This document shows positions 1-64,000 of a stretch of 64,000 nucleotides of DNA, piece after piece. The DNA comes from Erysipelotrichaceae bacterium (GTDB taxonomy: Bacteria > Bacillota_I > Bacilli_A > Erysipelotrichales > Erysipelotrichaceae): assembly GCA_017432885.1 (NCBI GenBank), contig JAFRIE010000024.1, positions 1 to 64,000 of the forward strand. Direction: 5' to 3'. How positions within the stretch are numbered: position 1 is the first letter of the stretch; every line of letters starts with the position of its first letter. A model generated the notes under the pieces. That model was not told the origin of the DNA and did not search any database. It saw only the letters and a program-made list of their open reading frames with translations. A program made the translations under genes and the position numbers.

Positions 1-198
1 CGCCATCATCCGGATATCTTCTTCGTAATGATGATAGTGGTCGGAAGCGACGTCGCCGTTTTCCAGCTGATTCTCATGAAGATACTTGTCCCACATGGAT
101 TCCGCCTTGTCATCGACATTCCAGGCTCCCTCGCACTGATAAGAAGCAGTGGCAGAACCCCAGAGAAATTCTCTTTTCGTCTTCACGTTCTTTTCCAT
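1..198 (-). CDS. GH1 family 6-phospho-beta-glycosidase, N-terminal fragment
   Basis: The first 66 codons of a leftward gene that runs off the window edge. The start ATG is at 198-196 and is preceded by an AGGAA-type site. The translation has FLWGSATASYQCEGA at residues 11-25 and SDHYHHYEEDI around residues 52-62. Both are hallmarks of the GH1 barrel entrance: the first beta strand with its substrate-binding Gln, and the conserved 'D-x-Y-x-x-Y-x-x-D' segment. Family members hydrolyse phosphorylated disaccharides imported by a phosphotransferase system. A divergent PRD/EIIA activator next door fits that role. The catalytic glutamates lie outside the window, so the distinction between 6-phospho-glucosidase and 6-phospho-galactosidase is open. 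Confidence 0.9.
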   Translation of the reverse strand, partial: MEKNVKTKREFLWGSATASYQCEGAWNVDDKAESMWDKYLHENQLENGDVASDHYHHYEEDIRMMA

Positions 199-226
199 AT
201 TCCTATTCTAAACAAAATAACACATC

Positions 227-293
227 ATTTTAGTTTTCTTTTTTCACAGCACTGTGAAGATGCTGAACAGATCCGTCTTTTTTCGGGTAGAAT
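227..293. promoter_or_regulatory. Divergent control region with inverted-repeat operator
   Basis: The 113 bp between the GH1 gene and the regulator hold an inverted repeat TTCACAG-CA-CTGTGAA (243-258). Rightward promoter: TGAACA (264-269), 18 bp, TAGAAT (288-293). Leftward: a TAAAAT -10 (complement of 227-232) whose -35 position is poor and falls within the repeat. A poor -35 with an operator on top of it is what an activator-dependent promoter looks like. I infer that the adjacent LicR-like protein binds here; this is not shown. Confidence 0.5.
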
Positions 294-311
294 AAAGTTA
301 AAGAGAAGAAG

Positions 312-2222
312 ATGCTTACATTAAGTCAAAGACAATACGAGATCCTTTCGATGATCAACAATTCCGATTCCTACGTGATCTCCGATACGCTGACGGAACA
401 TTTTCATATTACCCGCCGGACGCTGATCAGTGACATCAAAAACATCAATTCCCAGGGCACGCTGATCCTCTCATCCAACCGCGGTTACCGGATCACCAAA
501 GAAAACCAGGATCTGCTCAATGAGGTCCTGATCTCTCATGACAAGGTCGAGCACAACAGCGATTCTCTTCTGAAATATCTGCTGACATCCAGAAAAGCCG
601 TTTCTCTGGATCAGCTCACGGATGAATTCTGCGTATCGTCGACAACGATGATCAAATATCTGGGTGCAGCCGGACGTCAGCTCTCCGAATATGGTCTGAG
701 CATACAGCGGAAGAAGAATCTGGTCACGATCACGGGAGACGAAAAAGGGAAAAGAAAACTGATGGAGAACCTGATCCGCAGGGAATCGCCCTACTTCTTT
801 TCTGATATTGAAAACTTCCGTTCCTATTTTCCGAATATCGATGTCGGGGGGATTGCCGGGCTCGTCCTGAACAAGATCGAGGAATACGGCTATTATGTGC
901 CGGAATTCTACGAGGTCAATTTCCTGATCAATGTTCTGGTCATCCTGTCCCGGAATCCTTTTACAATCGACTTAAGTGCTCCTACAAAGTCGGAATCGGT
1001 CACGAAATATCCGCAGCGGGTCATTGCCCACGAGATCGTCAACACGATTGCGGTCAAATACCACATGCATTACATCAACCTGCTGGAAACCATCAGAGAA
1101 CTGGAACAGGCACTCTACGGTTTTATCCATCCGAAAGGCAATGAGAATGCCGTTCCGACCGTCCACGACCTTTCCGATTCCTTCATCCGAACCATCCGCA
1201 AGATCCTGGAAGAAGTGTTCGCCTACTACTATCTCAATACGATCAACTACGAGACCTTCCTGAACGTCTTCTGTCTGCATGTTTCCGAACTGATCAAACG
1301 CTGCAGCAACTCGATGAATTTCGCCCCGGACAACGTTTCTTTACGCACCAGGAGTCCTTACATCTACGAGATCGCCGTCAGTATCTCCAACCGCATCGCT
1401 TCTACGTTCCAGATCAGGATCCCGGAAAGCGAGATCAATCTGATTGCCGTTCATATCGGCTATTCCGTGGAACAGGCCATAGCTAAAGCCAGCGTCTGTC
1501 CGATCGTCATTCTGACGGAAAACTACCAGGAAGAAGGCAAGTATATCGCTCAGACTCTTACAAGAAAACTTCCTTCCCAGGTACAGATACTCGGTTTCTA
1601 TCATTCCCTGGAAGACATTCCGTACAGGATGCTGAAAGAGTGTCTCATCATCTCGACGCTGCAGCCGGAAGAAACGCCGGCAAACATCTATGTCATCTCT
1701 CCGTTTTTCTCGGAAAACGATTTCTCTTATGTTTCCTCGGGAATTATGGAATACATCCGGAAAAAGACCAATGACGAAGTCCATTCCCTGATCAGCAGCT
1801 ACTTAAACGATCGTACTTTCTTTCTTCTCGACCGGGAGATGTCAAAAGAAGAAACGATCCGTTATCTCTGTGACAAGGCTCTGGAAAACGGCGATGTCAA
1901 CGAAGGATTCTATGAACAGGTCATGGAAAGAGAAAGACTTTCCGCAACCGCCTTCTTCAACCGTTTCGCCATTCCGCATTCCAATATCCAGAACGCCAAC
2001 GAAACCAGGCTCTATGTCATGATCAATAAGCAGGATGTTCTCTGGAACGAAGACAACAGCATCAAAGTCGTGATCCTGATCCTGATCAAAAGACAGGCAA
2101 GTGACGACTTCCGTAAGCTTTATACCGGCATCACGGAAACGCTCTACCATAACTCCAATGCTTTCAGCTACATCAACAGGATCCGTTCGCTGGATGACTT
2201 TATAAAATTATTCTTTGAATAG
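312..2222 (+). CDS. LicR/ManR-type PTS-regulated transcriptional activator
   Basis: A 636-aa multidomain regulator. An N-terminal winged HTH (about 1-65) is followed by a second HTH-like segment (about 85-140) and two PTS regulation domains: PRD1 about 180-285 and PRD2 about 290-392, with conserved histidines near H323 and H381. An EIIB-like segment (about 395-480) and a mannitol/fructose-type EIIA domain with IPHS (H556) complete it. Family members are activators whose activity is set by phosphorylation from HPr and the cognate EII. The EIIB segment has no cysteine at the expected phosphorylation loop (it reads LTENYQEE), so that site is probably silent. It is divergent from the GH1 gene, its likely target. 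Confidence 0.88.
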   Translation: MLTLSQRQYEILSMINNSDSYVISDTLTEHFHITRRTLISDIKNINSQGTLILSSNRGYRITKENQDLLNEVLISHDKVEHNSDSLLKYLLTSRKAVSLDQLTDEFCVSSTTMIKYLGAAGRQLSEYGLSIQRKKNLVTITGDEKGKRKLMENLIRRESPYFFSDIENFRSYFPNIDVGGIAGLVLNKIEEYGYYVPEFYEVNFLINVLVILSRNPFTIDLSAPTKSESVTKYPQRVIAHEIVNTIAVKYHMHYINLLETIRELEQALYGFIHPKGNENAVPTVHDLSDSFIRTIRKILEEVFAYYYLNTINYETFLNVFCLHVSELIKRCSNSMNFAPDNVSLRTRSPYIYEIAVSISNRIASTFQIRIPESEINLIAVHIGYSVEQAIAKASVCPIVILTENYQEEGKYIAQTLTRKLPSQVQILGFYHSLEDIPYRMLKECLIISTLQPEETPANIYVISPFFSENDFSYVSSGIMEYIRKKTNDEVHSLISSYLNDRTFFLLDREMSKEETIRYLCDKALENGDVNEGFYEQVMERERLSATAFFNRFAIPHSNIQNANETRLYVMINKQDVLWNEDNSIKVVILILIKRQASDDFRKLYTGITETLYHNSNAFSYINRIRSLDDFIKLFFE

Positions 2223-2231
2223 GAGGAAGAT

Positions 2232-2453
2232 ATGACAATAAAAATCGGCTCTACCAGGATCGATGATCTAATCAAAGCCCTTGACGGCAGAACTCTAGAC
2301 GGCATTACTTTCCGATATACCGGACAGAAGATGGGCATCAATGCCAAGTTCGAACACGACGGTTCGGACTTCGAAACAGCAAAAAAAGCCGTGAAGGCTT
2401 TTACAAAATCGACAGAAGAGTTCGCTGCGCTGTTTATCAGCATTCAGCCATAG
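2232..2453 (+). CDS. Small hypothetical protein downstream of PRD regulator
   Basis: A 73-aa protein I do not recognise. It follows the regulator by 9 bp, and its ribosome site AGGAGG overlaps the regulator's stop codon, so the two are very likely co-transcribed and perhaps translationally coupled. It is soluble, without signal peptide or membrane helix. The alternation of beta-like (GITFRYTGQKMGINAKF) and helical (ETAKKAVKAFTK) stretches suggests a compact alpha/beta fold. It is about the size of HPr but lacks HPr's His-15 and Ser-46 motifs. Its stop is only 3 bp from the stop of the convergent AbrB-like gene. Confidence 0.6.
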   Translation: MTIKIGSTRIDDLIKALDGRTLDGITFRYTGQKMGINAKFEHDGSDFETAKKAVKAFTKSTEEFAALFISIQP

Positions 2454-2456
2454 ACA

Positions 2457-2654
2457 TCAGATCCGCTCTCTTCCTTTTGAAACAAGATCTCTGATCTGTT
2501 TCATCTTTCCGCTTCTTACCAGGATCAGTTCCTGTTTTTCGTTGACATAGAGGTCCAGCCGGTCTCCGGCTTTGAGCTGCAGAGATCTTCTGATTTTTGC
2601 CGGGATGGTGATCTGTCCCTTTTCTTTCAGCTCTACGCTACCCAGTTTTTCCAT
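2457..2654 (-). CDS. AbrB/SpoVT-AbrB (MazE-like) DNA-binding protein
   Basis: A 65-aa swapped-hairpin DNA-binding protein. The pattern LKEKGQITIPAKIRRSLQLK followed by GDRLDLYVNEKQELIL is the typical AbrB/MazE beta-barrel core. A longer reading frame opens at 2684, but the ATG at 2654 has AAAGGAAAG about 9 nt upstream and starts directly at the domain, so I prefer it. It is the last gene of the YdbC-HAD-AbrB leftward unit, 20 bp after the HAD stop. No toxin gene is adjacent, so a transcription regulator is more likely than an antitoxin. Confidence 0.8.
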   Translation of the reverse strand: MEKLGSVELKEKGQITIPAKIRRSLQLKAGDRLDLYVNEKQELILVRSGKMKQIRDLVSKGRERI

Positions 2655-2674
2655 GAATATGACTTTCCTTTCAT

Positions 2675-3430
2675 TTATCCGCATATTCTTTTCATCAGTC
2701 GTTGCAGATCCATTCCTTCCTGATCGTAATCGGCCCGGATACCTACGGAACCCTTTGAAGAAAGGGCGGAACGGATGTAGTAGGAATCGATCCCGGCTCT
2801 CCTGGCTCCTAATACGTCGCTGTATAAATCATTGCCTATCATCAGACAGTCTTCCGGTGAAAGACAGTTTCTTTTTAAGAGGATCGTAAAAATAATAGGA
2901 TCGGGTTTTTTATATCCGAAGTCGGACGAGATCAGGATATCGTCAAACAGATCAGTAAACCCCAGTTCTTTCAGTTCATCCATGGTAAAGAGACTTTGCG
3001 CATTGCTTAGAAGAAAGACCTTCTTTCCCTGCTCATGGAGTTTCTGCAGCAGCTCCCGGGCATGGGCGTAGGCTCTAAGATGTGTCCTGGACGCTTCCCG
3101 GAAAGATCCGGCGATCCTGCGGATCTTTTCCTCGTTTGCCGATACGTCTTTCTTTTTCAGCAGTTCGATGAACACTTCACCCAGGTCGATCTCGATCTCG
3201 TGTCCTTCTTTGTGTTTCTCTTTTTCTAGCCTTGCGATCTCGTCAAAATAGAGAGTTCTCAGTTCTTTGGCTTCATAAACGGCTCTGTACGACCGAAAGA
3301 CTTCGACCTGTTTCTTCCAGAATGACAGCTTCCTCTCATCGGTATGGATGTCCGCCAGCGTTCCGTACAAATCAAAAAGATAGGCTTTATAGGATCTTAC
3401 TTGCGTGTTTCCGTCTGTCAAAACATCCAT
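2675..3430 (-). CDS. HAD superfamily hydrolase (YjjG/phosphoglycolate phosphatase-like)
   Basis: A 251-aa haloacid-dehalogenase-fold phosphatase. Motif I is FDLYGTL with nucleophile D20; the second acidic residue is replaced by Tyr22, a common variant in the YjjG branch. Motif II is FLLSNA, motif III is the lysine in GYKKPDP, and motif IV is IGNDLYSDVLGARRAG. The helical cap lies between motifs I and II (about residues 35-120). Substrate is unknown; relatives act on nucleoside monophosphates or sugar phosphates. It sits 26 bp downstream of the YdbC-like gene in the same direction. Confidence 0.85.
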   Translation of the reverse strand: MDVLTDGNTQVRSYKAYLFDLYGTLADIHTDERKLSFWKKQVEVFRSYRAVYEAKELRTLYFDEIARLEKEKHKEGHEIEIDLGEVFIELLKKKDVSANEEKIRRIAGSFREASRTHLRAYAHARELLQKLHEQGKKVFLLSNAQSLFTMDELKELGFTDLFDDILISSDFGYKKPDPIIFTILLKRNCLSPEDCLMIGNDLYSDVLGARRAGIDSYYIRSALSSKGSVGIRADYDQEGMDLQRLMKRICG

Positions 3431-3456
3431 CCTCTGCCGTATCTTTATGATCTTCC

Positions 3457-3687
3457 TTATCCTAGCTGTTCGAAATCAAATTCCTTCAGTGCCTCATAGA
3501 GTGTCAGGGCTTCTTCCTTGTTCAGGGTAATGCCCTTCTGCATCTTGTCTTCCGCTCTGTTCCACTTACGGATGTCCAGTTTCGGCTTCCCTGTTCCATA
3601 GGTAATGACATTGGCCTCACAGGTGTAATCTCCCTTCTCACTGAGCAGAGCTACTTTTTCATTGATTTCATATTTGAATTCAGGCAT
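3457..3687 (-). CDS. YdbC/PC4-family single-stranded nucleic acid-binding protein
   Basis: A 76-aa protein with the bacterial YdbC form of the PC4 fold: a curved beta sheet (EINEKVALLSEKGDYTCEAN), the signature LDIRKWN, then GITLNKEEALTLYEAL, the C-terminal helix. Family members bind single-stranded DNA and are proposed to act in transcription or DNA handling. An AGAGGAA site precedes the ATG at 3687. It opens the leftward YdbC-HAD-AbrB unit and is divergent from bcp. Confidence 0.8.
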   Translation of the reverse strand: MPEFKYEINEKVALLSEKGDYTCEANVITYGTGKPKLDIRKWNRAEDKMQKGITLNKEEALTLYEALKEFDFEQLG

Positions 3688-3718
3688 TTTTCGTTCCTCT
3701 TCTTTCTCATACTCTTCT

Positions 3719-3724
3719 ATTATA
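3719..3724 (-). promoter_or_regulatory. Putative -10 for the YdbC-HAD-AbrB unit
   Basis: On the minus strand TATAAT lies about 30 nt before the YdbC start, in a very AT-rich tract containing a direct repeat of AAAGAAATTAT. No good -35 hexamer is visible at 16-18 bp. Confidence 0.4.
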
Positions 3725-3770
3725 TATAATTTCTTTTAAATAATTTCTTTTATAAATGAATTAAAAGATT

Positions 3771-3797
3771 TTTACCGGAAAAAGCGGATGTTATACT
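3771..3797 (+). promoter_or_regulatory. Putative extended -10 promoter of bcp
   Basis: TTTACC (3771-3776) is followed after 15 bp by TATACT (3792-3797), which carries an upstream TG making an extended -10 (TGTTATACT). This would compensate for the short spacing. It lies 30 bp before the bcp ATG, which has AAGGAG upstream. Confidence 0.5.
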
Positions 3798-3827
3798 GGA
3801 AGCAGATAGAAAGAAGGAGAAGAAAGA

Positions 3828-4286
3828 ATGCTGGAAATCGGAACAAAAGCCCCGGACTTCAGACTTCCGGATCAGAATGGAAAGATACATACGCTTGCGG
3901 AATACAAGGGAAAGAAAGTCATACTGTACTTCTATCCGAAAGACATGACTTCAGGCTGTACGAAACAGGCCTGCGGATTTGCGCAGCTCTATCCTCAGTT
4001 TAGAGAGAAAGGTGCTGTTATTCTCGGTCTCAGCAAGGACTCCGTTTCTTCCCATAAGAAATTTGAGGAGAAATACGGTCTTCCGTTTCCTTTGTTGTCG
4101 GATACGAAAACGGAAACGATACAGGCTTACGATGTCTGGAAAGAAAAAACCCTCTACGGCAAGAAATATATGGGCGTAGCCCGGACGACCTATCTGATCG
4201 ATGAAGATGGAAGGATCGCCAAGGCTTTCGGAAATGTCAAGGCGGCAGAAAATCCTGAAGAAATGTTCCGGGAGATCCAGGGATGA
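3828..4286 (+). CDS. bcp: Thiol peroxidase Bcp (peroxiredoxin Q)
   Basis: A 152-aa peroxiredoxin of the AhpC/TSA-Bcp class that reduces hydroperoxides. The active-site segment YPKDMTSGCTKQACGF gives peroxidatic Cys44 and, five residues on, Cys49, the resolving cysteine of the atypical two-cysteine Bcp type. The later YLIDEDGRI strand is the usual thioredoxin-fold ending. Length is normal. Its stop overlaps the start of the rhodanese lipoprotein by 4 bp (ATGA), so the pair is translationally coupled, suggesting a joint sulfur/redox job. Confidence 0.93.
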   Translation: MLEIGTKAPDFRLPDQNGKIHTLAEYKGKKVILYFYPKDMTSGCTKQACGFAQLYPQFREKGAVILGLSKDSVSSHKKFEEKYGLPFPLLSDTKTETIQAYDVWKEKTLYGKKYMGVARTTYLIDEDGRIAKAFGNVKAAENPEEMFREIQG

Positions 4287-4666
4287 AAAAACTGTCTGCC
4301 ATGATGGTACTGCTGATGTGTCTGAGCGGATGTGTTAGCGATGAGCACGAAGCAGCCTACACGCAGATCACGCAGGAAGAAGTGAAACGGATCATGGAAG
4401 AGGAAAGTGGCTATCTGATCATCGATGTACGGACAGAAGAAGAGTTTCAGGAAGGGCATCTTCCCGGTGCAGTAAACATTCCCAACGAGACGATCGGCGA
4501 CAGCAGGCCTTCCATTCTCACAGACACAAAGCAGAAACTGCTGATCTACTGCCGAAGCGGCAACCGCAGCAGGCAGGCTGCACAGAAGCTGGCTGACATG
4601 GGTTACAGAAACGTCTACGAATTCGGCGGTATCAGCACCTGGGACGGAGAAATCTCAACAGAATAA
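4283..4666 (+). CDS. Rhodanese-domain lipoprotein
   Basis: A 127-aa exported single-domain rhodanese. The N-terminus MKKLSAMMVLLMCLSGC is a lipoprotein signal with lipobox LSGC and lipidated Cys17. The rhodanese part has IIDVRTEEEFQEGHLPGAVNIP and the catalytic loop YCRSGNRS with persulfide-forming Cys90. Family members transfer sulfane sulfur; anchored outside the membrane it might repair or carry oxidised sulfur. It is coupled to bcp and ends in the shared terminator. Confidence 0.9.
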   Translation: MKKLSAMMVLLMCLSGCVSDEHEAAYTQITQEEVKRIMEEESGYLIIDVRTEEEFQEGHLPGAVNIPNETIGDSRPSILTDTKQKLLIYCRSGNRSRQAAQKLADMGYRNVYEFGGISTWDGEISTE

Positions 4667-4690
4667 AAGATCATCAATTGATGATCTTTT
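4665..4690. terminator. Bidirectional terminator between convergent genes
   Basis: A perfect 26-bp palindrome with arms AAAAGATCATCAA and TTGATGATCTTTT. It has T-runs on both strands and serves the rhodanese gene rightward and the RyR-domain gene leftward. It begins inside the stop codon of the former and ends directly at the stop of the latter. Confidence 0.8.
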
Positions 4691-6517
4691 TTATTTCAGA
4701 ATATAAGTGAGCTTTCTGATGATATCCCGATCGGCAGCCAGATAATGGATGCGGTAATCCGTTCCATACTCTTCCAGCAGGCGGTTGACCATCTCTTCGA
4801 CAGCCGGCAGTTCTTCGTTCTCCACCAGAGCCGGATGCAGCTTCAGTTCCGGATCGTTTGCCCTGCGACCCTCGTACTTCCGGATGATCCCCGCTGTCTG
4901 TTTCTCATCCGCCTTACGCCAGCCGTGGGTACGTTCATAGGCGTTCCAGCGTTCATGTTCCGCATCGGCCATCCGTTTCATGTTTTCCTCTTTACTCAGC
5001 CATTCATCAATGAATTCCTTCTCTGAGCGGGTATCATCTTTCTTGAACTGAAGAATATACTTCTGTTTATAAGTCATGGCCAGAGCCTGGGCAAAAGACG
5101 ACTCCTGATTCTGATACTGGTAGAATCCGCTGTCTTTCAGGATCTTTTCCTTTTCTTTTGGATCAACTTCTGTCGACAGCATATATGAGAGATGAACACG
5201 TTCTGCCGCTTCTTCCAGTTTCGGATTTACCAGTTTATCGTAACGGATGGTCTTTTTCGGATCGCCGAAGAGAATGATGTCGTTTTCCCGGATCATTTTA
5301 TGGAAGTCCGGATCGTTGATACGGCACATGATCCTTGGACAGGACAGATCTTCGTTTCTGCCGCTTAACGTACGTCTGACTTTCATCGCGGTATCATAGG
5401 ACTGTTTATCGTCTTCATACAGTACGAAGACCAGATCCGGATCTTCCAGAAGTTCTGCCTCTTTCCCGTAGTTACAGGTAAATACCTTTACCGGATACGG
5501 GACGATCTCCGGATTTTCCTCTTTCAAAGATTCATACAGCCGGTCGCTTTTCGGGCCGATCAGAGAAATGGAATAGGATCCCTCCGGCTTGATCAGCAGC
5601 CAGATCAGATCCGTCAGGAAAGGTTTTGCTGCTTCATTGTCGGCAATCAGGGCGACATTACATTCCTGTTTCACTGCCAGAATATCGCTACAGAAGGACA
5701 GCGCATCGATCGCCATGGCGGCATTCTCGTCAACATGTCTAAGATAGATCCTATTGGAATACTGCCGGTCCAGATTCAGGATCAGTTCTCTCTGGTTCTG
5801 GGAAGCGAAGATCCTGACGATCACATTACCCGCTTCATAGGCATCCTGTTTCAGCAGTTCCTCACAGAGTTTCGCTGCCGCCTTGATCCGGTCGGTCTCC
5901 TCGCCGTCGATCTCAAAGAATTCATATTTTCTGTTTCGAAACAGTTTTATCCGGTAGTCTTCTCCATCCAGCAGAAGCGCCCTAAGGCTTCTGGCACTGC
6001 TTGCCAGCGTCGGGTCACAGCCTTTGCTGCTGCAGAAGACGACCGTAGCGTCTTTATCCTTCTCCATGACACTTTCAGCAATCAGCAATGATTTCTCGTT
6101 CAGACCGGAGAACACATAGAAGTGTTTCCCCGTCAGCAGAGATAAAGCATTTCTGAATTTGGCAAAAAAGGACACCAGAAACATCGAACCGGCAATCGGT
6201 CCGAAGATGTACAGGGCGTAGAGAAAGAAACGAAAGACCCGGAAAGAAAGCCGGTCTAGTTCCATGTCATAGGGAATATCGCCGTTCACACCCATGGCAA
6301 CACCGGAAAGACCGGAACGGATGCTTTCAATAATGGCGATCGGCAGATCGCTGTATTGCAGATTGTATGGAAAAGTCAGGATGCCGATGGCCAAGGAAAT
6401 GGCACCGGTCAAAGTCAGAGTCATAGCCTGAAAATCATTTCTTTTTCCGATCGCCCTGATGACCCCTATCAGGATCACGATCAGCGCTGCGGCCATATAT
6501 ATTGTCATGTGTTTCAT
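4691..6517 (-). CDS. Membrane protein with Rossmann-like domains and C-terminal RyR domain
   Basis: A 608-aa protein. The reading frame opens at 6559, but the ATG at 6517 has CAGGGAGA upstream and begins the first membrane helix. Three hydrophobic segments are predicted (about 6-22, 32-49, 95-119). They precede a cytosolic part starting GKHFYVFSGLNEKS (about 131), a Rossmann/TrkA-N-like nucleotide-binding strand-loop-helix. A second such unit starts near NVALIADNEAA. The C-terminus (about 510-585) has MADAEHERWNAYERTHGW, a ryanodine-receptor (RyR) domain signature. RyR and TrkA-like domains have been linked in the literature to nucleotide-sensing conflict systems. It is divergent from a TIR protein gene, 121 bp apart. 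I infer a membrane sensor or channel; the ligand is unknown. Confidence 0.65.
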   Translation of the reverse strand: MKHMTIYMAAALIVILIGVIRAIGKRNDFQAMTLTLTGAISLAIGILTFPYNLQYSDLPIAIIESIRSGLSGVAMGVNGDIPYDMELDRLSFRVFRFFLYALYIFGPIAGSMFLVSFFAKFRNALSLLTGKHFYVFSGLNEKSLLIAESVMEKDKDATVVFCSSKGCDPTLASSARSLRALLLDGEDYRIKLFRNRKYEFFEIDGEETDRIKAAAKLCEELLKQDAYEAGNVIVRIFASQNQRELILNLDRQYSNRIYLRHVDENAAMAIDALSFCSDILAVKQECNVALIADNEAAKPFLTDLIWLLIKPEGSYSISLIGPKSDRLYESLKEENPEIVPYPVKVFTCNYGKEAELLEDPDLVFVLYEDDKQSYDTAMKVRRTLSGRNEDLSCPRIMCRINDPDFHKMIRENDIILFGDPKKTIRYDKLVNPKLEEAAERVHLSYMLSTEVDPKEKEKILKDSGFYQYQNQESSFAQALAMTYKQKYILQFKKDDTRSEKEFIDEWLSKEENMKRMADAEHERWNAYERTHGWRKADEKQTAGIIRKYEGRRANDPELKLHPALVENEELPAVEEMVNRLLEEYGTDYRIHYLAADRDIIRKLTYILK

Positions 6518-6577
6518 TTCTGTTTCTCCCTGTTGCTTATTATTTATTATACATCGCAAAAAGGGGTCTCCTTACTT

Positions 6578-6583
6578 TATAAT
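6578..6583 (+). promoter_or_regulatory. Candidate -10 of the TIR gene
   Basis: TATAAT occurs 55 bp before the TIR start in the 121-bp divergent region. No convincing -35 box precedes it. Another TATAAT on the minus strand (complement of about 6546-6551) could serve the RyR gene, also without a clear -35. Confidence 0.35.
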
Positions 6584-6638
6584 TATCTTATAGAAGAATC
6601 CGGCTTGATCATCATTCAGGAAACATAAGAGGTATGCT

Positions 6639-8666
6639 ATGGCAGAGAAAGTATTCATCAGCTATTCCCATCAGGACCATGCCTGTGCCCATGGAATAGC
6701 CCGTTATCTAAGCAGACACGGCTGTGACGTATGGATCGACTCACAGAATCTGGAACTGGGTGACCGATGGGCAAATGACATCGAAGCTGCTTTACAGGAG
6801 GCCGACATCACTGTCGGTATTCTTTCTTCCTCTTCTTTAAGAAGACCTGAAGTACTGAAAGAAATCAACTATTCCCTGAACAGAATGAAAGAGGAAGGAA
6901 CAGAAAAGTTCCGGGTCTTTTTCGTGGTCATCGGTCAGATTCATCCGTCCTGGTTCAAAAACGACGGCAGCTGCGAGGAGATCAGAAATTACCTTTCCCA
7001 GTATCAGTACATCGGACTTAGTGCCTATGGGGAAGTAACGATCGATGCGATGAAGAAACTGTTTACGGCGATCCGCCGCAAGGGGATCGAAGAAGATAAC
7101 ACGGTCTTGATCCATACAAATGAAGACAACGGCTTTATCAATCAGAATTCCCTGCCGGAAAAGGCTTTTGACAACAGAAACAGCAGCATCTACTACAAAG
7201 TCTATGCCGCCGACCTGGCTTCTTCTGCCGTTTATCCTTTTGCCTTAGATTCCCAATGGCTTCCGGAACTGTTCTATGATGCGGGAAGCGGATACTACGG
7301 TGAATTCGAGAAAGAAGGCTTTGCCTCTGACAGGGTAAAGGAATATCTCAAATCCTACAAGAAAAGAAACTTCACTTTGTCCTTCTTTCACTATAAACAG
7401 ATCATCATGAAGCTGAACAGCATTCTGTATGAACCGTATTTCCAGGAACTGCTTCAAAACGAAGGAGAAGACAAGGAAGCGCTGAAACGTCTCTTATCCA
7501 ACGGCAGTATCGTCGTACTGTTAAATAACAAGCAGATGACGCCTTTTATACACGGCTACAGGAAAGACGATCCTGTCTGTAAAGCCTGGAACGATTTGTG
7601 TGAGGAGGTTCCGATCTACTGCATCCGGGAAAACTGGGCGCTCTCCAACGATGAACACAGCAAGGATTTTCTGCGTTTCTGTTCCAATCTGGCCATGGAT
7701 CACAGCAACAACATCCTTCTTGCCCAGGCCATGCATCTGGATGAGAACCAGATCAACAACTTCCTGATAACGCTAAAGACCATATCCATGCAGTCGTTCT
7801 GCCAGACCCACATGAACGGAACCCAGTCCCAGGACAAAGTCGACGACTACAGCAGATCTGTCTTCTACCGCAACTATATTGTGAAAGCAAACGAAGAAGC
7901 TTCTCTGAATCCCGTCTACGCATGTCTCTTTGATCCGAACAAGCCGTTCCATCATGAACTGAAGAAACTGATCGACATCTACTACAACTCCATCTTCACA
8001 AGAACTCTGCAGTGCGACGCTCTGCTTCCGGACGACGTGCTTCCGGAGAACTACTATCTGCACAGCCTTTATCTGGACAATGGGGAAAAGGAAGTCAGCA
8101 TCGAGGAACTGGAATACGCCTTCTCGGAATTCTTCGACAACTGCGAGATCCTGGATGAGATCACGGCCATTGGAGATAATCTGTATCTGAAAAACTACGA
8201 TCTACAAAAGATCACCGATTTAAGAGACAAGGAAGCCTGGTATGAATATGTCGAACTGCTGGAACTGATCAACCGGCGTTCCAATTCCTGGAAAGTGGAT
8301 TTCAATGAGATCGAACTGCTGCTGCAGCGTTTCCTGCGGTGCTTTGAGACATCGGAAAAGGTAACGGAAGACAAGGATATTGCCTTCAGTTTCCGGGTCG
8401 TGATCGGTTCAAAAGTTCTGGATATCGTAAAAACATCCAAGATCGCCAAGGTCAAGGAATACGGAGGATCCTTTGCCGATCCCAACCGCATCCCTCTTAA
8501 AGTCCTGTTCACGATCTCGGATCTGACCAGAGAGGACAGGGAAGAACTTGTCTTCCTGCCTGTATCCCTGTTCAGCGGCCGTATCGATACCTCTGACGGA
8601 GAAGGCTTCTTCAACAGTCTAAAAGAGTTTATCATCAAACAGTGCGGATTCATTCCGGTCAATTAA
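6639..8666 (+). CDS. TIR-domain protein with large uncharacterised C-terminal region
   Basis: A 675-aa protein. Residues 1-about 150 are a bacterial TIR domain: VFISYSHQD (box 1), GCDVWIDSQNLELGDRW (BB loop region) and ILSSSSLRRPEVLKEINYSL, with Glu71/Glu75 in the helix that carries the catalytic glutamate of TIR NADases. The remaining 500 residues match no domain I recognise. They are soluble, rich in aromatic and acidic residues, and predicted mixed alpha/beta. Bacterial TIR proteins commonly degrade NAD+ or make signalling nucleotides in anti-phage defence, with the C-terminal part sensing the trigger. The start ATG follows an AGAGGT site. It is divergent from the RyR membrane protein and convergent with the LGH-repeat membrane protein. 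Confidence 0.8.
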   Translation: MAEKVFISYSHQDHACAHGIARYLSRHGCDVWIDSQNLELGDRWANDIEAALQEADITVGILSSSSLRRPEVLKEINYSLNRMKEEGTEKFRVFFVVIGQIHPSWFKNDGSCEEIRNYLSQYQYIGLSAYGEVTIDAMKKLFTAIRRKGIEEDNTVLIHTNEDNGFINQNSLPEKAFDNRNSSIYYKVYAADLASSAVYPFALDSQWLPELFYDAGSGYYGEFEKEGFASDRVKEYLKSYKKRNFTLSFFHYKQIIMKLNSILYEPYFQELLQNEGEDKEALKRLLSNGSIVVLLNNKQMTPFIHGYRKDDPVCKAWNDLCEEVPIYCIRENWALSNDEHSKDFLRFCSNLAMDHSNNILLAQAMHLDENQINNFLITLKTISMQSFCQTHMNGTQSQDKVDDYSRSVFYRNYIVKANEEASLNPVYACLFDPNKPFHHELKKLIDIYYNSIFTRTLQCDALLPDDVLPENYYLHSLYLDNGEKEVSIEELEYAFSEFFDNCEILDEITAIGDNLYLKNYDLQKITDLRDKEAWYEYVELLELINRRSNSWKVDFNEIELLLQRFLRCFETSEKVTEDKDIAFSFRVVIGSKVLDIVKTSKIAKVKEYGGSFADPNRIPLKVLFTISDLTREDREELVFLPVSLFSGRIDTSDGEGFFNSLKEFIIKQCGFIPVN

Positions 8667-8691
8667 AAAGCCGCAGAATGCTGCGACTTTT
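8666..8691. terminator. Terminator between TIR gene and LGH-repeat gene
   Basis: A stem AAAAG-C-CGCAG / CTGCG-A-CTTTT with loop AATG and one mismatch, followed by T-rich sequence. It begins within the TIR stop codon. A-run and T-run flanks suggest that it acts in both directions. Confidence 0.7.
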
Positions 8692-8714
8692 CTTTTACTT
8701 ATGTTTCAGGGATA

Positions 8715-10475
8715 TCAGCCTTTATCCGCAAGATCCGATACGACTTCAACGATATCCTTGACTGCGCTGTGTGCACCCTTGGCTTCATGAGCGCCGGCTT
8801 CTTCATCAAGCGCGTCTTTTACTGAGTTGACGTCATCGACCAGTCCGGCAACGGATGCGACAGTATCCATGCCCAGGATGGATGCCAGATCGGAAATGAC
8901 GGTTGCAACGGAAGAAACGTTCAGTTCTCCTTCCTCGATCGTGGACTTGATGTCCTTTCCCGATTCATAGGTGCTGATGATCGTCGATACATACGAAATG
9001 CCCAGAGCATCCGCGATCATTCCGATATTGTCCAGCGCCGCATCCGATTTAAGCTTCGGTTTCAGAACCGGAAGTACCAGCTTGATCAGATTGGTGTTCG
9101 GATCATCACCGATCAGACCGTAATCGAGGATGTTCTTGTCTTTCTTTAACGTTTCCAATTCATCCCTGTACCTGTCGAAGAATTTCTGCGGACACAGATA
9201 GGCAAAACTTGTTTCAGCCAGAGGATTGGTCTTTTCTTCCTCTCCTTCTGTCTGCTTAGGAACTGCCTGTCTCTTCTTATCCAGTTCTTTCAGTTTTTTC
9301 TTCGTAGGAATGTCGATGATGACCAGATCCGGTCCGTTTTCTTCTACGCTCTTCTCGAGTTCCTCGAAATCGCAGGAGGATACGGCAAGGAAATGCTTGC
9401 TCTTAAGCAACTCACGCAACTTCTCATCTTCACTACTGATGACGATTGTCCTGTCTTCAAAAGTCGGTTTTCCGAATTCCTTGACGGCTTTCTCTGCCAG
9501 CTTACCGGCTCTGCGTTTCTTCAGGAACATCCATAGACCTCCTGTCGCAGTAACAACGACCGTACTGCTGATAATGATCGGAACTGGATTTTTCCTAGGA
9601 AGAACATGTTCCAGAATATGACCGCAGTAGTAGCACTCCTTAGTTTCCAGACCGTTTTCCGTATAGGTCGCTTCCTTGACCAGTGTCCATTCTTTCGGAT
9701 ACTTGTGTCCGGCAGGCAGGATCTTTTCTGTCCATGTTTCTGAGCACCTCCTGCAGGTAGCCCTTCTTTCCCCTTCTTCCTCGCAGGTCGGGGTCTTCAG
9801 GATCTCGTATTCCAGGTCATGTCCCAGGGCAGGATAGAATTCGTCAACGGTCATTCCACATCTCTTGCAGCTGCCTTTCCTGTAGCCGTCTTCCGTACAG
9901 GTGGCTTCCTTCTCTTCGTAATCGATGTCATGGCCTAAAGCAGCTACTTTCTTTGTGTAACTGTCGTTACATCTGGAGCAGGTATAAGTGTTGATTCCAT
10001 CTTCTTCGCAGGTTGCTGCCTTGGTTGTCTGTTTCTTGTAGTTATGGCCTAAAGCCTTGATTGTTTCGTCTTCAGTCTTGCCACACCTGCTGCATACTTT
10101 GTGTAAGGTTCCATCTTCCGTACAGCTTGCTTTTTTGGTTACTGTTTCTGTAAAGCTGTGCCCTAAAGGAGGTGCATAAGACAGCTCTGATCGAATAAAA
10201 GGAGAGTTATCCTGAGCTACGTGTGCAGCGGTATTGTAACAGTACACTTCAGCAAAGGCACCTTCTGTACAGGTTGGCCCATCGCTATCTATCCAGTCAC
10301 ATTCTAGAGGCTGTCCACACCATGGACAATTTCCAAAATCATAGGCAAATACTCTATGTACATGTACATGTAAAGGGTTCTCGCAGTCGTCGTGCTCCTC
10401 GCTATGATATACCGCATAGGAAAAACCGCTAAAAATCAGTACTGCAATCAGGAACTTGATAATGATCTTTTTCAT
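8715..10475 (-). CDS. Membrane protein with extracellular LGH/zinc-ribbon repeats and a receiver-like cytosolic domain
   Basis: A 586-aa protein. Residues 1-22 are a signal peptide or signal anchor. A cysteine/histidine-rich part (CPWCG at 50-54) leads into about five tandem units of 35-40 residues, roughly 104-285. Each has the form ALGH...ATC-T/E-EDG...C-x-RC-G, repeats frequent in surface proteins of Bacillota. A transmembrane helix spans about 298-318 (VPIIISSTVVVTATGG...). The cytosolic side begins RTIVISSEDEKLRELL...DLVIIDIP (about 345-395), reminiscent of a response-regulator receiver but with no clear phosphoacceptor. A charged linker and an alpha-helical tail follow. It is preceded by an AGGAGAAGG site. 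The role is unknown; surface sensing is an inference. Confidence 0.6.
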   Translation of the reverse strand: MKKIIIKFLIAVLIFSGFSYAVYHSEEHDDCENPLHVHVHRVFAYDFGNCPWCGQPLECDWIDSDGPTCTEGAFAEVYCYNTAAHVAQDNSPFIRSELSYAPPLGHSFTETVTKKASCTEDGTLHKVCSRCGKTEDETIKALGHNYKKQTTKAATCEEDGINTYTCSRCNDSYTKKVAALGHDIDYEEKEATCTEDGYRKGSCKRCGMTVDEFYPALGHDLEYEILKTPTCEEEGERRATCRRCSETWTEKILPAGHKYPKEWTLVKEATYTENGLETKECYYCGHILEHVLPRKNPVPIIISSTVVVTATGGLWMFLKKRRAGKLAEKAVKEFGKPTFEDRTIVISSEDEKLRELLKSKHFLAVSSCDFEELEKSVEENGPDLVIIDIPTKKKLKELDKKRQAVPKQTEGEEEKTNPLAETSFAYLCPQKFFDRYRDELETLKKDKNILDYGLIGDDPNTNLIKLVLPVLKPKLKSDAALDNIGMIADALGISYVSTIISTYESGKDIKSTIEEGELNVSSVATVISDLASILGMDTVASVAGLVDDVNSVKDALDEEAGAHEAKGAHSAVKDIVEVVSDLADKG

Positions 10476-10521
10476 AGGCCTTCTCCTATCCTTATTTTCG
10501 CATATTACCCATACAAAATAA

Positions 10522-10543
10522 AAGCCTGTCTTATAACAGGCTT
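10522..10543 (-). terminator. Terminator of the DUF349 gene
   Basis: Arms AAGCCTGT / ACAGGCTT with a 6-nt loop are followed on the minus strand by TTTATTTTG. It lies 6 bp after the DUF349 stop and 46 bp before the LGH-repeat gene, so downstream expression would need read-through or its own promoter. Confidence 0.75.
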
Positions 10544-10549
10544 GTTTTC

Positions 10550-11443
10550 TTACTTGTAATACCTCATATTGTCGAAGTACTTGTTGATGATCGTATTGAA
10601 CTCGTTCCAGAGATCATTCTCATGGTCCTTACCGGCATTGCCGATCTCTTTCCACTTGTTTCTCAGTTCCTTGATCGCATCGACTTCTTCATCGGTAAAC
10701 TCGCCTCTGGCAAGATACAGCTTCGCTTCATTGATCAGTTCCTTCTTGGCTTCTGTTCTCTGGGCGAAGGTCTCTTTCAGATTGTCGTAGTATTCATCTC
10801 TTCTGGCGAAGAAGGCTTTTCTTTCGGCCAAGAACTGCTGCCAGAGATTATCGTCATCCTTACGTCCGGCGCTGCCTGTCTTTTTCCATTCTTCCATCAG
10901 CTCATTGGCCTTGTTGGAGGCTTCTTTGATGTTTTCGATGTTGGCGATCTCTTTTGCCTTCTCGATCAGTTCTTCCTTCAGTTTCTTGTTTTCACCGAAA
11001 GTTTCCTTCAGATTCGTGTAGTACTCTTTCTTCTTGGTAAAGAACTCGTTTCTGGCTTCCAGGAACTGGTTCCAGAGTTCATCATCCTTTTCCTTGTCCA
11101 GACGTCCGGAAAGCTTCCATTCATCCAGAAGCTGTTTCATCATATCTGTACCTTTTTTATAGTTATTGCCCGCAGCGACTTCCTTAGCCCTGGCGATGAT
11201 GTCATTCTTTCTGTCTTCCACGGAAACAGCGATATCTCCTGCCTTCTCGGACAGTTCATCCATCAGTGCATGGAACTTGTCACTTAATTCCTTGTCATAC
11301 AATGACTCTTCATCTTCTCTGGCCTTACGCCATTTCCTGCTTAATACCTTTGCTCTCGCGTAAGCTCCAGGTGCATCTTCGCTCTTTAACAGTTCTTCAA
11401 CCTGAGCAATTAAATCTTCTTTAACGTTGTAATTGTTCTCCAT
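10550..11443 (-). CDS. DUF349-repeat protein
   Basis: A 297-aa, highly charged all-helical protein with three to four DUF349 repeats. Each reads roughly W/A-k-x-x-G-x-x-x-x-x-x-D-x-L-W-x-x-F-x-x-x-x-x-x-F-F-x-x-x-x-x-Y-Y. Examples start at WKLSGRLDKEKDDELWNQF, WKKTGSAGRKDDDNLWQQF and WKEIGNAGKDHENDLWNEF. No catalytic motif or signal is visible. DUF349 proteins are of unknown function, and some are linked to stress growth phenotypes. It has its own promoter and terminator, so it is a single-gene unit. Confidence 0.8.
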   Translation of the reverse strand: MENNYNVKEDLIAQVEELLKSEDAPGAYARAKVLSRKWRKAREDEESLYDKELSDKFHALMDELSEKAGDIAVSVEDRKNDIIARAKEVAAGNNYKKGTDMMKQLLDEWKLSGRLDKEKDDELWNQFLEARNEFFTKKKEYYTNLKETFGENKKLKEELIEKAKEIANIENIKEASNKANELMEEWKKTGSAGRKDDDNLWQQFLAERKAFFARRDEYYDNLKETFAQRTEAKKELINEAKLYLARGEFTDEEVDAIKELRNKWKEIGNAGKDHENDLWNEFNTIINKYFDNMRYYK

Positions 11444-11470
11444 AACTCTCTTCTCTCGCTCTATTTTTTT

Positions 11471-11479
11471 ATTATAGCA
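11471..11479 (-). promoter_or_regulatory. Extended -10 promoter of the DUF349 gene
   Basis: On the minus strand TGCTATAAT is a perfect extended -10, about 28 nt before the ATG. The best -35 (TTTACA) is 21 bp away, too far to be standard. Confidence 0.6.
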
Positions 11480-11506
11480 TTTTTATACTGATATAAATGT
11501 AAATTT

Positions 11507-11533
11507 TTAAAAAAAGAGCACTCACTGCTCTTT
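11507..11533 (-). terminator. Terminator of the yhf-type operon
   Basis: On the minus strand, stem AAAGAGCA / TGCTCTTT (11526-11533 and 11513-11520) is followed by a T-run and lies over the stop codon of the last operon gene. It closes the ten-gene unit running from 21431 to 11522. Confidence 0.75.
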
Positions 11534-12886
11534 CGACTGTTTTTTCATGGCATCACGGATCGAATTCTTCAGAATACGGATCACAGTATCCGGACCGGAA
11601 CGCATTGGATTGATCCGGATCACATACCTGCTTAAGATGGGATCTTCATCGATCATAACCTTGGCAATCCTGTAAAAGAGAGCCTGTACCTCATAACGGC
11701 TTTCCGATCCCACCGGATGCGGAAGTGCACCATATCCGATCGCTTTTTCAATGACTTCTCTGGCAATCGGAAGATCCAGTTTTACCAGAATGATCCTTTC
11801 TTCGATATTGGCTTTGATGGCTTTCTCCACATGCGCAACTTCTTTCCGGTTCAGCCGCTTTTCGATCTCATCTACCGTCAGCGACTGTACACCCAGAAGC
11901 ACAGGATTCTCAACCAGACTTCTTAAGGTTTCCATCGCTTCCGGACCCTGTACCTGTCCTCCTCCGGAATAATTCTGTTCATGGACGATATCGATCCACT
12001 TCCTTGTACCGATGACCAGTCCGATTCCCGGAATGCCCAAGAGCTTAAAAGTCGAAAATGCGGACATGTCGGCACCTGCGGCCGCTCCAAGTTTTTCGAC
12101 CTTGTTTACGGCATAGTTTTCATCGGTCAGGATGAGCAGTTTCGGATCGATCTTTCTTGCTTTCTCAATGATTCTGATTTCATCATAAGTGTCGGAAAGC
12201 TTCTGACGGACTCTCTGGATGTACAGGACATCAATGCCCTTCTGGATCTCTTTTTCGATGTTTCGAAAATCGTTGAAGTCGGTCTTTCGGATTTCAATGC
12301 CCATGGCTTCCAGAGTGATCTGCGTCGTCTTGTATAGCGGCGCATCGTGGATCAGGACTCTCTGTCCGTGTTTCAGAGAAGCGAAACACATGGCCCGGAT
12401 AGCTCCCGTTCCTCCGCCTCTAACCAGAGCTGCGGCTTCGGCGTGAAAGTATTCTGCCAGTACTTTTTCAACTTTTACCGTTCTTTCCGGTCTGCCGTAG
12501 CGGATATGACAGCCGTAATCCCCTTCTTCCAGTGCTTCAAAACCGTTGAAATGACGATGCATGATGTCGACTAGACGATACTGGTTTTCGATCTCTTCTT
12601 TCATGGAGATCATCTTTAAAGGATGGGTCTCAAACGGAACCGCATCGGCTTCTTTCTTCAAATGTTCGGTAAGAAGTGAATGGATCAGGGCTTTCTTGCC
12701 TTCCGTTTCATAACCTTCTTTCTTCAAGAGTCTGCACAGTTCTTCCGTCTCCTTTTTCAACGAGAGGAAGCCCGCCTGCTTTCCTGTTTTCTTTGACTTC
12801 AGCAGTTTATAAAGCTCTTTCAGAAATGCATCTGTTTCTTTTCTTAAACCGAGTTCCTTTTCACAGTATTCTCTGATCCTGTCCAT
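11522..12886 (-). CDS. YhfS-like SelA-type PLP-dependent enzyme with N-terminal helical extension
   Basis: A 454-aa fold-type I PLP protein of the YhfS/SelA-like group. Cofactor motifs are visible: ALVRGGGTGAIRAM (phosphate-cup loop, about 153-166), Asp255 in LILTDENYAV (pyridine nitrogen) and Schiff-base Lys281 in STFKLLGIPGIG. Compared with the paralog at 15089-16183 it carries an extra 85-90 residue N-terminal helical, Lys/Glu-rich segment. Relatives include L-seryl-tRNA(Sec) selenium transferase and D-glucosaminate-6-phosphate ammonia-lyase. A beta-elimination or lyase step on a phosphorylated amino compound is a reasonable inference. It is the last gene of the operon, 7 bp after the phosphotriesterase-family gene. 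Confidence 0.75.
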   Translation of the reverse strand: MDRIREYCEKELGLRKETDAFLKELYKLLKSKKTGKQAGFLSLKKETEELCRLLKKEGYETEGKKALIHSLLTEHLKKEADAVPFETHPLKMISMKEEIENQYRLVDIMHRHFNGFEALEEGDYGCHIRYGRPERTVKVEKVLAEYFHAEAAALVRGGGTGAIRAMCFASLKHGQRVLIHDAPLYKTTQITLEAMGIEIRKTDFNDFRNIEKEIQKGIDVLYIQRVRQKLSDTYDEIRIIEKARKIDPKLLILTDENYAVNKVEKLGAAAGADMSAFSTFKLLGIPGIGLVIGTRKWIDIVHEQNYSGGGQVQGPEAMETLRSLVENPVLLGVQSLTVDEIEKRLNRKEVAHVEKAIKANIEERIILVKLDLPIAREVIEKAIGYGALPHPVGSESRYEVQALFYRIAKVMIDEDPILSRYVIRINPMRSGPDTVIRILKNSIRDAMKKQSKEQ

Positions 12887-12893
12887 AACGCCT

Positions 12894-13856
12894 CTACTTC
12901 CTGACTCTCAGGAATTCCTTCGGATTCTCTCTGGTGATCTGATCGATCTGTTCCCAGGAGAGTCCGGCTTTTCTTAACAGACTTAAACCCTGCGTAAGCA
13001 GATGGGAATATCCCCATCCGCCCCAATTCTTCAGCAGTGTTCTGCCATCGATATCACAGGAGATATAGATCTGTCTGATATAGCCCATGTCCACAAACTT
13101 TCTGATCATCCGGGCTCTTTCTTCGTCGTACGGAAATTTCTGTCCGTATTCGATGTCGTTGTTTATTTCGAAAAATCCCTGCTTGCCGAAGCAGTCGAAC
13201 TGAACACCCGCTCCTTTGGAGAAGATATACAGATAATCCTCCAGCCTCTCTTCCAGACGGGGATAGACATCCTGATGACCGATGATCACGTGATGCAGAT
13301 CAGCCCCTTCCTCTTCAAAGAAAGACAGCTGTTCCCGGTACATGCTTCCTCTGCCGGTATGGGTCGAAATGCCATATCCCGTCTCTGCGCTCGCTCTTCC
13401 GGCTGCCCGCAGGACTTTCTCCTCGGTTTCATAGACCGTATAATTGCTGGAACCGACTTCACCGATAAATCCGGCTTTGATCCTGTCTTTTCCTCTTCCA
13501 TCCAGAAGCTCCCGTTTGATCTCGTCCTTCAGTTCCTCAATACTTGCTTCCTTAACATACTGCGGAAGTCTTGGTTCCTTGTAGAAACCCGCTCCGTAGA
13601 CGATCTTCACACCGGTCTGCTCAGACAGCATTTTCAGTACGCTGATCCTGTCTTCCTTGACATCCATAGCACAGATCTCCGGTGTCGACATCTCCATGAT
13701 CGTCCTGCCCCCGAAATGGAAGTAGTCTCTCAGTTCTTCAATCTCCTGATCGATACAGTTGTCGCGGGCAGAAAAAAGAATATGCTCATGCGGTGAGACA
13801 AAACCCAGTTCATCGATAGCGACCGGTCCGGTTACGGTATTTACATAATCCTTCAT
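12894..13856 (-). CDS. Phosphotriesterase-family (Php-like) metal-dependent hydrolase, copy 2
   Basis: A 320-aa amidohydrolase-superfamily TIM barrel. A binuclear metal site can be read: H23-x-H25 (SPHEHI), bridging Glu133 (GEVGSSN; Glu replaces the carboxylated Lys of true phosphotriesterases, as in E. coli Php), H166 (STHTGR), H194 (IGHQD) and D268 (SCDID). Related enzymes include lactonases and phospho-sugar lactonases. It overlaps the YhfW-like gene by 4 bp. It differs considerably from the second copy at 18302-19246, so the two probably act on different intermediates or carry out successive steps. Confidence 0.82.
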   Translation of the reverse strand: MKDYVNTVTGPVAIDELGFVSPHEHILFSARDNCIDQEIEELRDYFHFGGRTIMEMSTPEICAMDVKEDRISVLKMLSEQTGVKIVYGAGFYKEPRLPQYVKEASIEELKDEIKRELLDGRGKDRIKAGFIGEVGSSNYTVYETEEKVLRAAGRASAETGYGISTHTGRGSMYREQLSFFEEEGADLHHVIIGHQDVYPRLEERLEDYLYIFSKGAGVQFDCFGKQGFFEINNDIEYGQKFPYDEERARMIRKFVDMGYIRQIYISCDIDGRTLLKNWGGWGYSHLLTQGLSLLRKAGLSWEQIDQITRENPKEFLRVRK

Positions 13857-15076
13857 GGCTGCTCCTGTTTTATCAAGGGAAGAAAGCTTTCACCGTTCTG
13901 CGGTGCATCCACATGGAAGTAGTCGCAGACCGATGCACCAACATCCGAAAGAGTTTTTCTTAAACCGATACGGATCCCTTTTCTGTCCCTGTAACGGATC
14001 AGTAAAGGAACATTTTCCCTAGTATGCTTGGAGTGTCCGATCTTCGGGTCGTTGCCGTGGTCGGCCATGATGACCAGAACGTCATCGTCCTGCAACTCAT
14101 TCAAGATATCGCTTAGACCGGCATCGGCGATCTCCAGGATCTCCTTGTATCTTGTTGTACTTTGCGAATGTCCGGCCAGATCGGTCTCCTGCACGTTGGT
14201 GCAGATGAATCCGGCATCCATCTTCTGCATCTGATCTATAGTATGTTTCAGACATTCCTCCGTAGGAACGCAGGAAATCGATAAACCGTGTTCATTATGG
14301 ACAATGTCCGCGACCTTACCGATCAGAACACAAGGGATGCCCTCTTTTGTCAGAATAGTTGGTGCCTGTACCTTCGGATCGACGCCGTAACCAAGATGCA
14401 GACACTGATATCCCTGATCGTAGGACTTTGATTTTGCGGAGGCAATGCCGATATACTTGCCTTCCTTGATCTCTTCCGCCGCATACAGATCATCCATCGT
14501 ATTCCCCGTACCGCCGAAGACGATAACTCTTCCAACCGTTACGACTTCCCGAACCTTTCTGGCAATCTCCACTTCCTTGTCAAAAGGCATGTAGTCCAGC
14601 GGAGCCGTTACGTTGTAGCACATACCCAGATCGGCTTCCAGATTGTCCGCCACCGTTACATAATCGTCACAGACCACATAACGCAGACCTTCCCGCTCCA
14701 CGATCTTTACCTTATGACCGTTCTCTTTTAGATGCTTTGCGACAATATCGACCTTCTGCTGAAAAGGTACGATCTCCGGATCCTTCGGTCTGGTTCCCAT
14801 GATTTCCTGATGTCCCATAAAAGTATCGGCGCCAAAATGCATCAGTTCCGCCTTGCCGTAGTTGGCATCCTTCCGGAACTTCATTCTCTTGCTTTCTTTT
14901 CCATAGGCATTCATCAGACCCAGTTTTTCCAGATTAGGCAAATACAGATCCGGATAGTCTTCCAGAATACTTCCAATCGTACAGGCTTTCTCATCACCCG
15001 GTCTTTTCACTGCAGCATCGGCGGTTGCACCCATGCCGAAGCCGTCCAGTACAATAACGACAAATCTTCTTTTCAT
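13853..15076 (-). CDS. yhfW: YhfW-like phosphopentomutase-family metalloenzyme
   Basis: A 407-aa alkaline-phosphatase-superfamily protein of the phosphopentomutase group. Metal and catalytic residues: D11 (VIVLDGFGMG), Asp84-Thr85 in FGADTFMGHQEIMG (Thr is the phosphate carrier in mutases), ETDLAGHSQ, MADHGND and HSKHTRENVPLL. The length fits deoB, but the replacement of the DeoB segment by ETDLAGHS and the operon context fit YhfW. It probably moves a phosphate within a sugar-like substrate. It overlaps the downstream Php-like gene by 4 bp and follows the YhfS gene by 12 bp. Confidence 0.78.
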   Translation of the reverse strand: MKRRFVVIVLDGFGMGATADAAVKRPGDEKACTIGSILEDYPDLYLPNLEKLGLMNAYGKESKRMKFRKDANYGKAELMHFGADTFMGHQEIMGTRPKDPEIVPFQQKVDIVAKHLKENGHKVKIVEREGLRYVVCDDYVTVADNLEADLGMCYNVTAPLDYMPFDKEVEIARKVREVVTVGRVIVFGGTGNTMDDLYAAEEIKEGKYIGIASAKSKSYDQGYQCLHLGYGVDPKVQAPTILTKEGIPCVLIGKVADIVHNEHGLSISCVPTEECLKHTIDQMQKMDAGFICTNVQETDLAGHSQSTTRYKEILEIADAGLSDILNELQDDDVLVIMADHGNDPKIGHSKHTRENVPLLIRYRDRKGIRIGLRKTLSDVGASVCDYFHVDAPQNGESFLPLIKQEQP

Positions 15077-15088
15077 TCGCTTTCCATT

Positions 15089-16183
15089 CTAAAGAGATCT
15101 CTTAATGCTTTCTCTTAATATCTCTATTACGGTATCGGCACCTGCCCGGTTCGGATTGATCCGGATCAGACGTTTTACAATACCGGGGTCTTTCTCTCTG
15201 ACAGTTCCGGATGCCCGGTAGAACATCGGAGCCATTTCATACTTGCTTTCGGCTCCTACTGGATTTGGCAGGGCACCAAGCTTCTCGGCGTTTTTCAGTA
15301 CTTCTTCCGCGATTTCTTTCTTGAATTCTACCAGCAGGACCTTGGATTGAGAATTGGCGATATAGACATCGCGGATCTCTTCAATTTCATTGTCTTTTAG
15401 TCTTTGTAACAGTTCTTCATTGGTCTGTGCCTGTATTGCCAGCAGAACCGGCGCTGTTACCAGTCCTCTTAAGACTTCCATCGCTTCATGTCCCTGAGTC
15501 TGACATCCTCCGGAGTAATGCATCTTTCGGATCCTGTCAATGTATTCTTTCTTTCCGGTAACGACTCCGATCCCTTCCGGACCCTGCAGTTTAAAGGTCG
15601 AGAAACAGGAAAGATCTGCTCCCATTTCACATCCTATCCTGCCGACTTTCATGACGGCGTAGTTCTCATCAATGACGATCGGAATGTCTCTTTCTTCTTT
15701 GATCACCGTTATTACCTCTTTCAGATCATAAGAATCATCCAGAAGCTGACGGGAATGCTGAATGAGAGCCGCTTTCAGATCAGGATTCTCTTTCATGATC
15801 TTTCGAATCTCTTCCGTAGAATTGAAGTTCGCCCTGACCGTATCGAATCCCAGCATCTCAAAACTGATCTTCGTCGTGGAATAGATCGGCGCGTCGTGGA
15901 TCAGGATCCGGTCTCCCGCTTTCGCGACGGCCGAAAGAGCATAGCGGATCGCTCCCGTTCCGGAACCCCGGACCATGATGGCAGCTTCACTGTCGAAGAA
16001 TTCAGCAATCGCCTCTTCTGCCTTTCTGGTCGTCAAAGGCTGGTTCTCCGGCTGATGGACGCCAAGATCGCCTCTGCTCAGCTGTTCATACCCGGTAAAA
16101 TGATGGGTAATGCAGGAAACCATCCTGAACTGTTTCTGTGTCGCTTCTTCCAGCGAAATGCTCTGTAACGGATATGTCTTCAT
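15089..16183 (-). CDS. yhfS: YhfS-like SelA-type PLP-dependent enzyme
   Basis: A 364-aa PLP enzyme, the standard-length YhfS form. Motifs match the 454-aa paralog: IMVRGSGTGAIRYA (about 69-82), HDAPIYSTTK, Asp172 in IVIDENYAV and Schiff-base Lys198 in STFKLQGPEGIG. Also shared are the C-terminal GALPNPVGAESKYE and IRINPNRAGADTVI. The two copies share the full core. Two SelA-like enzymes in one operon imply two lyase/transferase steps or a heteromeric complex. It lies 8 bp after the amidase-like gene. E. coli YhfS has no proven reaction to my knowledge. Confidence 0.78.
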   Translation of the reverse strand: MKTYPLQSISLEEATQKQFRMVSCITHHFTGYEQLSRGDLGVHQPENQPLTTRKAEEAIAEFFDSEAAIMVRGSGTGAIRYALSAVAKAGDRILIHDAPIYSTTKISFEMLGFDTVRANFNSTEEIRKIMKENPDLKAALIQHSRQLLDDSYDLKEVITVIKEERDIPIVIDENYAVMKVGRIGCEMGADLSCFSTFKLQGPEGIGVVTGKKEYIDRIRKMHYSGGCQTQGHEAMEVLRGLVTAPVLLAIQAQTNEELLQRLKDNEIEEIRDVYIANSQSKVLLVEFKKEIAEEVLKNAEKLGALPNPVGAESKYEMAPMFYRASGTVREKDPGIVKRLIRINPNRAGADTVIEILRESIKRSL

Positions 16184-16191
16184 CTTTCTCT

Positions 16192-17154
16192 TTACACCTG
16201 ATACCCTTCGTTGAAATAACTCTCTACATCCAGAAAATACCGTTCGATCAGTTCATCATGAACATCTTCGATATATTCTGCCGCCTTCAGCAGCCGGCTT
16301 ACTTTTTCTCTTTTACTTTCACACATCAGCAGTGTCGCACATCCCAGTTCCTTTCCCGGAATTACCATGGCACTCGCTCCTGCGGTATTGCATACTCTGA
16401 CATAGCCCTTGCCGCTATCTTTCTGTATCTGCCTGGTCCGTTCATCGAAATGACCAAACAGGGAATCCCCGAAACCGTAGAGATCGACAGGACCTTCCTG
16501 CAGGATCATCACATCACATTTTTCCAGGATACCCTTCAGATATTCCGTCAGTTCGTTTCTTGCGCGAAAAGCATCCATCGGTTCAATGACCTGTGATCGA
16601 ATACCCGGGTATTCCTGATCGGAAAATACTATTCCAAAATCTTCACCCGCTTCAACACCGATAGAATCTTTAATTGCCTTCAGCAGGATCTTCCTGTCTC
16701 TGGCGAAGAAACCCAGGGAATTCCCGCTCAGCATCCCGTCGGTATTTTTCTTGATCGTCTGTACCCTATCTTCTTCGATCAGTTTCGAGATAAAACCCAG
16801 AATATTCACACACATCGCCGGAGCTAAAACAGATCCTCCGCCGTCATTTCCGATACCCAGATCATTGATCCCGGCAAAAACGTTGAGAGCCGTTCCGGAA
16901 GAAGATCCGGACATGTAATGACCGGTAAGAGGATTGATCAGTTCCGTATCGACAGCTCTGCCTGCCAGCTGTGATTTCTTGTCGATCGTATGCAAAGCAA
17001 AACCCGTTTTTTCCAGCTTATGCATCAGCGTATTCGGAATAGATGAAACATTCTTGACTCCCGTCAGGATGTCTCCTTCCCGGCAATCAAAAACCTTTAC
17101 CACGGAACGGTAAGGATTCAGTATTGCCAAGCGATGTGCGTCCTTGTAGTTCAT
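16192..17154 (-). CDS. Short amidase-signature family protein
   Basis: A 320-aa protein with the amidase signature: Lys34 in LTGVKNVSS (the family's N-terminal catalytic Lys position), the cis-serine loop MSGSSSGT (81-88) and GIGNDGGGSVLAPAMC with nucleophile-type Ser108. It also has SLGFFARD, equivalent to the family's G-P-x-A-R-D segment. It is shorter than typical amidases (450-500 aa), the missing part mostly at the N-terminus and in the C-terminal substrate region. Amidase-signature enzymes hydrolyse or transfer amide bonds. This gene is not part of the E. coli yhf set and seems an added step. It is flanked by YhfX (1-bp overlap) and YhfS genes. Confidence 0.6.
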   Translation of the reverse strand: MNYKDAHRLAILNPYRSVVKVFDCREGDILTGVKNVSSIPNTLMHKLEKTGFALHTIDKKSQLAGRAVDTELINPLTGHYMSGSSSGTALNVFAGINDLGIGNDGGGSVLAPAMCVNILGFISKLIEEDRVQTIKKNTDGMLSGNSLGFFARDRKILLKAIKDSIGVEAGEDFGIVFSDQEYPGIRSQVIEPMDAFRARNELTEYLKGILEKCDVMILQEGPVDLYGFGDSLFGHFDERTRQIQKDSGKGYVRVCNTAGASAMVIPGKELGCATLLMCESKREKVSRLLKAAEYIEDVHDELIERYFLDVESYFNEGYQV

Positions 17155-18320
17155 TACCAGTTCTTTTCCAGCCTTTCTCCTAAAGGCGAATACAGTCCCA
17201 GCAGTTCCGGCTGTCCGCTCTGTATTCCTTTTACGACAGCGACCTGGGATCTTACCGTGAAGATCTGCGTCCTAAATGTCATCAGCACACATTCGCCGAC
17301 CGGAAATTCTTCTTCAAGTTCAAAATGATAATCGATCGAGTCATCATCCGGAGCAACGGCTTTCGCATGGACTGCCGTTTCTCTTTCGGTTCCGACCAGG
17401 GCATTCTCCATGTGTCCCCGACGATAATGTCCGCCGCCGTAGCAGTAGGATCTCCCGTTAAAACAGTGGGATATTTCGGAGACATATACATAGGCTGGAA
17501 ACTCGATCTGTTCGCTGTATTTATGCAACGGTGTCGTACCTGTCAGCCCATGCCCCGGTTCACCGCTGCTTCCGCCAAGTTCGCTGATCAACGGGATCGA
17601 AGCCGTACAGGTAGCGCTAGGAAGGTTGATGTTAAGATCTGAATAACCGTGCTCCTGCGCGATCTTTTTTCCTCTCTCCATTGCCTTCAGATTTGCCGTA
17701 GGCAGTATCTTGTTTTCTTTCTCTGCATACAGGAGTGCCGGAAAGACCGTCAGACCTCCTACCCGGACATTCTCCAGTTTATCGATTTTTTTGAAGAGTT
17801 CTTCCAGTTCATCGCTGTGAAAGCCGCCGATCTGTCCCGAATACAGCCGGGAGTCCGGATCGGAGATCCGGATCAGCAGTTTCTGTACCCTGCCGCATTT
17901 CTTTGCCGCTTCATTGATCTCCAGGATCTTCTCATAGGAATAGACCGTGACATAGTCCGGCTTCGCTGCAATGATCCTTTCCATGGCGGCTTTCGGGATC
18001 TGTACCAGATGTCCGACATTGGACAGATGGATACCGTTGTCGATGTAGCACAGGGCTTCCCGGTAATCGACAGCCACGGCGCCCTGATAGCCCAGTTTCA
18101 TCAGTTCCTGACCGATCAGAGAATTCCTGCCGATCTGTTTCAGCATGAAATAGAGCTCTATGCCATACTTGTCGGCTTCTTTTTTTATTTCCCTGGCATT
18201 ATAAAGGATACTGTCAAGATCCAGAATGTAGGTATCCGGCAGTATCTTTCCTTCCCGATGCAGCTGAAAGGCACAGTCGACCAGCCTTGAATTTCTTTTT
18301 ATCAGTTTTTCCAGAAACAT
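17154..18320 (-). CDS. yhfX: YhfX-like fold-type III PLP enzyme (alanine racemase-like)
   Basis: A 388-aa protein with an alanine-racemase-like TIM barrel. Schiff-base Lys61 sits in YFMLKQIGRN after the strand TYILDLDSILYNAREIK. The barrel continues to GEPGHGLTGTTP, which would hold the phosphate group, and a C-terminal beta domain follows. YhfX proteins are uncharacterised relatives of amino-acid racemases and decarboxylases. Its start overlaps the Php-like gene by 19 bp, strong coupling. Together with two YhfS enzymes the operon encodes three PLP proteins, which points to an amino-group-containing substrate. Confidence 0.78.
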   Translation of the reverse strand: MFLEKLIKRNSRLVDCAFQLHREGKILPDTYILDLDSILYNAREIKKEADKYGIELYFMLKQIGRNSLIGQELMKLGYQGAVAVDYREALCYIDNGIHLSNVGHLVQIPKAAMERIIAAKPDYVTVYSYEKILEINEAAKKCGRVQKLLIRISDPDSRLYSGQIGGFHSDELEELFKKIDKLENVRVGGLTVFPALLYAEKENKILPTANLKAMERGKKIAQEHGYSDLNINLPSATCTASIPLISELGGSSGEPGHGLTGTTPLHKYSEQIEFPAYVYVSEISHCFNGRSYCYGGGHYRRGHMENALVGTERETAVHAKAVAPDDDSIDYHFELEEEFPVGECVLMTFRTQIFTVRSQVAVVKGIQSGQPELLGLYSPLGERLEKNW

Positions 18321-19246
18321 GTATCTTCTCCTGTTTCGATCTGAGGGTTATTGACGATTCTTGCCGGGTTTTCCGCCAGAAAACGGTGGATCTTTTCTTC
18401 GGATAGACCGTACTGTCTCATCAGCGGTACGACGCTGTCCATGACCGCCAGATATCCTTTTCCGTCAAACGAAGTGAAGTAGGTATGTCTGGAAATGTCG
18501 TTTGACAGCAGCAGATGATCCCCGTATCCCGCTTCCACGATCTTCAAAGCATTCCTGGCCCTGGTCTCGTCCGGCATGTATGCGGTCTTGCCACAAGTAT
18601 CGAAAGCAATGTTGATGCCCTGCCTTAACAAAGACAGATGATATTCACTGTCGTCGATCAGATCCTGGTGACCGAGGATGATCTTGTCCGGATCAACTCC
18701 TTCTTTCAGAAGGATATCGATCGTCTCCTGTGCCACGATCCTGCCGGTATGGGTCGAAACCGCAAAACCGGTCCTTCGTGAAGCGATGCCTGCCGCAGTC
18801 AGGATCTTTCTTTCATTTCCGACAAAACCCTTTGAACTCGATGCGATCTCGGCGATCAGTCCCGCCTTGATATCCGTTCCATCGATCCCTTCCGTCAGGT
18901 CTTTGACATATACTTCGGCGATCTGTTCCGCACTTGCCTCGTTCAGCCACTCCGGATGATATTCTGCCAGATAGAAACCGGTCGAACAGACGATGTTCAG
19001 ACCTGTCTTCTCGGCAATCTCCTTCAGTTTCCAAACATCTCTTCCCATGTCGTTGGTCGTCACTTCAAAAGCACTCTGTATGCCTTGATCCATGGCTTTT
19101 CGGATCTCCGGAACGACTTCGTCAACATTCTGAATAAAAGAATATCCGTCCTTACGGATCCGATCCAGATCGACGATGAAATGTTCATGCGCCAGCGTCA
19201 AACCCAGCTCTTCAGAGCTTATATCTTTTAATATCGTACGAATCAT
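18302..19246 (-). CDS. php: Phosphotriesterase-family hydrolase Php-like, copy 1
   Basis: A 314-aa TIM-barrel hydrolase. Metal ligands: H20-x-H22 (LAHEHF), bridging Glu133 (IAEIASSSKG), H166 (STHTGR), H193 (LGHQD) and D250 (SNDIS). This is the same ligand set as the copy at 12894-13856, including Glu in place of the carboxylated lysine, but the sequences are otherwise fairly different. It corresponds in operon position to E. coli php (yhfV). The gene is preceded by a strong hairpin (19263-19288) and a GAGGAA site. A lactonase or phosphoester role is inferred. Confidence 0.8.
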   Translation of the reverse strand: MIRTILKDISSEELGLTLAHEHFIVDLDRIRKDGYSFIQNVDEVVPEIRKAMDQGIQSAFEVTTNDMGRDVWKLKEIAEKTGLNIVCSTGFYLAEYHPEWLNEASAEQIAEVYVKDLTEGIDGTDIKAGLIAEIASSSKGFVGNERKILTAAGIASRRTGFAVSTHTGRIVAQETIDILLKEGVDPDKIILGHQDLIDDSEYHLSLLRQGINIAFDTCGKTAYMPDETRARNALKIVEAGYGDHLLLSNDISRHTYFTSFDGKGYLAVMDSVVPLMRQYGLSEEKIHRFLAENPARIVNNPQIETGEDTCFWKN

Positions 19247-19262
19247 CAGTATTCCTCAAAAC

Positions 19263-19288
19263 ACAGGCATTCCTTTCGGAATGCCTGT
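19263..19288 (-). terminator. Strong hairpin inside the operon between yhfU and php
   Basis: A perfect 11-bp inverted repeat, ACAGGCATTCC / GGAATGCCTGT, with a 4-nt loop. On the transcribed minus strand it is followed by GTTTTGAGG, a weak U-tract, so it is more likely a partial terminator or an mRNA 3'-end stabiliser than a full stop. It would set different levels for the regulator/transport part and the enzyme part. Confidence 0.55.
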
Positions 19289-19297
19289 TCTTTCTTT

Positions 19298-19675
19298 TTA
19301 TTCCGGCTTTCCTTCGGCCTTGTCTGTCAGCGCTTTGACTAGAGCAGGAACGACTTGATCGGTGTGTGATTTCACATAACCAAAAGCCTTGTGGTTTCCT
19401 GCATAGACCATATGCCGGATCTGTTTCTCGTTCGGGCAGTTTCCCTGTTTGGATACGACCAAACAGTTGCTATAGCCCAGGACCATGATCGCGGTAGCCA
19501 GCGAACCGCCTCCGCCTGTCATGCAGCTGCCGAGATAGTAATCCATCTCGCCGGCCTTGACTTTTCTGGCAGCGACCATATCCGGATCGACAAAGGTCTC
19601 GACCTTGTCCGCAAAATCCTTGTCAATGATCTGTTTTGTCTGTGTAGCCGTCAAACCACAACATTCAATCTTCAT
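19298..19675 (-). CDS. yhfU: YhfU-like DUF2620 glycine-rich protein
   Basis: A 125-aa protein matching the DUF2620/YhfU pattern: MDYYLGSCMTGGGGSLATAIMVLGYSNCLVV followed by KQGNCPNE and a C-terminal helix. No signal peptide is seen. In E. coli and here it lies beside yhfT (21 bp gap), which suggests that the two form a transport or sensing pair, with YhfU a small cytosolic partner. That is inference from gene order. It is well translated (AGGAGGCTTTC upstream). Confidence 0.78.
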   Translation of the reverse strand: MKIECCGLTATQTKQIIDKDFADKVETFVDPDMVAARKVKAGEMDYYLGSCMTGGGGSLATAIMVLGYSNCLVVSKQGNCPNEKQIRHMVYAGNHKAFGYVKSHTDQVVPALVKALTDKAEGKPE

Positions 19676-19696
19676 AAGAAAGCCTCCTTCAAAAAA

Positions 19697-21007
19697 TTAT
19701 AAGCTAACGATGTGCAACAGGATAGCCAGGTTGTACAGCAGACCAACTGCAACAGCAGCCAATGGACCTACAGCGGACTTCGGAATACGCTGACCGGTTA
19801 CTTCATTCAAAGTGTAGAAGCCGCCGACAGCCATCAGACCGACAGCACCCCAGATCGCATTGCCGGCCATGAAAGCACCGATCGTCAGAGCCAGGGTCGT
19901 GCAGGAAATCATGGCGTCACGGATGTGGTCACCGCACTTTGTCAGTTCAGGGAACTTGGACAGAGCCTTGCCTAAGAGACCTAAGAGCTGAATTTCGATG
20001 AATTCAACAACGAAACCGGCAACCGGAGCCAGGAACCATACGGAATCCGGTACCATTGCACCCACCAGCATGACAGCAGTCAGACCTACAGCCTGATAAA
20101 CGCCTGTTGCCAGAGCGGTAGAAACGATCAGCGGAATAAATGCGAAGATAACGCCGATCATAGCCAGGTAGAAGATGTTCATGTCGCCTGCCGTGATAGC
20201 GGAAGCGAGGATGACTGGCTGATATGCCTGAGCCAGGATCTTGATACCTAAAGCATTCAGAGCGCCCTGTACGCACAGATAGATCCAGTTCTTCTTGATT
20301 CTTTCAGCGTTCTTCGTGAAGATGTTTTCTTCTTCTTCCGTCGTTTCGATCGCTTCGGAATTCTTGGAAGCCTGTACCGCATAGGCAACCAGGCAGATCA
20401 TGCCTGCCAGCATTGCGAATGTGTAAGGATATAAAGCGATTGAAGTTCCGCCTACCGAAACACTGCCTACAATCGTGCAGACGATATAGACAATACCGGT
20501 AATGACAGCAGCGATAATGCCCTTCTTAGCTCCGAACTGGCCGGCTATGGCAATTGCCGGATACATACAGAAGATAGGAAGGACTGGGCTTGTGATGTTT
20601 GTCAGGTCATTCAGGAAGTTGTATGGCAGACCATTGAACAGTGCACCGATAGCCTGTGTACCATAGGCACAAAGCAGACCATAGGCAGCACCTAAAGCCA
20701 GAGCCACATACTTGTTTGGTGACCATGCACCGATACAGTCCGTAGCGATCAGGATCAGGTGGCAGGCGATCAGGCCTGTACCCAGCCACTGGTTGAAGCC
20801 GGCCATGACCCAGCCAAAGCCCATGCCGGTAACAACAACAGCGAATTCCGGACGGGACATTCTGCCTTCCATCAGTTCCGGGAAGACAGGTCTAGCGCCA
20901 TCGTTGAAGTTGGAGATGCACAGGTGGGAAAGCAGGCTTGCCCAGGCGGCGATCGCTACCAGAACGACAGTTCTAAGCAGTTGTGGAAATACAAAATTTG
21001 TAACCAT
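19697..21007 (-). CDS. yhfT: YhfT-like polytopic membrane protein (probable transporter)
   Basis: A 436-aa integral membrane protein with about 11-12 hydrophobic helices. The reading frame extends to 21067, but the ATG at 21007 has AAGGGG about 8 nt upstream and avoids overlap with the PRD gene. Gly/Ala-rich helices and a cytosolic loop (KNSEAIETTEEEENIFTKNAERIKK) mid-protein resemble the YhfT family. That family is unassigned, but its size and place in a catabolic operon suggest substrate uptake. No phosphotransferase EII domain is visible. Confidence 0.75.
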   Translation of the reverse strand: MVTNFVFPQLLRTVVLVAIAAWASLLSHLCISNFNDGARPVFPELMEGRMSRPEFAVVVTGMGFGWVMAGFNQWLGTGLIACHLILIATDCIGAWSPNKYVALALGAAYGLLCAYGTQAIGALFNGLPYNFLNDLTNITSPVLPIFCMYPAIAIAGQFGAKKGIIAAVITGIVYIVCTIVGSVSVGGTSIALYPYTFAMLAGMICLVAYAVQASKNSEAIETTEEEENIFTKNAERIKKNWIYLCVQGALNALGIKILAQAYQPVILASAITAGDMNIFYLAMIGVIFAFIPLIVSTALATGVYQAVGLTAVMLVGAMVPDSVWFLAPVAGFVVEFIEIQLLGLLGKALSKFPELTKCGDHIRDAMISCTTLALTIGAFMAGNAIWGAVGLMAVGGFYTLNEVTGQRIPKSAVGPLAAVAVGLLYNLAILLHIVSL

Positions 21008-21035
21008 ATTTTTACCCCTTCTTTTTGTTGGTTGA

Positions 21036-21431
21036 TCACTCGGTATCGGAACAGGTGTGCCATTCACCCGTTTCCTTAAACTGAGCGATTAAATTGTTTA
21101 TATGAAGCAACGCATATCCCTGTTCTGTTTCGTTCAGCGGGTTCTTTGTCGCATTCATAACTTTTTCTAGGATCTCTTCCGATTCCTTATAAGTATCCAG
21201 AGATCTTAATTCTTCCAGCACGGTTTCCGGTATTTCATCGACCGGTTCCTTGCTTACAAGTCTGCCGTAGGCGGCACAAAGGTGGGCGATAAAAGGAGCG
21301 GCATTCTCTTCTTCCAGAACAACGCCGTATTCGTCACGGAACAGAGCGATCACGTTCTGAATATCTTCAATGTCTTCATCGGTAATCATTCCGCCTTCTT
21401 TATACAGTTCAAAACGTTCCGTAAAATCCAT
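21036..21431 (-). CDS. yhfY: YhfY-like single PRD-domain regulator
   Basis: A 131-aa protein that is a lone PTS regulation domain: all-helical, with FIAHLCAAYGRLVSKEP (conserved His and Arg of the PRD) and GYALLHINNLIAQF near the C-terminus with a second His. There is no DNA- or RNA-binding domain, as in E. coli YhfY. It may receive phosphate from HPr/EI and relay carbon status to the operon, perhaps through a partner protein. It starts inside the stop codon of the zinc-ribbon protein (TGATG overlap), and the YhfT gene follows 28 bp on. Confidence 0.75.
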   Translation of the reverse strand: MDFTERFELYKEGGMITDEDIEDIQNVIALFRDEYGVVLEEENAAPFIAHLCAAYGRLVSKEPVDEIPETVLEELRSLDTYKESEEILEKVMNATKNPLNETEQGYALLHINNLIAQFKETGEWHTCSDTE

Positions 21432-21835
21432 CAGTTCTCCTTCTTGGCGAAAAGCCCCTTCTTCTTTGTGCTTCTTTCTTTTCTCTGCTGCTTCTTGGAG
21501 ATCTTCTCCGGATGATATTCCTCATAATTGAGTCCGAAGATCCTGTCCGTCAAAACCATACACCATTTATCGGAATAAAGCGCAATAATCATTGCCACAC
21601 CCATCATCACCAGCAGGACGATGTAGTTGTTCTGTGTCACCAGACTCATGCCGAAAGCCAGAAACAGACAGATAAACAAAACAAAAAAATAACGGACCAG
21701 ACGAAAATGCTTTCTTGTCTTCTCCGTAAATCTCATTTGCTGATGACAGTGACTGCAGGAAATAATTTCCTTGATATTCTTGCTGTTTAGATCATATTCT
21801 TTACCGCAGCGGTAACACTTTACTACACTCTTCAT
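21431..21835 (-). CDS. Zinc-ribbon two-helix membrane protein
   Basis: A 134-aa protein. The frame opens at 21901, but the ATG at 21835 begins MKSVVKCYRCGKEY and is preferred. Residues 7-35 hold two CxxC pairs (CYRCG...CSHCH), a zinc ribbon. Two membrane helices follow (about 48-66, 70-87), then a basic tail (KKQQRKERSTKKKG). It resembles generic zinc-ribbon membrane proteins with no known function. Its stop overlaps the PRD gene start, so the two are translated together, yet nothing in the sequence ties it to the yhf pathway. Confidence 0.6.
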   Translation of the reverse strand: MKSVVKCYRCGKEYDLNSKNIKEIISCSHCHQQMRFTEKTRKHFRLVRYFFVLFICLFLAFGMSLVTQNNYIVLLVMMGVAMIIALYSDKWCMVLTDRIFGLNYEEYHPEKISKKQQRKERSTKKKGLFAKKEN

Positions 21836-21869
21836 TTTGCCTAGATAAAACAGATCTTCTATATATACT

Positions 21870-21898
21870 AGTTTACTTTCTGTACCCGGAAATGTAAA
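21870..21898 (-). promoter_or_regulatory. Candidate promoter before the zinc-ribbon/yhf unit
   Basis: On the minus strand TTTACA (21898-21893), a 17-bp spacer and TAAACT (21875-21870) lie between the NUDIX stop and the zinc-ribbon start. If real, it is the main start of the downstream yhf-type operon. Confidence 0.4.
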
Positions 21899-21901
21899 CA
21901 T

Positions 21902-22360
21902 CTAATCCATCGGCAGACATTCCTGCAGATGGCCTTCTTCATCATAGACCAGCTTCAAAGAGAAGAGCTCGTTTCTTTCTCTCAGCATCGGCAGAAAGAC
22001 CCGGTCTCCTTCCCACAAAGACAGTTCACCGATCGCATCGATCGGGATCCATTTCAGGACGCCTTCCCGGCATTCTTTTCGGACATCTTCTTTTGTAGAA
22101 GCGGTATATAAAAAACTCAGTTCATTTCCCCAGGCGGGAAGAATAAATGTCAGGATCCCTCTGAGTTTCAAATCCTCTACTCTCAGACCGGTCTCTTCCA
22201 TGATCTCTCTGCGGATACACTCTTCCGGGCTTTCATCTTCCTTCATGTGACCGCCGATCCCGATCCACTTTCCGGCATTCTCATCCTCCTGTTTCTTGAT
22301 CCGATGCATCATCAGATAAGACCCTTCTTTTTCAATGTAACAGAGCGTCGTCAGTCTCAT
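21902..22360 (-). CDS. NUDIX hydrolase
   Basis: A 152-aa protein with a perfect Nudix box, GHMKEDESPEECIRREIMEETGL (G-x5-E-x7-REIMEETGL), around residues 37-59. It cleaves nucleoside diphosphates linked to another group; the MutT-like layout suggests an 8-oxo-dGTP or ADP-ribose type substrate, which cannot be chosen from sequence. Its start overlaps the GNAT gene by 4 bp. Confidence 0.88.
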   Translation of the reverse strand: MRLTTLCYIEKEGSYLMMHRIKKQEDENAGKWIGIGGHMKEDESPEECIRREIMEETGLRVEDLKLRGILTFILPAWGNELSFLYTASTKEDVRKECREGVLKWIPIDAIGELSLWEGDRVFLPMLRERNELFSLKLVYDEEGHLQECLPMD

Positions 22361-22809
22361 GATTTCTCCTTTTGCGTAGACATCTTCACCAGAAACTCGG
22401 TCGTACCCTCTTCGTATTTCTTTTCTTCTGTCAGATAGAAACCGTGTCTCTCATAGAAACGGATCGCATCCGTGTTCTTCTCGATCACCCAGAGATAGCT
22501 ACAGCCCTGCCCTAATGCGAATTCGATCAGAGTGGAACCGATCTTCCGGTTCTGAAAGAAACAGTCGACATACAGTTCAACGATTTCTTTTCCCTCGATG
22601 TGCACGAGCCCCTTGACGATCCCGTCGTCATAGACCCAGATATGATTTAGGATTTCCGGCTTCTTGTATTTCTCAACAACGGATAAGACCTGCAGCTCAT
22701 TAAAAGAATACTCGTCATCCTGAAAGATCGGCCGGAACTTGATCCTCTTGACAAAGACCAGGATCTCACCGATACGGGACAGATCCTTCTTTTCCGCCTG
22801 TCGGATCAT
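22357..22809 (-). CDS. GNAT family N-acetyltransferase
   Basis: A 150-aa GNAT protein. Acetyl-CoA binding is shown by ELYVDCFFQNRKIGSTLIEFAL (the Q/R-x-x-G-x-G/A-like loop) and the closing NTDAIRFYERHGF strand-helix typical of the family. The acceptor is unknown. It overlaps both neighbours by 4 bp and is coupled to the NUDIX gene and the 133-aa gene upstream. Confidence 0.85.
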   Translation of the reverse strand: MIRQAEKKDLSRIGEILVFVKRIKFRPIFQDDEYSFNELQVLSVVEKYKKPEILNHIWVYDDGIVKGLVHIEGKEIVELYVDCFFQNRKIGSTLIEFALGQGCSYLWVIEKNTDAIRFYERHGFYLTEEKKYEEGTTEFLVKMSTQKEKS

Positions 22810-23207
22810 TCTTCATCCTCCCGCTCCAGGATCTCTCTTAAGCCTTTTCGGAATTCCGAAAAATGCTTCGGAAAGTTTTCTGAACCTTCGGCTCGGATCT
22901 TCTTTCCTTCATCAACAATGGCAGTAAACAGGAACATCTCCCCGTCACTGACATAGCGCGGATGTTTTCCGAAAAAACCGTCCCAGCACAGGATATCGCA
23001 TGAATTTAAAAGATTCAGGATTTCTTCCCTGTCACAGCGGATACGCGACTGCGGTACCCTGTTTTCGTCCTGATATCCGTTTTCATAGAACAGCAGTTCT
23101 GTGCCTTCCTCTGCGGCAACGATTTCATACTCCTGCATATAACGCATGCCGCTGATCCTTAGGTCTATCCGTTCAAATGTATCGATTTTCTTTTTCTTAA
23201 ACAGCAT
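22806..23207 (-). CDS. Hypothetical protein, first gene of the GNAT-NUDIX unit
   Basis: A 133-aa soluble protein I cannot name. Segments: ERIDLRISGMRYMQEYEI (beta hairpin), a mid region with CDILCWDGFFGKHPRYVSDGEMFLF, and a C-terminal GSENFPKHFSEFRKGLREIL helix. The 'WDGF...DG..F...A.GS..FP..F..F' pattern resembles a family of small hypothetical proteins in Bacillota. It leads a tightly overlapping three-gene unit. Confidence 0.6.
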   Translation of the reverse strand: MLFKKKKIDTFERIDLRISGMRYMQEYEIVAAEEGTELLFYENGYQDENRVPQSRIRCDREEILNLLNSCDILCWDGFFGKHPRYVSDGEMFLFTAIVDEGKKIRAEGSENFPKHFSEFRKGLREILEREDEE

Positions 23208-23259
23208 CTCAATCCTTTTATCTCATTCTATTCTGTTTTCTATCCTCTATCAATAGAAA

Positions 23260-23281
23260 GGCCGTACAGAATCGTACAGCC
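23260..23281 (-). terminator. Terminator of the BY-kinase operon
   Basis: On the minus strand GGCTGTAC / GTACGGCC forms an 8-bp stem with one G-U pair and a 6-nt loop, followed by TTTCTATT. It closes the unit of Ig-like protein and two tyrosine kinases. Confidence 0.75.
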
Positions 23282-23318
23282 TACTTCATTTAAAATCTGC
23301 CTGATACGACCGAAAAAC

Positions 23319-24971
23319 TTAGGATTTATCCGAAGTTTTGCCGTGTTTACCTACATAGGATCTTCTGTGCCTGCGTCCCAGAACTGCTTTCTCTTCGGTC
23401 GTTTTCGCTTCTGCAGGAGTTTCGTTTCTCTTTTGCCTGCGTCCGATGACCGGCTGCGACTTTTCTTGGACTGTTTCACTCCTCTTTCCGTGTCTATGAG
23501 CCGCTACAGGCTGTGCTTCCGTTTCCGTGACAGTCTCTTTCTTTTCTTCTTCCGACTCTGTTTCCGTATCATTCTCCTGATAGCCGTAGTAACGACTGCC
23601 GTAACCATAGTTGTGATAGCCGTAAGCACCTGAAGTCTCTCTGCTTCCGTTCAGGACAAAACCGCTGATTTCAATACCGGTATTCTTCAGTTCTCGCAGT
23701 CCTTCGGCTATGACTCCGGTTCTGGCATAATCCGACATGATGACATAGATTGCTTCATCCACGTATTTCGACAGCAGCATTGCATCCACCAGCATTGCGG
23801 ATGGAGGAGTATCCAGAATGACGATATCGGCGATGCTTTTCAGTTTCTCAATGATCTCTCCGGTCTTAGGAGAACCCAGAACTTCGGAATGCGAGGTTGC
23901 CTTCTCCGGAGAACCGAACAGTACATTCAGGCGGATCCCGTTATTCTCGTACGGAACGATCGCATCGATCAGGGAAACCTTGCCGTTGAACACATCCATG
24001 AAACCCGGCTGTTCCCCGGAAACATTAAAGATCTCCTGCAGGGAAGGATTCCGCAGGTCACAGTCCACCAGAACCACTGTCTTGTTTTTGCCGGAAAGAG
24101 AGATCGCCAGATTGGCGGCAATGGTGGATTTTCCTTCTCCCGGTACGGAAGAAGTCACCATCAGGACCTTGTGCCCGCTGCTTTCCAGTTTACGCAGGAC
24201 CCTGGTACGGATCAGACGCATGGCTTCCAGATAATCCTGCTGCACATTGTGTTCCAGGATATTGATGCTGGAAGAAGTGTCTTTTCTTTTCTTGATCTTA
24301 TAGACAGGCAGGGTGCCCAGATGGTCGACGGTACTGAAAGCCTTGACATCCTTGACCGTACGCACCGTTTTGTACATCAGCATATGTATAAACACCAGAA
24401 CAAGACTTAAGACAAAACCATAAAGTGCGCCCTTCATGGCATTGCCACGTACAGCGACCGTTTTGCCACTGTCGGTCGGAATGCCGCTGTCATCGACGAT
24501 CTCGATGTTTGTATAGCCGACGACGTACTCCGCAACCTTCGGATAGTTCTTGATGATAGAAAGCAGCGTATTGTAAGAAAGCTCCGGATCGGTCGAAGAA
24601 ACGCTGATCGTCAGCAGGTTGGTGCCTTCCACGTTGGTAACCTTGATGTTGCCCGGCAGGGAAGTCACGTTCATATCTTCCATGATCACATCTTTTAAAA
24701 CACCGCTGGTCAGGATATACGGGAAAACCGTACCCAGCTGCTGGGCAGAACGGGAATCCGTGTTGTTTTCGTCTTCAGAAGAATAGACGGCTACCGTCGC
24801 TTCCGCCTTATATGCCGGCACATAGGAATCTCTGGTCGAGAAATAACTTAAGGCGCCAAGAAGCAGAGGCAATACCAAAACCACGATCCACATCTTTCTA
24901 AGCGAATTCAGAAAAGCATCGACAAATGCCGTGATATCCAGTTTTTCGATCTCGTTCTTGCTTTCTGCCAT
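23319..24971 (-). CDS. Fused Wzz-type co-polymerase and BY-kinase with basic C-terminal tail
   Basis: A 550-aa polysaccharide co-polymerase fused to a bacterial tyrosine kinase. Two membrane helices (about 28-46 and 181-200) flank an extracytoplasmic Wzz domain. The kinase has Walker A SSVPGEGKS (275-282), A' VVLVDCD (299-305) and B IVILDTPP. The autophosphorylation cluster SGAYGYHNYGYGSRYYGY lies about 75 residues before the end. Beyond it runs an unusual basic tail with repeated HRHGKR, GRRQKR and GRRHRR motifs. Such kinases set chain length or export of capsule/exopolysaccharide. It follows a second fused kinase by 1 bp. Confidence 0.87.
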   Translation of the reverse strand: MAESKNEIEKLDITAFVDAFLNSLRKMWIVVLVLPLLLGALSYFSTRDSYVPAYKAEATVAVYSSEDENNTDSRSAQQLGTVFPYILTSGVLKDVIMEDMNVTSLPGNIKVTNVEGTNLLTISVSSTDPELSYNTLLSIIKNYPKVAEYVVGYTNIEIVDDSGIPTDSGKTVAVRGNAMKGALYGFVLSLVLVFIHMLMYKTVRTVKDVKAFSTVDHLGTLPVYKIKKRKDTSSSINILEHNVQQDYLEAMRLIRTRVLRKLESSGHKVLMVTSSVPGEGKSTIAANLAISLSGKNKTVVLVDCDLRNPSLQEIFNVSGEQPGFMDVFNGKVSLIDAIVPYENNGIRLNVLFGSPEKATSHSEVLGSPKTGEIIEKLKSIADIVILDTPPSAMLVDAMLLSKYVDEAIYVIMSDYARTGVIAEGLRELKNTGIEISGFVLNGSRETSGAYGYHNYGYGSRYYGYQENDTETESEEEKKETVTETEAQPVAAHRHGKRSETVQEKSQPVIGRRQKRNETPAEAKTTEEKAVLGRRHRRSYVGKHGKTSDKS

Positions 24972-24972
24972 T

Positions 24973-26487
24973 TTACTTCTTACTCTCTGTTTCTGTCATC
25001 TTGTTCGCACTGCTTGTCGGACTCTTACGTTCCGCATAATGTCCGTACGCTCCATAACTGCTGTAACGTCCATAATGGCCGTACTTGCCGTACTTGCCAT
25101 AACCGTAATAGCCGCCGACGATCTTCCTGCCGCTTCCCGGCAAAGACCGTACGCCGTTTAAAATACATCCCGACATGTGACAGCGGTACTTCTTCAGTTC
25201 ATCGATCGCATCATTGATCGTAGCCGCCAGGATCCTGTTATACTGAACCACCAGGATCGAAAGATCCGCGACATTGGCTACCGACTCCGCATCCGCCATC
25301 AGTGACATCGGTGGCGTATCCAGAATGATAATATCAAAACCCTTGCGCAGATGATCGATCATGCGCTTAAAAACGCCGTCCTTGAAATATTCCGCCGCAT
25401 CCCTACTGCCTTTCCCGCAAAGCAGTAAAGGAAGATTACTGACAGGATCACGATACAGATATCCCTGACCGTTCTTGGTCCTTCCGCTTAGAAAATCCGT
25501 CAGGGAAGTGCCTTCTTTCACCTCGATCCCAAAGATCCTGGCCTGGGTAGGACGACGCAGGTCGCAATCGACCAGAAGCACGCTCTTGCCCTGATTCTGA
25601 ATCGCCAGAGCCAGATTGGCAGCCACTGTCGATTTGCCTTCGTGTTCTGCCACACTGGAAATCATGATGACCTTTGCATTGTGCCGCTCTACGGATTTCA
25701 GTACCGAAGCGGCAATCTTTTTATACCGTTCTACGAATGAGAAACTGGCCGTCGCATCCGTCAGAAGAACACTCTTCTTACCGATATCGCTCTTGGTCTT
25801 ACGCAGACGTTCGTACTCGATGGCCCCCAAAGAGGTCGCATCCAGTTTCTCTCTGAGATCCTTCTCGCTCTTGATCGTATCGTGACGATAGGAAAGATAG
25901 GCAAAAGCTGCCGTAAGAACCAGAAAAGCCAGAACGAAGGCCCGTTTCGCCATACCCAGGGCAGAAGAACCGGAAACGCTGCGGACCGGGATCTGCGGCT
26001 GTGCCAGGACTTCCATGACCATGGTCGTATTGACATACTGGATCAGTCCCGGATACAGTTTCATGATGGAACGGATGATCTTGAATGTTTTCTCCGGGGA
26101 ATTGCTGGTGACGGTAAGGGTAAGCAGATTGGTTTCCCCAATCACTCTGGCCGTTGCCGAGGCATCAAAAGACGCCAGACCGACATCTTCGCAGACCATT
26201 TTCTTCATGACATCGCTGTTCAGGATATTGGTAAAGCTCGTGGCCATGGTACGGGCCGCGCTGAGATTGTTGTAGGCATAACCAGTCGTACGCTTGGACA
26301 TGACCGCGAAGGTGGCGTTGGAACTGTAAGTGACCAGGGCTCTGGAGTTCACCAGCATCATCACGATCATTGCTACCGCAAGGGAACCTAAAACGATCGC
26401 CCAGAGACTATGCAGAACATCCGTAATCAGGCTGAATGGTTCAACATTGCTGAAAAGCTCGTTTGTACTGTCTTTCTTCTCGCTCAT
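24973..26487 (-). CDS. Second fused Wzz-type co-polymerase and BY-kinase
   Basis: A 504-aa paralog of the neighbouring protein. Membrane helices at about 28-46 and 185-203 flank the Wzz domain. Walker A reads SSVAEHEGKST, A' VLLVDCDLRRP and B IIILDTPP. The C-terminal tyrosine cluster is long and regular: GGYYGYGKYGKYGHYGRY onward, alternating Gly-Tyr with basic residues, about 460-490. Normally one such system serves one polysaccharide; two in tandem suggest two chain-length modes or cross-phosphorylation. The start overlaps the stop of the Ig-like gene. Confidence 0.87.
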   Translation of the reverse strand: MSEKKDSTNELFSNVEPFSLITDVLHSLWAIVLGSLAVAMIVMMLVNSRALVTYSSNATFAVMSKRTTGYAYNNLSAARTMATSFTNILNSDVMKKMVCEDVGLASFDASATARVIGETNLLTLTVTSNSPEKTFKIIRSIMKLYPGLIQYVNTTMVMEVLAQPQIPVRSVSGSSALGMAKRAFVLAFLVLTAAFAYLSYRHDTIKSEKDLREKLDATSLGAIEYERLRKTKSDIGKKSVLLTDATASFSFVERYKKIAASVLKSVERHNAKVIMISSVAEHEGKSTVAANLALAIQNQGKSVLLVDCDLRRPTQARIFGIEVKEGTSLTDFLSGRTKNGQGYLYRDPVSNLPLLLCGKGSRDAAEYFKDGVFKRMIDHLRKGFDIIILDTPPMSLMADAESVANVADLSILVVQYNRILAATINDAIDELKKYRCHMSGCILNGVRSLPGSGRKIVGGYYGYGKYGKYGHYGRYSSYGAYGHYAERKSPTSSANKMTETESKK

Positions 26488-27335
26488 CAGTAATCCTCCG
26501 TAACAATGACGACCATCTTTGTTTCTGTCGTTATCTTTCCTGAATAAGGCAGACTGAATACGACATGATAAGTCCCCTCATGAAAATAATCGACATAATC
26601 GCTGATCATAATCTCTTCTGCAGTAAAATCCGTATCTTCAAAATCCAGCATCCTGTTTCCCTGACGGATGCCGGCGATATATTCCTCATAGTTCACTTCT
26701 CCGCCTACCGGAAGATACAGAATGTAGTCCGATAAAGCCGGATACTGACGGTTGTATTCGCTGCTGGTCAACACATCCATGACGACATTCAGTTTCTCGA
26801 CATCGCCGTGATTGTTTGTTACTTCCAGTACGACCGGATATTCCGCCGAAGAAGCAGTGGTATAGGCATCGGAAAGGATCTTGATCTTATTGGAAATATC
26901 GCCATCCAGCACATCTTCTGCCTCTAAAAAGGAGAAATCATAGGTGGATTCCGAACGCAGGACCAAAGGTTTTTTGGAAGAAAAACGCGGAGAATGATAA
27001 TCATCATAGATCACTTTTCGGCTGTACTTGCCGACATTGTTATGAGAATCAAAAGCGGCATAGTCGACCCGGATCACACCTTCTTCGATAAAATTGGATT
27101 TCCCGGCAACTACCAGTGTCTTTGTCACATCGCCGTCGCGCTCATCTTGCGCACTGACACCTTTCAGCAGATCCTCATCCGTCGCTTTCACGCTCAGATG
27201 CAGAACATCTTCGTTGCAGCTTATAATCGGCGCATCCTTATCCTGATCTCTGTAAGAAAGATACTGGTCAACGCCAAAAAATACCGAGCTGGCAAGGAAG
27301 AGTATCAGCAGTAAAATTCGAAGAATGCGCATCAA
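26487..27335 (-). CDS. Membrane-anchored protein with DUF5011/HYR-type Ig-like domains
   Basis: A 282-aa protein with one N-terminal membrane helix (MMRILRILLLILFLASSVFF) and an extracytoplasmic part of two Ig-like units. Each has the 'D-G-D-V/I-T/S' signature of DUF5011/HYR domains: ERDGDVTKTL (about 66-75) and VLDGDISNKIKI (about 142-153). No enzyme motif is visible. As the first gene of the BY-kinase operon it probably helps polymer handling at the outer face of the membrane, which is inference. Confidence 0.65.
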   Translation of the reverse strand: MMRILRILLLILFLASSVFFGVDQYLSYRDQDKDAPIISCNEDVLHLSVKATDEDLLKGVSAQDERDGDVTKTLVVAGKSNFIEEGVIRVDYAAFDSHNNVGKYSRKVIYDDYHSPRFSSKKPLVLRSESTYDFSFLEAEDVLDGDISNKIKILSDAYTTASSAEYPVVLEVTNNHGDVEKLNVVMDVLTSSEYNRQYPALSDYILYLPVGGEVNYEEYIAGIRQGNRMLDFEDTDFTAEEIMISDYVDYFHEGTYHVVFSLPYSGKITTETKMVVIVTEDY

Positions 27336-27360
27336 AAACTCCTTAAATTAAGTTTACCTA

Positions 27361-27366
27361 ATTATA
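27361..27366 (-). promoter_or_regulatory. -10 of the BY-kinase operon
   Basis: Minus-strand TATAAT lies 25 bp before the ATG at 27335, after an A/T-rich stretch. The -35 region is weak, so regulation by an activator is possible. Confidence 0.5.
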
Positions 27367-27460
27367 CAATACTATTTCTGTCCTTTTCCATAAAGAAGCT
27401 ATTCAGGCCACTTCTAAACAATGAAAGAATCTTGTGATATCTTTTTATTTCTTTTTTTCT

Positions 27461-27502
27461 AAAAACCCTGAAAACAGACTCTTTACGGTCTTAGAATCAA
27501 GG
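27461..27502 (-). terminator. Probable terminator of the RRE/HprK-like cassette
   Basis: On the minus strand CCTTGA / TCAGGG and AGAC / GTCT form a stem with an internal loop, followed by TTTTT. It lies 12 bp after the nucleotidyltransferase-like gene. The imperfect stem lowers confidence. Confidence 0.5.
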
Positions 27503-27514
27503 CTGAAACTTCTG

Positions 27515-28726
27515 CTAACTTTCTTCTTCGAGAATTTTATACTCTTTCAATAATTCGATCCGTTTCTTGCCAAGACGGATACTTTCCTGGGGATCGTTCT
27601 GTGCCATATTTCTTGTTTCTTTTAGGTAAACCACAACACGGCTGATCCAGGCAATCGGAAGCAAGTAAGGTCTTTTCTTTAAATACTGATACTTGTTTTC
27701 CATGCTACTCAAAGGAAGAAAAACAGAAGACAGGATCGACGTTGGACTTTTTCTATTTATTGCATTGATTGTCATCGTACTGGAATGCAGCCTGGAAAGG
27801 GATGAGGCTCCGTAAATACCGCTTTGCATGATATCTTCTAAAAGTTTGTTCTCATCGATCGCATCAATATCCCAGTCTTTTAGCACATCTCGTAAATCCT
27901 TATCGTTAATGATACGGTTCATTCCGATCTTGTATATTGCCCGGCTTAAATCGAAAGCTCTTGCATCTCTCAAATCTTCTTGCAGCCTGGACCATTCGAT
28001 GTCGTTCTGATATGAAATGGAATAAAGAAGAATATCTCCAACCTGACGTATTCCAAAACCGCTGTGAAGAAAATGTTTAAACGCATGCAGGATCAGATAA
28101 AGAAGATGATCTGTATGAGAAAGCGTATAGAAACCGGTTCTATAGATTCGTTCTGCGATCGCTTTTTCCTGCGCATTTTCAAAATAAGCATTTAAATAAG
28201 AATATGCCGAAGAAGGAGGAAATAAGGTCTTGTGTACTTCAATATATAAATGGCTTTCTTTCTCCTCGTAAGTAACCTCAAAAGATTCTTCTATGTTCTG
28301 ATTTGAATCAACAAGTTTCAATCCATACGCCAGCAATGCCTCATGCAGTGCAGGATATGCTTCTGAATCAATCCATAGATCTTCATCGGAGGAACATCGT
28401 TCTTCCGGATGCGGATACAAGCTACGGCAGACGATCCCCTTTATCACCAGCGGTTTTAGTCCTTTTTCTAACAGATAGTCATAAAGAAGGACAAAATCGG
28501 CGCTTCTGCACGCCTGGGTCTGTGCGGCTTCTTTCGCTCTTTTCACATAATAAGGAAAACGCTCCTTTTCTTCGATCGCTTCCACTGCCATCGGCAAAAG
28601 CATATGGTTCATCGCCAGATGAAAAAAGCGAAGACTCTCTTCGCTGTTCATTGAAGATAAGGAGCATTTCTTTTTTCTGACTGCACAGGAAAATGCTTCC
28701 AGAAGTTTTTCTTCAACTTTATTCAA
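27515..28726 (-). CDS. Nucleotidyltransferase-like protein (NTP_transf_5 type)
   Basis: A 403-aa protein resembling the NTP_transf_5 family. The segment KGLKPLVIKGIVCRSLYPHPEERCSSDEDLWID (about 92-123) matches its 'KG......YP....R...D.D..V' core; the acidic pair would hold the metal and nucleotide. EVHKTLFPP and the HLLYLILHAFKHFLHSGFGIRQVGDILLYS region (about 213-245) are also typical. Its precise reaction is unknown. The family is often found beside PqqD-like and HprK-like proteins, exactly as here. It is the last gene of the cassette, 3 bp after the anchored acidic protein. Confidence 0.7.
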   Translation of the reverse strand: MNKVEEKLLEAFSCAVRKKKCSLSSMNSEESLRFFHLAMNHMLLPMAVEAIEEKERFPYYVKRAKEAAQTQACRSADFVLLYDYLLEKGLKPLVIKGIVCRSLYPHPEERCSSDEDLWIDSEAYPALHEALLAYGLKLVDSNQNIEESFEVTYEEKESHLYIEVHKTLFPPSSAYSYLNAYFENAQEKAIAERIYRTGFYTLSHTDHLLYLILHAFKHFLHSGFGIRQVGDILLYSISYQNDIEWSRLQEDLRDARAFDLSRAIYKIGMNRIINDKDLRDVLKDWDIDAIDENKLLEDIMQSGIYGASSLSRLHSSTMTINAINRKSPTSILSSVFLPLSSMENKYQYLKKRPYLLPIAWISRVVVYLKETRNMAQNDPQESIRLGKKRIELLKEYKILEEES

Positions 28727-28729
28727 ATT

Positions 28730-29002
28730 CTATTCTCCTGCAGACTCCTGATCATCCGGAATGGTAATGATGATGTCCCCTCCGTCTTCCTGAATCGTAG
28801 CTTCCTGTATTTCATCCTCCTCGACAGGCTCATTTTCGATTTCAGTCTCATTCTTTATGTTTTCTTCGTTCTGTTCCTCAACCGGCTCACTGTCTATGCT
28901 TTCTTCTTTACCTGTCTGTTTCGGAAACAGAAAAGCATATACCGAAAGAACACAGATCGCAACAACGAGCACTGCAATGATTATTAAATAACGCTTTTTC
29001 AT
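28730..29002 (-). CDS. Small membrane-anchored acidic protein
   Basis: A 90-aa protein: one N-terminal helix (IIIAVLVVAICVLSVYAFLF, about 6-25), then an extracytoplasmic tail of about 60 residues dominated by Glu/Asp/Asn. It ends with a hydrophobic strand GGDIIITIPDD (74-84). No family recognised. It overlaps the PqqD-like gene by 4 bp, so it is a co-translated part of the cassette. It might act as a tether or a substrate; no evidence decides. Confidence 0.6.
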   Translation of the reverse strand: MKKRYLIIIAVLVVAICVLSVYAFLFPKQTGKEESIDSEPVEEQNEENIKNETEIENEPVEEDEIQEATIQEDGGDIIITIPDDQESAGE

Positions 29003-29283
29003 TTTTCCATCACCTGAATATAGTTTCTTTCCAGCAGCTGTTGAATCAAAGAATGTACATCTTCCGAAATGTTATCTTGCTGATCAACATCGTACTCCTG
29101 TTTCATTCTTTGACAGAGCTCTTTTTCATCAATCCCTTCTTCCAGCTGTTTCCAGCAGAAAGCCCCTGTTTCATTTAAACTTGTTACATATGGTACATCC
29201 TTACGTAAATGTTTCGCGGCAATCAGTACATTCTGATCGGCTATTTCACATAAGATGACTCCTTTACGGCTGATATATTTCAT
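28999..29283 (-). CDS. PqqD-like (RRE) protein
   Basis: A 94-aa winged-helix protein of the PqqD type: an N-terminal beta sheet (ILCEIADQNVLIAA), LNETGAFCWKQLEEG (the family's 'LN.tg..iw..l..g' core), then helices ending ISEDVHSLIQQLLERNYIQVM. PqqD proteins bind leader peptides of ribosomal natural products and deliver them to modifying enzymes; as such they are RiPP recognition elements. The YxxPxL motif of the nearby 81-aa peptide is a plausible ligand. It overlaps the HprK-like gene by 4 bp. Confidence 0.82.
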   Translation of the reverse strand: MKYISRKGVILCEIADQNVLIAAKHLRKDVPYVTSLNETGAFCWKQLEEGIDEKELCQRMKQEYDVDQQDNISEDVHSLIQQLLERNYIQVMEK

Positions 29284-29996
29284 AAATACTTCTCCAGATA
29301 TTTACTGCAGAGCTCGACAGCCTCCTGATCGGCTTTGTTTATAAGTTTAATAACAGGATACTTCTTTAATAGCACATCTGCAATATTAGAGAGTTGACGG
29401 ATGTCCTCTTCGTTTTGAGGTTCAACCGCAAACTGATGAAACAACGGCGCCAGAGCTTCCTTCACAGACATCTCTCTGATCTCATTGTGATCGCCTTTCT
29501 CAAGAAAAACGATTCCACCCAATGGTGCATCCGCTTTTCCCTTAAACCGTTCCTTTCCGTTCCAGGGAGACGGATACACGTGAATATTGCCGTCATTCAG
29601 TTCAAGATAAGGCATGTCACCGCAGATCAGCTCAATCTGATCTCTGTACCGTTTTTTCCAGTTTTTGTACTGCGTCGTCTTTCCCGTTCCGCTTCTTCCG
29701 ATAAACAGCCAGGCTTTCTGTTTATAACGGATCGCCACAGCATGGAAGAAAACCCCATTTTCCCTTAACAAGGCAAGGGAAGAAAGATTGATCAGGGACT
29801 TATATTCGACATAGTCGTCATCCTGATTCTCTGTATAGTAGGGACGCAGTTCCTCCATATAATCAATCGGAGAAAGAATATCGTATTCCTCATTTTCCGA
29901 CAAACGAATATATGGACGCATATATAACGGCGTCTTTTCATAATGGAAAGCATAACGAAGCTTATGCTGTCCGTAACTGATTTCGTATACTTTCAT
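29280..29996 (-). CDS. HprK-like P-loop kinase-type protein
   Basis: A 238-aa relative of the C-terminal domain of HPr kinase. The P-loop FIGRSGTGKTT lies at 98-108, preceded by FFHAVAI (His86, matching the HprK 'HA' strand) and followed by ICGDMPYL (Asp127). The canonical HprK signature region for HPr phosphorylation is reduced. Such proteins occur beside PqqD proteins; some phosphorylate peptides in lasso-type clusters. The start is at 29996, only 4 bp from a terminator U-run, without a visible Shine-Dalgarno, so translation is expected to be weak. Confidence 0.78.
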   Translation of the reverse strand: MKVYEISYGQHKLRYAFHYEKTPLYMRPYIRLSENEEYDILSPIDYMEELRPYYTENQDDDYVEYKSLINLSSLALLRENGVFFHAVAIRYKQKAWLFIGRSGTGKTTQYKNWKKRYRDQIELICGDMPYLELNDGNIHVYPSPWNGKERFKGKADAPLGGIVFLEKGDHNEIREMSVKEALAPLFHQFAVEPQNEEDIRQLSNIADVLLKKYPVIKLINKADQEAVELCSKYLEKYL

Positions 29997-30000
29997 AATT

Positions 30001-30046
30001 AGAAAAAGGATCGAGAAAACCCGTTAGAGAGTTCTCCCAATCCTTT
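30001..30046 (-). terminator. Intra-operon terminator/attenuator after the 81-aa peptide gene
   Basis: On the minus strand a stem of about 15 bp including G-U pairs (arms 30032-30046 and 30005-30019; AAAGGATTGGGAGAA with TTTTCTCGATCCTTT) is followed by TTTTTCTAATT. It stands 11 bp after the peptide stop and directly before the kinase ATG. It would leave the adhesin and peptide highly expressed and the modifying genes low. Confidence 0.75.
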
Positions 30047-30056
30047 GTTTTAACGA

Positions 30057-30302
30057 TTAGCCTTCCCAGAGCCTGTTCTCGATGTAGTAGTCGTAGTCGT
30101 TTACGTCGACAGTACCGTCTCCATTATAGTCGGCATCAGGGTTATCTCCTCCCCAAGCGATCTCTTCCCACCAGGTGTCGAAATCCATGCCTTCGGCAAA
30201 GTTTGTTCCCTGACCGGTTCCTTGACCGATTACTGTTCCGCCGGAACCTGTCTCATCATCCAGTTCAAACAATACAGGTGTACTATATTTGATTCTCAGC
30301 AT
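30057..30302 (-). CDS. 81-aa peptide with YxxPxL leader motif and single dockerin-type calcium loop
   Basis: A candidate precursor or structural peptide. Residues 6-11 are YSTPVL (YxxPxL), the recognition motif of leader peptides bound by PqqD-like RRE proteins. A Gly/Thr-rich stretch follows (GSGGTVIGQGTGQGTN, 19-34), then an acidic/aromatic part (WWEEIAW, 44-50). Next comes a complete EF-hand/dockerin loop, DYNGDGTVDVND (58-69; ligands D58, N60, D62, T64, D69), and DYYIENRLW. There is no signal peptide. AAGGAGG lies 9 nt upstream; the VWA gene ends 14 bp before. No homology search was run, so 'precursor' is inference. Confidence 0.65.
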   Translation of the reverse strand: MLRIKYSTPVLFELDDETGSGGTVIGQGTGQGTNFAEGMDFDTWWEEIAWGGDNPDADYNGDGTVDVNDYDYYIENRLWEG

Positions 30303-30316
30303 TTTATAATACCTCC

Positions 30317-33300
30317 TTAGTCGCCTTCGGCCGTTATTTCAATATCTGCAAGCGGTTTGGAGTTAGCTGAATCCGTAATACGCAGACCGCCGGTTCCGAC
30401 CTTGCCGTTACCAAAGCTGATTCTACGGGTCTTGGTTCCTCTAACCGTTACACCATCCATCGTCTTCCAGAATGGCGTAAACTCACTTCTGGTATCTGTC
30501 TTAATCAATCCGCTCGCATCCCAGTATCCAAGATATCCGTTCCGGACATACTTGTAAGTACCGTCTTCGTTCTTGCCTCCACCGAATACACTTCTCGGGC
30601 TCAGAACTACCGTAGCGCCGCCCGTTGCGTTCTGAATCGTCAGCGTCTGCACAACAGTAGAAGACTTACCGGTTTCTTCATTTACCACATGGATAACATA
30701 TCCGAGTTTAGAATACTTCAGATCATCAACTGCAGAAATATACCACATGTTACGTAAGACTTTATCACCCTTGTTGTAAGTGTAGTGGGTATAAGCCAAA
30801 TCATAATGATCAGGAACTTCCTTGAGATAGTATACCGTATCGACAACAGGATTCATTTCTGTACCCTTTGTGCCTTTTCCGCTGTAGTAATCGCTGCCCC
30901 AGCCGGTAGCCTCACCGTTTCTGACCTTTTCAATATAGGCATAGTCATATACGGTTCCCTGAGCATCCGTTGCCCACAAACCGCCGGTATGCTTGCCATC
31001 GTATGCCGTATCTACTCCAGCTGTATCGGCAACATAATCCAGATTTCCGGATTCTGCCTTACCAACGATCTGATCATCCGTTACAGCAGCACCTGGATAA
31101 GATCTGTAATAACCGCCATAGAGATGATTTTTCTTAGTCTCCTTAGCAAGATTGAACTTATATCCGGTAATCGTTCCATCGGTCGTAACCGGTATCAGAC
31201 GGCTCTCCTGGTTTCTGATCTCGATCTTCTCAACAGTATTATCACTTGAGTGATATACATAGAAGTATTCGTAATTCTGCAGTTTGTTTGTAAATTCTAC
31301 ACTGTACTGCCTATTACCAACAACACCGTCCGTTACTTTCGCTACTTTATTTTCGACAACCGGCTGAACATCACCTTCCGGTGTGAACGGTCCGCCTGGA
31401 CTCGTACGGTGCTGAGTTACAGCCGTTACTGTCTCCAACAGGAACTCAGGATGATCGCCGGTATCCTCGACTTCTGAGAACTCGAAGTTGGAAGCTTCTG
31501 GGACGTTGATGAAACGTACAGACCATCCGGCTTTTAACTCAAGAGTGAAGTTGCCTGTATTAGGTACATGCAGCTTATAACCGACACGGTTTCCGTTCTC
31601 ATCGTACAGATGGTAAGCACCGGAATCGTTCTCATGAGCGAACCAGTCGGCAAATCTTTCATTGGCAGTTGTATCCCCATACTTCCTTATCAGATCATTA
31701 TCGGTCATTCCCTTTTCTTCCGGTAAACGGTTATCCCAATCCATATTGAAGGTATAACCGTTGCCTTTATCATCAACGAGCTTACCGTTAATTGTGAATG
31801 TTTTATCGGAAATATTCGTAACGTTGCCATCGGCATCCTTTAAAACCTTCTTGACATCAATACCGGATTTGACACGGTTAACCGCGGTCAGACTCTGGTC
31901 GATGTATTTAGCTATCGTCTCCTGGTCTTCAATCAGGAATCCATCTCCATAGTATGCATCTGCACCATCTTTGACCATTGGATTAATGATTTCTTCAATC
32001 AGGCCATAGTGGTAATCTATGTTGGTTTCAGAAATCGTGAAATCATATCCATGTTCAAGGACATTTTCAACTTCTTGACCTTGTTCATTAGTTTCCGTAA
32101 CAACAACACCTGGCGCTACGTAGAATGTATAGGTCCAGTTATTGCCTTCATTCAGAACAATATAAGCACTTGTTCCGCCAGCCTGAGGAACCGCATATGG
32201 TTCGAATTCTTCCGCCGGATCCTGATGGGCTTTTCTACGTTTTAACAGAAGCGTGACACTTGCCTGACGGTCTTCACCGGCAGTCAGATCATCTTCAAAT
32301 TCCTTCTTGATAGACAGTTGCATAGACTCAAGAGCCATATTCTGTATTGTGCCCTGGATGTATTCTGCTTCAACCGGCTGTGTACCAACGACCGTAACAG
32401 TAGAACCAGTCCTTGAGGTAGTCTTATATGTCGCATTGACCTCATCCGTATTCGTCTTCAAAGCATAAGAGCCCTGTGCCGTAGCAGTAGGAGCCTGCAG
32501 CTCTACGATCTGTGCCTTTTCTTCCTCAGAAAGAGTAGCATATGTTTTAGTGCCGTTATTCAGTTCGGCTACCAGGTCATAAGCATCCTGGCTAGGCCAT
32601 ACACGGAAAGTAACGACATAATGAACTCCATCTTCCAACTGGAAATTCGGTCCCATATTCCAGTGAACAGCGCCGCCGTCCTTATCGTACGTTGCAGCTT
32701 CGCAATGATCGGCTTCTCTAGTGGTCCATTCTGTCATATGAGCCTCATCGGCACCATACTTGTTTCCTTCACCACCCCAACGATAATACTTGAAACTATT
32801 AGGATCAACTGTCTGCATGACTTTCATTTCAGCATTAGTCAATTCTGTTATACCATCGGTAATATGAACATCACCAAAGCCAAGGGCAGAAGAGATGGAT
32901 TGAGCAATGTTTTCAAAAGCAATATTCAATTCAGATTCATTCGTTGCTAAAACGGCATTGCTTTCAGGAAGACCGGCTTCAGTAACAAGATTTTTCACTT
33001 TCGTGACATCATTAGAAACACCGATTGCATAAAAAGTCTTGTTCTTTAAAGCAATAGATTTGACTTCCTCAACCGCTGCTTTAAAGTTTAAGTTGTATGG
33101 ATTTGGGTCATTGCTTCCGTCTCCAAACAAATAGTCATTACTAGCATAAAACGATGTATTCATCATATTAGTGCCATTTAGAACGCTGTCAGCCACATCG
33201 CCACGGCTTACACGGAAGGTTGGATCGCCATCAGTAACAAAGATGATAAACGTCGCTGCATCAGAATCAGAGTTTGCAATACGGTTTGCAATAGAAAGAG

Positions 33301-35173
33301 CTTTCTCCCAGTTCGTTCCACCTCCGGATGTACATTTGCCTAAATAATTATTTCCTGTAAAAGCGCTGGCTTGTGAAGTCCATGTACCTACACGAATTGC
33401 TGAAGTATCAAAATCAACTAACGCAAGTTTGACCAAATTATTACCCGATGCATCCGTTTTTCCTTCTAATGTGGTTGCCATTGCGGCAAGTGCATCTTTG
33501 GCTTTTTTGATACGCTGATCATTGGCTGGAACATTTTGTTTTTGACTTCCATCCATATTCCACGCCATACTACCGGAGCTATCAAACACAACAATGACGT
33601 TAGCCTTTGACTTATTCTCTATTGTCTTTTCTGCTGCAGCAATACTTAATGCTATGGTATTCGTGCCATCGTCATTATAAGTAGAAGATTTGCTGAACTG
33701 AGGAGCGTCATCGCCTTCCGGCCAAGTCTCTTCCTGAGGAGCAGGAACAGTTCCACCAGAAGTTGCCTCTGTTTTCTTCTTATATACCATGTAAATATTA
33801 TTACGGAGATCATTCCAACTATCATTAGTTGTTCTATATTCTATATCTCCATAATTCTTTCTCAACATTGGATAAATCCTTGTTCCGGTTCTAGAACCTA
33901 AATGAGCAGAATCAAATTCATATCCTTCAATATCATAGATCAGATACATATTATTAGCTGAAAATTCAGGGGTTCTTGACGGTGTTAAACTATTTCCGTT
34001 TGTATCAACATAGTTAATGTTGTATGAATAAAGACCATAGTACCATGAGATGACATAGGTCGAGAAATCATCTGCTTCAAACGTTGCAGTCTGCTCAACA
34101 ATAACTTCCTCTTCTCTTACTCCTGTTTCTGTATGTTCAACTTCTTCCGTATGTTCAACTGTATCCGTACGAACATATCTGTGTTCCGTTGTATATTCGA
34201 TCTCAGTTACGGTTTCTACACCTACCTGAACCTCTTCCGTTCCGACAACAACCGTAACAGTCTCAGGTTCATAATAAGTTTCAGTAACTGTATATCTCTC
34301 AAATTCATATCTGTAGCCAAGCCAAGTAGTAGGGTCATACCATACGAAATCAACCTTTACCTTTACAACTCTGGTCTTTTCGACTTCTCTGGTCTTTTCA
34401 ACCATTTCTGTACGTTCTTCGGTGATTTCTCTTGTCTCATAGACAGGAACTTCTTTCTGAACTTCATGAGGTACTTCAACATCTTCATAGATATCTACAT
34501 CCTCATAGGTAGTAACAGTTTCTGTCCAAGTATACTCGTAAGGAACTTCAACGGTTTTTGTCTCACTGGTCATTGTCGAAACGACCGGTTCAACGCCATA
34601 AACAAGCATGCCTTCGTCATCGACAGTTTCCTTTACATGAAGCGTTTCAAAATCAGTGCCATAAAAACCGTCTTCGTCTTTATAGGATAAAGTAACAGAT
34701 ACCTTCTTGTCAGAATAGTCTTTCGGTTCAATCTCTTCGTTGTTGTACCAGAAAGAAATATCTGCACCCTTCACTACAGAATCACTTCCACGTTCTGCCA
34801 TGACTGCTTCGATTGCTGCAGGATCTGCTTCCGAAACGACAACTTCCGTGCCTTCCGGAACAGTACCTGCTTCGAAAGAAACAGTAACCTTTAAATCATT
34901 GACTTCATATTCTTCATAGAAGTCCTCAGCATTAAGAATAACGGTAGGCTCTTCTTCTCCGCCTTCTTCGACAGGATCATTTTCCGTCTGCTCCTGTGGC
35001 AAAACGGCAGATTCCTCCTCTGTCCCATTATCCTCTTCTTCCTGCACCGGTAATACTTCTGTCGTATCCACACCGGTATCTTCCTCGGCATGTACGATTC
35101 TAGCCGGGATGATTTCCAGCATCATGGATACAGTTAGTACCAGGGCTAGAAATACTTTTAAGAATTTATTCAT
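30317..35173 (-). CDS. Large secreted VWA-domain surface protein (adhesin-like)
   Basis: A 1618-aa secreted protein. Signal peptide 1-29 (cleavage near VHA-EE). An acidic segment (30-80) and beta domains follow, with a 150-residue Val/Glu/Thr-rich repeat zone (about 207-362). A VWA domain (about 524-770) has an intact MIDAS site: D531-x-S533-x-S535, T620 and the TDGD at 647-650. More beta-rich, Cna_B-like units continue to the end. It resembles pilus-tip adhesins but the last residues (DIEITAEGD) contain no LPxTG motif, membrane helix or basic tail, so it has no visible wall anchor. A GAGGAGG site precedes the start. It is co-directional with the 81-aa peptide gene. Confidence 0.8.
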   Translation of the reverse strand: MNKFLKVFLALVLTVSMMLEIIPARIVHAEEDTGVDTTEVLPVQEEEDNGTEEESAVLPQEQTENDPVEEGGEEEPTVILNAEDFYEEYEVNDLKVTVSFEAGTVPEGTEVVVSEADPAAIEAVMAERGSDSVVKGADISFWYNNEEIEPKDYSDKKVSVTLSYKDEDGFYGTDFETLHVKETVDDEGMLVYGVEPVVSTMTSETKTVEVPYEYTWTETVTTYEDVDIYEDVEVPHEVQKEVPVYETREITEERTEMVEKTREVEKTRVVKVKVDFVWYDPTTWLGYRYEFERYTVTETYYEPETVTVVVGTEEVQVGVETVTEIEYTTEHRYVRTDTVEHTEEVEHTETGVREEEVIVEQTATFEADDFSTYVISWYYGLYSYNINYVDTNGNSLTPSRTPEFSANNMYLIYDIEGYEFDSAHLGSRTGTRIYPMLRKNYGDIEYRTTNDSWNDLRNNIYMVYKKKTEATSGGTVPAPQEETWPEGDDAPQFSKSSTYNDDGTNTIALSIAAAEKTIENKSKANVIVVFDSSGSMAWNMDGSQKQNVPANDQRIKKAKDALAAMATTLEGKTDASGNNLVKLALVDFDTSAIRVGTWTSQASAFTGNNYLGKCTSGGGTNWEKALSIANRIANSDSDAATFIIFVTDGDPTFRVSRGDVADSVLNGTNMMNTSFYASNDYLFGDGSNDPNPYNLNFKAAVEEVKSIALKNKTFYAIGVSNDVTKVKNLVTEAGLPESNAVLATNESELNIAFENIAQSISSALGFGDVHITDGITELTNAEMKVMQTVDPNSFKYYRWGGEGNKYGADEAHMTEWTTREADHCEAATYDKDGGAVHWNMGPNFQLEDGVHYVVTFRVWPSQDAYDLVAELNNGTKTYATLSEEEKAQIVELQAPTATAQGSYALKTNTDEVNATYKTTSRTGSTVTVVGTQPVEAEYIQGTIQNMALESMQLSIKKEFEDDLTAGEDRQASVTLLLKRRKAHQDPAEEFEPYAVPQAGGTSAYIVLNEGNNWTYTFYVAPGVVVTETNEQGQEVENVLEHGYDFTISETNIDYHYGLIEEIINPMVKDGADAYYGDGFLIEDQETIAKYIDQSLTAVNRVKSGIDVKKVLKDADGNVTNISDKTFTINGKLVDDKGNGYTFNMDWDNRLPEEKGMTDNDLIRKYGDTTANERFADWFAHENDSGAYHLYDENGNRVGYKLHVPNTGNFTLELKAGWSVRFINVPEASNFEFSEVEDTGDHPEFLLETVTAVTQHRTSPGGPFTPEGDVQPVVENKVAKVTDGVVGNRQYSVEFTNKLQNYEYFYVYHSSDNTVEKIEIRNQESRLIPVTTDGTITGYKFNLAKETKKNHLYGGYYRSYPGAAVTDDQIVGKAESGNLDYVADTAGVDTAYDGKHTGGLWATDAQGTVYDYAYIEKVRNGEATGWGSDYYSGKGTKGTEMNPVVDTVYYLKEVPDHYDLAYTHYTYNKGDKVLRNMWYISAVDDLKYSKLGYVIHVVNEETGKSSTVVQTLTIQNATGGATVVLSPRSVFGGGKNEDGTYKYVRNGYLGYWDASGLIKTDTRSEFTPFWKTMDGVTVRGTKTRRISFGNGKVGTGGLRITDSANSKPLADIEITAEGD

Positions 35174-35361
35174 GGCAAACCCTCCTCGTTTGTTAGCTTG
35201 AGCTATTGAAAAATGCTACGAATGCTAGTAGCCAATATTATTTTATATTATTTAATATGCAATGGTAAAGATTTTTTCTACGTTTTAGTGTATTTTTTTA
35301 TACTTTTTTCATATTTGCCTAAGCTAACAAAATGTTGAATGTTCAACTATCTTTTTTCAAT
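35174..35361 (-). promoter_or_regulatory. Promoter and structured leader of the adhesin/peptide operon
   Basis: A 188-bp A/T-rich gap. On the minus strand TTTACC (35269-35264), 16 bp, TATAAA (35247-35242) gives a start near 35235 and a leader of about 60 nt. The leader holds GCTAC/GTAGC (35215-35219, 35228-35232) and TAGCT-TG-AGCTA (35194-35205). An 11-bp inverted repeat TTTGTTAGCTT / AAGCTAACAAA (35189-35199, 35321-35331) brackets the whole promoter, and GTTGAA-TG-TTCAAC lies at 35334-35347. These may be regulator or structure sites. Confidence 0.5.
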
Positions 35362-37131
35362 CTAAAAGTCCTTCGCCAGTCTGGCGGATTCCTCCTTACT
35401 CAGCTCCTTTACTTCCTTGTTCATGACCCCGTAGACCTTGTCCGCAAGGGAGAGGACGCTAGGACGGTGTGTCGTTACAATACAGGTCCTGTCTCTGTTC
35501 TTTTCCATGATATTGCGCAGCACTTTACGCTCCGTTGCCACATCCAAAGCCGATGTTGCCTCATCCAGAAGCAGTACCGGCGCATCCCTCAATAATGCCC
35601 TGGCAATGGCAATACGCTGCGCCTGTCCTTCGGAAAGACCTCTTCCTCTTTCACCAACCGAAGCGTTGATTCCTTCGCTTAAATCCTTCACAAAATCCCA
35701 GGCACAGGCCAGTTTCAGACATTCGATGATCTCCTCATCCGTCGCCTCTTCCTTGACGATCCGCATGTTTTCAGCAATCGTTCCCGAAAGAATGGTATTC
35801 CCCTGCGGCACATAGGCAAAGAAAGAACGGATATCCGCGTTTCCGGCGATGAAATCTCCTTCATCTGTTTCGATCCCGGCTCTTCCTTTCTGCGGCTCTA
35901 CCAGCCCTAAAATAAGCCGAATCATGGTCGTCTTGCCCTGACCGGAAGGTCCGATCAAAGCGGCGATCTCGCCCGGTCTGGCGCTAAAGTCCGCATTGCA
36001 GATGACCGGTTCATTTTCCTCATAGGCAAAGTCGACATCTTCCAGGACGACCTTCACTTTCCCTTCAACCGGTCTGGAAGAAAGATGCTTCTCCTTCGGC
36101 AGCTGGGCCAGTTCCCGGATCCGGTTGGCACTGATCGAAGTATTCAGGAACGACGGAAAGATCGATACGACATTGTTAAAGGCATTGGACATGCGGCTGC
36201 GCTGGGTCAAAAACAACGTCATCGTGCCATAGGTGATCTGCTGATTCCAAAGCAGCCAGAGGCAATAGCCAAAGGCGATAAACTGAATGAGATTGGAAAC
36301 TATTGTCATCAGGACGTTCACTTTAATCGAGAAAAGATTGCTTTCAAGGGCGATATCCCGGAAACTGTTCTGCCAGTCTCTGAGCTTCTTTCCATACAGG
36401 AAAGATACTCCGAAAGACTTGATGCTGTCCATGTTGTAGAACGTCTCCACTTCAAAAGTCATGACCTTGGAAGAGACTTCCCTGGTCTTCCGGCTGTATT
36501 CCCGCTGTTTTCCTACCACAAAACGGCTCATCAGAAGCATCACCGGAGCCGAAGCCACCGCCAGCAGGGCCATGACCTTACTGTAGTTCCAGATGACCAC
36601 AAAAGTCGCCATAAGCGAATAAAGGGCGATGATGATGTTCGGGATCCAGGAGATCGCGTTGCCCGATACCGTACGGGTATCGTTGGTAAAACGATTCAGG
36701 ATGTCGCCGCTGCGGTAGCGGCTGATCGAAAGCCAGTCGGAATCCATGATCTTGTCGAAGATGTCCGCCTGTATTTCGTGGTGTATTTTCAGTTTCAGTT
36801 TTGTCGAGACCCGGTTCAGCAGATTGTTGAAGACCAGGGAGAACAGAGCGCTCGATACCATCAGCAGGATCAGTAAAGGAAGCTGCTCCTTCTTGTAGCC
36901 CGTTACGATATCGATGATGTACTTGCCGATGACGCCTGCGGCTAGGGCTAGGGTGGAGCTGACAATGCCTAAAAGAGTATAGAAGACGATGGCTCCCTTG
37001 TATTTTTTCGAATAGGAAAAGATCCACTTCCAGTCTTCGATGATTTCCCCGAAAGTGCCTTCCTTATAGCGCTTGTAAAGGGTACTTAAGGAACGGAACG
37101 ATGAATTTTCTTCCTGATTCTTTTCACTCAT
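35362..37131 (-). CDS. ABC exporter half-transporter (fused membrane and ATPase domains)
   Basis: A 589-aa type IV ABC half-transporter. Six membrane helices (about 50-330) precede an ATPase with Walker A GPSGQGKTT, signature LSEGQAQRIAIARALL, Walker B VLLLDEATSALD and the H-loop IVTTHRPS. There is no N-terminal C39 peptidase domain, so it does not cleave a leader. Substrates in the class are lipids, peptides or drugs. It lies 4 bp after the LCP gene. The position before the adhesin/peptide operon makes it a possible exporter of a small peptide, which is inference. Confidence 0.85.
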   Translation of the reverse strand: MSEKNQEENSSFRSLSTLYKRYKEGTFGEIIEDWKWIFSYSKKYKGAIVFYTLLGIVSSTLALAAGVIGKYIIDIVTGYKKEQLPLLILLMVSSALFSLVFNNLLNRVSTKLKLKIHHEIQADIFDKIMDSDWLSISRYRSGDILNRFTNDTRTVSGNAISWIPNIIIALYSLMATFVVIWNYSKVMALLAVASAPVMLLMSRFVVGKQREYSRKTREVSSKVMTFEVETFYNMDSIKSFGVSFLYGKKLRDWQNSFRDIALESNLFSIKVNVLMTIVSNLIQFIAFGYCLWLLWNQQITYGTMTLFLTQRSRMSNAFNNVVSIFPSFLNTSISANRIRELAQLPKEKHLSSRPVEGKVKVVLEDVDFAYEENEPVICNADFSARPGEIAALIGPSGQGKTTMIRLILGLVEPQKGRAGIETDEGDFIAGNADIRSFFAYVPQGNTILSGTIAENMRIVKEEATDEEIIECLKLACAWDFVKDLSEGINASVGERGRGLSEGQAQRIAIARALLRDAPVLLLDEATSALDVATERKVLRNIMEKNRDRTCIVTTHRPSVLSLADKVYGVMNKEVKELSKEESARLAKDF

Positions 37132-37135
37132 TTTC

Positions 37136-38761
37136 TTAATTATATCCCCAAACGGTCATATCCGCATCCGGCAGTATCTTCTGTTCCAGGATCTCTCCGG
37201 TCAGAACATTCAGGATCTCTTCCCTAACGAAGTTGATCTGCGTCTGGTAAGGATATACGACATACAGCATCGTTCCCGGCATGGAGACCGTTTCGTCATA
37301 TGTACCGTAGCCGCCCAGATGGTAGTAGATGATGTTCCAGTTTCTTCTGTTCAGCAGTTCTTCGCCAGCCAGTTCCAGGATGGAGGACGGATCGATGTTT
37401 GTCGCCACGGAACCGGAAAGGTTGTTCAGCAGGTCGTTGGCTTTCTCCAGCACTTCTCGGCTGGTCAGTTTACGTAAGATGGCTCTTAGAACGATGGCCT
37501 GGTGCTCGTTACGGTCGAAGTCGCCGCTTGATAGCGTATGTCTTTCCCGGACATAGTCCAAAGCTTCTTCTCCGTTCAGATGGATATTGCCTGCCGGGAA
37601 GTAGCTGAAAATGCCCTGGAAGTCATATGGATTGTAGATGTCGATGCCGCCCAGGGTATCGACGATCTTGCGGAAGGTCACGAAATTGACTGCCGCATAA
37701 TATTTCACATCCAGATCAAAGAGACCATTTAGACCTTTAACGGTATTCAGGATCCCGTCATTGCCTAGATGGGTCAGTTTATCCATGCCGTCGCTTAAGG
37801 CAGGATTTTTCAGATAGGTATCTCTTGGAATAGAAACGATCAGAGCCTGGGCTGTTTCCGGATTGACAGTTAATAGAATATCGACATCGGTACGTCCCCA
37901 GATCGACAGATACTCGCTTCGGGTATCGTTGCCGGCTACAAAGACTGTAAATGCCTTTTCCGAGATCCGGCTGGAAATATCGTCTTCCACTTCCACTTCC
38001 GTTCTAAAAGTCTTCAGAACGATTGTATCTTCCGTGATGGAGGCGTATTCGCTTGTCTCCTCCAACATGTCTACTGCCATGTCACTCAGAAGAATGCACT
38101 CCGCAACACCGCCATAGAAAGCCTGCAAAGTTTCCCAGAGCGTTTTTCTAGAACGTATGGTCACACTGCCAAGATCGTCGTTCAGCTGTTCCAGAGCCTG
38201 TTTCTGAGCTTCTGAAGCACTTTGCGGATACAGGAAGATAGAGTCCTTATAATCAAAAAGATCCTCGCTCACTTCAGTGGAAAAGCCCAGTTCCGGATGT
38301 CTGTTCCGATAGTCGGATGTAAAGGTGTAGACATGGAAATCCTGAACATCCGTATGGATCCTGGTACTGAAGAGGTTCTCGACCCTCTTCTCAATGTATG
38401 GAAGGGTCACGGAAGCAATGGCCATCAGAATACAGAGAATGATCTCGACGACCATCAGAGCTTTTCCTTTCTTCTTGTGCTTCAAAGAAAGCACCAGGAA
38501 GATGCCGCCCATCAGAAGGACGATCGCCATCAGCATCAGCCTCCACAGTCTCGGCAGGAGATAGAAGGTATAGATCCGAAAAGACAGATACAAAGAAATC
38601 AGCATGAAAACAAATCCGGCAATCATGACAGGAGATGTTTTTCTCTTCTTCTGTCTTGTCGTTTTCTGTCTGGCTGTTCTTTTCTGTTCTTCCTTTTTAG
38701 GAACAACTTCCTGCGGGACTTTCTTCTTCTGATGTCTTCCGATGATCTCGGTATTGGTCAT
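37136..38761 (-). CDS. LytR-CpsA-Psr (LCP) family wall-polymer transferase
   Basis: A 541-aa membrane protein. A Lys/Arg-rich cytosolic start (about 1-48) is followed by three helices (about 49-125) and an extracytoplasmic accessory domain. The LCP domain has SIPRDTYL (catalytic Arg of the pyrophosphate site), NTVKGLNGLFDLDVKYYAAVNF, LGGIDIYNP and YVRERHTLSSGDFDRNEHQ. LCP enzymes transfer undecaprenyl-linked glycopolymers to peptidoglycan or protein. That role fits the polysaccharide genes on both sides. It is divergent from the metallophosphatase gene. Confidence 0.88.
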   Translation of the reverse strand: MTNTEIIGRHQKKKVPQEVVPKKEEQKRTARQKTTRQKKRKTSPVMIAGFVFMLISLYLSFRIYTFYLLPRLWRLMLMAIVLLMGGIFLVLSLKHKKKGKALMVVEIILCILMAIASVTLPYIEKRVENLFSTRIHTDVQDFHVYTFTSDYRNRHPELGFSTEVSEDLFDYKDSIFLYPQSASEAQKQALEQLNDDLGSVTIRSRKTLWETLQAFYGGVAECILLSDMAVDMLEETSEYASITEDTIVLKTFRTEVEVEDDISSRISEKAFTVFVAGNDTRSEYLSIWGRTDVDILLTVNPETAQALIVSIPRDTYLKNPALSDGMDKLTHLGNDGILNTVKGLNGLFDLDVKYYAAVNFVTFRKIVDTLGGIDIYNPYDFQGIFSYFPAGNIHLNGEEALDYVRERHTLSSGDFDRNEHQAIVLRAILRKLTSREVLEKANDLLNNLSGSVATNIDPSSILELAGEELLNRRNWNIIYYHLGGYGTYDETVSMPGTMLYVVYPYQTQINFVREEILNVLTGEILEQKILPDADMTVWGYN

Positions 38762-38810
38762 GCCTTTATCTTATCATTTCTGCCCCTTTTACAAAACCCC
38801 GGATAAAGTC

Positions 38811-38819
38811 TGTTAGAAT
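38811..38819 (+). promoter_or_regulatory. Extended -10 before the metallophosphatase gene
   Basis: TGTTAGAAT is an extended -10 located 11 bp before the ATG, leaving a very short leader. A TTTACA lies 20 bp upstream, longer than the usual spacing. Confidence 0.4.
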
Positions 38820-38829
38820 AGAGATATCC

Positions 38830-39687
38830 ATGAAAAAGAAGGTCGTGATTCTTGTTTTTATCGCTTTGTGTCTGCTTAGCTGCTTCAGTCTGTATGCCTC
38901 GAAGCATTTTCTGATGTGCAGCCACTACACGATCGAAGACGAGAGAATAGAACACCCTTTCCGTATCGTTCAGCTCAGCGATCTGCACAACAGCGTCTTC
39001 GAAACAAACAACGAAAGACTGGTGAATAAAGTCCTGGAACAGGAACCGGATATCATCCTGATCACAGGGGATCTGATGAATGAAAACGAGGAGGATCTTA
39101 GTATCGCCATCAGCCTGATCAAGGACCTGTCTTCTTCCGGAATACCGGTCTATGTTTCCTATGGAAATCATGAGGCAAATCATGAAAACAGATATGGCAC
39201 CGATATTACAGAACTGTATGAAGGTGCCGGAGCGAGAGTCCTGGACTTCGCCTATCAAGAGATCGAAGTAAAGGGGCAGCCGATCCGTCTGGGAGGCATT
39301 TATGCCTACTGTCTGGGGGAGAAGTATAAAAGTCATGCCACGAAAGAGGGAGAAGTGGACTTTCTGAAAGACTTCCAGGACACTTCCCTGTATACGATCC
39401 TGATGTGCCATCTGCCGGTGACCTGGATCATCAATAATTCTCTAAATGAATGGGACTGCGATCTTGTTCTGTGCGGTCACGCACATGGCGGACAGATCCG
39501 TATCCCGTTTGTGGGAGGACTCTATGCACCGGATCAGGGATACTTCTGCGGGAAAGAGGAAGGACTGTATTATTCGAGTGACCATAAAAAAACCATGGTA
39601 CTGACCAGGGGACTGGGAAACACCGAGAACATACCAAGGTTTAACAATATACCGGAAATAGTTGTTATAGATATTAATTGTAAATAA
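38830..39687 (+). CDS. Membrane-anchored calcineurin-type metallophosphatase (YkuE-like)
   Basis: A 285-aa phosphoesterase with an N-terminal helix (about 4-23) as signal anchor. Metallophosphatase motifs: LSDLH (D51, H53), ITGDL (D81), YGNHE, LMCHLP and CGHAHGGQIR. The active site faces outward. YkuE-like enzymes act on lipid-linked or wall-precursor phosphates, among them UDP-sugar or undecaprenyl-pyrophosphate-like compounds. Substrate here is unknown. It is divergent from LCP and precedes the polysaccharide genes, consistent with envelope work. Confidence 0.85.
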   Translation: MKKKVVILVFIALCLLSCFSLYASKHFLMCSHYTIEDERIEHPFRIVQLSDLHNSVFETNNERLVNKVLEQEPDIILITGDLMNENEEDLSIAISLIKDLSSSGIPVYVSYGNHEANHENRYGTDITELYEGAGARVLDFAYQEIEVKGQPIRLGGIYAYCLGEKYKSHATKEGEVDFLKDFQDTSLYTILMCHLPVTWIINNSLNEWDCDLVLCGHAHGGQIRIPFVGGLYAPDQGYFCGKEEGLYYSSDHKKTMVLTRGLGNTENIPRFNNIPEIVVIDINCK

Positions 39688-39900
39688 TCTCAATCGTCTG
39701 ATATTTTGATTTCGTTTTCTTGATCTGTTTAGCTTCATCGTGAATCCGCCTTTACGACAAGTTAAAAAAATAAGAGCTGTTCATTGATATGATAATCGGG
39801 AGCAGAAATAGTGGGTATAGATAATTTCTAAAGAAAAGGAACGATTCCTGCTGATGAACATGATTGACATTTCCATTCAAGTTGTAGAAAAATTGTATCG
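39688..39900. promoter_or_regulatory. Gene-free 213 bp with a promoter abutting the acyltransferase start
   Basis: A/T-rich and without a clear terminator for the preceding gene. TTGACA (39864-39869), 15 bp and TAGAAA (39885-39890) point to a start near 39897, only a few bases before the ATG at 39901. No Shine-Dalgarno is visible, so a leaderless or near-leaderless message is possible. No small coding gene seen. Confidence 0.4.
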
Positions 39901-40884
39901 ATGAAGAAAACGAACTTAAATCGTAACTGTACCATTGATATACTGCGGTTGTTTTTTTCAATTCTGGTTGTTGCTATTCATACCAGTCCGTTTATTGAAT
40001 ATAATGCGATTCTCAGTTACTTTTGTTCGCAAACACTTTCCCGGCTGGCAATTCCGTTTTTTGCCGGAGTAGCTGGCTATTTTTATTTCAAAGACAAATC
40101 GAAAGGCAAGAACTTAAAGTATTTAAAAAAATATATGCTTATATATTCTTTTTGGAGTACCGTGATGTTTACGTTTGATGCCGTTCATTGGACCGGCTCC
40201 ATTTCCTCGTTTGTTTTATATGTACTAAAAACTTTTTTTCTTACTGGCTGGAGACAACTTTGGTATTTATTAGCTGTCATATACGTTATTTGTCTTCTTG
40301 CATTAGGAAATAGAATCTCCAACAGATTTAATAGTTTTATTTACTTCTGTTCATTCGTTTTTTTAGCTTATGGGATCGCTGCAGATAATTACGGTAAAAT
40401 TTTTTCAGCAATACGCACAATATCCTTAATAGAGTCTTTTTTTCAAAACTCTTTTGTAAACTTGCCTATGATTCTACCATTTTTTATGCTAGGATATACG
40501 CTAAACCGACCCATTCCTGTTAAGTATAATAAACACGCCTTTCTCATCGCACTTTCATGTATAGTAGGGCTTTTATTTGAAATTCTGCTGACTACTTTGT
40601 TTGATCTGCATGAAAACGTCGTATTATGTCTGTTCACATATCCTTCTGTTTACTTTTTACTGATCTGGGCGTTAAACAACCCATATTCAGATTTAAGCGT
40701 CGCAGCTAAACACTGCTCCGGAATGGCTTCTATCATTTATCTTAGTCATTCTCTTCTTCAAGTTCACTTAGTCTCAAATGGTTTTACACCATCACTAGTT
40801 TTCCTTATTTGCACTTTAATTCCGGGTTTCGTTGGGTTTATATTGACAAAAATTGATAATCCAACTTTCAATAAGTTCATCTGA
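39901..40884 (+). CDS. Acyltransferase family 3 membrane protein
   Basis: A 327-aa protein with about ten membrane helices. It opens NCTIDILRLFFSILVVAIHTSPF (about 9-31), the acyltransferase-3 start with the conserved 'DILR' and His of 'VVxxH'; the IPFFAGVAGYF helix follows. Family members O-acetylate or O-acylate surface sugars at the membrane. Codon use is AT-rich compared with genes before 39 kb. It is the first gene of a three-gene plus-strand module. Confidence 0.82.
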   Translation: MKKTNLNRNCTIDILRLFFSILVVAIHTSPFIEYNAILSYFCSQTLSRLAIPFFAGVAGYFYFKDKSKGKNLKYLKKYMLIYSFWSTVMFTFDAVHWTGSISSFVLYVLKTFFLTGWRQLWYLLAVIYVICLLALGNRISNRFNSFIYFCSFVFLAYGIAADNYGKIFSAIRTISLIESFFQNSFVNLPMILPFFMLGYTLNRPIPVKYNKHAFLIALSCIVGLLFEILLTTLFDLHENVVLCLFTYPSVYFLLIWALNNPYSDLSVAAKHCSGMASIIYLSHSLLQVHLVSNGFTPSLVFLICTLIPGFVGFILTKIDNPTFNKFI

Positions 40885-41073
40885 TTGTTTCGAATCAATC
40901 GCTGTAAGAGATAAGCGGCATTCTTTATTGCAAGAAAAACGAAAAAGGTTAACAATACTTGAGTTTGGCAGGACAATTTATAATATGATTTTCATAGAAA
41001 AGAATATGGATTGTGAAGCAAATATGATTACTGTTCTTGCGTATTAGAACATCAAAGAAAAGGAGGCGTTATT
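40885..41073 (+). promoter_or_regulatory. Gene-free 189 bp with candidate promoter
   Basis: TATAAT at 40979-40984 is a good -10, but no clear -35 is seen (TACTTG at 17 bp is poor). A strong AAAGGAGG lies before the ATG at 41074. A small open frame crossing this gap has no ribosome site and I do not call it. Confidence 0.35.
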
Positions 41074-42066
41074 ATGCCGACAGTGTCAATAATCATTCCT
41101 GCGTATAATAAACAAGAATTTATTTATGATACTTTAGAATCATGTAGAAATCAGACATATTCGGATTTTGAAGTAATCATCATCGATGATTGTAGTACGG
41201 ATAATACAATCAGTAAAATCAAAGAGTTTACTACTAGGAATGATACATTAGAAATCAAACTCTTTAAAAACGAAGAAAACAAGGGCGTATCATACAGCAG
41301 AAACTATGGTATTTCAGAGGCAGCCGGTAAATATGTCCTATTTCTGGATGCGGATGATATTCTTCACCCTGATGCATTATTTCTTTTATATCAGACAGTA
41401 TTATTGAATGATGCAGACATTGTTTTTTCACAGAGACAGTATTTCACTGGGAGTTATCACTTTGTTGATATCATAAGAAAAAAAGAAATTACAGTAAAAG
41501 AATTATCTTCCCCTCCACAATATATCGTTGGTGGTTTGATTCGAAAAGAACCAATTGATAAATATGAGCTTCTCTTTGAGCCTGAGTTGAGGAATGGAGA
41601 AGACACTCTATTTACTGCTGAACTCTTCTGCGTATCGTATAAGTGTTATGACGTTTGTTATCCATTATATATGATTAGGCGAGACGACAAAAAATCCTTG
41701 TCTAGAGGACAGTGGAATAATCCTAATATCGAAATACCAAGAGAAATCAATATTTTGCGATATATGGAGAAATATTACCGAGAGGGTAGATTTATTAATT
41801 CTGATGAAAAAGCAAAAGCAATAACTATAATTAGAAATAAAAAAAACGCAGTAAAAGATTTAATTATACGGTACAACGCAAATAAGATTCCTTTGGAAAC
41901 AGAATATAGGATACCAATAATAGATATTCTTCTTTCAAATATGAAGATAAGACAAAAGATAATTGAGCTTTTATATCAGCTACCTGGAATAGAGTCGCTT
42001 AAGTTTTTTAGATTGATGATGCTGTTTAGAAGAAGCTATATTGCGATGGAATCAAAAAGAGGTTAA
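41074..42066 (+). CDS. GT2 family glycosyltransferase
   Basis: A 330-aa glycosyltransferase. The N-terminal VSIIIPAYNKQEFIYDTLESCRNQTY and IIIDDCSTDNT give the nucleotide-sugar fold; YVLFLDADD (DAD at 92-94) binds metal and UDP/dTDP sugar. A GEDTLF segment supplies the probable catalytic acid region. Sugar and acceptor are unknown. It has AT-rich codons, and the acyltransferase follows by 2 bp. Confidence 0.87.
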   Translation: MPTVSIIIPAYNKQEFIYDTLESCRNQTYSDFEVIIIDDCSTDNTISKIKEFTTRNDTLEIKLFKNEENKGVSYSRNYGISEAAGKYVLFLDADDILHPDALFLLYQTVLLNDADIVFSQRQYFTGSYHFVDIIRKKEITVKELSSPPQYIVGGLIRKEPIDKYELLFEPELRNGEDTLFTAELFCVSYKCYDVCYPLYMIRRDDKKSLSRGQWNNPNIEIPREINILRYMEKYYREGRFINSDEKAKAITIIRNKKNAVKDLIIRYNANKIPLETEYRIPIIDILLSNMKIRQKIIELLYQLPGIESLKFFRLMMLFRRSYIAMESKRG

Positions 42067-42068
42067 TA

Positions 42069-43121
42069 ATGTATAACAAACAAGACGCTGTTATGACACA
42101 TGGATTTGCGATCCTTTGCATGCTTGTTCTGCATCTCTTTTGCAGAACGGGCTCTGACGTTTTTGGTACTCCTTTGATTTGGTTAAACTCGGAAACGCCT
42201 TTTGTATACTTGTTCGGTTTCTATTCTGAAATATGCGTCAGCATTTATTCCATTTGTTTGGGATATGCCCAGTATCTGCTGTATTCATTTGGAAAAACAA
42301 CATGGCGATCAACCGGAAAACGCATTCTGAAATTGATGGTGAATTACTGGATACTGCTTGCGATGTTTTCAATAATCGGTCTGATTCATTCGTCACAGAA
42401 AACCATTCCCGGCTCTCTCACTAGTTTTCTAAAAAGCATCGTGCTGCTTCACAGTTATAACGGCGCATGGTGGTTTTTAAACACATATATCATTTTTCTG
42501 CTCATCCCACCGGCAATAAAGTTTTTTCCTGTCATAAGACTTTCTGTTCGACGTGGACTGGTTTTCTGTTTTGTTTTCCAAGTCGGCTGGTATCTATTAT
42601 GTAAATTTGGTTTTTGGCCGGTCATTTCAGGAGACAAGTCTGTCATTGCATTTATTCTTAATGAATTATATAACCTTATCGGTATTCTTCCTTCAGTATG
42701 GGCTGGTGCATGTTTTTGTAAAGGAAAGATTATTACACAGATTCATGACCTGTTTTTTGATAAACTGAGAAACCGTGCAATGCGAAATATGATTTTAGGC
42801 TGTATCTGGATGATTCTCTTTATCAGCATGAATTTGATTCATAAGGCGGTCCTCAATACCGTATTTGCGGCATTGTCTTTTCTTCTGTTCAACATATGGG
42901 AGAAAGGAACTGTTGCAGAAAGAATTTGGCTCTTTCTTGGTAAGCATTCGACCAACATCTGGTTGACGCATATGTTTTTCTATGCAACGCTGTTTCCTGA
43001 TCTTGTTCAAAAAGCTAAATATCCATTGCTGATGCTCGGATATTTGTTGGTTTTATGTATCGTAGTTTCTTATGTTGAGATGATAATAGAAAGATTCATA
43101 TATTCTTTTAAAAATCAATAG
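42069..43121 (+). CDS. Acyltransferase family 3 membrane protein
   Basis: A 350-aa polytopic protein of the acyltransferase-3 type, with the early membrane helix THGFAILCMLVLHLFCR carrying the conserved His and about ten helices. It differs from the copy at 39901 and resembles capsule O-acetyl/O-acyl enzymes. It ends a compact unit with the GT2 gene and precedes a terminator at 43182-43210. Confidence 0.78.
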   Translation: MYNKQDAVMTHGFAILCMLVLHLFCRTGSDVFGTPLIWLNSETPFVYLFGFYSEICVSIYSICLGYAQYLLYSFGKTTWRSTGKRILKLMVNYWILLAMFSIIGLIHSSQKTIPGSLTSFLKSIVLLHSYNGAWWFLNTYIIFLLIPPAIKFFPVIRLSVRRGLVFCFVFQVGWYLLCKFGFWPVISGDKSVIAFILNELYNLIGILPSVWAGACFCKGKIITQIHDLFFDKLRNRAMRNMILGCIWMILFISMNLIHKAVLNTVFAALSFLLFNIWEKGTVAERIWLFLGKHSTNIWLTHMFFYATLFPDLVQKAKYPLLMLGYLLVLCIVVSYVEMIIERFIYSFKNQ

Positions 43122-43181
43122 TGGTGATAATGCGGATCAGATCTCTGGATAAACTTCACTTTCTTTTCTCTACAGAATCAT

Positions 43182-43210
43182 AAAGGATCGCAGTAGTGCA
43201 ATCCTTTTTT
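43182..43210 (+). terminator. Terminator of the acyltransferase/GT2 module
   Basis: AAAGGAT-C-GCA / TGC-A-ATCCTTT with loop GTAG and a following T6 run. It also lies before the convergent GT2 gene's stop. Confidence 0.8.
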
Positions 43211-43245
43211 AACGTTCATAATCAATCCCGGTTAAGAACGCAGAA

Positions 43246-44250
43246 TTAACGATCTACTATTTTCAAAAAATTTTTTTTCAGAGAACAAGCCAAAGGAAAG
43301 GAAATCTTACCGATCACTGCAATCAGTTTTCTTCTTCTTTTTGAATAAGGATCTTTTAGAATATCTGAGATACTGATCTGTGAAAAATAGCTTAATGCCT
43401 TATTTATTTCTTTCTGATATTTTTCTCTTTCAAAAGAATCTGAAAGTTGCGGAAGCCGTCCGGACGCGTTCAGGCAGCTGGCGAACATTGCGACTGTATA
43501 AGGAACGGTCCATTCCGGTGCGCTTTCTTTTATTGTTTCAACCGTAAGACGCTTTGCCACAAGATAATCCAGCATTCTGTAACGGATCGCTACTTCTGTT
43601 TCGCTTCCCTGCCTTTTTCGCCACCCATAAAGAACTTTGTTTACCCTGGCAACTCTTTTTGTTTGTAGCAGAACGCAGGTCGACCACAAGAAATCCTGAT
43701 TATTTCTTCCGCTTAAAAACCGGATATTTCTAATGAGCTCCGTTTTATAGAGCCCTCGCCAGACCGAAGGAAAACTGATATTTTTCTCCAGCTCATTTGT
43801 ACTGATGTAAATTAAATCTCTGCGGTTTTCTTGATCCGCTTGCTTATCCTGAAAAAGATCAGCATCTTTTACTTCAGAGAATTTTTCATAATCACAATAG
43901 GCGACTTCGCATCCTGTATCCTGAATGGCTCTAAAAAGCAGTTCATACATCCTAGGATGAATCAGGTCATCCCCGTCTACGAAACCGGTGTACTCACCTT
44001 TCACATGCCTCATCGCCTCGTTCCAGGAATCGGATACACCCTTGTTTTTCTGATGTATTACATGGATACGAGGATCCTTTTTTGCATATTCATCACAGAT
44101 CGCTCCTGATCTATCTGTCGACCCGTCATCAAGCAATATTAATTCAAAATCTCTGTATGTCTGATTCAAGATACTATTCAGGCATTCCGGAAGATATTTT
44201 TCGATGTTATATGCAGTAGTTATTATACTGATCGATGGCGCTGCTTTCAT
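43246..44250 (-). CDS. GT2 family glycosyltransferase
   Basis: A 334-aa GT2 enzyme: ISIITTAYNIEKYLPECLNSILNQTY, LLDDGSTDRSGAICDEYAKKDPRI and YTGFVDGDDLIH (DGDD at 92-95). The C-terminal basic/aromatic helices may contact the membrane. It is the only leftward gene between two rightward groups (39901-43121 and 44451-48286), so it is a separate transcription unit. Base composition is closer to the window average than the preceding module. Confidence 0.86.
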   Translation of the reverse strand: MKAAPSISIITTAYNIEKYLPECLNSILNQTYRDFELILLDDGSTDRSGAICDEYAKKDPRIHVIHQKNKGVSDSWNEAMRHVKGEYTGFVDGDDLIHPRMYELLFRAIQDTGCEVAYCDYEKFSEVKDADLFQDKQADQENRRDLIYISTNELEKNISFPSVWRGLYKTELIRNIRFLSGRNNQDFLWSTCVLLQTKRVARVNKVLYGWRKRQGSETEVAIRYRMLDYLVAKRLTVETIKESAPEWTVPYTVAMFASCLNASGRLPQLSDSFEREKYQKEINKALSYFSQISISDILKDPYSKRRRKLIAVIGKISFPLACSLKKNFLKIVDR

Positions 44251-44450
44251 ATTCTCTTCTGCACCCTTTCCAATCTTCTACTCGATCATTAAAGACAACG
44301 AGTTCGAGTTTAATAATCATGTCGAAACATGTCATATAAGACTTCATTATTCTACCATATCGATGAAAACCCCAATAAACAAATGTATAAATCCGGAGAA
44401 TCAGATAGTTGGCATGCAGAATCCAGAAAAAATAGAGTAAGATATATAAG
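44251..44450 (+). promoter_or_regulatory. 200-bp divergent region with licD promoter
   Basis: TTGGCA (44409-44414), 18 bp and TAGAGT (44433-44438) lie 12 bp before the licD ATG. The ribosome site is weak (AGTAAG). A leftward promoter for the GT2 gene was sought but no convincing pair found. No coding gene is seen in the gap. Confidence 0.45.
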
Positions 44451-45347
44451 ATGAACCTGTTTAAAGGCTTAAATGGCATTAAATCGATGATCGACTACAG
44501 CGATTCCGGAATGGAAGAGCTTAGCGGTGAGAAACTAAGAAAACTACAGCTGATCCTTACGGACATGCTGAGGGATATCGTGGAAATATGCAGAGAGAAC
44601 GAGATCGATGTTTTTCTACTGGGCGGTACGGCTCTAGGTGCAGTCAGACACAGGGGTTTTATTCCCTGGGATGACGATATCGACATCGGCATGACCCGGG
44701 AATCCTACCGGAAATTCATTCCCGTCTTCGAGAAGCAGCTGTCCGACAGGTATATCCTCAACGCTCCCAATTACAGTGAAAAGATCCTTTCCCGTTTTCC
44801 TAAGATCCTGAAAAAGGATTCCTACATGGATACGGGACTGAGCGACGATCCGGATCTGTGCAAGATCTTTATCGACATCTTCATCGTCGACAGGATTCCG
44901 GAGAATCCAATCGTCAGAAGAGTGAAAGGTCTAAAATGCAACGCCCTGGAGTTCATCGGTTCCCAGGTAGCGATGATGGAACAGATGGATGATCAGATAA
45001 AGAAACGTTATCTCTCTGGGGGACGGATGGGATTCCTGATCCGTTCCATTGTAGGAAAACTGTTCTCTTTCCGGAATTCCTCCCGCTGGTACGACCGCAT
45101 CGACAAGGCGGTGCAGTATCGGAAAGAAAGCGGACTCTTAGGTCTTCCTACCGGTTCAAAACACTACTTCGGAGAAAACTTCCCAAGTGAAGTCTTCCTG
45201 CCAACAGGTCATGGGGAATTCGAGGGACATGATGTCCCGATGGTCCATGATACGGACGCTTATCTAAGGAATCTCTATGGAAACTACATGGAGATCCCTC
45301 CGCTAGAGAAAAGACAGAAGCACTTTGTCCGTTCTCTTGATTTATAA
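44451..45347 (+). CDS. licD: LicD family phosphotransferase
   Basis: A 298-aa nucleotidyltransferase-fold protein. VFLLGGTALGAVRHRGFIPWDDDIDIGM (residues 54-81) is the LicD/fukutin active-site signature with the DDDID metal triad. LicD proteins move phosphocholine, phosphoribitol or similar groups from CDP-linked donors to surface glycans. The downstream CDP-forming enzyme pair (45432-47280) supports a CDP-polyol donor rather than choline, but this is inference. A terminator lies between licD and that pair. Confidence 0.88.
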   Translation: MNLFKGLNGIKSMIDYSDSGMEELSGEKLRKLQLILTDMLRDIVEICRENEIDVFLLGGTALGAVRHRGFIPWDDDIDIGMTRESYRKFIPVFEKQLSDRYILNAPNYSEKILSRFPKILKKDSYMDTGLSDDPDLCKIFIDIFIVDRIPENPIVRRVKGLKCNALEFIGSQVAMMEQMDDQIKKRYLSGGRMGFLIRSIVGKLFSFRNSSRWYDRIDKAVQYRKESGLLGLPTGSKHYFGENFPSEVFLPTGHGEFEGHDVPMVHDTDAYLRNLYGNYMEIPPLEKRQKHFVRSLDL

Positions 45348-45352
45348 ACTTT

Positions 45353-45385
45353 GACGAGGCCATTCTAAGGATCTTGTCTTTTTTT
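45353..45385 (+). terminator. Terminator after licD
   Basis: Stem GACGAG / CTTGTC with one G-U pair and an inner CC/GG, followed by T7. A TTGTCT (45374-45379) with TATATA (45398-45403) just after could start the next unit. Confidence 0.6.
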
Positions 45386-45397
45386 ATGCTGGAGTAT

Positions 45398-45405
45398 TAT
45401 ATAAT
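45398..45405 (+). promoter_or_regulatory. Candidate promoter of the nucleotidyltransferase-SDR unit
   Basis: TATATAAT (45398-45405) follows TTGTCT (45374-45379) by 18-20 bp, depending on which -10 register is used, and precedes a GGGGGTGAT ribosome site before the ATG at 45432. Confidence 0.4.
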
Positions 45406-45431
45406 TGAGACAGTATACGGGGGTGATATGT

Positions 45432-46148
45432 ATGAATATTGCTTTAATTATAGCGGGAGGTTCCGGAAACAGAATGGGACAGAATATCCCGAAGCAGTTT
45501 ATCCATGTATACGGCAAGCCCGTACTGCTTTATACGCTGGAAGGCTTTGAGAAGCATCCGCAGATCGATGCCATTGAAGTCGTCTGTCTGGATGGCTGGC
45601 AGGAAGCCCTGCAGGCGTATGCGAAACAATACAATATCAGCAAGCTGAAATGGATCGTTACAGGTGGAAATTCCGGACAGGAATCGATCCGTAACGGCGT
45701 ATACAATCTGGAAGGAAAGTGCGAAGAAGACGACATCGTCATCGTACATGACGGCATCCGTCCCCTGGTCGATGAATCAGTTTTAAGTGATGTAATTGTT
45801 ACCTGTAAAAGATACGGAAACGGCGTTTCTTCTCTTCCTTACAATGAACAGATCTTCATCATCGATGATGAGATCTCTACGACAAAATACATACCGAGGG
45901 AGACTCTTAGAAGAGTTTCCACTCCGCAGGCCTACAGATTCGGTAAACTCTTGTGGGCTTACAAGAGGGCTTTTGCGGAGGGGATCGGCATAAACGGATC
46001 CCACTATACCAATACGATGATGGCGGAGCTGGGAGAGAGGCTCTACTTTGCAGCCGGCTCAGACAAGAATATCAAGCTGACGACCAGGGATGATCTTGAA
46101 CTGTTTAAGGCATATCTGAGATCCGATACGGATAATGAAGTGAAATAA
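45432..46148 (+). CDS. IspD/TarI-type cytidylyltransferase
   Basis: A 238-aa CTP-dependent cytidylyltransferase. The ATG at 45432 is chosen over one at 45405 since it has GGGGGTGAT just upstream and begins MNIALIIAGGSGNRM. That loop, followed by IPKQF and the later VHDGIRPLV (nucleotide and Mg2+ site), is the IspD/TarI signature. The neighbouring SDR and LicD point to CDP-polyol synthesis (TarI-like) rather than isoprenoid synthesis. It ends 1 bp before the SDR gene. Confidence 0.82.
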   Translation: MNIALIIAGGSGNRMGQNIPKQFIHVYGKPVLLYTLEGFEKHPQIDAIEVVCLDGWQEALQAYAKQYNISKLKWIVTGGNSGQESIRNGVYNLEGKCEEDDIVIVHDGIRPLVDESVLSDVIVTCKRYGNGVSSLPYNEQIFIIDDEISTTKYIPRETLRRVSTPQAYRFGKLLWAYKRAFAEGIGINGSHYTNTMMAELGERLYFAAGSDKNIKLTTRDDLELFKAYLRSDTDNEVK

Positions 46149-46149
46149 A

Positions 46150-47280
46150 ATGAGACTTTACGACAGTAAAACATACAATGAAGACTTAAGATATATCGCC
46201 AATCTTGATCTGCCCTGGGAGAAACTGAAGGATGCTTCTATGCTGCTTACAGGTTCTACGGGCATGTTCGGCAGTCTTTTGATCGATGTGATCATGACGA
46301 AGAATGAGGCAGGATTGAACTGTGATGTTTATGGCTTGAACAGGGACCTGAAGAAGGCCGAAGAGAGGTTTGACAGGTGGCTAGGAAATGAAAGGCTTCA
46401 TCTGATCGGACATGACGTGAATGAACCGTTGTTATTGGAGGATTCGGGCAAGATCGACTATGTTCTGCATATGGCTTCCAATACCCATCCTATCCAGTAT
46501 GCGACAGATCCTATCGGGACGATCACAACCAATATCATCGGCGTACAGAACATGCTAGAACTTGCAGTACGGCATGATGCATCACGGTTCATGTTTGTTT
46601 CTTCCAATGAGATCTATGGGGAGAACAGGGGTGATACGGAGCTGTTCGAGGAGGACTACTGCGGCTATATCGACTGCAATACGTTAAGGGCCGGTTATCC
46701 TGAAAGCAAGCGCTGTTCCGAAGCTCTGTGCCAGGCATACAGGGCACAGAAGGGTCTTGATGTAGTGATCGCCAGACCGACGCGTTCCTACGGTCCTACA
46801 ATGCAGTTCTCCGATACCAAAGCAATCAGCCAGTTTATCAAGAAGGGACTGTCGGGTGAGGATATCGTACTGAAGTCTGCAGGCACACAGTTGTACAGCT
46901 ATACGTATGCGGCTGATGCGGTATCAGGACTGTTCACAGTACTTCTGAAGGGAGAAAGTGGCGAAGCTTATAACATTGCCGATGAAGCTTCCGATATCTC
47001 GTTGAAAGAGCTTGCGGAATTGATTGCGAGAGTCAATGGAAAGAAAGTGGTCTTTGAACTGCCGGATGCGCTTGAGGCTGCAGGTTACAGCAAGGCTACG
47101 AAGGCCAGGTTGTCAGGGAATAAACTAAAAAAGCTCGGATGGAGACCGGGCTATACGATAGAGAGCGGATTATATAGAACGTTTCAGGTGTTTCAGGAAA
47201 TGAATGAAACACATTATTCAGACAGGTTTTGCAATTCAGGTGTTTACAGTATACCAAGGAGAAACATGAATGGCCGGTAA
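46150..47280 (+). CDS. Extended SDR (NAD-dependent epimerase/dehydratase)
   Basis: A 376-aa short-chain dehydrogenase of the extended, nucleotide-sugar type. The Rossmann loop TGSTGMFG (34-41) binds NAD, HMASNTHP (107-114) is the substrate strand, and YPESK (183-187) is the YxxxK catalytic pair. The C-terminal half has the sugar-nucleotide domain. Linked to the TarI-like gene, it may reduce or epimerise the sugar phosphate or CDP-linked precursor. Bifunctional IspD/SDR proteins make CDP-ribitol in some bacteria; here the two activities are separate genes. It overlaps the next GT2 gene by 11 bp. Confidence 0.83.
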   Translation: MRLYDSKTYNEDLRYIANLDLPWEKLKDASMLLTGSTGMFGSLLIDVIMTKNEAGLNCDVYGLNRDLKKAEERFDRWLGNERLHLIGHDVNEPLLLEDSGKIDYVLHMASNTHPIQYATDPIGTITTNIIGVQNMLELAVRHDASRFMFVSSNEIYGENRGDTELFEEDYCGYIDCNTLRAGYPESKRCSEALCQAYRAQKGLDVVIARPTRSYGPTMQFSDTKAISQFIKKGLSGEDIVLKSAGTQLYSYTYAADAVSGLFTVLLKGESGEAYNIADEASDISLKELAELIARVNGKKVVFELPDALEAAGYSKATKARLSGNKLKKLGWRPGYTIESGLYRTFQVFQEMNETHYSDRFCNSGVYSIPRRNMNGR

Positions 47281-48286
47281 TCCCTTAGTGTCCATTATCG
47301 TTCCCGTTTATAATGCAGAGCTGTATTTAGAACGTTGCGTTAATTCGATACTCCGACAAACATATCACAATATTGAACTAATTCTGGTTGATGACGGATC
47401 TTCTGACTCCAGTCCTTTCTTATGCGATGAATATGCCCGAAAAGACAAAAGGATCATTGTTGTTCATGAAGAGAACGGGGGAGTGTCCCATGCCAGGAAT
47501 ACAGGGATCGAGAAATCTAAAGGCGATTACATCATGTTTGTCGATAATGACGATGTTTTGCCCTATTATGCCGTTGAATTATATGTATCGAAAATGGCCG
47601 ATGGAAGCGTGGATGTTGTTCAGGGAAACATAGGGGTCTGGAAGAACGATGATTCCGATCTGGAAAAAGAATACAGTAACGTTCAATACAAAACGGTTTT
47701 GATCGATGATCTTTTTGAAAAGAGGGCCGGAAGAACATATGTCTGGGGCAAAATGTATAAGACGGATATAGTGAGGCGATATCGCTTTCCGGAAGGACGA
47801 TATTATGAAGATGTCCGTTTTAATGCATTGTACCTGACAGACACTGATGTTCAGAAAGCCGGAATTATTGATACTGAAACATACCTGCGGTATAACAATC
47901 TGAAATCGGCTTCGCATTTATGGACGGCTGATGACTATCTCGATATCATTAAGGCCATTGATGAGATTTATGAGATAGTAAAGGCAAGGCCATGCAGCGA
48001 CAGCTTGAAGGATCGGTTCGTTCGTCAGTTTTTTACCCAGTTCTGTATTAACAAGTATCATTTTCTTTTAAGGAAGAAATATGACCGGGTTGTCAGGCGG
48101 GTCATTAATGAAATTAGATCAAGGCACATTAAAGACTTATGGAGAAGTGGACTGGCACGGAAATACAAACTGGCTTTGCATGTGTTTTCTGCCAGCAATC
48201 CTATTTATAGACTATGGTTATTGCAAACAGATCCGACGATGAAGAATTATGAAAAAACAATAAAAAAAGAGTGTACTGAATGTTAG
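47270..48286 (+). CDS. GT2 family glycosyltransferase
   Basis: A 338-aa GT2: VSIIVPVYNAELYLERCVNSILRQTY, LVDDGSSD, and YIMFVDNDDVL (DNDD at 92-95). GRYYEDVRF is the usual acidic catalytic segment. It starts within the SDR gene's end (11-bp overlap), thus translationally coupled to the CDP-polyol unit and probably adding the first sugar next to it. Confidence 0.86.
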   Translation: MAGNPLVSIIVPVYNAELYLERCVNSILRQTYHNIELILVDDGSSDSSPFLCDEYARKDKRIIVVHEENGGVSHARNTGIEKSKGDYIMFVDNDDVLPYYAVELYVSKMADGSVDVVQGNIGVWKNDDSDLEKEYSNVQYKTVLIDDLFEKRAGRTYVWGKMYKTDIVRRYRFPEGRYYEDVRFNALYLTDTDVQKAGIIDTETYLRYNNLKSASHLWTADDYLDIIKAIDEIYEIVKARPCSDSLKDRFVRQFFTQFCINKYHFLLRKKYDRVVRRVINEIRSRHIKDLWRSGLARKYKLALHVFSASNPIYRLWLLQTDPTMKNYEKTIKKECTEC

Positions 48287-48497
48287 AGAAATCATGTTCT
48301 ATTGTTTATAAGACTGAAAGTTTTTTATCAAATTGTTCCTCTTTATACCTTTTATTACAAAAATCTGTGACACACTTACGTCTTTCGGTTGACGTATTTA
48401 TCGTTCAATCGATACCTCACTTTTACTATTGCCAACACTTTATATCTTTCAATTGACAAAGAAGTAAAAGAAACACATAGTTCTATCTTTTTTACAC
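48287..48497. other. AT-rich convergent intergenic region with two hairpins
   Basis: 211 bp between convergent genes. It holds TACGTC-8 nt-GACGTA (48377-48396) and TATCG-6 nt-CGATA (48399-48414), followed by T-rich runs. Neither hairpin has a good U-tract, so termination is uncertain. No coding gene is seen. Confidence 0.45.
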
Positions 48498-49505
48498 TTA
48501 CATATCTTCGTTTTTGACATGTTGAAGTCCAAACGACCATCCAAGGAAACGAAGCAAAAGCGGCATAATCAAATAAATGGCAACTACAACGATTGCAACT
48601 AAAATAACACCCTCAAACTCTCCTGTCCGTTGGATACCATAGTCCAAAAACTTATAGTCTACTAACTGAAGAAATGCAATTAGAATCTGATGTGTACACA
48701 AAAACACTATTGAGTTTTTTCCTATACGCTCAATCATTTGATAAATATGATTTGCTTTTCTTGATTCTAGATAATAACATGCAGTAATACATAACCAACT
48801 TCCTAAAAAGCTGACTATGAGATATAAGGGTATAAATCCAAAGCTTCTACTTGCAAGGTTTGCGGTACCAAAAACGTTTATTAATCCAACATCCACAAAC
48901 AACAACAAAAACCAAATATACCAATTTACACGTCGAGTGAAAACACTAGCTCCATAATAACCTACAGAAATGAATGAAAAACCAATTAATCCTCTCCAAA
49001 TGGTCTCCATAACGACAGAATAATGTGGAGCAATGGCTCCAAGAACGAATGCTAGTATGCAGATTGTCCATCTAATGACCTTGTAACTTATTTTTATACT
49101 AAGTTTGAAAAAGATCGTTGCAAAGAACATGGTTGGTAGAAACCACATAGCACCACTTGATAAACTGATAACGGTTATTACACGGTCACTAAGTTGTTGT
49201 TGAAAACTCTCTCCACCAATCACAGCAAGGAATCCCAAACAGATTTGATATGTGGTCCCCCAGAAAAAATATGGCACAATCAGTTCTCTGAACTTTTTTA
49301 TTAAATCTACATGAATCGTACCACGGTTGGCACACAAGATTCCGGATATAACAAAAAATATGGGAACATGAAATGAATATAAATAAGGGATCACACAGTT
49401 CCCGTTTCCTACATAATAAGAATAGGCGTGACCTATCACAATACATATAATTGCAATTCCCTTTGCAGCGTCTAGATATCCAATACGATTTTGTTCCATG
49501 CTCAT
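48498..49505 (-). CDS. Acyltransferase family 3 membrane protein
   Basis: A 335-aa polytopic protein with RIGYLDAAKGIAIICIVIGHAYSYY (conserved His) and SFHVPIFFVISGILC, typical acyltransferase-3 openings, and about ten membrane helices. It probably O-acylates the exported glycan. It is the last gene of the long leftward polysaccharide operon and lies in its AT-rich part. Confidence 0.85.
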   Translation of the reverse strand: MSMEQNRIGYLDAAKGIAIICIVIGHAYSYYVGNGNCVIPYLYSFHVPIFFVISGILCANRGTIHVDLIKKFRELIVPYFFWGTTYQICLGFLAVIGGESFQQQLSDRVITVISLSSGAMWFLPTMFFATIFFKLSIKISYKVIRWTICILAFVLGAIAPHYSVVMETIWRGLIGFSFISVGYYGASVFTRRVNWYIWFLLLFVDVGLINVFGTANLASRSFGFIPLYLIVSFLGSWLCITACYYLESRKANHIYQMIERIGKNSIVFLCTHQILIAFLQLVDYKFLDYGIQRTGEFEGVILVAIVVVAIYLIMPLLLRFLGWSFGLQHVKNEDM

Positions 49506-49538
49506 TATCTCTTGCCATCTTCAGATTAATCGTCCATA

Positions 49539-50495
49539 TTAGAACTTTACCCGATTCTTCACAGCCTCTTTGAGCCAATATGCTTTCATTAAATATGGAT
49601 ATGCCAGCTCATAAAGCCATTCGTGCCCAGCAAGACTAATCTTCTGGTTTTTAAGTGTTTCTCGTAATCTTTTTTGTAAAGCTGACTTTTTCTCTATTTC
49701 TGATACGATTCCCTCATCTACAGCTTCTAGCTCACGAGCTATGCACGATGGATTATTGTACTCATATTCAAAAGCTCGGAGGAAACCATTTTCTTTAAAA
49801 TACTGAAGTCGCAATCGCTGCCCCTCTATGGCATCCTTTTTTTTCTTCATCGAAGACGTATTTGATAAGCCATTGTGATTAATAAAATAATAGTATAGAG
49901 GTTGATCGATTAATGCAATTAATTCTTCTTTAAACAATAAAAGGTGTGTAAGGAAAAGATCCTCATGAATGCGACCAACTGGATACCTGGCATCCATAAA
50001 TAGTTGTTTATTGTATACCTTTCCCCAAGCCACGGTAGCATCGGCAGGTGACATAACGAAGAATTCTTCTGGAGTAATTAATTTGCATTGGTTTAGATCA
50101 TAGTTCTGTTCACCTTCGTACTCGCTCACTTTTTGTGACCAACACACACCAACGTTAATTCTATACTGCTTAATTCCATTAATTAAGCTCTCAAGCATGG
50201 CAGAGTGTATCCAGTCATCACTATCAACAAACATTATATATCTACTGCTACTAGTCAAGGCCAACTCAATGCCTGCATTTCTCGCTGCAGAAAGCCCTGC
50301 ATTAGCTTGATGAATAACTTTCACCCTACCATCATATTTATAATCATCACAGATAGATCCACACAAATCCGGGCTACCATCATCGACCAGAATTAATTCA
50401 AAATTAGTGAATGTTTGTATCAAAATGCTATCTATACAACGACGTAGATAGTGTTCGGTTTTGTAAACCGGAACAATAATGCTTACTTCAGGCAC
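49539..50495 (-). CDS. GT2 family glycosyltransferase
   Basis: A 318-aa GT2: VSIIVPVYKTEHYLRRC, LVDDGSPDLCGSICDDY and YIMFVDSDDWIH (DSDD at 91-94), with GRIHEDLFL later as the acidic segment. It closely resembles the other GT2 enzymes of the locus in fold, but its AT-rich codons differ from those after 54 kb. It ends 33 bp before the acyltransferase start. Confidence 0.86.
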   Translation of the reverse strand: MPEVSIIVPVYKTEHYLRRCIDSILIQTFTNFELILVDDGSPDLCGSICDDYKYDGRVKVIHQANAGLSAARNAGIELALTSSSRYIMFVDSDDWIHSAMLESLINGIKQYRINVGVCWSQKVSEYEGEQNYDLNQCKLITPEEFFVMSPADATVAWGKVYNKQLFMDARYPVGRIHEDLFLTHLLLFKEELIALIDQPLYYYFINHNGLSNTSSMKKKKDAIEGQRLRLQYFKENGFLRAFEYEYNNPSCIARELEAVDEGIVSEIEKKSALQKRLRETLKNQKISLAGHEWLYELAYPYLMKAYWLKEAVKNRVKF

Positions 50496-50522
50496 CGTTT
50501 TCTCCTTATTTACATTATAGTA

Positions 50523-51560
50523 TTATTTGATGATTGATCTTATAGCCTTTCTCGCCGCTCTTTGGAATAACGACGGATGGTAAAGATCGAAAATCTTCGC
50601 TGAATTCCCATCCATTATTAGTTTCTTGAGCTGTTTTCCTGTCTCGTGTTTAGGTTTACACTGTTCTGCCCAGTATTTGACAATATCAATCCTAATCGCC
50701 CTGTCAATAACCGGCCTGGCATCATTGCCAAAGGTCTGCACCATTCTCTCAAACATAGCGTTAATGACATTGAAATTAGATGCTATGTAGTGATCTGTAG
50801 AGAAATCCATTTCTGCGCCAAAACGATTCTTGTACTCTCTTTCATCATTGATGTACTGTAGCACTTGATCTACAAACAACCTAGAGGATAGGTGGTCTGT
50901 GCTTTGATCGTGGTAAGCATTATAAATGGCTTCCGGCAGAATAGCTATCTTGTATGCTTTATCAAGGCAATTAATCACAAATTTCCCATCTTCCCATATA
51001 CGTCTTGATTCATCAAAAAGAATATTGTTTTCAGTTAGGAAAGTGGTCCTAATTGCCTTATTCCACACAAAGTTTGTTAAAAAATGTCTGTCTTGAGTAT
51101 AGATGTTAAAATGCGTTGGTAGATATTCTTCGCGGATAGACTTCCGCTCAATAACCAATTCATCGCTGCGTTCAGTTGGAATCCATTCTGATGAAGAAGA
51201 GGTTTTAAACCCATACACAATAAAATCCACATCATTATTAGCGTTGATTGTTTTGCTTAGTCTTTCAAGCGTATCAGACATTAAGGTGTTATCGGAATCC
51301 AGAAATACAATGAAATCACCCGTAGCCTTTCTTATTCCGTAATTACGGGCAGAAGAAACACCTCCATTAATCTTATGGAAATAGAGTATTCTCTTATCTT
51401 GAATAGTATACTTTTTACAGATCTCTTCTGTCAGATCCGTAGACCCGTCATCAATCAGCAATAATTCCCACGCATCATGTGATTGCGATACGACGCTATC
51501 AATAACGTTTGCTATTATTCTTTCTCTGTTATATACTGGGACAATAACTGAAAACTTCAT
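50523..51560 (-). CDS. GT2 family glycosyltransferase
   Basis: A 345-aa GT2: FSVIVPVYNRERIIANVIDSV, LIDDGSTDLTEEICKKY and FIVFLDSDNTL (DSDN at 88-91, the last Asp replaced by Asn). SRRIWEDGKFV supplies the acidic pair. The Asn in the DxD region is a common GT2 variant. No domain beyond the glycosyltransferase is seen. Confidence 0.84.
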   Translation of the reverse strand: MKFSVIVPVYNRERIIANVIDSVVSQSHDAWELLLIDDGSTDLTEEICKKYTIQDKRILYFHKINGGVSSARNYGIRKATGDFIVFLDSDNTLMSDTLERLSKTINANNDVDFIVYGFKTSSSSEWIPTERSDELVIERKSIREEYLPTHFNIYTQDRHFLTNFVWNKAIRTTFLTENNILFDESRRIWEDGKFVINCLDKAYKIAILPEAIYNAYHDQSTDHLSSRLFVDQVLQYINDEREYKNRFGAEMDFSTDHYIASNFNVINAMFERMVQTFGNDARPVIDRAIRIDIVKYWAEQCKPKHETGKQLKKLIMDGNSAKIFDLYHPSLFQRAARKAIRSIIK

Positions 51561-51588
51561 TGTTGTAAACCATCTTTCTTATGTTTTT

Positions 51589-52578
51589 TTACCAGCCACG
51601 TTTCCCGGATTTTTTTCTGTAATACTGGTAAAAGAATGTTTTGAATTCTTTTATTGGACCTTCCTGGCTGTTGTATTTTTTGATTAATGAGCGAACATTG
51701 GATTGTTTTTCTAATTCTGATTCATCAATAGAGAAAAACCCATCACGACTGATTATGTATGACCTTCGGGTAATATCTTCAAACTTGATAGGGACTTCTT
51801 TCCTAAAGTGGATATAGGCAAATTCGTCTTTGTAGATACTATTTCCTTTTATGTAAATTCTAAAGACACGTCCATCAACCACCGCGAACAACTGAAGTGG
51901 GTAATTCTTAGGAGCATATTTAACATCGTTTGTATCAAGCAACCAGTGAAGTGTCTTCAAATCTACACATCGCATACGCCAATAAAAAACATCAATATCA
52001 GCAGCCCATTCACCATTATACAAGCGTATGCCGCGAGACAGACATTTCTTATTGAAATCTCTTTCGTCATATCCCTGATTCGATTCCGTTTTCAATACAG
52101 TCTTTGGACTTATCGTTCCAGGGATCTCTTCCATGGCAATGGTATTAATCTCTGGAAGATTCCGTATAAAGCACAAATGTCCCATCCAGTTAATCTTATC
52201 GTATCTTTCGTATTCAAGACGTTTTAAATAAGATAACACATCTCCATAAATCACATCTGTGTCACCAAAGCCCCAGTATTCATATTCTTTAATGTATTCC
52301 TCAAAAATAAGTCCATACATTGGCTTCATATCGCAGAGTTTATATGCTCTATTTAATGTTACCTCGCATTGTAACTTCTGTTCTGCAAGCTGTTTTACAT
52401 CACTAAGATTCATCTGCTTCCATAGAATATTACCACCAAGGCAAACGCCTTCGGGAACTTTGCAATCAGTAAAAATGAGCCAGTCGATACCTGGATTCCG
52501 ATTACAGCTCTCTAGAAAAAGCGTTATGCTTGCCTTAAACTCTCCAAAATAAGGAATAATCACAACAAACTTATTCAT
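51589..52578 (-). CDS. DUF6625-type glycosyltransferase-like protein
   Basis: A 329-aa protein. The frame opens at 52599, but the ATG at 52578 has GAGGAGGCG about 10 nt upstream and begins NKFVVIIPYFGEF. The later YWGFGDTDVIYGDV (a DTD in a DxD-like setting) and INWMGHLCFIRN match the DUF6625 group of glycosyltransferase-like proteins in surface-glycan loci. It probably transfers a sugar but sugar type is unknown. Confidence 0.7.
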   Translation of the reverse strand: MNKFVVIIPYFGEFKASITLFLESCNRNPGIDWLIFTDCKVPEGVCLGGNILWKQMNLSDVKQLAEQKLQCEVTLNRAYKLCDMKPMYGLIFEEYIKEYEYWGFGDTDVIYGDVLSYLKRLEYERYDKINWMGHLCFIRNLPEINTIAMEEIPGTISPKTVLKTESNQGYDERDFNKKCLSRGIRLYNGEWAADIDVFYWRMRCVDLKTLHWLLDTNDVKYAPKNYPLQLFAVVDGRVFRIYIKGNSIYKDEFAYIHFRKEVPIKFEDITRRSYIISRDGFFSIDESELEKQSNVRSLIKKYNSQEGPIKEFKTFFYQYYRKKSGKRGW

Positions 52579-52646
52579 TTTTTCGACGCCTCCTCTCATT
52601 TGAAAGTATTAATTCAAAAAAAGAGTTTCTCGGAATTCTTTTACTC

Positions 52647-53942
52647 TTAATTCCGGGAACTCTCTACATGTAAATCATCAAACTTAACAAAGCCCCAATA
52701 CTGTTTGGACCATTGAATTCCAATCTGACCATCATCATCTTTGATTTCAAAGCTTAAGGCTCTTTCAATGACATCAATATCGGTATATGAACCGAATTCA
52801 TTTTTCTCAAACAACCCAAGCACTACGCTGTATTTTCCCGCAATCAATCCTTTTGAATTAAAAGATACGATAAACGACTTTAGCTCTCCCTCTTCAATGG
52901 AGAAACGATCAAACGCAAACGAAGTGCCCACAGAGCTTCCGTCAGCAGCTCTGATTTCAAATCGAAGAGACAACCAGTTAGCCGGCATTCTGGCGCGTAT
53001 CTGCAGTTCAAAATTGATTTGTTCTTGATAATCGAATACCGCGTATTCTTTGTTGATGAATCTCGCTTTCATCATCTTTGCCTTAGGATATGGCGAAAGA
53101 TATTTCTGGTATTTATTTGATAAATCAAATTCCACCTGAGAAGTATCTATAGATTGAGTCATATAAACTCCAATTCCTTCGTTCACATCGCCATCAAATA
53201 TGATACGTCCTTCTTTTAACACGATAACACGGGTACAGAATTGTCTGATCGTGCTCATATTGTGGCTGACATAAAGGATTGTTTTTCCTTGTCGCGAAGA
53301 TACATCATCCATTTTCGCAAGACACTTCTTCTGGAATGCCATGTCCCCTACAGCCAATACTTCATCCATGATCATGATCTCACTGTCAAGATGTGCCGCT
53401 ACTGAGAAAGCAAGTTTGACATACATGCCGGAAGAGTATCGTTTAACAGGCGTGTCTATGAATTCCCTGACTTCAGAAAAGTCTATAATGTCTTCCATCT
53501 TTGCATCAATCTCCGCCTTGCTCATGCCAAGGATTGCACCATTCATGTAGATGTTTTCCCTGCCGGTCATTTCACCATTAAAACCGGTGCCTACTTCCAG
53601 CATCGACGTTACTCTGCCATATATGTCTATTTCTCCATCTGACGGGGCAGTGACTCTGGATAAGAGTTTTAACAGAGTGCTCTTACCGGCTCCGTTGGCT
53701 CCGATGACTCCTAAAGCTTCTCCGTGATAGACGGTTAAATCAATATCGTTTAACGCCATTAATGTCTGTCCGACAAGTCTCTGACTCTGGCCTATCTTTG
53801 TATTGGGATCTTCTTTCCCTCTTATTCTTGCCCACCAGGATTGAAGGTCATTTTGAAGTGTACCTCCTCCTATCTGCCCAAGTTTATACATCTTCTTAAC
53901 GCCGGAGAGCCTGATTGCTATTTGTTTGTTATTGTCGCTCAT
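52647..53942 (-). CDS. Polysaccharide ABC transporter ATP-binding protein (Wzt/TagH-like)
   Basis: A 431-aa ATPase. The nucleotide domain has Walker A GANGAGKST, the signature YSSGMYVKLAFSVA, Walker B IMIMDEVLAVGD and an SHN H-loop. The last about 160 residues form a Wzt C-terminal-like beta sandwich which, in O-antigen exporters, binds the polymer end. It pairs with the permease 8 bp upstream. This indicates ABC-dependent export of a finished chain instead of Wzy polymerisation. Confidence 0.88.
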   Translation of the reverse strand: MSDNNKQIAIRLSGVKKMYKLGQIGGGTLQNDLQSWWARIRGKEDPNTKIGQSQRLVGQTLMALNDIDLTVYHGEALGVIGANGAGKSTLLKLLSRVTAPSDGEIDIYGRVTSMLEVGTGFNGEMTGRENIYMNGAILGMSKAEIDAKMEDIIDFSEVREFIDTPVKRYSSGMYVKLAFSVAAHLDSEIMIMDEVLAVGDMAFQKKCLAKMDDVSSRQGKTILYVSHNMSTIRQFCTRVIVLKEGRIIFDGDVNEGIGVYMTQSIDTSQVEFDLSNKYQKYLSPYPKAKMMKARFINKEYAVFDYQEQINFELQIRARMPANWLSLRFEIRAADGSSVGTSFAFDRFSIEEGELKSFIVSFNSKGLIAGKYSVVLGLFEKNEFGSYTDIDVIERALSFEIKDDDGQIGIQWSKQYWGFVKFDDLHVESSRN

Positions 53943-53950
53943 ATTCTCTC

Positions 53951-54808
53951 CTATATCGTATCCATAAAGGTTTTTTCTACCCGGTTGAAAATCATGATAC
54001 CGAACAGAGCAACAACGATGGTAACGATCCAGGACAGTACCAAATACTGCGGCAGGATCGTTCCGTGTCCAAGTACAGCATATCGGAACAGTTCTACCGG
54101 CATGGTCATAGGATTAATCGTTATGATCGTTTTTAACAGCCCTTCACTGATCTCTGATAACGGGTAAACGATCGGCGTTCCATACATCCACAGCTGCACT
54201 CCGAAAGATACCAGAATTCCGAGATCGCGGTACTTCGTGGTAAGGCTGGAAACGATGATGCCAAAGCCCATACCCATAATTCCGATTTGAATCAGGATCA
54301 GCGGTATCAAAAGGAAACACATCCAATTTGGAGATACCGTTCCCTGGATGACATAATACACGAGGAACATTCCAACCATGATCATCTGGATGCCAAACTG
54401 AATCGCGGCAGAAAGTACGTTTGATATAGGAACAGTGAGGCGCGGAAAATATACTTTTCCGAAAACATTCGCATTGGAAGTGAAGGTCTGTGCGTTTCTG
54501 ATGACACTATCCGAAAAGAACGTCCATATTGCGGAACTGGATAAATAAAAAAGAATATGTGGAACACCGTGCGTTCCAATCTTTGCGATATTGCCGAACA
54601 CAAGCGTGTACATTACGCTGGTAAGAAAAGGGTTTAAGAAGATCCAAACCGGTCCGAGAATCGTCTGTTTATACCTCAAAGCGAACGTTCTTTTGGTAAA
54701 AAGCACGATTAAATCACGGTATTGCCATACCTCTTTCAGGTTTAATTCAAACCACTTCTTCTGTGAAGTGATGTGCGTGTGGTAGTGACGTCCGCTGATT
54801 TCGCTCAT
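53951..54808 (-). CDS. Polysaccharide ABC transporter permease (Wzm/TagG-like)
   Basis: A 285-aa ABC-2 permease with six membrane helices. It opens with an amphipathic segment (KEVWQYRDLIVLFTKRTFALRYKQT), then LGPVWIFLNPFLTSVMYTLVFG, both typical of TagG/Wzm. It exports lipid-linked glycan with the ATPase next to it. Its stop is preceded by an AGGAGA site for the ATPase. It overlaps the upstream GT2 gene by 4 bp. Confidence 0.9.
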   Translation of the reverse strand: MSEISGRHYHTHITSQKKWFELNLKEVWQYRDLIVLFTKRTFALRYKQTILGPVWIFLNPFLTSVMYTLVFGNIAKIGTHGVPHILFYLSSSAIWTFFSDSVIRNAQTFTSNANVFGKVYFPRLTVPISNVLSAAIQFGIQMIMVGMFLVYYVIQGTVSPNWMCFLLIPLILIQIGIMGMGFGIIVSSLTTKYRDLGILVSFGVQLWMYGTPIVYPLSEISEGLLKTIITINPMTMPVELFRYAVLGHGTILPQYLVLSWIVTIVVALFGIMIFNRVEKTFMDTI

Positions 54809-55782
54809 TTTTTTCTATTGTTTTCAGTATACTCCGAATACACACTATCCGCCAATTGTATCATGTGTTCAAACTGCCTAATCACAGTTTTGTTATTTCT
54901 TAGTTTTGCGATAAACAGCTGTCTTTGATAGCGGCGTTTTCTATATCTATAAAACTTTTCAGCGCTTCCTTGTCCGTAAACTTTGTCAAAGAATAACATT
55001 TTCCCGTTCATCCTCATACTGAACTGTTTTCCACTGAATGTGTCCTGCTCTCTCGTGCTTCTTCCCTCAAGATGAATGATCTTTGCCTCAGGACAATTGA
55101 CAATTCTATAGCCCAACCGGGAAATTCGCCACTGTAACTCCGCCTCTTCTGCATACATGAAGAAATCTTCATCAAATCCATGAACCTGGTCAAATACTTC
55201 TCTAGGCATCATCATGTCTGCACCAAAAATATAGCTTACAGTAATCGGCTGATCCGTGTAATTGAAATCGTCTCTTTGTTTCTGGTTTTTATTTCGATTC
55301 AGTCTTCCCTTCAGAATGCCTATGTAAGTTGAACTCTCTTTTTCTGAAGCAATACTGTCAAATTCTTTGCTGAACGAAGGGACAGCATTCATTCCGTTTT
55401 CATCATACAGATTGCCTCCGACAACACCAACCGCTTCATGTGTTTTCAAATAATCATATAGGATGCTTATCGCATCATTTATCAGTATCGTATCGGGATT
55501 CAGCAGGAACAGATAGTCGCCTTTTGCATGCCTGGCTCCAAGATTGTTCGCTTTGCCAAAACCGAGGTTCTTGTCTGCTTCAATCAACAGTATGCGATTC
55601 CCCAAGTTCTCTTTAAGCATTGATACGGACCCATCCTGCGAGTTATTATCTACTACAATGATTTCGTATGAAACCTTTTTTGTTTTTTCTTTAATGGAGT
55701 TCACACAGTCAATGATCAAAGACGCAACTTTGTAGTTGACTATGATAATTGAAACATTTGGATTACTGTTTATCTTTGTCAT
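54805..55782 (-). CDS. GT2 rhamnosyltransferase-like glycosyltransferase (WbbL type)
   Basis: A 325-aa GT2 of the rhamnosyltransferase subgroup: VSIIIVNYKVASLIIDCVNS, VDNNSQDGSVSML, NLGFGKANNLGARHAKGDYLFLLNPDT (NPDT in place of DxD, with GFGKANN typical) and FMYAEEAELQWR. Such enzymes often add rhamnose at the start of a chain. It overlaps the exporter permease gene and the next GT2 gene by 4 bp each. Confidence 0.85.
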   Translation of the reverse strand: MTKINSNPNVSIIIVNYKVASLIIDCVNSIKEKTKKVSYEIIVVDNNSQDGSVSMLKENLGNRILLIEADKNLGFGKANNLGARHAKGDYLFLLNPDTILINDAISILYDYLKTHEAVGVVGGNLYDENGMNAVPSFSKEFDSIASEKESSTYIGILKGRLNRNKNQKQRDDFNYTDQPITVSYIFGADMMMPREVFDQVHGFDEDFFMYAEEAELQWRISRLGYRIVNCPEAKIIHLEGRSTREQDTFSGKQFSMRMNGKMLFFDKVYGQGSAEKFYRYRKRRYQRQLFIAKLRNNKTVIRQFEHMIQLADSVYSEYTENNRKK

Positions 55783-56756
55783 CGTTTAAGCGTCCTCAAT
55801 GATTCTGCAATCTTTTTCCTGACTCGCAAATAAACATAGCTAAAAATGTAGTTTCTTTTGATTATTTGTTCCATGAAAACTGCATGTTTGACATTAAGAC
55901 TCTTGAATCTGCCGACATGCTTTTTCAATCCTTGCAGACTGTTAATTGTATCTGCCAAATGATCATACTCGGCCTTTAATTTCGTATTGTAAAGTGCGGT
56001 ATAAACCAACGTAGCTATGCGTTTCAGAACCGCCTTCTTGGCTTTATCGGAAACTTGGTGATTCGCTTCAGCATAATCATACAGTTTTAACTGGTTCTTA
56101 ACATAATCAAGAATCTGCGGTTCTCTCTGGCTGTTTGATTGATGATATATGTAACCTGCAGCAGGAGTGGTAATGATCGAACCGCATCGATTATAGACCT
56201 CCAGATTGTAATCCAGATCTTCTTGAGAGATCATGTTTTTATTAAATCGTATTTCTCTTGCTATGTTGGCTTTAAACATCTTTCCTCCGGCATAGCCAAA
56301 CGGCTGAGAGTCCAGACAGATGTCCTCCCAGATTTCTTTACCATAGCTGTTTTCATTCTTAAAGCCGCTTATAGTCTTGCCGTTGTCGGAAACGACTTCC
56401 AGCGAGCCCAGCAAAGCATCTGCATCATATTGACGGATCAATTTCAGATATTTCTCAAGCATATCAGGATATAATTCATCATCACAATCAAGAAAACACA
56501 CATATTCTCCTGAAGCCTGAGTCAGTCCGGCGTTTCTGGCTTCTGAGACACCTTTATTTTCTTGATGAAAAACTCTGATTCTTTCATCAGCTTCAGAATA
56601 ATGATCGCATAGTTTTCCGCTGTCATCCGGCGATCCGTCATCGACAAGAATCAGCTCAAAAGAAGAGCATGTCTGATTCAGTACAGACTCTATGCATCTT
56701 TGAAGTGTTCCTTCAGCCTTATAGACAGGAACAATAATAGAAATGACCGGATTCAT
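55779..56756 (-). CDS. GT2 family glycosyltransferase
   Basis: A 325-aa GT2: ISIIVPVYKAEGTLQRCIESVLNQTC, VDDGSPDDSGKLCDHY and YVCFLDCDDELY (DCDD near 92-95). SQEDLDYNLEVY is the acidic pair region. It overlaps WbsX by 4 bp and the next GT2 by 4 bp, showing tight coupling. Sugar unknown. Confidence 0.86.
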   Translation of the reverse strand: MNPVISIIVPVYKAEGTLQRCIESVLNQTCSSFELILVDDGSPDDSGKLCDHYSEADERIRVFHQENKGVSEARNAGLTQASGEYVCFLDCDDELYPDMLEKYLKLIRQYDADALLGSLEVVSDNGKTISGFKNENSYGKEIWEDICLDSQPFGYAGGKMFKANIAREIRFNKNMISQEDLDYNLEVYNRCGSIITTPAAGYIYHQSNSQREPQILDYVKNQLKLYDYAEANHQVSDKAKKAVLKRIATLVYTALYNTKLKAEYDHLADTINSLQGLKKHVGRFKSLNVKHAVFMEQIIKRNYIFSYVYLRVRKKIAESLRTLKR

Positions 56757-57922
56757 GATTCACCTTTTTGACAATCTAAAGCCTGTTTCAAAGCTTCCAG
56801 TTTTCCTGTTCCCGTTAGTTCATCAGGCTCTAAATAAGCCCCTTCTGCCCACTCGTTCCAGGCGTTAATGAACACCATTGGCTTGTTCTTGCTCCTGGCT
56901 TTTTCTAACAAAGCTTTCATGTATCTACCGAACTTTTCTACAGTAAATCCTGTATAAACAAGACCGTTTTTGTTACGTGGAGTGTTATCCCATTCTACTA
57001 ACGCACCAGGCAAAAATTCAGATGTCCAATCGGCGCTTAGAATATTCTCCCATGCTACGTCATAATCGTATTTTTCAGGTCCATCTGATTTTGGTTTGTT
57101 TGTGATCTTTGCCGTCTTGTGTTTTTTTCTATAACTCGAGATAAAGTTTTCACCAAGAATCATCCTGGCAGCAGTTACTTTCATAGATCTTACAGGGTGA
57201 TTCATTCTTTCTAGGTTTCTGCAATAAACAGGTTCAAAACCGATCCGGTAATCAAAGACATCTTTTCGATAAAACAGATCCGTGTAATATGTAGGAAACT
57301 GAAATGCCATACACAATCCCGGAAAACCTTCCTCAATAGAACGCTTTCGCCAGTAAGAAACCATCTGATAAACGTCGATGATTTCTTCCGGTTTATAGAT
57401 TATCAGCAATGGTTTGCCATTTACTGTAATGTAACGTTCATCTCTAAAGAAAGGAAGCAGATATTGGAAATGTTTTTCCCAGTCGCTCTTGTCACCATAG
57501 TCCTGTTCCTTGATGATTTCCTGATTGCCGCCATCCCAGTTTCTGCTCCAGTTTTCGTTAGCCCAGGAGAAGCAAAAAGGCAGGTCTACATCCTTGTTCT
57601 GGAGCATTTGTTCTGCCGGTTTTTCTAACAGCTTTTCTCCGTTTTTGAACCAGTAATGATAATAACAAAAACCAAAGATCCCGTACTTTTTTGCGAGTTT
57701 TGCCTGACTGATTTTTACTTCATCATCCATCAGGTCATAATAGTTCTTATTCAACGGGATTCTTGGTTGATTATGCCCTTCAAACAACGGTAGCGCTTTT
57801 TTGACATTCGTCCATTCGGTAAAACCCTGACCCCACCATTGGTCGTTTTCAGGTATCGAATGAAACTGAGGCAAGTAAAAGGCAATCACCTTTAACCCAT
57901 TGCCATCCATGATCTCTGCCAT
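56753..57922 (-). CDS. WbsX-like glycan-processing protein (GH99-like)
   Basis: A 389-aa protein of the WbsX group: VIAFYLPQFHSIPENDQWWGQGFTEWTNV at the start, FCYYHYWFKNGEKLLEKP, SWANENWSRNWDGG and NAWNEWAEGAYLEPD near the end, the latter with the conserved Glu pair. It has been annotated as a glycosyltransferase but resembles GH99-type barrels, so it may be an endo-glycosidase-like or transferase enzyme. It overlaps the downstream GT2 gene by 4 bp. Confidence 0.8.
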   Translation of the reverse strand: MAEIMDGNGLKVIAFYLPQFHSIPENDQWWGQGFTEWTNVKKALPLFEGHNQPRIPLNKNYYDLMDDEVKISQAKLAKKYGIFGFCYYHYWFKNGEKLLEKPAEQMLQNKDVDLPFCFSWANENWSRNWDGGNQEIIKEQDYGDKSDWEKHFQYLLPFFRDERYITVNGKPLLIIYKPEEIIDVYQMVSYWRKRSIEEGFPGLCMAFQFPTYYTDLFYRKDVFDYRIGFEPVYCRNLERMNHPVRSMKVTAARMILGENFISSYRKKHKTAKITNKPKSDGPEKYDYDVAWENILSADWTSEFLPGALVEWDNTPRNKNGLVYTGFTVEKFGRYMKALLEKARSKNKPMVFINAWNEWAEGAYLEPDELTGTGKLEALKQALDCQKGES

Positions 57923-57928
57923 TATCCC

Positions 57929-59146
57929 TTACCTCTTCCGTATTCTTCGAATCACTTCTTTTTGTTTTGCCGGTATCATTCGTTTTATTGCCCGCTTTGC
58001 ACGTATCGGCATCATCTTGTGCTGATACCATTTTTCTATTTCAGAATAATCATTATTCATGATTCTTCTAAATGCTTCATAATCCTCCGGTTTTTCGCTT
58101 GGTTTAATCAGCTGCCGATTGTATTGCGCAACTTTGTTGTATTCTGAAGGATACAGTTCCATATCCTGCCCGTATCGCTTCATCAGTTCCTGACCTTTTT
58201 CAGAGTTTATGACCAATACCGATACGCCATTATCGCAGCTGATTCCGGTTTCTTTTCCGGAAAACAATTCCGGATGAATCAGATCGATATTCCAGAAATC
58301 TCCCATGGTGATATCACCGGATCTATTCTTAATAGCGTATGGGCAAGCATAACAGTTTTCCCTGTACGTGTATCGATTTAGGAAAAGCTGATAATATGAT
58401 GACTCTTCAGGTTCAAAATACACAGACCATTTTCTTGAATCATCCTGTAAGTCCATTCTGCCGTAAAGCTTCCATCCGTCTTTTTTATCTCTAAAAACAT
58501 AGTTTGTGATCTTTGCTTTTTTAGAGCTTTCTTCGTACCTGATATACCGGTTGAACAAATCTTTATTCGGAACGCCGTGGCAAATAGTGTCGATCGTAAA
58601 AAGGTATGGATGGTCTTTTCCAAGATATCCATAAAGGCCGTCGATCTGACAAGGAGTACCGCTGAAGAGCACGGTGAGATTGTTTTCCAGATCTTTTTTT
58701 ACTTCTCTATACATCAGACCGATTTCGCTTTGAACATACTTTGAACCCTGTAAAAGAGATAGATCTTTTGGATGACTTATCCTTATGTGATGTGGATCAA
58801 ACTCTTTGTCTGTTCGACTCATTGTGCAGCCATAGACTGTTCCGCCATCTTTTAGAATGTTGAATGCCAGACTGGAAAAAACGCCTCCGGAAGACGACTT
58901 TTTTACATCTGTATTCTTACTGACCGCAGCATAGGTTTCTTCTTTAGAAATATATTCATTCTTCTTTTTATATGCACACGCATTAATGCATCTGCTACAT
59001 TGAATGCACTTTATTTCATCGATAGACGGGTATAGAAAACCTGCATGATCCGGCTTTAAAACAAGTGCGCCTGTAGGACAGATGTTCTCACATGCACCAC
59101 ATCCGCAGCAGTTGTTTTCTTGAGCTAACCGTTCTTCAAAATTCAT
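57929..59146 (-). CDS. FrhB-like iron-sulfur protein of polysaccharide loci
   Basis: A 405-aa protein with two 4Fe-4S clusters near the start (CCGCGACENICPTG and CIQCSRCINAC) followed by FrhB-like flavin domains: VFSSLAFNILKDGGTVYGC and LFSGTPCQIDGL. Relatives are coenzyme F420 hydrogenase beta subunits. In glycan loci they occur beside pyruvyl transferases (as here, two genes upstream) and their role is unproven, perhaps a reductase for a sugar or pyruvyl group. The start is preceded by AAGGG only 1 nt away, unusually close. Confidence 0.8.
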   Translation of the reverse strand: MNFEERLAQENNCCGCGACENICPTGALVLKPDHAGFLYPSIDEIKCIQCSRCINACAYKKKNEYISKEETYAAVSKNTDVKKSSSGGVFSSLAFNILKDGGTVYGCTMSRTDKEFDPHHIRISHPKDLSLLQGSKYVQSEIGLMYREVKKDLENNLTVLFSGTPCQIDGLYGYLGKDHPYLFTIDTICHGVPNKDLFNRYIRYEESSKKAKITNYVFRDKKDGWKLYGRMDLQDDSRKWSVYFEPEESSYYQLFLNRYTYRENCYACPYAIKNRSGDITMGDFWNIDLIHPELFSGKETGISCDNGVSVLVINSEKGQELMKRYGQDMELYPSEYNKVAQYNRQLIKPSEKPEDYEAFRRIMNNDYSEIEKWYQHKMMPIRAKRAIKRMIPAKQKEVIRRIRKR

Positions 59147-59197
59147 ACCCTTATTTTAATTACTACTTATTCTCGATGCAAGAAAGCGTCATCGAGC

Positions 59198-60211
59198 TTA
59201 AATCAAGCTCATTATGCGCGCCAGAGATTGTTTTACAATGATCATCAATACTTTCCGTTTAAACGAGACATCCATCAAAGAAAGATTTAGAGGGGTTTCT
59301 TTCGTAACCGGATCTTTCATTATGCTTCTGCAGTATACTTCTTTTTCTTTAATCTGCGTTAGATATTTTCGTTCATTCAAACTGAGAAAAATGCAGAACC
59401 ATCTTAAGTACGTCATTTGATTTTTAAAATCATATTCTGTTCTATTTAGAAATTCTTTTTCAGCGATTTGGATCATTGCTTTACATGATTCCCACCGATC
59501 TTTTCTAAATGACTTAGAAATTGATGAATCATTATAGAAGTAGTGGTAAATACCCGCATCATCTAAGTAATAAAAACTGTCTGCGTTCACAACTACTTCC
59601 GCACTGAAAAGCACATCTTCACTATATTTTATTTCCTCGTGAAACATGATGTTGCGTTCCTTTAACAGGCTCGTTTTATATAAAGATCCCCAAGCACCGA
59701 CAATCGGTCCAAGAGTCAGAGAAGATGTCGCAAAAAGACGAGGATATATCTCTTCAACGATGTCGGTCTTAGAATAATAGCCGCCATGCATTTCTCGTTC
59801 TTTTTCGACCCTTGTCGGATACTGAGACGGCAGTCCAGGCCAGTTTTCTCTTACGGAGCGATATCTTACAAAATCCACGTTGTATTCTTCCGCAAGCCGG
59901 TAGAGTTTCTCCAATCCATCAGGATCGAGCCAGTCATCACTGTCAACGAAAAATAAATACTTGCCGGTCGCTACTTTCATGCCGGCATTTCTCGCTGAAG
60001 CAAGTCCACCATTTGTTTTATGAATCACTTTGATTCTATTATCCTGCTCTGCATACTGGTCACAGATTGCCGGACACTGATCCGGCGAACCATCATCGAC
60101 GAGAATTATTTCCAGTGATGAATATGTCTGATTGATTACGCTGTCAACACATCGATGCAGGTATTTCTCAACACTATAGACAGGAATTACAACTGAAATT
60201 TTATCTGTCAT
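59198..60211 (-). CDS. GT2 family glycosyltransferase
   Basis: A 337-aa GT2: ISVVIPVYSVEKYLHRCVDSVINQTY, LVDDGSPDQCPAICDQY and YLFFVDSDDWLD (DSDD near 92-95). IKYSEDVLFSAEV is the acidic catalytic region. It overlaps the pyruvyl transferase gene by 4 bp. Sugar and linkage cannot be read. Confidence 0.87.
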   Translation of the reverse strand: MTDKISVVIPVYSVEKYLHRCVDSVINQTYSSLEIILVDDGSPDQCPAICDQYAEQDNRIKVIHKTNGGLASARNAGMKVATGKYLFFVDSDDWLDPDGLEKLYRLAEEYNVDFVRYRSVRENWPGLPSQYPTRVEKEREMHGGYYSKTDIVEEIYPRLFATSSLTLGPIVGAWGSLYKTSLLKERNIMFHEEIKYSEDVLFSAEVVVNADSFYYLDDAGIYHYFYNDSSISKSFRKDRWESCKAMIQIAEKEFLNRTEYDFKNQMTYLRWFCIFLSLNERKYLTQIKEKEVYCRSIMKDPVTKETPLNLSLMDVSFKRKVLMIIVKQSLARIMSLI

Positions 60212-61299
60212 ATGTTGTTCTCCTTAAGGGCTTCATTCAGATAGATTTTGGATCTTTCTATTATGAGCTTCAGATGCTGATTTACTTTTTTCCAATCGAT
60301 CGGTTTCATGGTTTCGATATCATGTGCTGAACGTACTATCCTGTCATCTAAACCTACGCTATTCAGGAGATCGTACAAACGCATATTTATCTTCTCCTGT
60401 CTTTCAACAACATAGAACGGTTTATTAAATAACAGTGCAAATGCTGTTGCATGAAAGGAATTAGATATAATCAGTTTTGCTGATGCAAGATTGCGAAGAA
60501 AACCCAATGGCCCGCTTTCATCGACGCTGGTGACTCCAGACATAGGAAAATAACTGATAATTTCATCGTTCATGGAATTTACTAATTCCTGAATGACGGA
60601 ACTATGATCAAAGTCATAAATGAAGATGCGTTTATCTTCTCGCTGTGCATTGGCAAGCTTCAGCCATTTTTCCGCATCAAGAAGAAAGACCGGATCGCAG
60701 ACTACTTCACCCTCATAACTAAGCTGTTTGAGTATTCTTATGCCACTTTGTTCACGAACTGATATATGATCGAAAACCTTCAACCACTCTTTCATCCGTT
60801 CAGCATCATCATCAGACAAGCCGTCTACTGCAAAACTTGCGGCATAGCTGATTCTCCGGATTTCATCATTTCCAAATTGAAGGAAGAAGGAAGGATCTTT
60901 TCCGTTATTGAATAATGGATTCCAAATCTGGTCACTACCGGCAATCAATGCATCACATTCAGGGGGATCATTAACCAGTTCTTCGTAAGAAGAATATATT
61001 CTATCTGAACAAAGCAGATATTCCTTTTTAAACTGATCAAATTCAGCTTTTTTTCTACTATTCTTTCTTTTCAAACGCCCTGGAAGTTTGGCTAGAATAT
61101 AGAGTGTTCTGATAATTGGTTTATCATATAACGGATTATTCACTCCTGTTAAAGAATAATGAGAACTCAAATAGTCGGGTTTATAATCCAGTATCCGAAC
61201 ATCATGTCCTTTGCTTTGCAGATACCTTTCCAATGCAAAAGCCTGAAGACTTGCTCCAGCATTGTAAACATCATGACATGTAACGGTATAAATCTTCAT
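60208..61299 (-). CDS. Polysaccharide pyruvyl transferase family protein
   Basis: A 363-aa GT-B-like pyruvyl transferase: YNAGASLQAFALERYLQSKGHDVRILDY at the start, ALIAGSDQIWNP (family core), VREQSGIRILKQL and LIISNSFHATAFALLFNKPFYVV, the family's donor-side His/Asn strand. These enzymes add pyruvate ketals (from phosphoenolpyruvate) to sugars, giving negative charge. It overlaps neighbours by 4 bp and works with the FrhB-like protein by location. Confidence 0.87.
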   Translation of the reverse strand: MKIYTVTCHDVYNAGASLQAFALERYLQSKGHDVRILDYKPDYLSSHYSLTGVNNPLYDKPIIRTLYILAKLPGRLKRKNSRKKAEFDQFKKEYLLCSDRIYSSYEELVNDPPECDALIAGSDQIWNPLFNNGKDPSFFLQFGNDEIRRISYAASFAVDGLSDDDAERMKEWLKVFDHISVREQSGIRILKQLSYEGEVVCDPVFLLDAEKWLKLANAQREDKRIFIYDFDHSSVIQELVNSMNDEIISYFPMSGVTSVDESGPLGFLRNLASAKLIISNSFHATAFALLFNKPFYVVERQEKINMRLYDLLNSVGLDDRIVRSAHDIETMKPIDWKKVNQHLKLIIERSKIYLNEALKENNI

Positions 61300-62477
61300 T
61301 TTTCTTCAATTATCCGATATATTTTTTCAATTTCTGCAAAGTTCGAATAGTCTTTCAATCCACAGTTTTTTGAAAGCAATGCCATTTTACTTCTGTCATT
61401 AAGCAGTTGTATAATGCCTTCTGCACATTCCTGATTGTTCATTGGAACAATTACACCGTCTATCCCATCTTCAAGCTGACTAACTGAAGTTGCGTAATCT
61501 GTGATCACAATAGGTTTTCTCAAAATCTGTGCTTCTATAACTGAGACACATTTCCCTTCATAGCGACTGGGTTGTACATACAGATCGCAAGCATTGAGAT
61601 AAGGATATGGATTATTTTTTTCACCGAGAATAATTACATGGTCCTGCATTCCGTTTTCATCAATCTTCTGTTTTATTAATGACTCATCTGGTCCAAATCC
61701 TATCAGATACCATTTCACATTTAAACCATATTCGCGGATTCTTCTACATATGTCTGGGACATTATCGAAGTTTTTAGCCTCACAGAAACGCCCCATTGAA
61801 AGTATTCTAACACATCCGTCCTCAGGCATTTCCTCACTTACAGAAAACATATTGGCATACTGTTTTATCATTTCTACAGGAATAATGTTTTCGATAACAA
61901 ATGTTCTATCTTGAAACTCAGGATACATCTTACAGAATGCGGACACACATTGATCGCTGACAGCGGCTATCTTATCAACTTTTTTATAATCCGTCTGAAT
62001 TGCTTTTGAGGTTTTCCCGGAATTGGAATAATCTGTATGGACCCATCCAACTTTAACTGTTGCATCAACCTTTTCAGCAATATAATCAAACGGTCGGAAA
62101 AAACCGATGGCCAGATCATACTTCTTATTGTTCTTTGGTGTGCATTTTCGCATTACTTTTGCCCATGTTTCGTCGTTGTCGATCGGTTTAAAATGCGAAA
62201 CGATCTGATCAATTAATCGATAATACACGGAATAAAAACATCCATGTTTCAGTTTTGTAGCAAAAGATCCTCTTAGATATGCTAGTTCTTTTATTTCAGG
62301 CAAGAGGTTGACACGCTTATCAATCAAATTAAAAAGCGGACCATGGTGGCCATATAAAAACAAATCCACATCATAGCGTTCATAGTCAATAGCCCCTAGC
62401 AGCCCTATTAAACTGCGTTCGATCCCGCCAAGTTCCATAGAGCCTGTAAAAACAACAAGTATCTGCTTCTTTTTCAT
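61296..62477 (-). CDS. GT4 family glycosyltransferase
   Basis: A 393-aa GT-B enzyme: TGSMELGGIERSLIGLL at the N-terminus, RILSMGRFCEAKNFDNVPDICRR as the nucleotide-binding strand, and SRYEGKCVSVIEAQILRKP with the E-x7-E retaining glycosyltransferase motif. It probably adds a retaining-linked hexose. It overlaps the pyruvyl transferase gene by 4 bp and lies 2 bp from the upstream GT2-like gene. Confidence 0.88.
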   Translation of the reverse strand: MKKKQILVVFTGSMELGGIERSLIGLLGAIDYERYDVDLFLYGHHGPLFNLIDKRVNLLPEIKELAYLRGSFATKLKHGCFYSVYYRLIDQIVSHFKPIDNDETWAKVMRKCTPKNNKKYDLAIGFFRPFDYIAEKVDATVKVGWVHTDYSNSGKTSKAIQTDYKKVDKIAAVSDQCVSAFCKMYPEFQDRTFVIENIIPVEMIKQYANMFSVSEEMPEDGCVRILSMGRFCEAKNFDNVPDICRRIREYGLNVKWYLIGFGPDESLIKQKIDENGMQDHVIILGEKNNPYPYLNACDLYVQPSRYEGKCVSVIEAQILRKPIVITDYATSVSQLEDGIDGVIVPMNNQECAEGIIQLLNDRSKMALLSKNCGLKDYSNFAEIEKIYRIIEEK

Positions 62478-62479
62478 CT

Positions 62480-63481
62480 TTAATCCCTACGTGTTTCACG
62501 TTGAATCGGTAGTATATTAGCATATTCGGAGCTGTTAATATACCGTAATCCTTCTTTAACTCCGTCACGGAATGCTTTAAGCCTAAGTTTTCCGTTATTT
62601 GATGATAAAGCCTTGACTATTAGATAGCCGGTCATTGACATCTTCCAATAATTGAAACAAATTGCATTCTGGATTCTACGCAATCTATTAACTTCAGGTT
62701 CCTGTATAAATCTGTTCCAAAATACCGTGTGCATATAATACATACAAAATATGGGCGTATATTTGTCTATCTCAGACGATGCTGTAGATGTTTTTGCATC
62801 ATTGTGTATATATGTTGCATTCGCAACAACACAAGCTTTATAGCCAAGTTTAACGAGTTTATATGCCATCACTCGGTCGTCGCCACATGCGTAACCAAAA
62901 CGCTCAAGCCATTCTTTTTCATCTTCCATATGAAGCGAACGCATAGCGTCGCTTTTAATCATGAAACACGTCCATGCAAACGACTCTGTCGGATAGTATC
63001 TTTCTACAGATGTATCGAATGTATGGTATGACCAACCTCCGCTTCTTAGTATTTTGACATACTTGTCTCTGTTGAGAATCGATACACTGACTGATCCTGT
63101 CAATGTTCCGGCTATCTTTCCTGCTAAACTTGCAGGAAAAAAAGAAAAGAGCGGACCGGTTGAACAGTCAAACATTCCTGATTCCAAAGGCTTTAGCAGC
63201 TTCTGTATAAAGTCAGGCTCAAATTCTATGTCATCATCTAAAAACAAAGTGTATTCTGTATCGATTGTTTCTAATGCTTTTATTCTTTGGCCGATCATGC
63301 TTTTTGGGCAGAACAAAAACACTTCACAGCCCAGACGATCCTCAGGTAAAGTATAGCCTTCCGGCAAAACAACAACGATCTTATCCGGTTTCTGATTTAA
63401 TTCTGCTATGCATTTTAGTAGTTTTCTATACTTTTCGCCTGCCTGGCCTAAAGTACGAATAGCAATTGAGTAATGTGCCAT
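62480..63481 (-). CDS. GT2-like glycosyltransferase
   Basis: A 333-aa GT-A enzyme: YSIAIRTLGQAGEKYRKLLKCI, VVLPEGY and YTLFLDDDIEFEPDF (DDD at 82-84). CGDDRVMAYKLVKLGY supplies the catalytic acidic pair. It differs from the other GT2 enzymes in lacking the 'VDDGS' strand. Starts 10 bp after the partial GT32-like gene. Confidence 0.83.
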   Translation of the reverse strand: MAHYSIAIRTLGQAGEKYRKLLKCIAELNQKPDKIVVVLPEGYTLPEDRLGCEVFLFCPKSMIGQRIKALETIDTEYTLFLDDDIEFEPDFIQKLLKPLESGMFDCSTGPLFSFFPASLAGKIAGTLTGSVSVSILNRDKYVKILRSGGWSYHTFDTSVERYYPTESFAWTCFMIKSDAMRSLHMEDEKEWLERFGYACGDDRVMAYKLVKLGYKACVVANATYIHNDAKTSTASSEIDKYTPIFCMYYMHTVFWNRFIQEPEVNRLRRIQNAICFNYWKMSMTGYLIVKALSSNNGKLRLKAFRDGVKEGLRYINSSEYANILPIQRETRRD

Positions 63482-63491
63482 CTGTCTTTAC

Positions 63492-64000
63492 CTACTTTTT
63501 CTTTTTTCGAAAGAAATCTACTCCGAAGATCCTGTGCAAAGGTCTTGTAAGCTTGCTTCTAAAAACTTTCTGTTTACTAATCCAACTTTTAGCGTACCAA
63601 TGTATTGAATATGTATTCTTTGTGGTTTTTAATTCTCCTGTTGCATCTTCAAACGGATTAAAATAATCTGCGGGGTATATATGTGCTCCTGCTACGACCT
63701 GTTCATTTCCGTTCAATTGGAGACCAGATTTCAAAAGTGCGGCTGTATTCAATTGCGGGCAGCTTTTTAGTTCAAAGGTTCCGTCCTCTTTCTGAATGCA
63801 GTCATATTCCTTAAGCATCTCATTTACTGTAACGTGATTTTTCTCGGCTCCAAAGCCTAGCCCGGTAGCAACATATTCGTTAGTTTCAAAACCATAAAAC
63901 GCTTCATTGTTCAGGAGATCATCAAAGTTTCTAACAATCTCGACATCAGTATCAAAATATATGCCTCCTTCTTCGGATACGATAATCAAACGAGCAAAAT
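63492..64000 (-). CDS. GT32-like glycosyltransferase, partial
   Basis: The C-terminal part of a leftward gene whose start lies beyond the window. The visible end begins FARLIIVSEEGGIYFDTDVEIV, the GT32 (capsular sugar transfer, Och1-like) signature with DTD as the metal-binding motif; YSIHWYAKSW is the usual closing segment. A TTG at 63989 is inside the motif and is not a real start. The gene opens, or is part of, the long leftward operon ending at 48498. Confidence 0.85.
   Translation of the reverse strand, partial: FARLIIVSEEGGIYFDTDVEIVRNFDDLLNNEAFYGFETNEYVATGLGFGAEKNHVTVNEMLKEYDCIQKEDGTFELKSCPQLNTAALLKSGLQLNGNEQVVAGAHIYPADYFNPFEDATGELKTTKNTYSIHWYAKSWISKQKVFRSKLTRPLHRIFGVDFFRKKKK

What the first reader, a model, noticed from the sequence alone, without database searches (positions are those of the whole stretch)
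4691..8666. Divergent TIR protein and membrane RyR/Rossmann protein, a possible two-part defence system
Seen: a 675-aa TIR protein with the glutamate needed for NAD cleavage and a large unassigned C-terminus, divergent by 121 bp from a three-helix membrane protein with TrkA-like nucleotide-binding and a C-terminal RyR domain. Known: TIR effectors and RyR domains both occur in nucleotide-based bacterial conflict systems. Inference: one partner makes or senses a nucleotide signal and the other acts at the membrane.
Basis: partly seen in the sequence, partly recalled or inferred. Interest (0 to 1): 0.72.

Follow-up and report, generated by a model that had tools for sequence, protein, structure and literature searches.

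The report
TIR and RyR-channel-like signalling gene pair
Two neighbouring genes in a gut bacterium look like a signalling pair, one probably making a small NAD-derived message and the other a membrane protein built to sense it, which would be a bacterial counterpart of the way animal ryanodine-receptor channels are thought to answer such messages.

Summary
A 675-aa TIR protein (Glu75 invariant in 15 of 15 homologues) lies head-to-head, 121 bp away, with a membrane protein whose AlphaFold model (pLDDT 90) has three TM helices, a tandem-RCK gating ring (MtDMI1, Z 17.6) and a divergent C-terminal RyR domain that Pfam misses. Pairing is general: this membrane family lies directly beside a TIR gene in 24 of 32 loci across several Bacillota families, in three arrangements and with two unlike TIR partners (the cytosolic 675-aa type and a TIR–TM–propeller type). 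Distant relatives include K+-channel proteins (TTVGYGD filter) carrying an RyR domain, with TIR within two genes in 6 of 7 genomes. Phage RyR-domain proteins were recently shown to bind 2'/3'cADPR (PMC13232231); the ligand-contacting His-x2-Trp and His are kept here, while the catalytic Asp is Asn in all ten scored partners of the 675-aa TIR. Best reading: TIR makes an NAD-derived signal, RyR binds it, the gating ring acts at the membrane. Antiphage function is plausible but unsupported by context: housekeeping neighbours, no phage or plasmid copies found. No activity was tested.

The parts
6639..8666 (+). TIR protein, 675 aa (stop included in coordinates)
   Evidence: ORF; Pfam TIR_2 E 9.7e-21; full-length homologues >=61% identical in genus g1
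6651..6947 (+). TIR domain (residues 5-103)
   Evidence: Pfam; Foldseek hits to TIR domains; HMMER hits to SPARTA, BtTir, AbTir, SARM1 TIR chains
6861..6863 (+). Glu75 codon, putative NAD-cleaving glutamate
   Evidence: invariant in 15 of 15; aligns with Glu77 of SPARTA TIR
7056..8663 (+). C-terminal region (residues 140-675), unassigned, strongly conserved in the genus only
   Evidence: no Pfam or credible PDB match; found only in genus g1 in 244 order genomes and, apart from one noise hit, only in the own genome in 392 phylum genomes; model low confidence
6518..6638 (.). 121-bp divergent intergenic region
   Evidence: no sigma-70-like promoter found by consensus scan
4691..6517 (-). membrane protein, 608 aa from ATG 6517: 3 TM + tandem RCK-like gating ring + RyR domain
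6131..6508 (-). membrane part: TM helices 2-21, 26-52, 86-126 and re-entrant-like helix 55-70 (numbering from Met at 6508)
   Evidence: AlphaFold model; hydropathy
5219..6127 (-). tandem Rossmann/RCK gating-ring-like region (about residues 128-430)
   Evidence: MtDMI1 Z 17.6, LjCASTOR Z 16.9, TrkA 15.5, GsuK 14.7
4697..5023 (-). divergent RyR (R12) domain, residues 496-604; His codon 4955-4957, Trp 4946-4948, His 4835-4837, Asn (Asp in most relatives) 4784-4786

Best explanation
A two-part nucleotide signalling system. The TIR protein, when its C-terminal region senses a trigger, uses Glu75 to turn NAD+ into an ADP-ribose-type nucleotide (2'/3'cADPR or a relative). The nucleotide binds the RyR domain at the end of the membrane protein; the change passes through the tandem-RCK gating ring to the membrane helices, altering ion flow (opening a pore of its own or steering a partner channel). 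Shown here: gene pairing, conservation of the TIR glutamate, the gating-ring fold of the model, conservation of RyR ligand residues. Inferred from families: NAD+ chemistry, ligand identity, gating. Inferred weakly: that the purpose is antiphage defence. The Asn at the place of the catalytic Asp predicts that this RyR domain binds without cleaving.
For: Pairing: a TIR gene is the immediate neighbour of the membrane gene in 22 of 30 loci of the full-length family, and in G027 and G016 by coordinates, so 24 of 32; of the other 8, four have a contig end beside the gene (L091, L093, L094, L132). Expected adjacency by chance over the 17 g1 genomes is about 0.07 loci (68 TIR genes there). Two unlike TIR partner types and three arrangements: divergent with the 675-aa TIR; co-directional with a TIR-TM-propeller protein; divergent with a TIR-TM-propeller protein in L125 and L127. 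Membrane proteins paired with the 675-aa TIR form one clade (100/100), while most other rows, from several Bacillota families, are propeller-paired: a partner change. Both genes co-occur even when unlinked: of 36 g1 genomes 16 have both, 1-2 TIR only, 1 membrane only, 17-18 neither; at >=85% completeness 9 both, 11 neither, 0 mixed. Fold: gating rings. RyR residues: EH.RW in 33 of 33. Published: RyR-domain phage proteins bind 2'/3'cADPR, RyDEP through H75, W78, H100, D117 (PMC13232231); 3 of 3 K+-channel relatives scored keep that spacing exactly. K+-channel-RyR proteins with TTVGYGD: TIR within two genes in 6 of 7 genomes. Other RyR relatives sit beside SIR2-like, TIR-methyltransferase or TIR-NACHT genes.
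Against: No enzymatic, binding or channel data. The RyR domain is below Pfam's cut-off in this family and has 15 extra residues between the two His. The window protein lacks a K+ filter (GVNGD in place of GYGD), so a pore of its own is unproven. 8 of 32 family loci show no adjacent TIR, 4 of them without a contig end next to the gene (L055, L089, L092, L131). The 675-aa TIR is unlinked to the membrane gene in G014, G028, G029, G032; TIR-propeller genes occur without an adjacent membrane gene in G012, G013, G023, G027, G028. Co-occurrence follows host phylogeny in part: on a MetRS tree well-supported branches force at least 3 changes of the joint label, an RpoB tree forces only 1. The closest TIRs by profile (SPARTA) are recalled as NAD+ depleters, not signal makers.
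Confidence: 0.6

Rival explanations
1. Same signalling chain, but for envelope or ion stress rather than phage defence: the trigger is outside the cell, and the output adjusts K+ or other ion flow.
For: The common TIR partner carries one TM helix with a basic stretch before it and a large propeller-like region behind, so its sensor probably faces outside; neighbours are housekeeping genes; nothing found in phage/plasmid/viral collections; in G014 one TIR copy lies three genes from genes that look like TrkA-TrkA-TrkH by eye (L051; not scanned).
Against: Patchy presence in the genus (17 of 36 genomes for each gene) and relatives with SIR2-like, TIR-NACHT or ClpP neighbours look like conflict systems.
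Confidence: 0.25
2. The RyR protein is the brake, not the effector: it removes or sequesters the TIR signal at the membrane, as phage RyDEP proteins do.
For: The RyR-domain enzyme RyDEP cleaves 2'/3'cADPR and homologues sequester it (PMC13232231); 14 of 16 other full-family rows have Asp at the catalytic position.
Against: In all ten scored partners of the 675-aa TIR the position is Asn; a brake would not need TM helices and a gating ring; related proteins are K+ channels.
Confidence: 0.1
3. Unrelated neighbours: an NAD+-depleting TIR beside an ordinary RCK membrane protein.
For: Pfam does not recognise the window's membrane protein; unlinked copies exist.
Against: Adjacency in 24 of 32 loci with two TIR types and three arrangements, about 0.07 loci expected in g1.
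Confidence: 0.04

Closest known systems
Thoeris (ThsB TIR makes cADPR-type signal, ThsA senses it)
   Same: Two genes, a TIR protein and a separate putative nucleotide-sensing protein (logic only).
   Different: No SLOG/SIR2 or Macro ThsA found here; the sensor is RyR, the output part is a membrane gating-ring protein; the TIR carries a 536-aa unknown C-terminal region.
RyDEP and phage RyR-domain proteins (PMC13232231)
   Same: RyR (R12) domain with His-x2-Trp and His of the cADPR pocket; K+-channel relatives also keep the exact spacing.
   Different: Host chromosomal membrane protein, not a free phage protein; catalytic Asp is Asn in the 675-aa-TIR-paired clade; 15 residues longer between the His.
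RCK-gated ion channels (GsuK, Slo1, CASTOR/DMI1) and TrkA
   Same: Tandem RCK gating ring behind membrane helices.
   Different: Three TM helices, no K+ filter signature, extra C-terminal RyR domain.
SPARTA TIR-APAZ
   Same: Nearest solved TIR relatives by profile.
   Different: No Argonaute gene seen by eye beside the pair; C-terminal region matches nothing.
TIR + SLATT 2-TM systems (PMC9503650, passages seen)
   Same: TIR gene beside a membrane protein predicted to answer ADP-ribose derivatives.
   Different: SLATT is a 2-TM domain; the membrane protein here has three TM helices plus RCK and RyR parts and no Pfam match at all.

Membership tests
Catalytic TIR NADase | TIR fold with conserved glutamate | tested here: met
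   Pfam E 9.7e-21; Glu75 invariant in 15 of 15
Catalytic TIR NADase | NAD+ cleavage or cyclisation | not testable with these tools
   needs enzyme assay
Thoeris | ThsA-type partner with SLOG-SIR2 or Macro/TM | tested here: not met
   Pfam scan of 7 genes in and around the pair shows none; PADLOC scan of 4 of them gives ThsB-like hits only over the TIR domain
SPARTA | short Argonaute partner and APAZ domain | tested here: inconclusive
   no Argonaute seen by eye among neighbours, no scan made for it; APAZ not tested as such, C-terminal profile has no credible PDB match
RyR domain (PF02026) | score above Pfam cut-off | tested here: not met
   window protein no hit; 4 of 15 relatives hit at E<=1, best 0.0032; K+-channel relatives 26.6 and 27.1 bits against cut-off 27.4
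RyR domain (PF02026) | ligand residues His-x2-Trp, His, Asp | tested here: inconclusive
   EH.RW 33 of 33; second His found in 32 of 33 by pattern; last position Asn in the window protein
RCK/TrkA gating-ring proteins | tandem RCK fold | tested here: met
   Z up to 17.6 over residues 128-504 of a confident model
K+ channels | TVGYG filter in a pore loop | tested here: not met
   window protein has AMGVNGD at the loop; only distant relatives have TTVGYGD
Antiphage defence system | protection against phage | not testable with these tools
   no phage assay; context not defence-island-like

The most novel reading that the evidence does not exclude
A bacterial prototype of the cADPR-ryanodine-receptor axis: TIR enzymes make a cADPR-type nucleotide that gates membrane proteins through an RyR domain coupled to an RCK gating ring, with a sister branch of plain K+ channels fused to the RyR sensor. 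It would suggest that RyR domains are ancient receptors of cADPR-like messengers on channels.
Probability: 0.4. Interest if true: 0.9.

Novelty: new variant of a known kind. Interest (0 to 1): 0.72.

Why it matters
How, or whether, cADPR acts directly on ryanodine receptors is a long-standing question (the RyDEP preprint raises it for the R12 domain). A small bacterial set with a TIR enzyme next to an RyR-bearing channel-like protein, including canonical K+-channel relatives, gives a tractable system in which ligand, binding and gating can be measured directly. It also adds a possible ion-channel type of output to TIR signalling, and fits with phages carrying RyR-domain decoys.

Tried and rejected
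Pfam, PADLOC and NCBIfam gave no assignment for the membrane protein or the TIR C-terminus. AlphaFold of the TIR protein was poor outside the TIR domain (mean pLDDT 51); Foldseek on it matches TIR domains in nearly all rows, with two plant TIR-NLR chains over longer but poor alignments, so the C-terminus stays unassigned. Wider homologues of the TIR C-terminus: none credible in 392 phylum genomes (one hit with nine stops dropped as noise), viral contigs or phages. Membrane protein: none in viral contigs or plasmids. The neighbour 8715-10475 was considered as a third component and left open, since its family is spread over genomes without the pair. Horizontal transfer of the pair was considered: MetRS and RpoB trees do not settle it. 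The promoter scan found nothing. Literature: ten searches listed no paper that I recognised as treating a TIR-RyR-RCK pair; only open-licence papers are held, and of the papers listed only two were opened. A 2015 comparative survey of nucleotide-centric conflict systems by Burroughs and colleagues is recalled and could mention RyR domains; it was not seen. PMC13232231: abstract, passages and sections 4 and 5 read; PMC9503650: passages only; all others listings.
Full report
What is there. The window lies in an unnamed 1.8-Mb, 73%-complete genome; named homologues come mostly from Erysipelotrichaceae and Solobacterium MAGs, many from ruminant gut, with some from Oscillospiraceae, Christensenellaceae, Faecalibacterium, Ruminococcus and Clostridia MAGs. 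The TIR gene (6639-8666 +) and the membrane gene (4691-6517 -) start 121 bp apart. The TIR domain is clear, Glu75 is invariant in 15 homologues, and its profile is nearest to SPARTA TIR-APAZ, BtTir and AbTir chains. The region from residue 140 on (536 residues) is highly conserved within the genus and matches nothing.

Membrane protein. Pfam, PADLOC and NCBIfam are silent. With 19 sequences AlphaFold gives a confident model (pLDDT 89.9, pTM 0.78): TM helices 2-21, 26-52 and 86-126, a short helix 55-70 before the last TM, two Rossmann units, and a helical C-terminal domain. VIA-align places residues 128-504 on the gating ring of MtDMI1 (Z 17.6, rmsd 4.8, 312 aligned), with LjCASTOR (16.9), TrkA (15.5) and GsuK (14.7, model range 26-451, rmsd 8.7) next. 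The loop after helix 55-70 reads AMGVNGD, at the place of a K+ filter but without its signature. The C-terminal profile finds ryanodine receptors as its five best PDB hits, at E 0.03-0.1, and 4 of 15 members hit Pfam RyR at E<=1.

RyR residues. PMC13232231 (abstract, passages and sections 4-5 read) reports that the phage RyR-domain protein RyDEP cleaves 2'/3'cADPR and contacts the ligand through H75, W78, H100 and D117, and that six of eight homologues bind the signals in a shift assay while none of the others tested cleaves them. In 33 RyR-bearing proteins of this study the EH.RW motif is in 33; the Asp position is Asn in 10 of 10 membrane proteins paired with the 675-aa TIR, Asp in 14 of 16 other full-family rows, Asn in one (G173) and unscored in one (L125) (ten of the eleven 675-paired genomes were scored, G027 was not). 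Three of three K+-channel relatives scored keep the H-H spacing of 25 and H-D of 17 as RyDEP does; the window protein has 40 and 17.

Conservation of the pair. In 61 relatives the 675-aa TIR occurs full length or nearly so in 17 genomes (G016 from residue 132 on) and as a contig-edge fragment in G009; the membrane protein occurs in 17, all in genus g1. They lie head-to-head in 11 genomes. In G014, G029, G032, G035 and G016 the membrane gene instead abuts a TIR-TM-propeller gene; in G028 all three are unlinked. Over the wider full-length family, TIR is the immediate neighbour in 22 of 30 loci examined, plus G027 and G016 by coordinates: 24 of 32. Without one: L055, L089, L092, L131 (no contig end next to the gene) and L091, L093, L094, L132 (contig end beside the gene on one side). 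L132 and L140 come from one MAG and are counted separately. Chance adjacency for g1 is about 0.07 of 17 loci.

History. The membrane proteins of the 675-aa-TIR pair are one clade (100/100), while most other rows of the tree are propeller-paired. TIR-propeller genes of G012, G013, G023 and G027, without an adjacent membrane gene, form a group beside the genus's membrane-gene-adjacent ones, as if the membrane gene had changed partner. Co-occurrence of the 675-aa TIR and the membrane protein over 36 g1 genomes is strong (16 both, 1-2 TIR only, 1 membrane only, 17-18 neither; at >=85% completeness 9/0/0/11), but host relatedness explains part of it: a MetRS tree of 30 genomes needs about six changes of the joint label with at least three forced by well-supported branches, and an RpoB tree of 24 genomes forces only one. 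The Fisher p-values ignore this and should not be taken at face value.

Distant relatives. An order-wide search found matches in 25 of 244 genomes and a phylum-wide one in 7 of 392, many of these partial or distant. In a sister branch the membrane protein sits beside an Ion_trans_2-RyR protein with a TTVGYGD filter. Counting each genome once, a TIR gene is within two genes of such a K+-channel-RyR gene in 6 of 7 genomes with enough flank (G170, G186, G197, G216, G221, G235; not G176); G196 and G238 are contig-cut. G169 and G201 have diverged relatives without the filter, also next to genes with TIR-like hits. Other RyR-type membrane proteins neighbour SIR2-like genes (L153), a TIR-methyltransferase (L155), and a TIR-NACHT-APH gene with a ClpP-like gene (L156).

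Reading. The simplest account is TIR enzyme, ADP-ribose-type nucleotide, RyR receptor, gating ring, membrane effect. Pairing, predicted fold and residues are shown; chemistry, ligand and gating are inferred. Asn in place of the catalytic Asp suggests binding without cleavage. Whether the system answers phage or another stress is open: neighbours are PTS, glycogen, EF-P, ABC-transport and similar genes by eye, and no viral, phage or plasmid relatives were found in the searches made (the membrane protein was not searched in the phage records, nor the TIR C-terminus in plasmids).

Novelty. The logic is Thoeris-like, but I recognised no paper on this sensor-effector pair (RyR plus RCK membrane protein) in ten literature searches (open-licence papers only, mostly seen as listings). 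I file it as a new variant of TIR nucleotide signalling and not as Thoeris, whose ThsA feature was tested and not met.

Noticed in passing
window 8715-10475 (-): 586-aa protein with a Cys/His repeat ectodomain between two TM segments and a receiver-like cytosolic part (by eye); homologues lie tail-to-tail beside the 675-aa TIR in several g1 genomes but also occur widely without it.
   Followed up: partly
L153 (G471:C31) 626-5478: A diverged RyR-Rossmann protein with two SIR2-like protein genes next to it, suggesting RyR sensors also partner other NAD+ enzymes.
   Followed up: no
L156 (G465:C28) 270-12629: TIR-NACHT-APH-TPR gene, ClpP-like gene and two RyR-type membrane proteins in one cluster.
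   Followed up: no
L244, L245 (G197, G186): RyR membrane gene and K+-channel-RyR gene followed by a ~900-aa protein gene and two TIR genes.
   Followed up: no
L051 (G014:C26) 1-5382: One copy of the unlinked 675-aa TIR lies near genes that look like TrkA, TrkA and TrkH by eye.
   Followed up: no
L090 (G173:C23) 4125-10815: The RyR membrane gene has a TIR gene on each side, of different types.
   Followed up: no

Follow-up and report, generated by a model that had tools for sequence, protein, structure and literature searches.

Gene content of the locus

The window, that is, the whole 64,000-nucleotide stretch of DNA analyzed here, is part of a MAG with a size of 1.8 Mb and a completeness of about 73%, and the named genomes closest to it belong mainly to the Erysipelotrichaceae. 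An earlier note on this DNA had described a leftward run of six genes, encoding a giant secreted VWA protein, a small peptide, HprK-like and PqqD-like proteins, an anchored acidic protein and an NTP_transf_5-like protein. All six are present on the minus strand at the positions given there, inside a capsule-type locus, and the relevant unit extends to an ABC exporter gene (35362-37131). This exporter gene adjoins the NTP_transf_5 gene in several relatives, and both genes recur in relatives. The features are as follows.

37136..38761, minus strand: LCP-family glycopolymer transferase, encoded ahead of the exporter, in a capsule or cell-wall polymer context
35362..37131, minus strand: MsbA-like ABC exporter without a peptidase domain, LppD-like
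30317..35173, minus strand: 1618-aa giant secreted protein with a Sec-type signal peptide, a VWA domain and DUF7604
30320..31264, minus strand: C-terminal domain (CTD) of the giant protein; without a Pfam match, aligned across 24 homologs and modeled with AF2
30057..30302, minus strand: precursor-like peptide, 81 aa, with a separate ribosome-binding site
30270..30287, minus strand: YSTPVL leader motif, peptide residues 6-11
30093..30131, minus strand: EF-hand-type loop DYNGDGTVDVNDY, peptide residues 58-70; weak Pfam EF-hand_5 match (E 0.2)
30005..30046, minus strand: 18-bp hairpin with a T-rich tail, 3' of the peptide
29280..29996, minus strand: HprK-like P-loop kinase, 238 aa, LppK/PsmK-like
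28999..29283, minus strand: discrete PqqD-like RRE, 94 aa; Pfam PqqD (PF05402), E 1.1e-15
28730..29002, minus strand: membrane-anchored acidic protein with the conserved C-terminal tail GDIIITIPDDQESAGE
27515..28726, minus strand: NTP_transf_5 nucleotidyltransferase, LppN/PsmN-like; Pfam PF14907, E 4.6e-36

The 1618-aa protein matches VWA_2 (E 8e-9) and DUF7604 (E 4e-11) in Pfam. The HprK-like label is based on a P-loop and weak ScmC/PEPCK matches (E 0.008 and 0.03, respectively) and is supported by the family alignment, while the exporter matches MsbA_rel with an E value of 4e-75, though below NCBIfam's own cut-off. The PqqD-like protein is the only such match in the window's genome. Downstream of the NTP_transf_5 gene lie genes for an Ig-domain protein and then two Wzc-type proteins, as in a capsule-like locus.

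A conserved cassette with a new C-terminal domain

The locus represents a conserved cassette of rumen and gut Bacillota, in which a giant protein is encoded with its own small peptide and the expected modification enzymes. We searched 146 genomes from this family for the kinase, fetched the neighborhoods and found the same core order in four of them (G136, G135, G051, and G059). A scan of named genomes gave further loci, among them those of Ruminococcaceae RUG11086, Clostridiales UBA7011 and Eubacterium sp. UBA3782, the last with PqqD and kinase fused, and genus g31 contributed eleven more cassettes with 15 giant genes. With each locus counted once, the core cassette occurred in the same gene order at 20 distinct loci of Bacillota MAGs, together encoding 24 giant proteins. 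The anchored tail protein was found in 16 of the 20 cassettes, and an MsbA-like (LppD-like) exporter in many. Nearly all loci come from MAGs, in which a contaminant or an assembly error could distort an individual case but not a pattern that recurs this often. The plasmid collection yielded only distant HprK-like matches, and our literature search returned nothing relevant on the combination of VWA, PqqD and HprK.

The final 240-315 residues of the VWA protein can be aligned with the C-terminal ends of the 23 other giant proteins, with KEV, DD..Y and T.D as invariant positions, whereas the giant proteins differ from one another outside this region. The CTD, which gave no significant Pfam match, is thus a new conserved domain absent from Pfam. 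It was carried by 5 of 146 genomes of the family and 16 of 316 of the order and, besides the window's own copy, by none of the 395 class-level and 392 phylum-level genomes sampled. In the AF2 models, which reach moderate confidence (pLDDT 60 and 69), the CTD is all-beta and its second half Ig-like. Foldseek searches with the two models returned no match at E <= 1e-3, and VIA-align retrieved nothing more specific than Ig-like sandwiches of a generic kind (3zk4, Z 9.4 and 8.6; CBM56 5t7a, Z 8.7), with no cohesin among the matches listed. A search of the PDB with the CTD profile returned TGF-beta matches only, which were rejected as being at chance level.

Wherever the CTD was found, it lay directly upstream of a cassette with peptide and kinase, which supports the earlier proposal that the peptide is linked to the surface protein. 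Every CTD gene with enough downstream sequence is followed by a peptide gene and then by HprK-PqqD, with L123 ending at a contig edge, and the CTD and the cassette are inseparable in the data. Each giant protein is paired with a single peptide, also where giant genes stand in tandem, and this pairing is a new feature: at L115, three tandem giant proteins each have their own peptide and share one enzyme set, while at L120, which has two, the peptide of the first has decayed. Giant proteins with an intact N-terminus start with a signal-peptide-like segment, except for that of L028, whose called start is perhaps internal. With their signal peptide, VWA domain and repeat domains they resemble the sortase-anchored VWA adhesins of Gram-positive bacteria, but none of the 24 has an LPXTG motif or a C-terminal TM segment. 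Because sortases are present in most of the genomes (13/16), LPXTG is not missing for want of a sortase.

In the window, the 81-aa ORF starts 17 nt past the stop codon of the giant gene and is preceded by a strong ribosome-binding site (AAGGAGGT). A small ORF always lies between the giant gene and the kinase gene, usually with an N-terminal segment of the [YW]xxP or FMP type, and all 22 intergenic regions examined have a hairpin. Since 20 related loci have both ORF and hairpin in the same position, the ORF is not a product of chance. The leader motif [YW]xxPx[LIVFMA], which YSTPVL fits, was present in 17 of the 22 peptides, compared with 0.46 expected from shuffles; the strict motif is missing in the other five. 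Beyond the leader, the core is long, acidic and highly variable, the closest relative of the window's peptide being that of UBA3782 (60% identity). No Sec signal was seen in the cassette peptides. Peptide homologs were not found outside such cassettes: weak matches in three genomes (G104, G105, and G127) were rejected, as all three coincide with unrelated TsaE-like and MalK-like ATPase genes. This outcome of the co-occurrence check with PqqD/HprK supports the view of the peptide as a leader-bearing substrate tied to the RRE and the HprK-like kinase.

The C-terminal loop of the peptide had been read as an intact dockerin loop. An EF-hand-type loop is indeed present and fits the calcium-loop consensus, as in some other cassette peptides, but it is a single loop rather than the two repeats of a dockerin domain. 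It is also not conserved through the family: a strict loop occurs in two of the 22 peptides (the window and L051; 0.025 expected) and a relaxed loop in nine (0.17 expected from shuffles), and in about half of the peptides it is missing or degenerate. Calcium binding therefore cannot be the whole story.

The anchored tail protein, which together with its conserved acidic tail is new relative to known LPP loci (see below), has a lipobox in 8 of 16 cases and an N-terminal TM segment in the other half, so its anchored state is conserved while the means varies. Past the anchor, a variable acidic spacer leads to a C-terminal tail resembling GDIIIEIPED.ES.GE, which is clear in most of the proteins.

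Predicted leader recognition and relation to known systems

The closest known system is that of the linear polyphosphorylated peptides (LPPs) (Popov et al., 2026, PMC13381572). The best PDB matches of the window RRE in a phmmer search were PbaB1 (9x90, E 9e-4) and LppB (9x8z, E 0.0023). In LppB, Asp70 hydrogen-bonds the Tyr of the leader (PMC13381572), and the RRE of paeninodin, which prefers Trp, differs at this position. The window RRE has Asp here. We compared the RREs of YxxP cassettes with those of nine other cassettes, whose leaders are WxxP, FMP, AFTP or motif-less, and found Asp or Glu in 11/11 and 0/9, respectively (Fisher p 6e-6, a figure inflated by relatedness). One genome, G211 (L113), carries a Y-type cassette as well as a W-type one, and in both the RRE is of the matching kind. 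At the sequence level, RRE and leader thus co-vary as the LPP crystal structures predict, with the W-type and FMP-type cassettes each clustering on the kinase tree so that the co-variation is not phylogenetically independent. The strongest argument that the PqqD-like protein reads the cassette peptide comes from this co-variation.

The cassette shares with LPP loci the discrete RRE, the HprK-like kinase beside it, the NTP transferase, the MsbA-like exporter, the YxxPx[VL] leader, the capsular setting and the lack of a cyclase. It differs in having no SipW-like LppS leader peptidase (0/20 loci): an S26-like gene within 4 kb was found at none of the 20 CTD cassettes but at 12 of 40 CTD-less HprK loci (Fisher p 0.005), S26-like peptidases being called by motif and mutual similarity, with weak Pfam support. 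A search of the window's genome, at its completeness of about 73%, likewise gave no TIGR02228 match. The leaders differ as well; the LPP consensus is YxxPxVLxHQxIxFETxxS, whereas the cassettes keep YxxPx[LIVF] without the HQxIxFETxxS part. Moreover, the cassettes always include a giant CTD surface protein and nearly always the anchored tail protein, whereas surface proteins, adhesins and lipoproteins are not mentioned in the main text of the LPP paper (PMC13381572). The EF-hand-type loop carried by about half of the peptides is a further new feature. Although the cassette works like an LPP system, it should not simply be classed as one. Paeninodin and pseudomycoidin lasso peptides (PadeK, PsmK, PsmN; PMC9266682) are similar in having an HprK-like kinase, an NTP transferase and a [YW]xxP leader bound by a discrete RRE (PMC9266682). 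They differ in that the annotated cassette genes include no Asn-synthase-like cyclase, and in that the core here is long and acidic, often with an EF-hand-type loop; a lasso B2 protease (Transglut_core3) was not detected above the cut-off in 16 genomes. The earlier inference of a different system does not wholly hold, because the LPP family, with HprK, RRE and NTP transferase and no cyclase, was published in 2026 (PMC13381572).

LppK (PMC13381572) and the paeninodin kinases (PMC9266682) phosphorylate Ser of the precursor, and LppK accepts Ser but not Thr (PMC13381572). In the pseudomycoidin pathway, PsmK phosphorylates, and the phosphorylated peptide receives hexoses only with the help of PsmN, a nucleotidyltransferase by annotation (PMC9266682); deletion of lppN in a heterologous host caused no change (PMC13381572). 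Four g31 cassettes have NTP_transf_5 fused to a GT2-like domain, as tested for L113 and L118 and judged from length and sequence for L117 and L120. By analogy, tagging with phosphate, and probably also with sugar, is expected from the cassette enzymes. A Gly-flanked motif common to most EF-hand-type peptides (GSGQGT, SQGTSG, GSGQSS) is a candidate modification site. The window's peptide has Thr where its relatives keep the Ser of GSGQ (first position), which fits poorly with the Ser-only LppK. We regard the modification system itself as likely to be real, and the earlier interpretation as a whole as upheld in part.

Possible roles of the peptide and the giant protein

We put the chance at about even that this is an LPP-like cassette whose leader-guided, modified peptide serves as a dedicated extracellular partner of the giant surface protein. 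From the residue co-variation and the solved homologs, the PqqD-like RRE would bind the YxxPxL leader, and the HprK-like kinase, like LppK, PadeK and PsmK, would phosphorylate Ser/Thr downstream of it. The NTP_transf_5 protein, GT2-fused in some relatives, would then add a nucleotide-derived or sugar group, and the MsbA-like ABC protein would export the peptide. As for its action on the giant protein, we infer the following: outside the cell, the peptide, often with its EF-hand-type loop, may meet the CTD of its own giant protein, with the anchored tail protein as a likely third partner, and may help to hold, fold or link the giant protein at the capsule-bearing surface. The one-to-one pairing makes it somewhat more likely than not that peptide and giant protein act together; linked inheritance alone would likewise keep peptide and CTD adjacent. 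That surface display is the purpose is a tentative suggestion. It is conceivable, short of being our expectation, that display is sortase-independent, the phosphorylated and glycosylated peptide and the acidic tail holding the giant adhesin through the CTD as a new sorting domain, perhaps linked to the capsule.

The peptide might instead be an LPP-type secreted natural product, a signal or antimicrobial, with the giant protein merely co-transcribed, for instance to serve in delivery, reception or immunity, and the peptide having no structural role on it. The cassette has the same enzyme set as the LPPs, which, like the paeninodins, have no known biological role (PMC13381572), and the highly variable core and the hairpin 3' of the peptide, suggestive of separate high-level expression, point in the same direction. 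We nevertheless consider this reading rather doubtful, given the one-to-one pairing with CTD giant proteins in every locus, tandem arrays included, and the fact that the more LPP-like kinase loci, those with an S26-like peptidase, are without the CTD. Another reading would keep the peptide inside the cell, where in phosphorylated form it would gate capsule export or secretion of the giant protein together with the anchored tail, as a checkpoint rather than a surface component. It draws on the setting among LCP and Wzc-type genes and on peptides without a Sec signal, but the tail proteins should face outward because 8 of 16 have a lipobox, and many cassettes include the LppD-like exporter; we judge it unlikely. 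Least in keeping with the data is a cohesin-dockerin-like docking, in which the calcium loop would bind the giant protein directly and independently of modification. The strict and relaxed loops and the all-beta CTD models fit such docking, but several cassettes lack the loop while keeping CTD and kinase, Dockerin_1 (PF00404) had no match in the window's genome, and no cohesin domain was annotated by Pfam in the neighbor genes. With a single loop absent in many homologs and a CTD model that is only generically Ig-like, the data do not show the cohesin-dockerin pairing proposed earlier, and we regard docking of this kind as improbable.

What the cassette adds is a consistent association, at one locus after another, of the LPP/paeninodin enzymes with a defined surface protein that has a new CTD and with an anchored tail protein, which makes the role of LPP-type chemistry testable. 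It is a first testable clue to a possible use of this newly described peptide family. Should the peptide serve to anchor or mature the giant protein, this would be a new Gram-positive way of adhesin display, with RiPP chemistry serving as a protein-sorting tag rather than yielding a secreted product; if the display reading is true, LPP/paeninodin chemistry would have a cell-surface role.

In the kinase tree, a single starred group of 23 rows contains the 20 CTD-linked kinases; label changes number 4, compared with 17.3 in shuffles, and a single origin of these kinases is neither rejected nor established (AU p 0.064). Two CTD-negative rows, L059 and L056, lie inside the CTD-linked clade. L059 encodes a secreted protein with a similar end, 'YITKDGIVV', and has a small ORF ahead of HprK, and at L056 a 120-aa ORF precedes HprK.

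Fused, doubled and decayed genes in related cassettes

Among the relatives' loci, a GT2-like glycosyltransferase domain is fused to the C-terminus of NTP_transf_5 in L113, L117, L118 and L120, and in Eubacterium sp. UBA3782 the HprK-like kinase and the PqqD-like RRE are fused in a single 407-aa ORF (L051, 9872-11095). The PqqD-like genes are doubled in tandem in L029, L113, L115 and L117-L120; in the loci of genus g31, the second copy has diverged and lacks one segment. In L120, a decayed copy of the precursor-like peptide without a start codon (4757-5168) is flanked by two tandem giant genes.

Kinase loci without a typical CTD protein

Two loci of gut Clostridia MAGs, L073 (5921-10239) and L092 (5343-11624), are LPP-like clusters encoding an S26-like peptidase, an HprK-like kinase, NTP_transf_5 and an MsbA-like exporter, and the CTD protein is absent from both. 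In L059 (1643-5658), a 455-aa secreted protein with YITKDGIVVQ near its end is followed by a 64-aa ORF and then HprK-PqqD-NTP_transf_5, possibly a diverged version of the cassette.

Other genes of the window

Two genes, assigned by eye, are arranged head-to-head at 4691-8666, and their products possibly constitute a defence pair:
4691-6559, minus strand, TrkA/channel-like protein with a RyR-like C-terminus
6639-8666, plus strand, TIR-domain-like protein

A metabolic gene run, also recognized by eye, comprises:
11522-21067, two phosphotriesterase-like, two PLP-type aminotransferase-like and one phosphopentomutase-like gene, and one membrane permease gene
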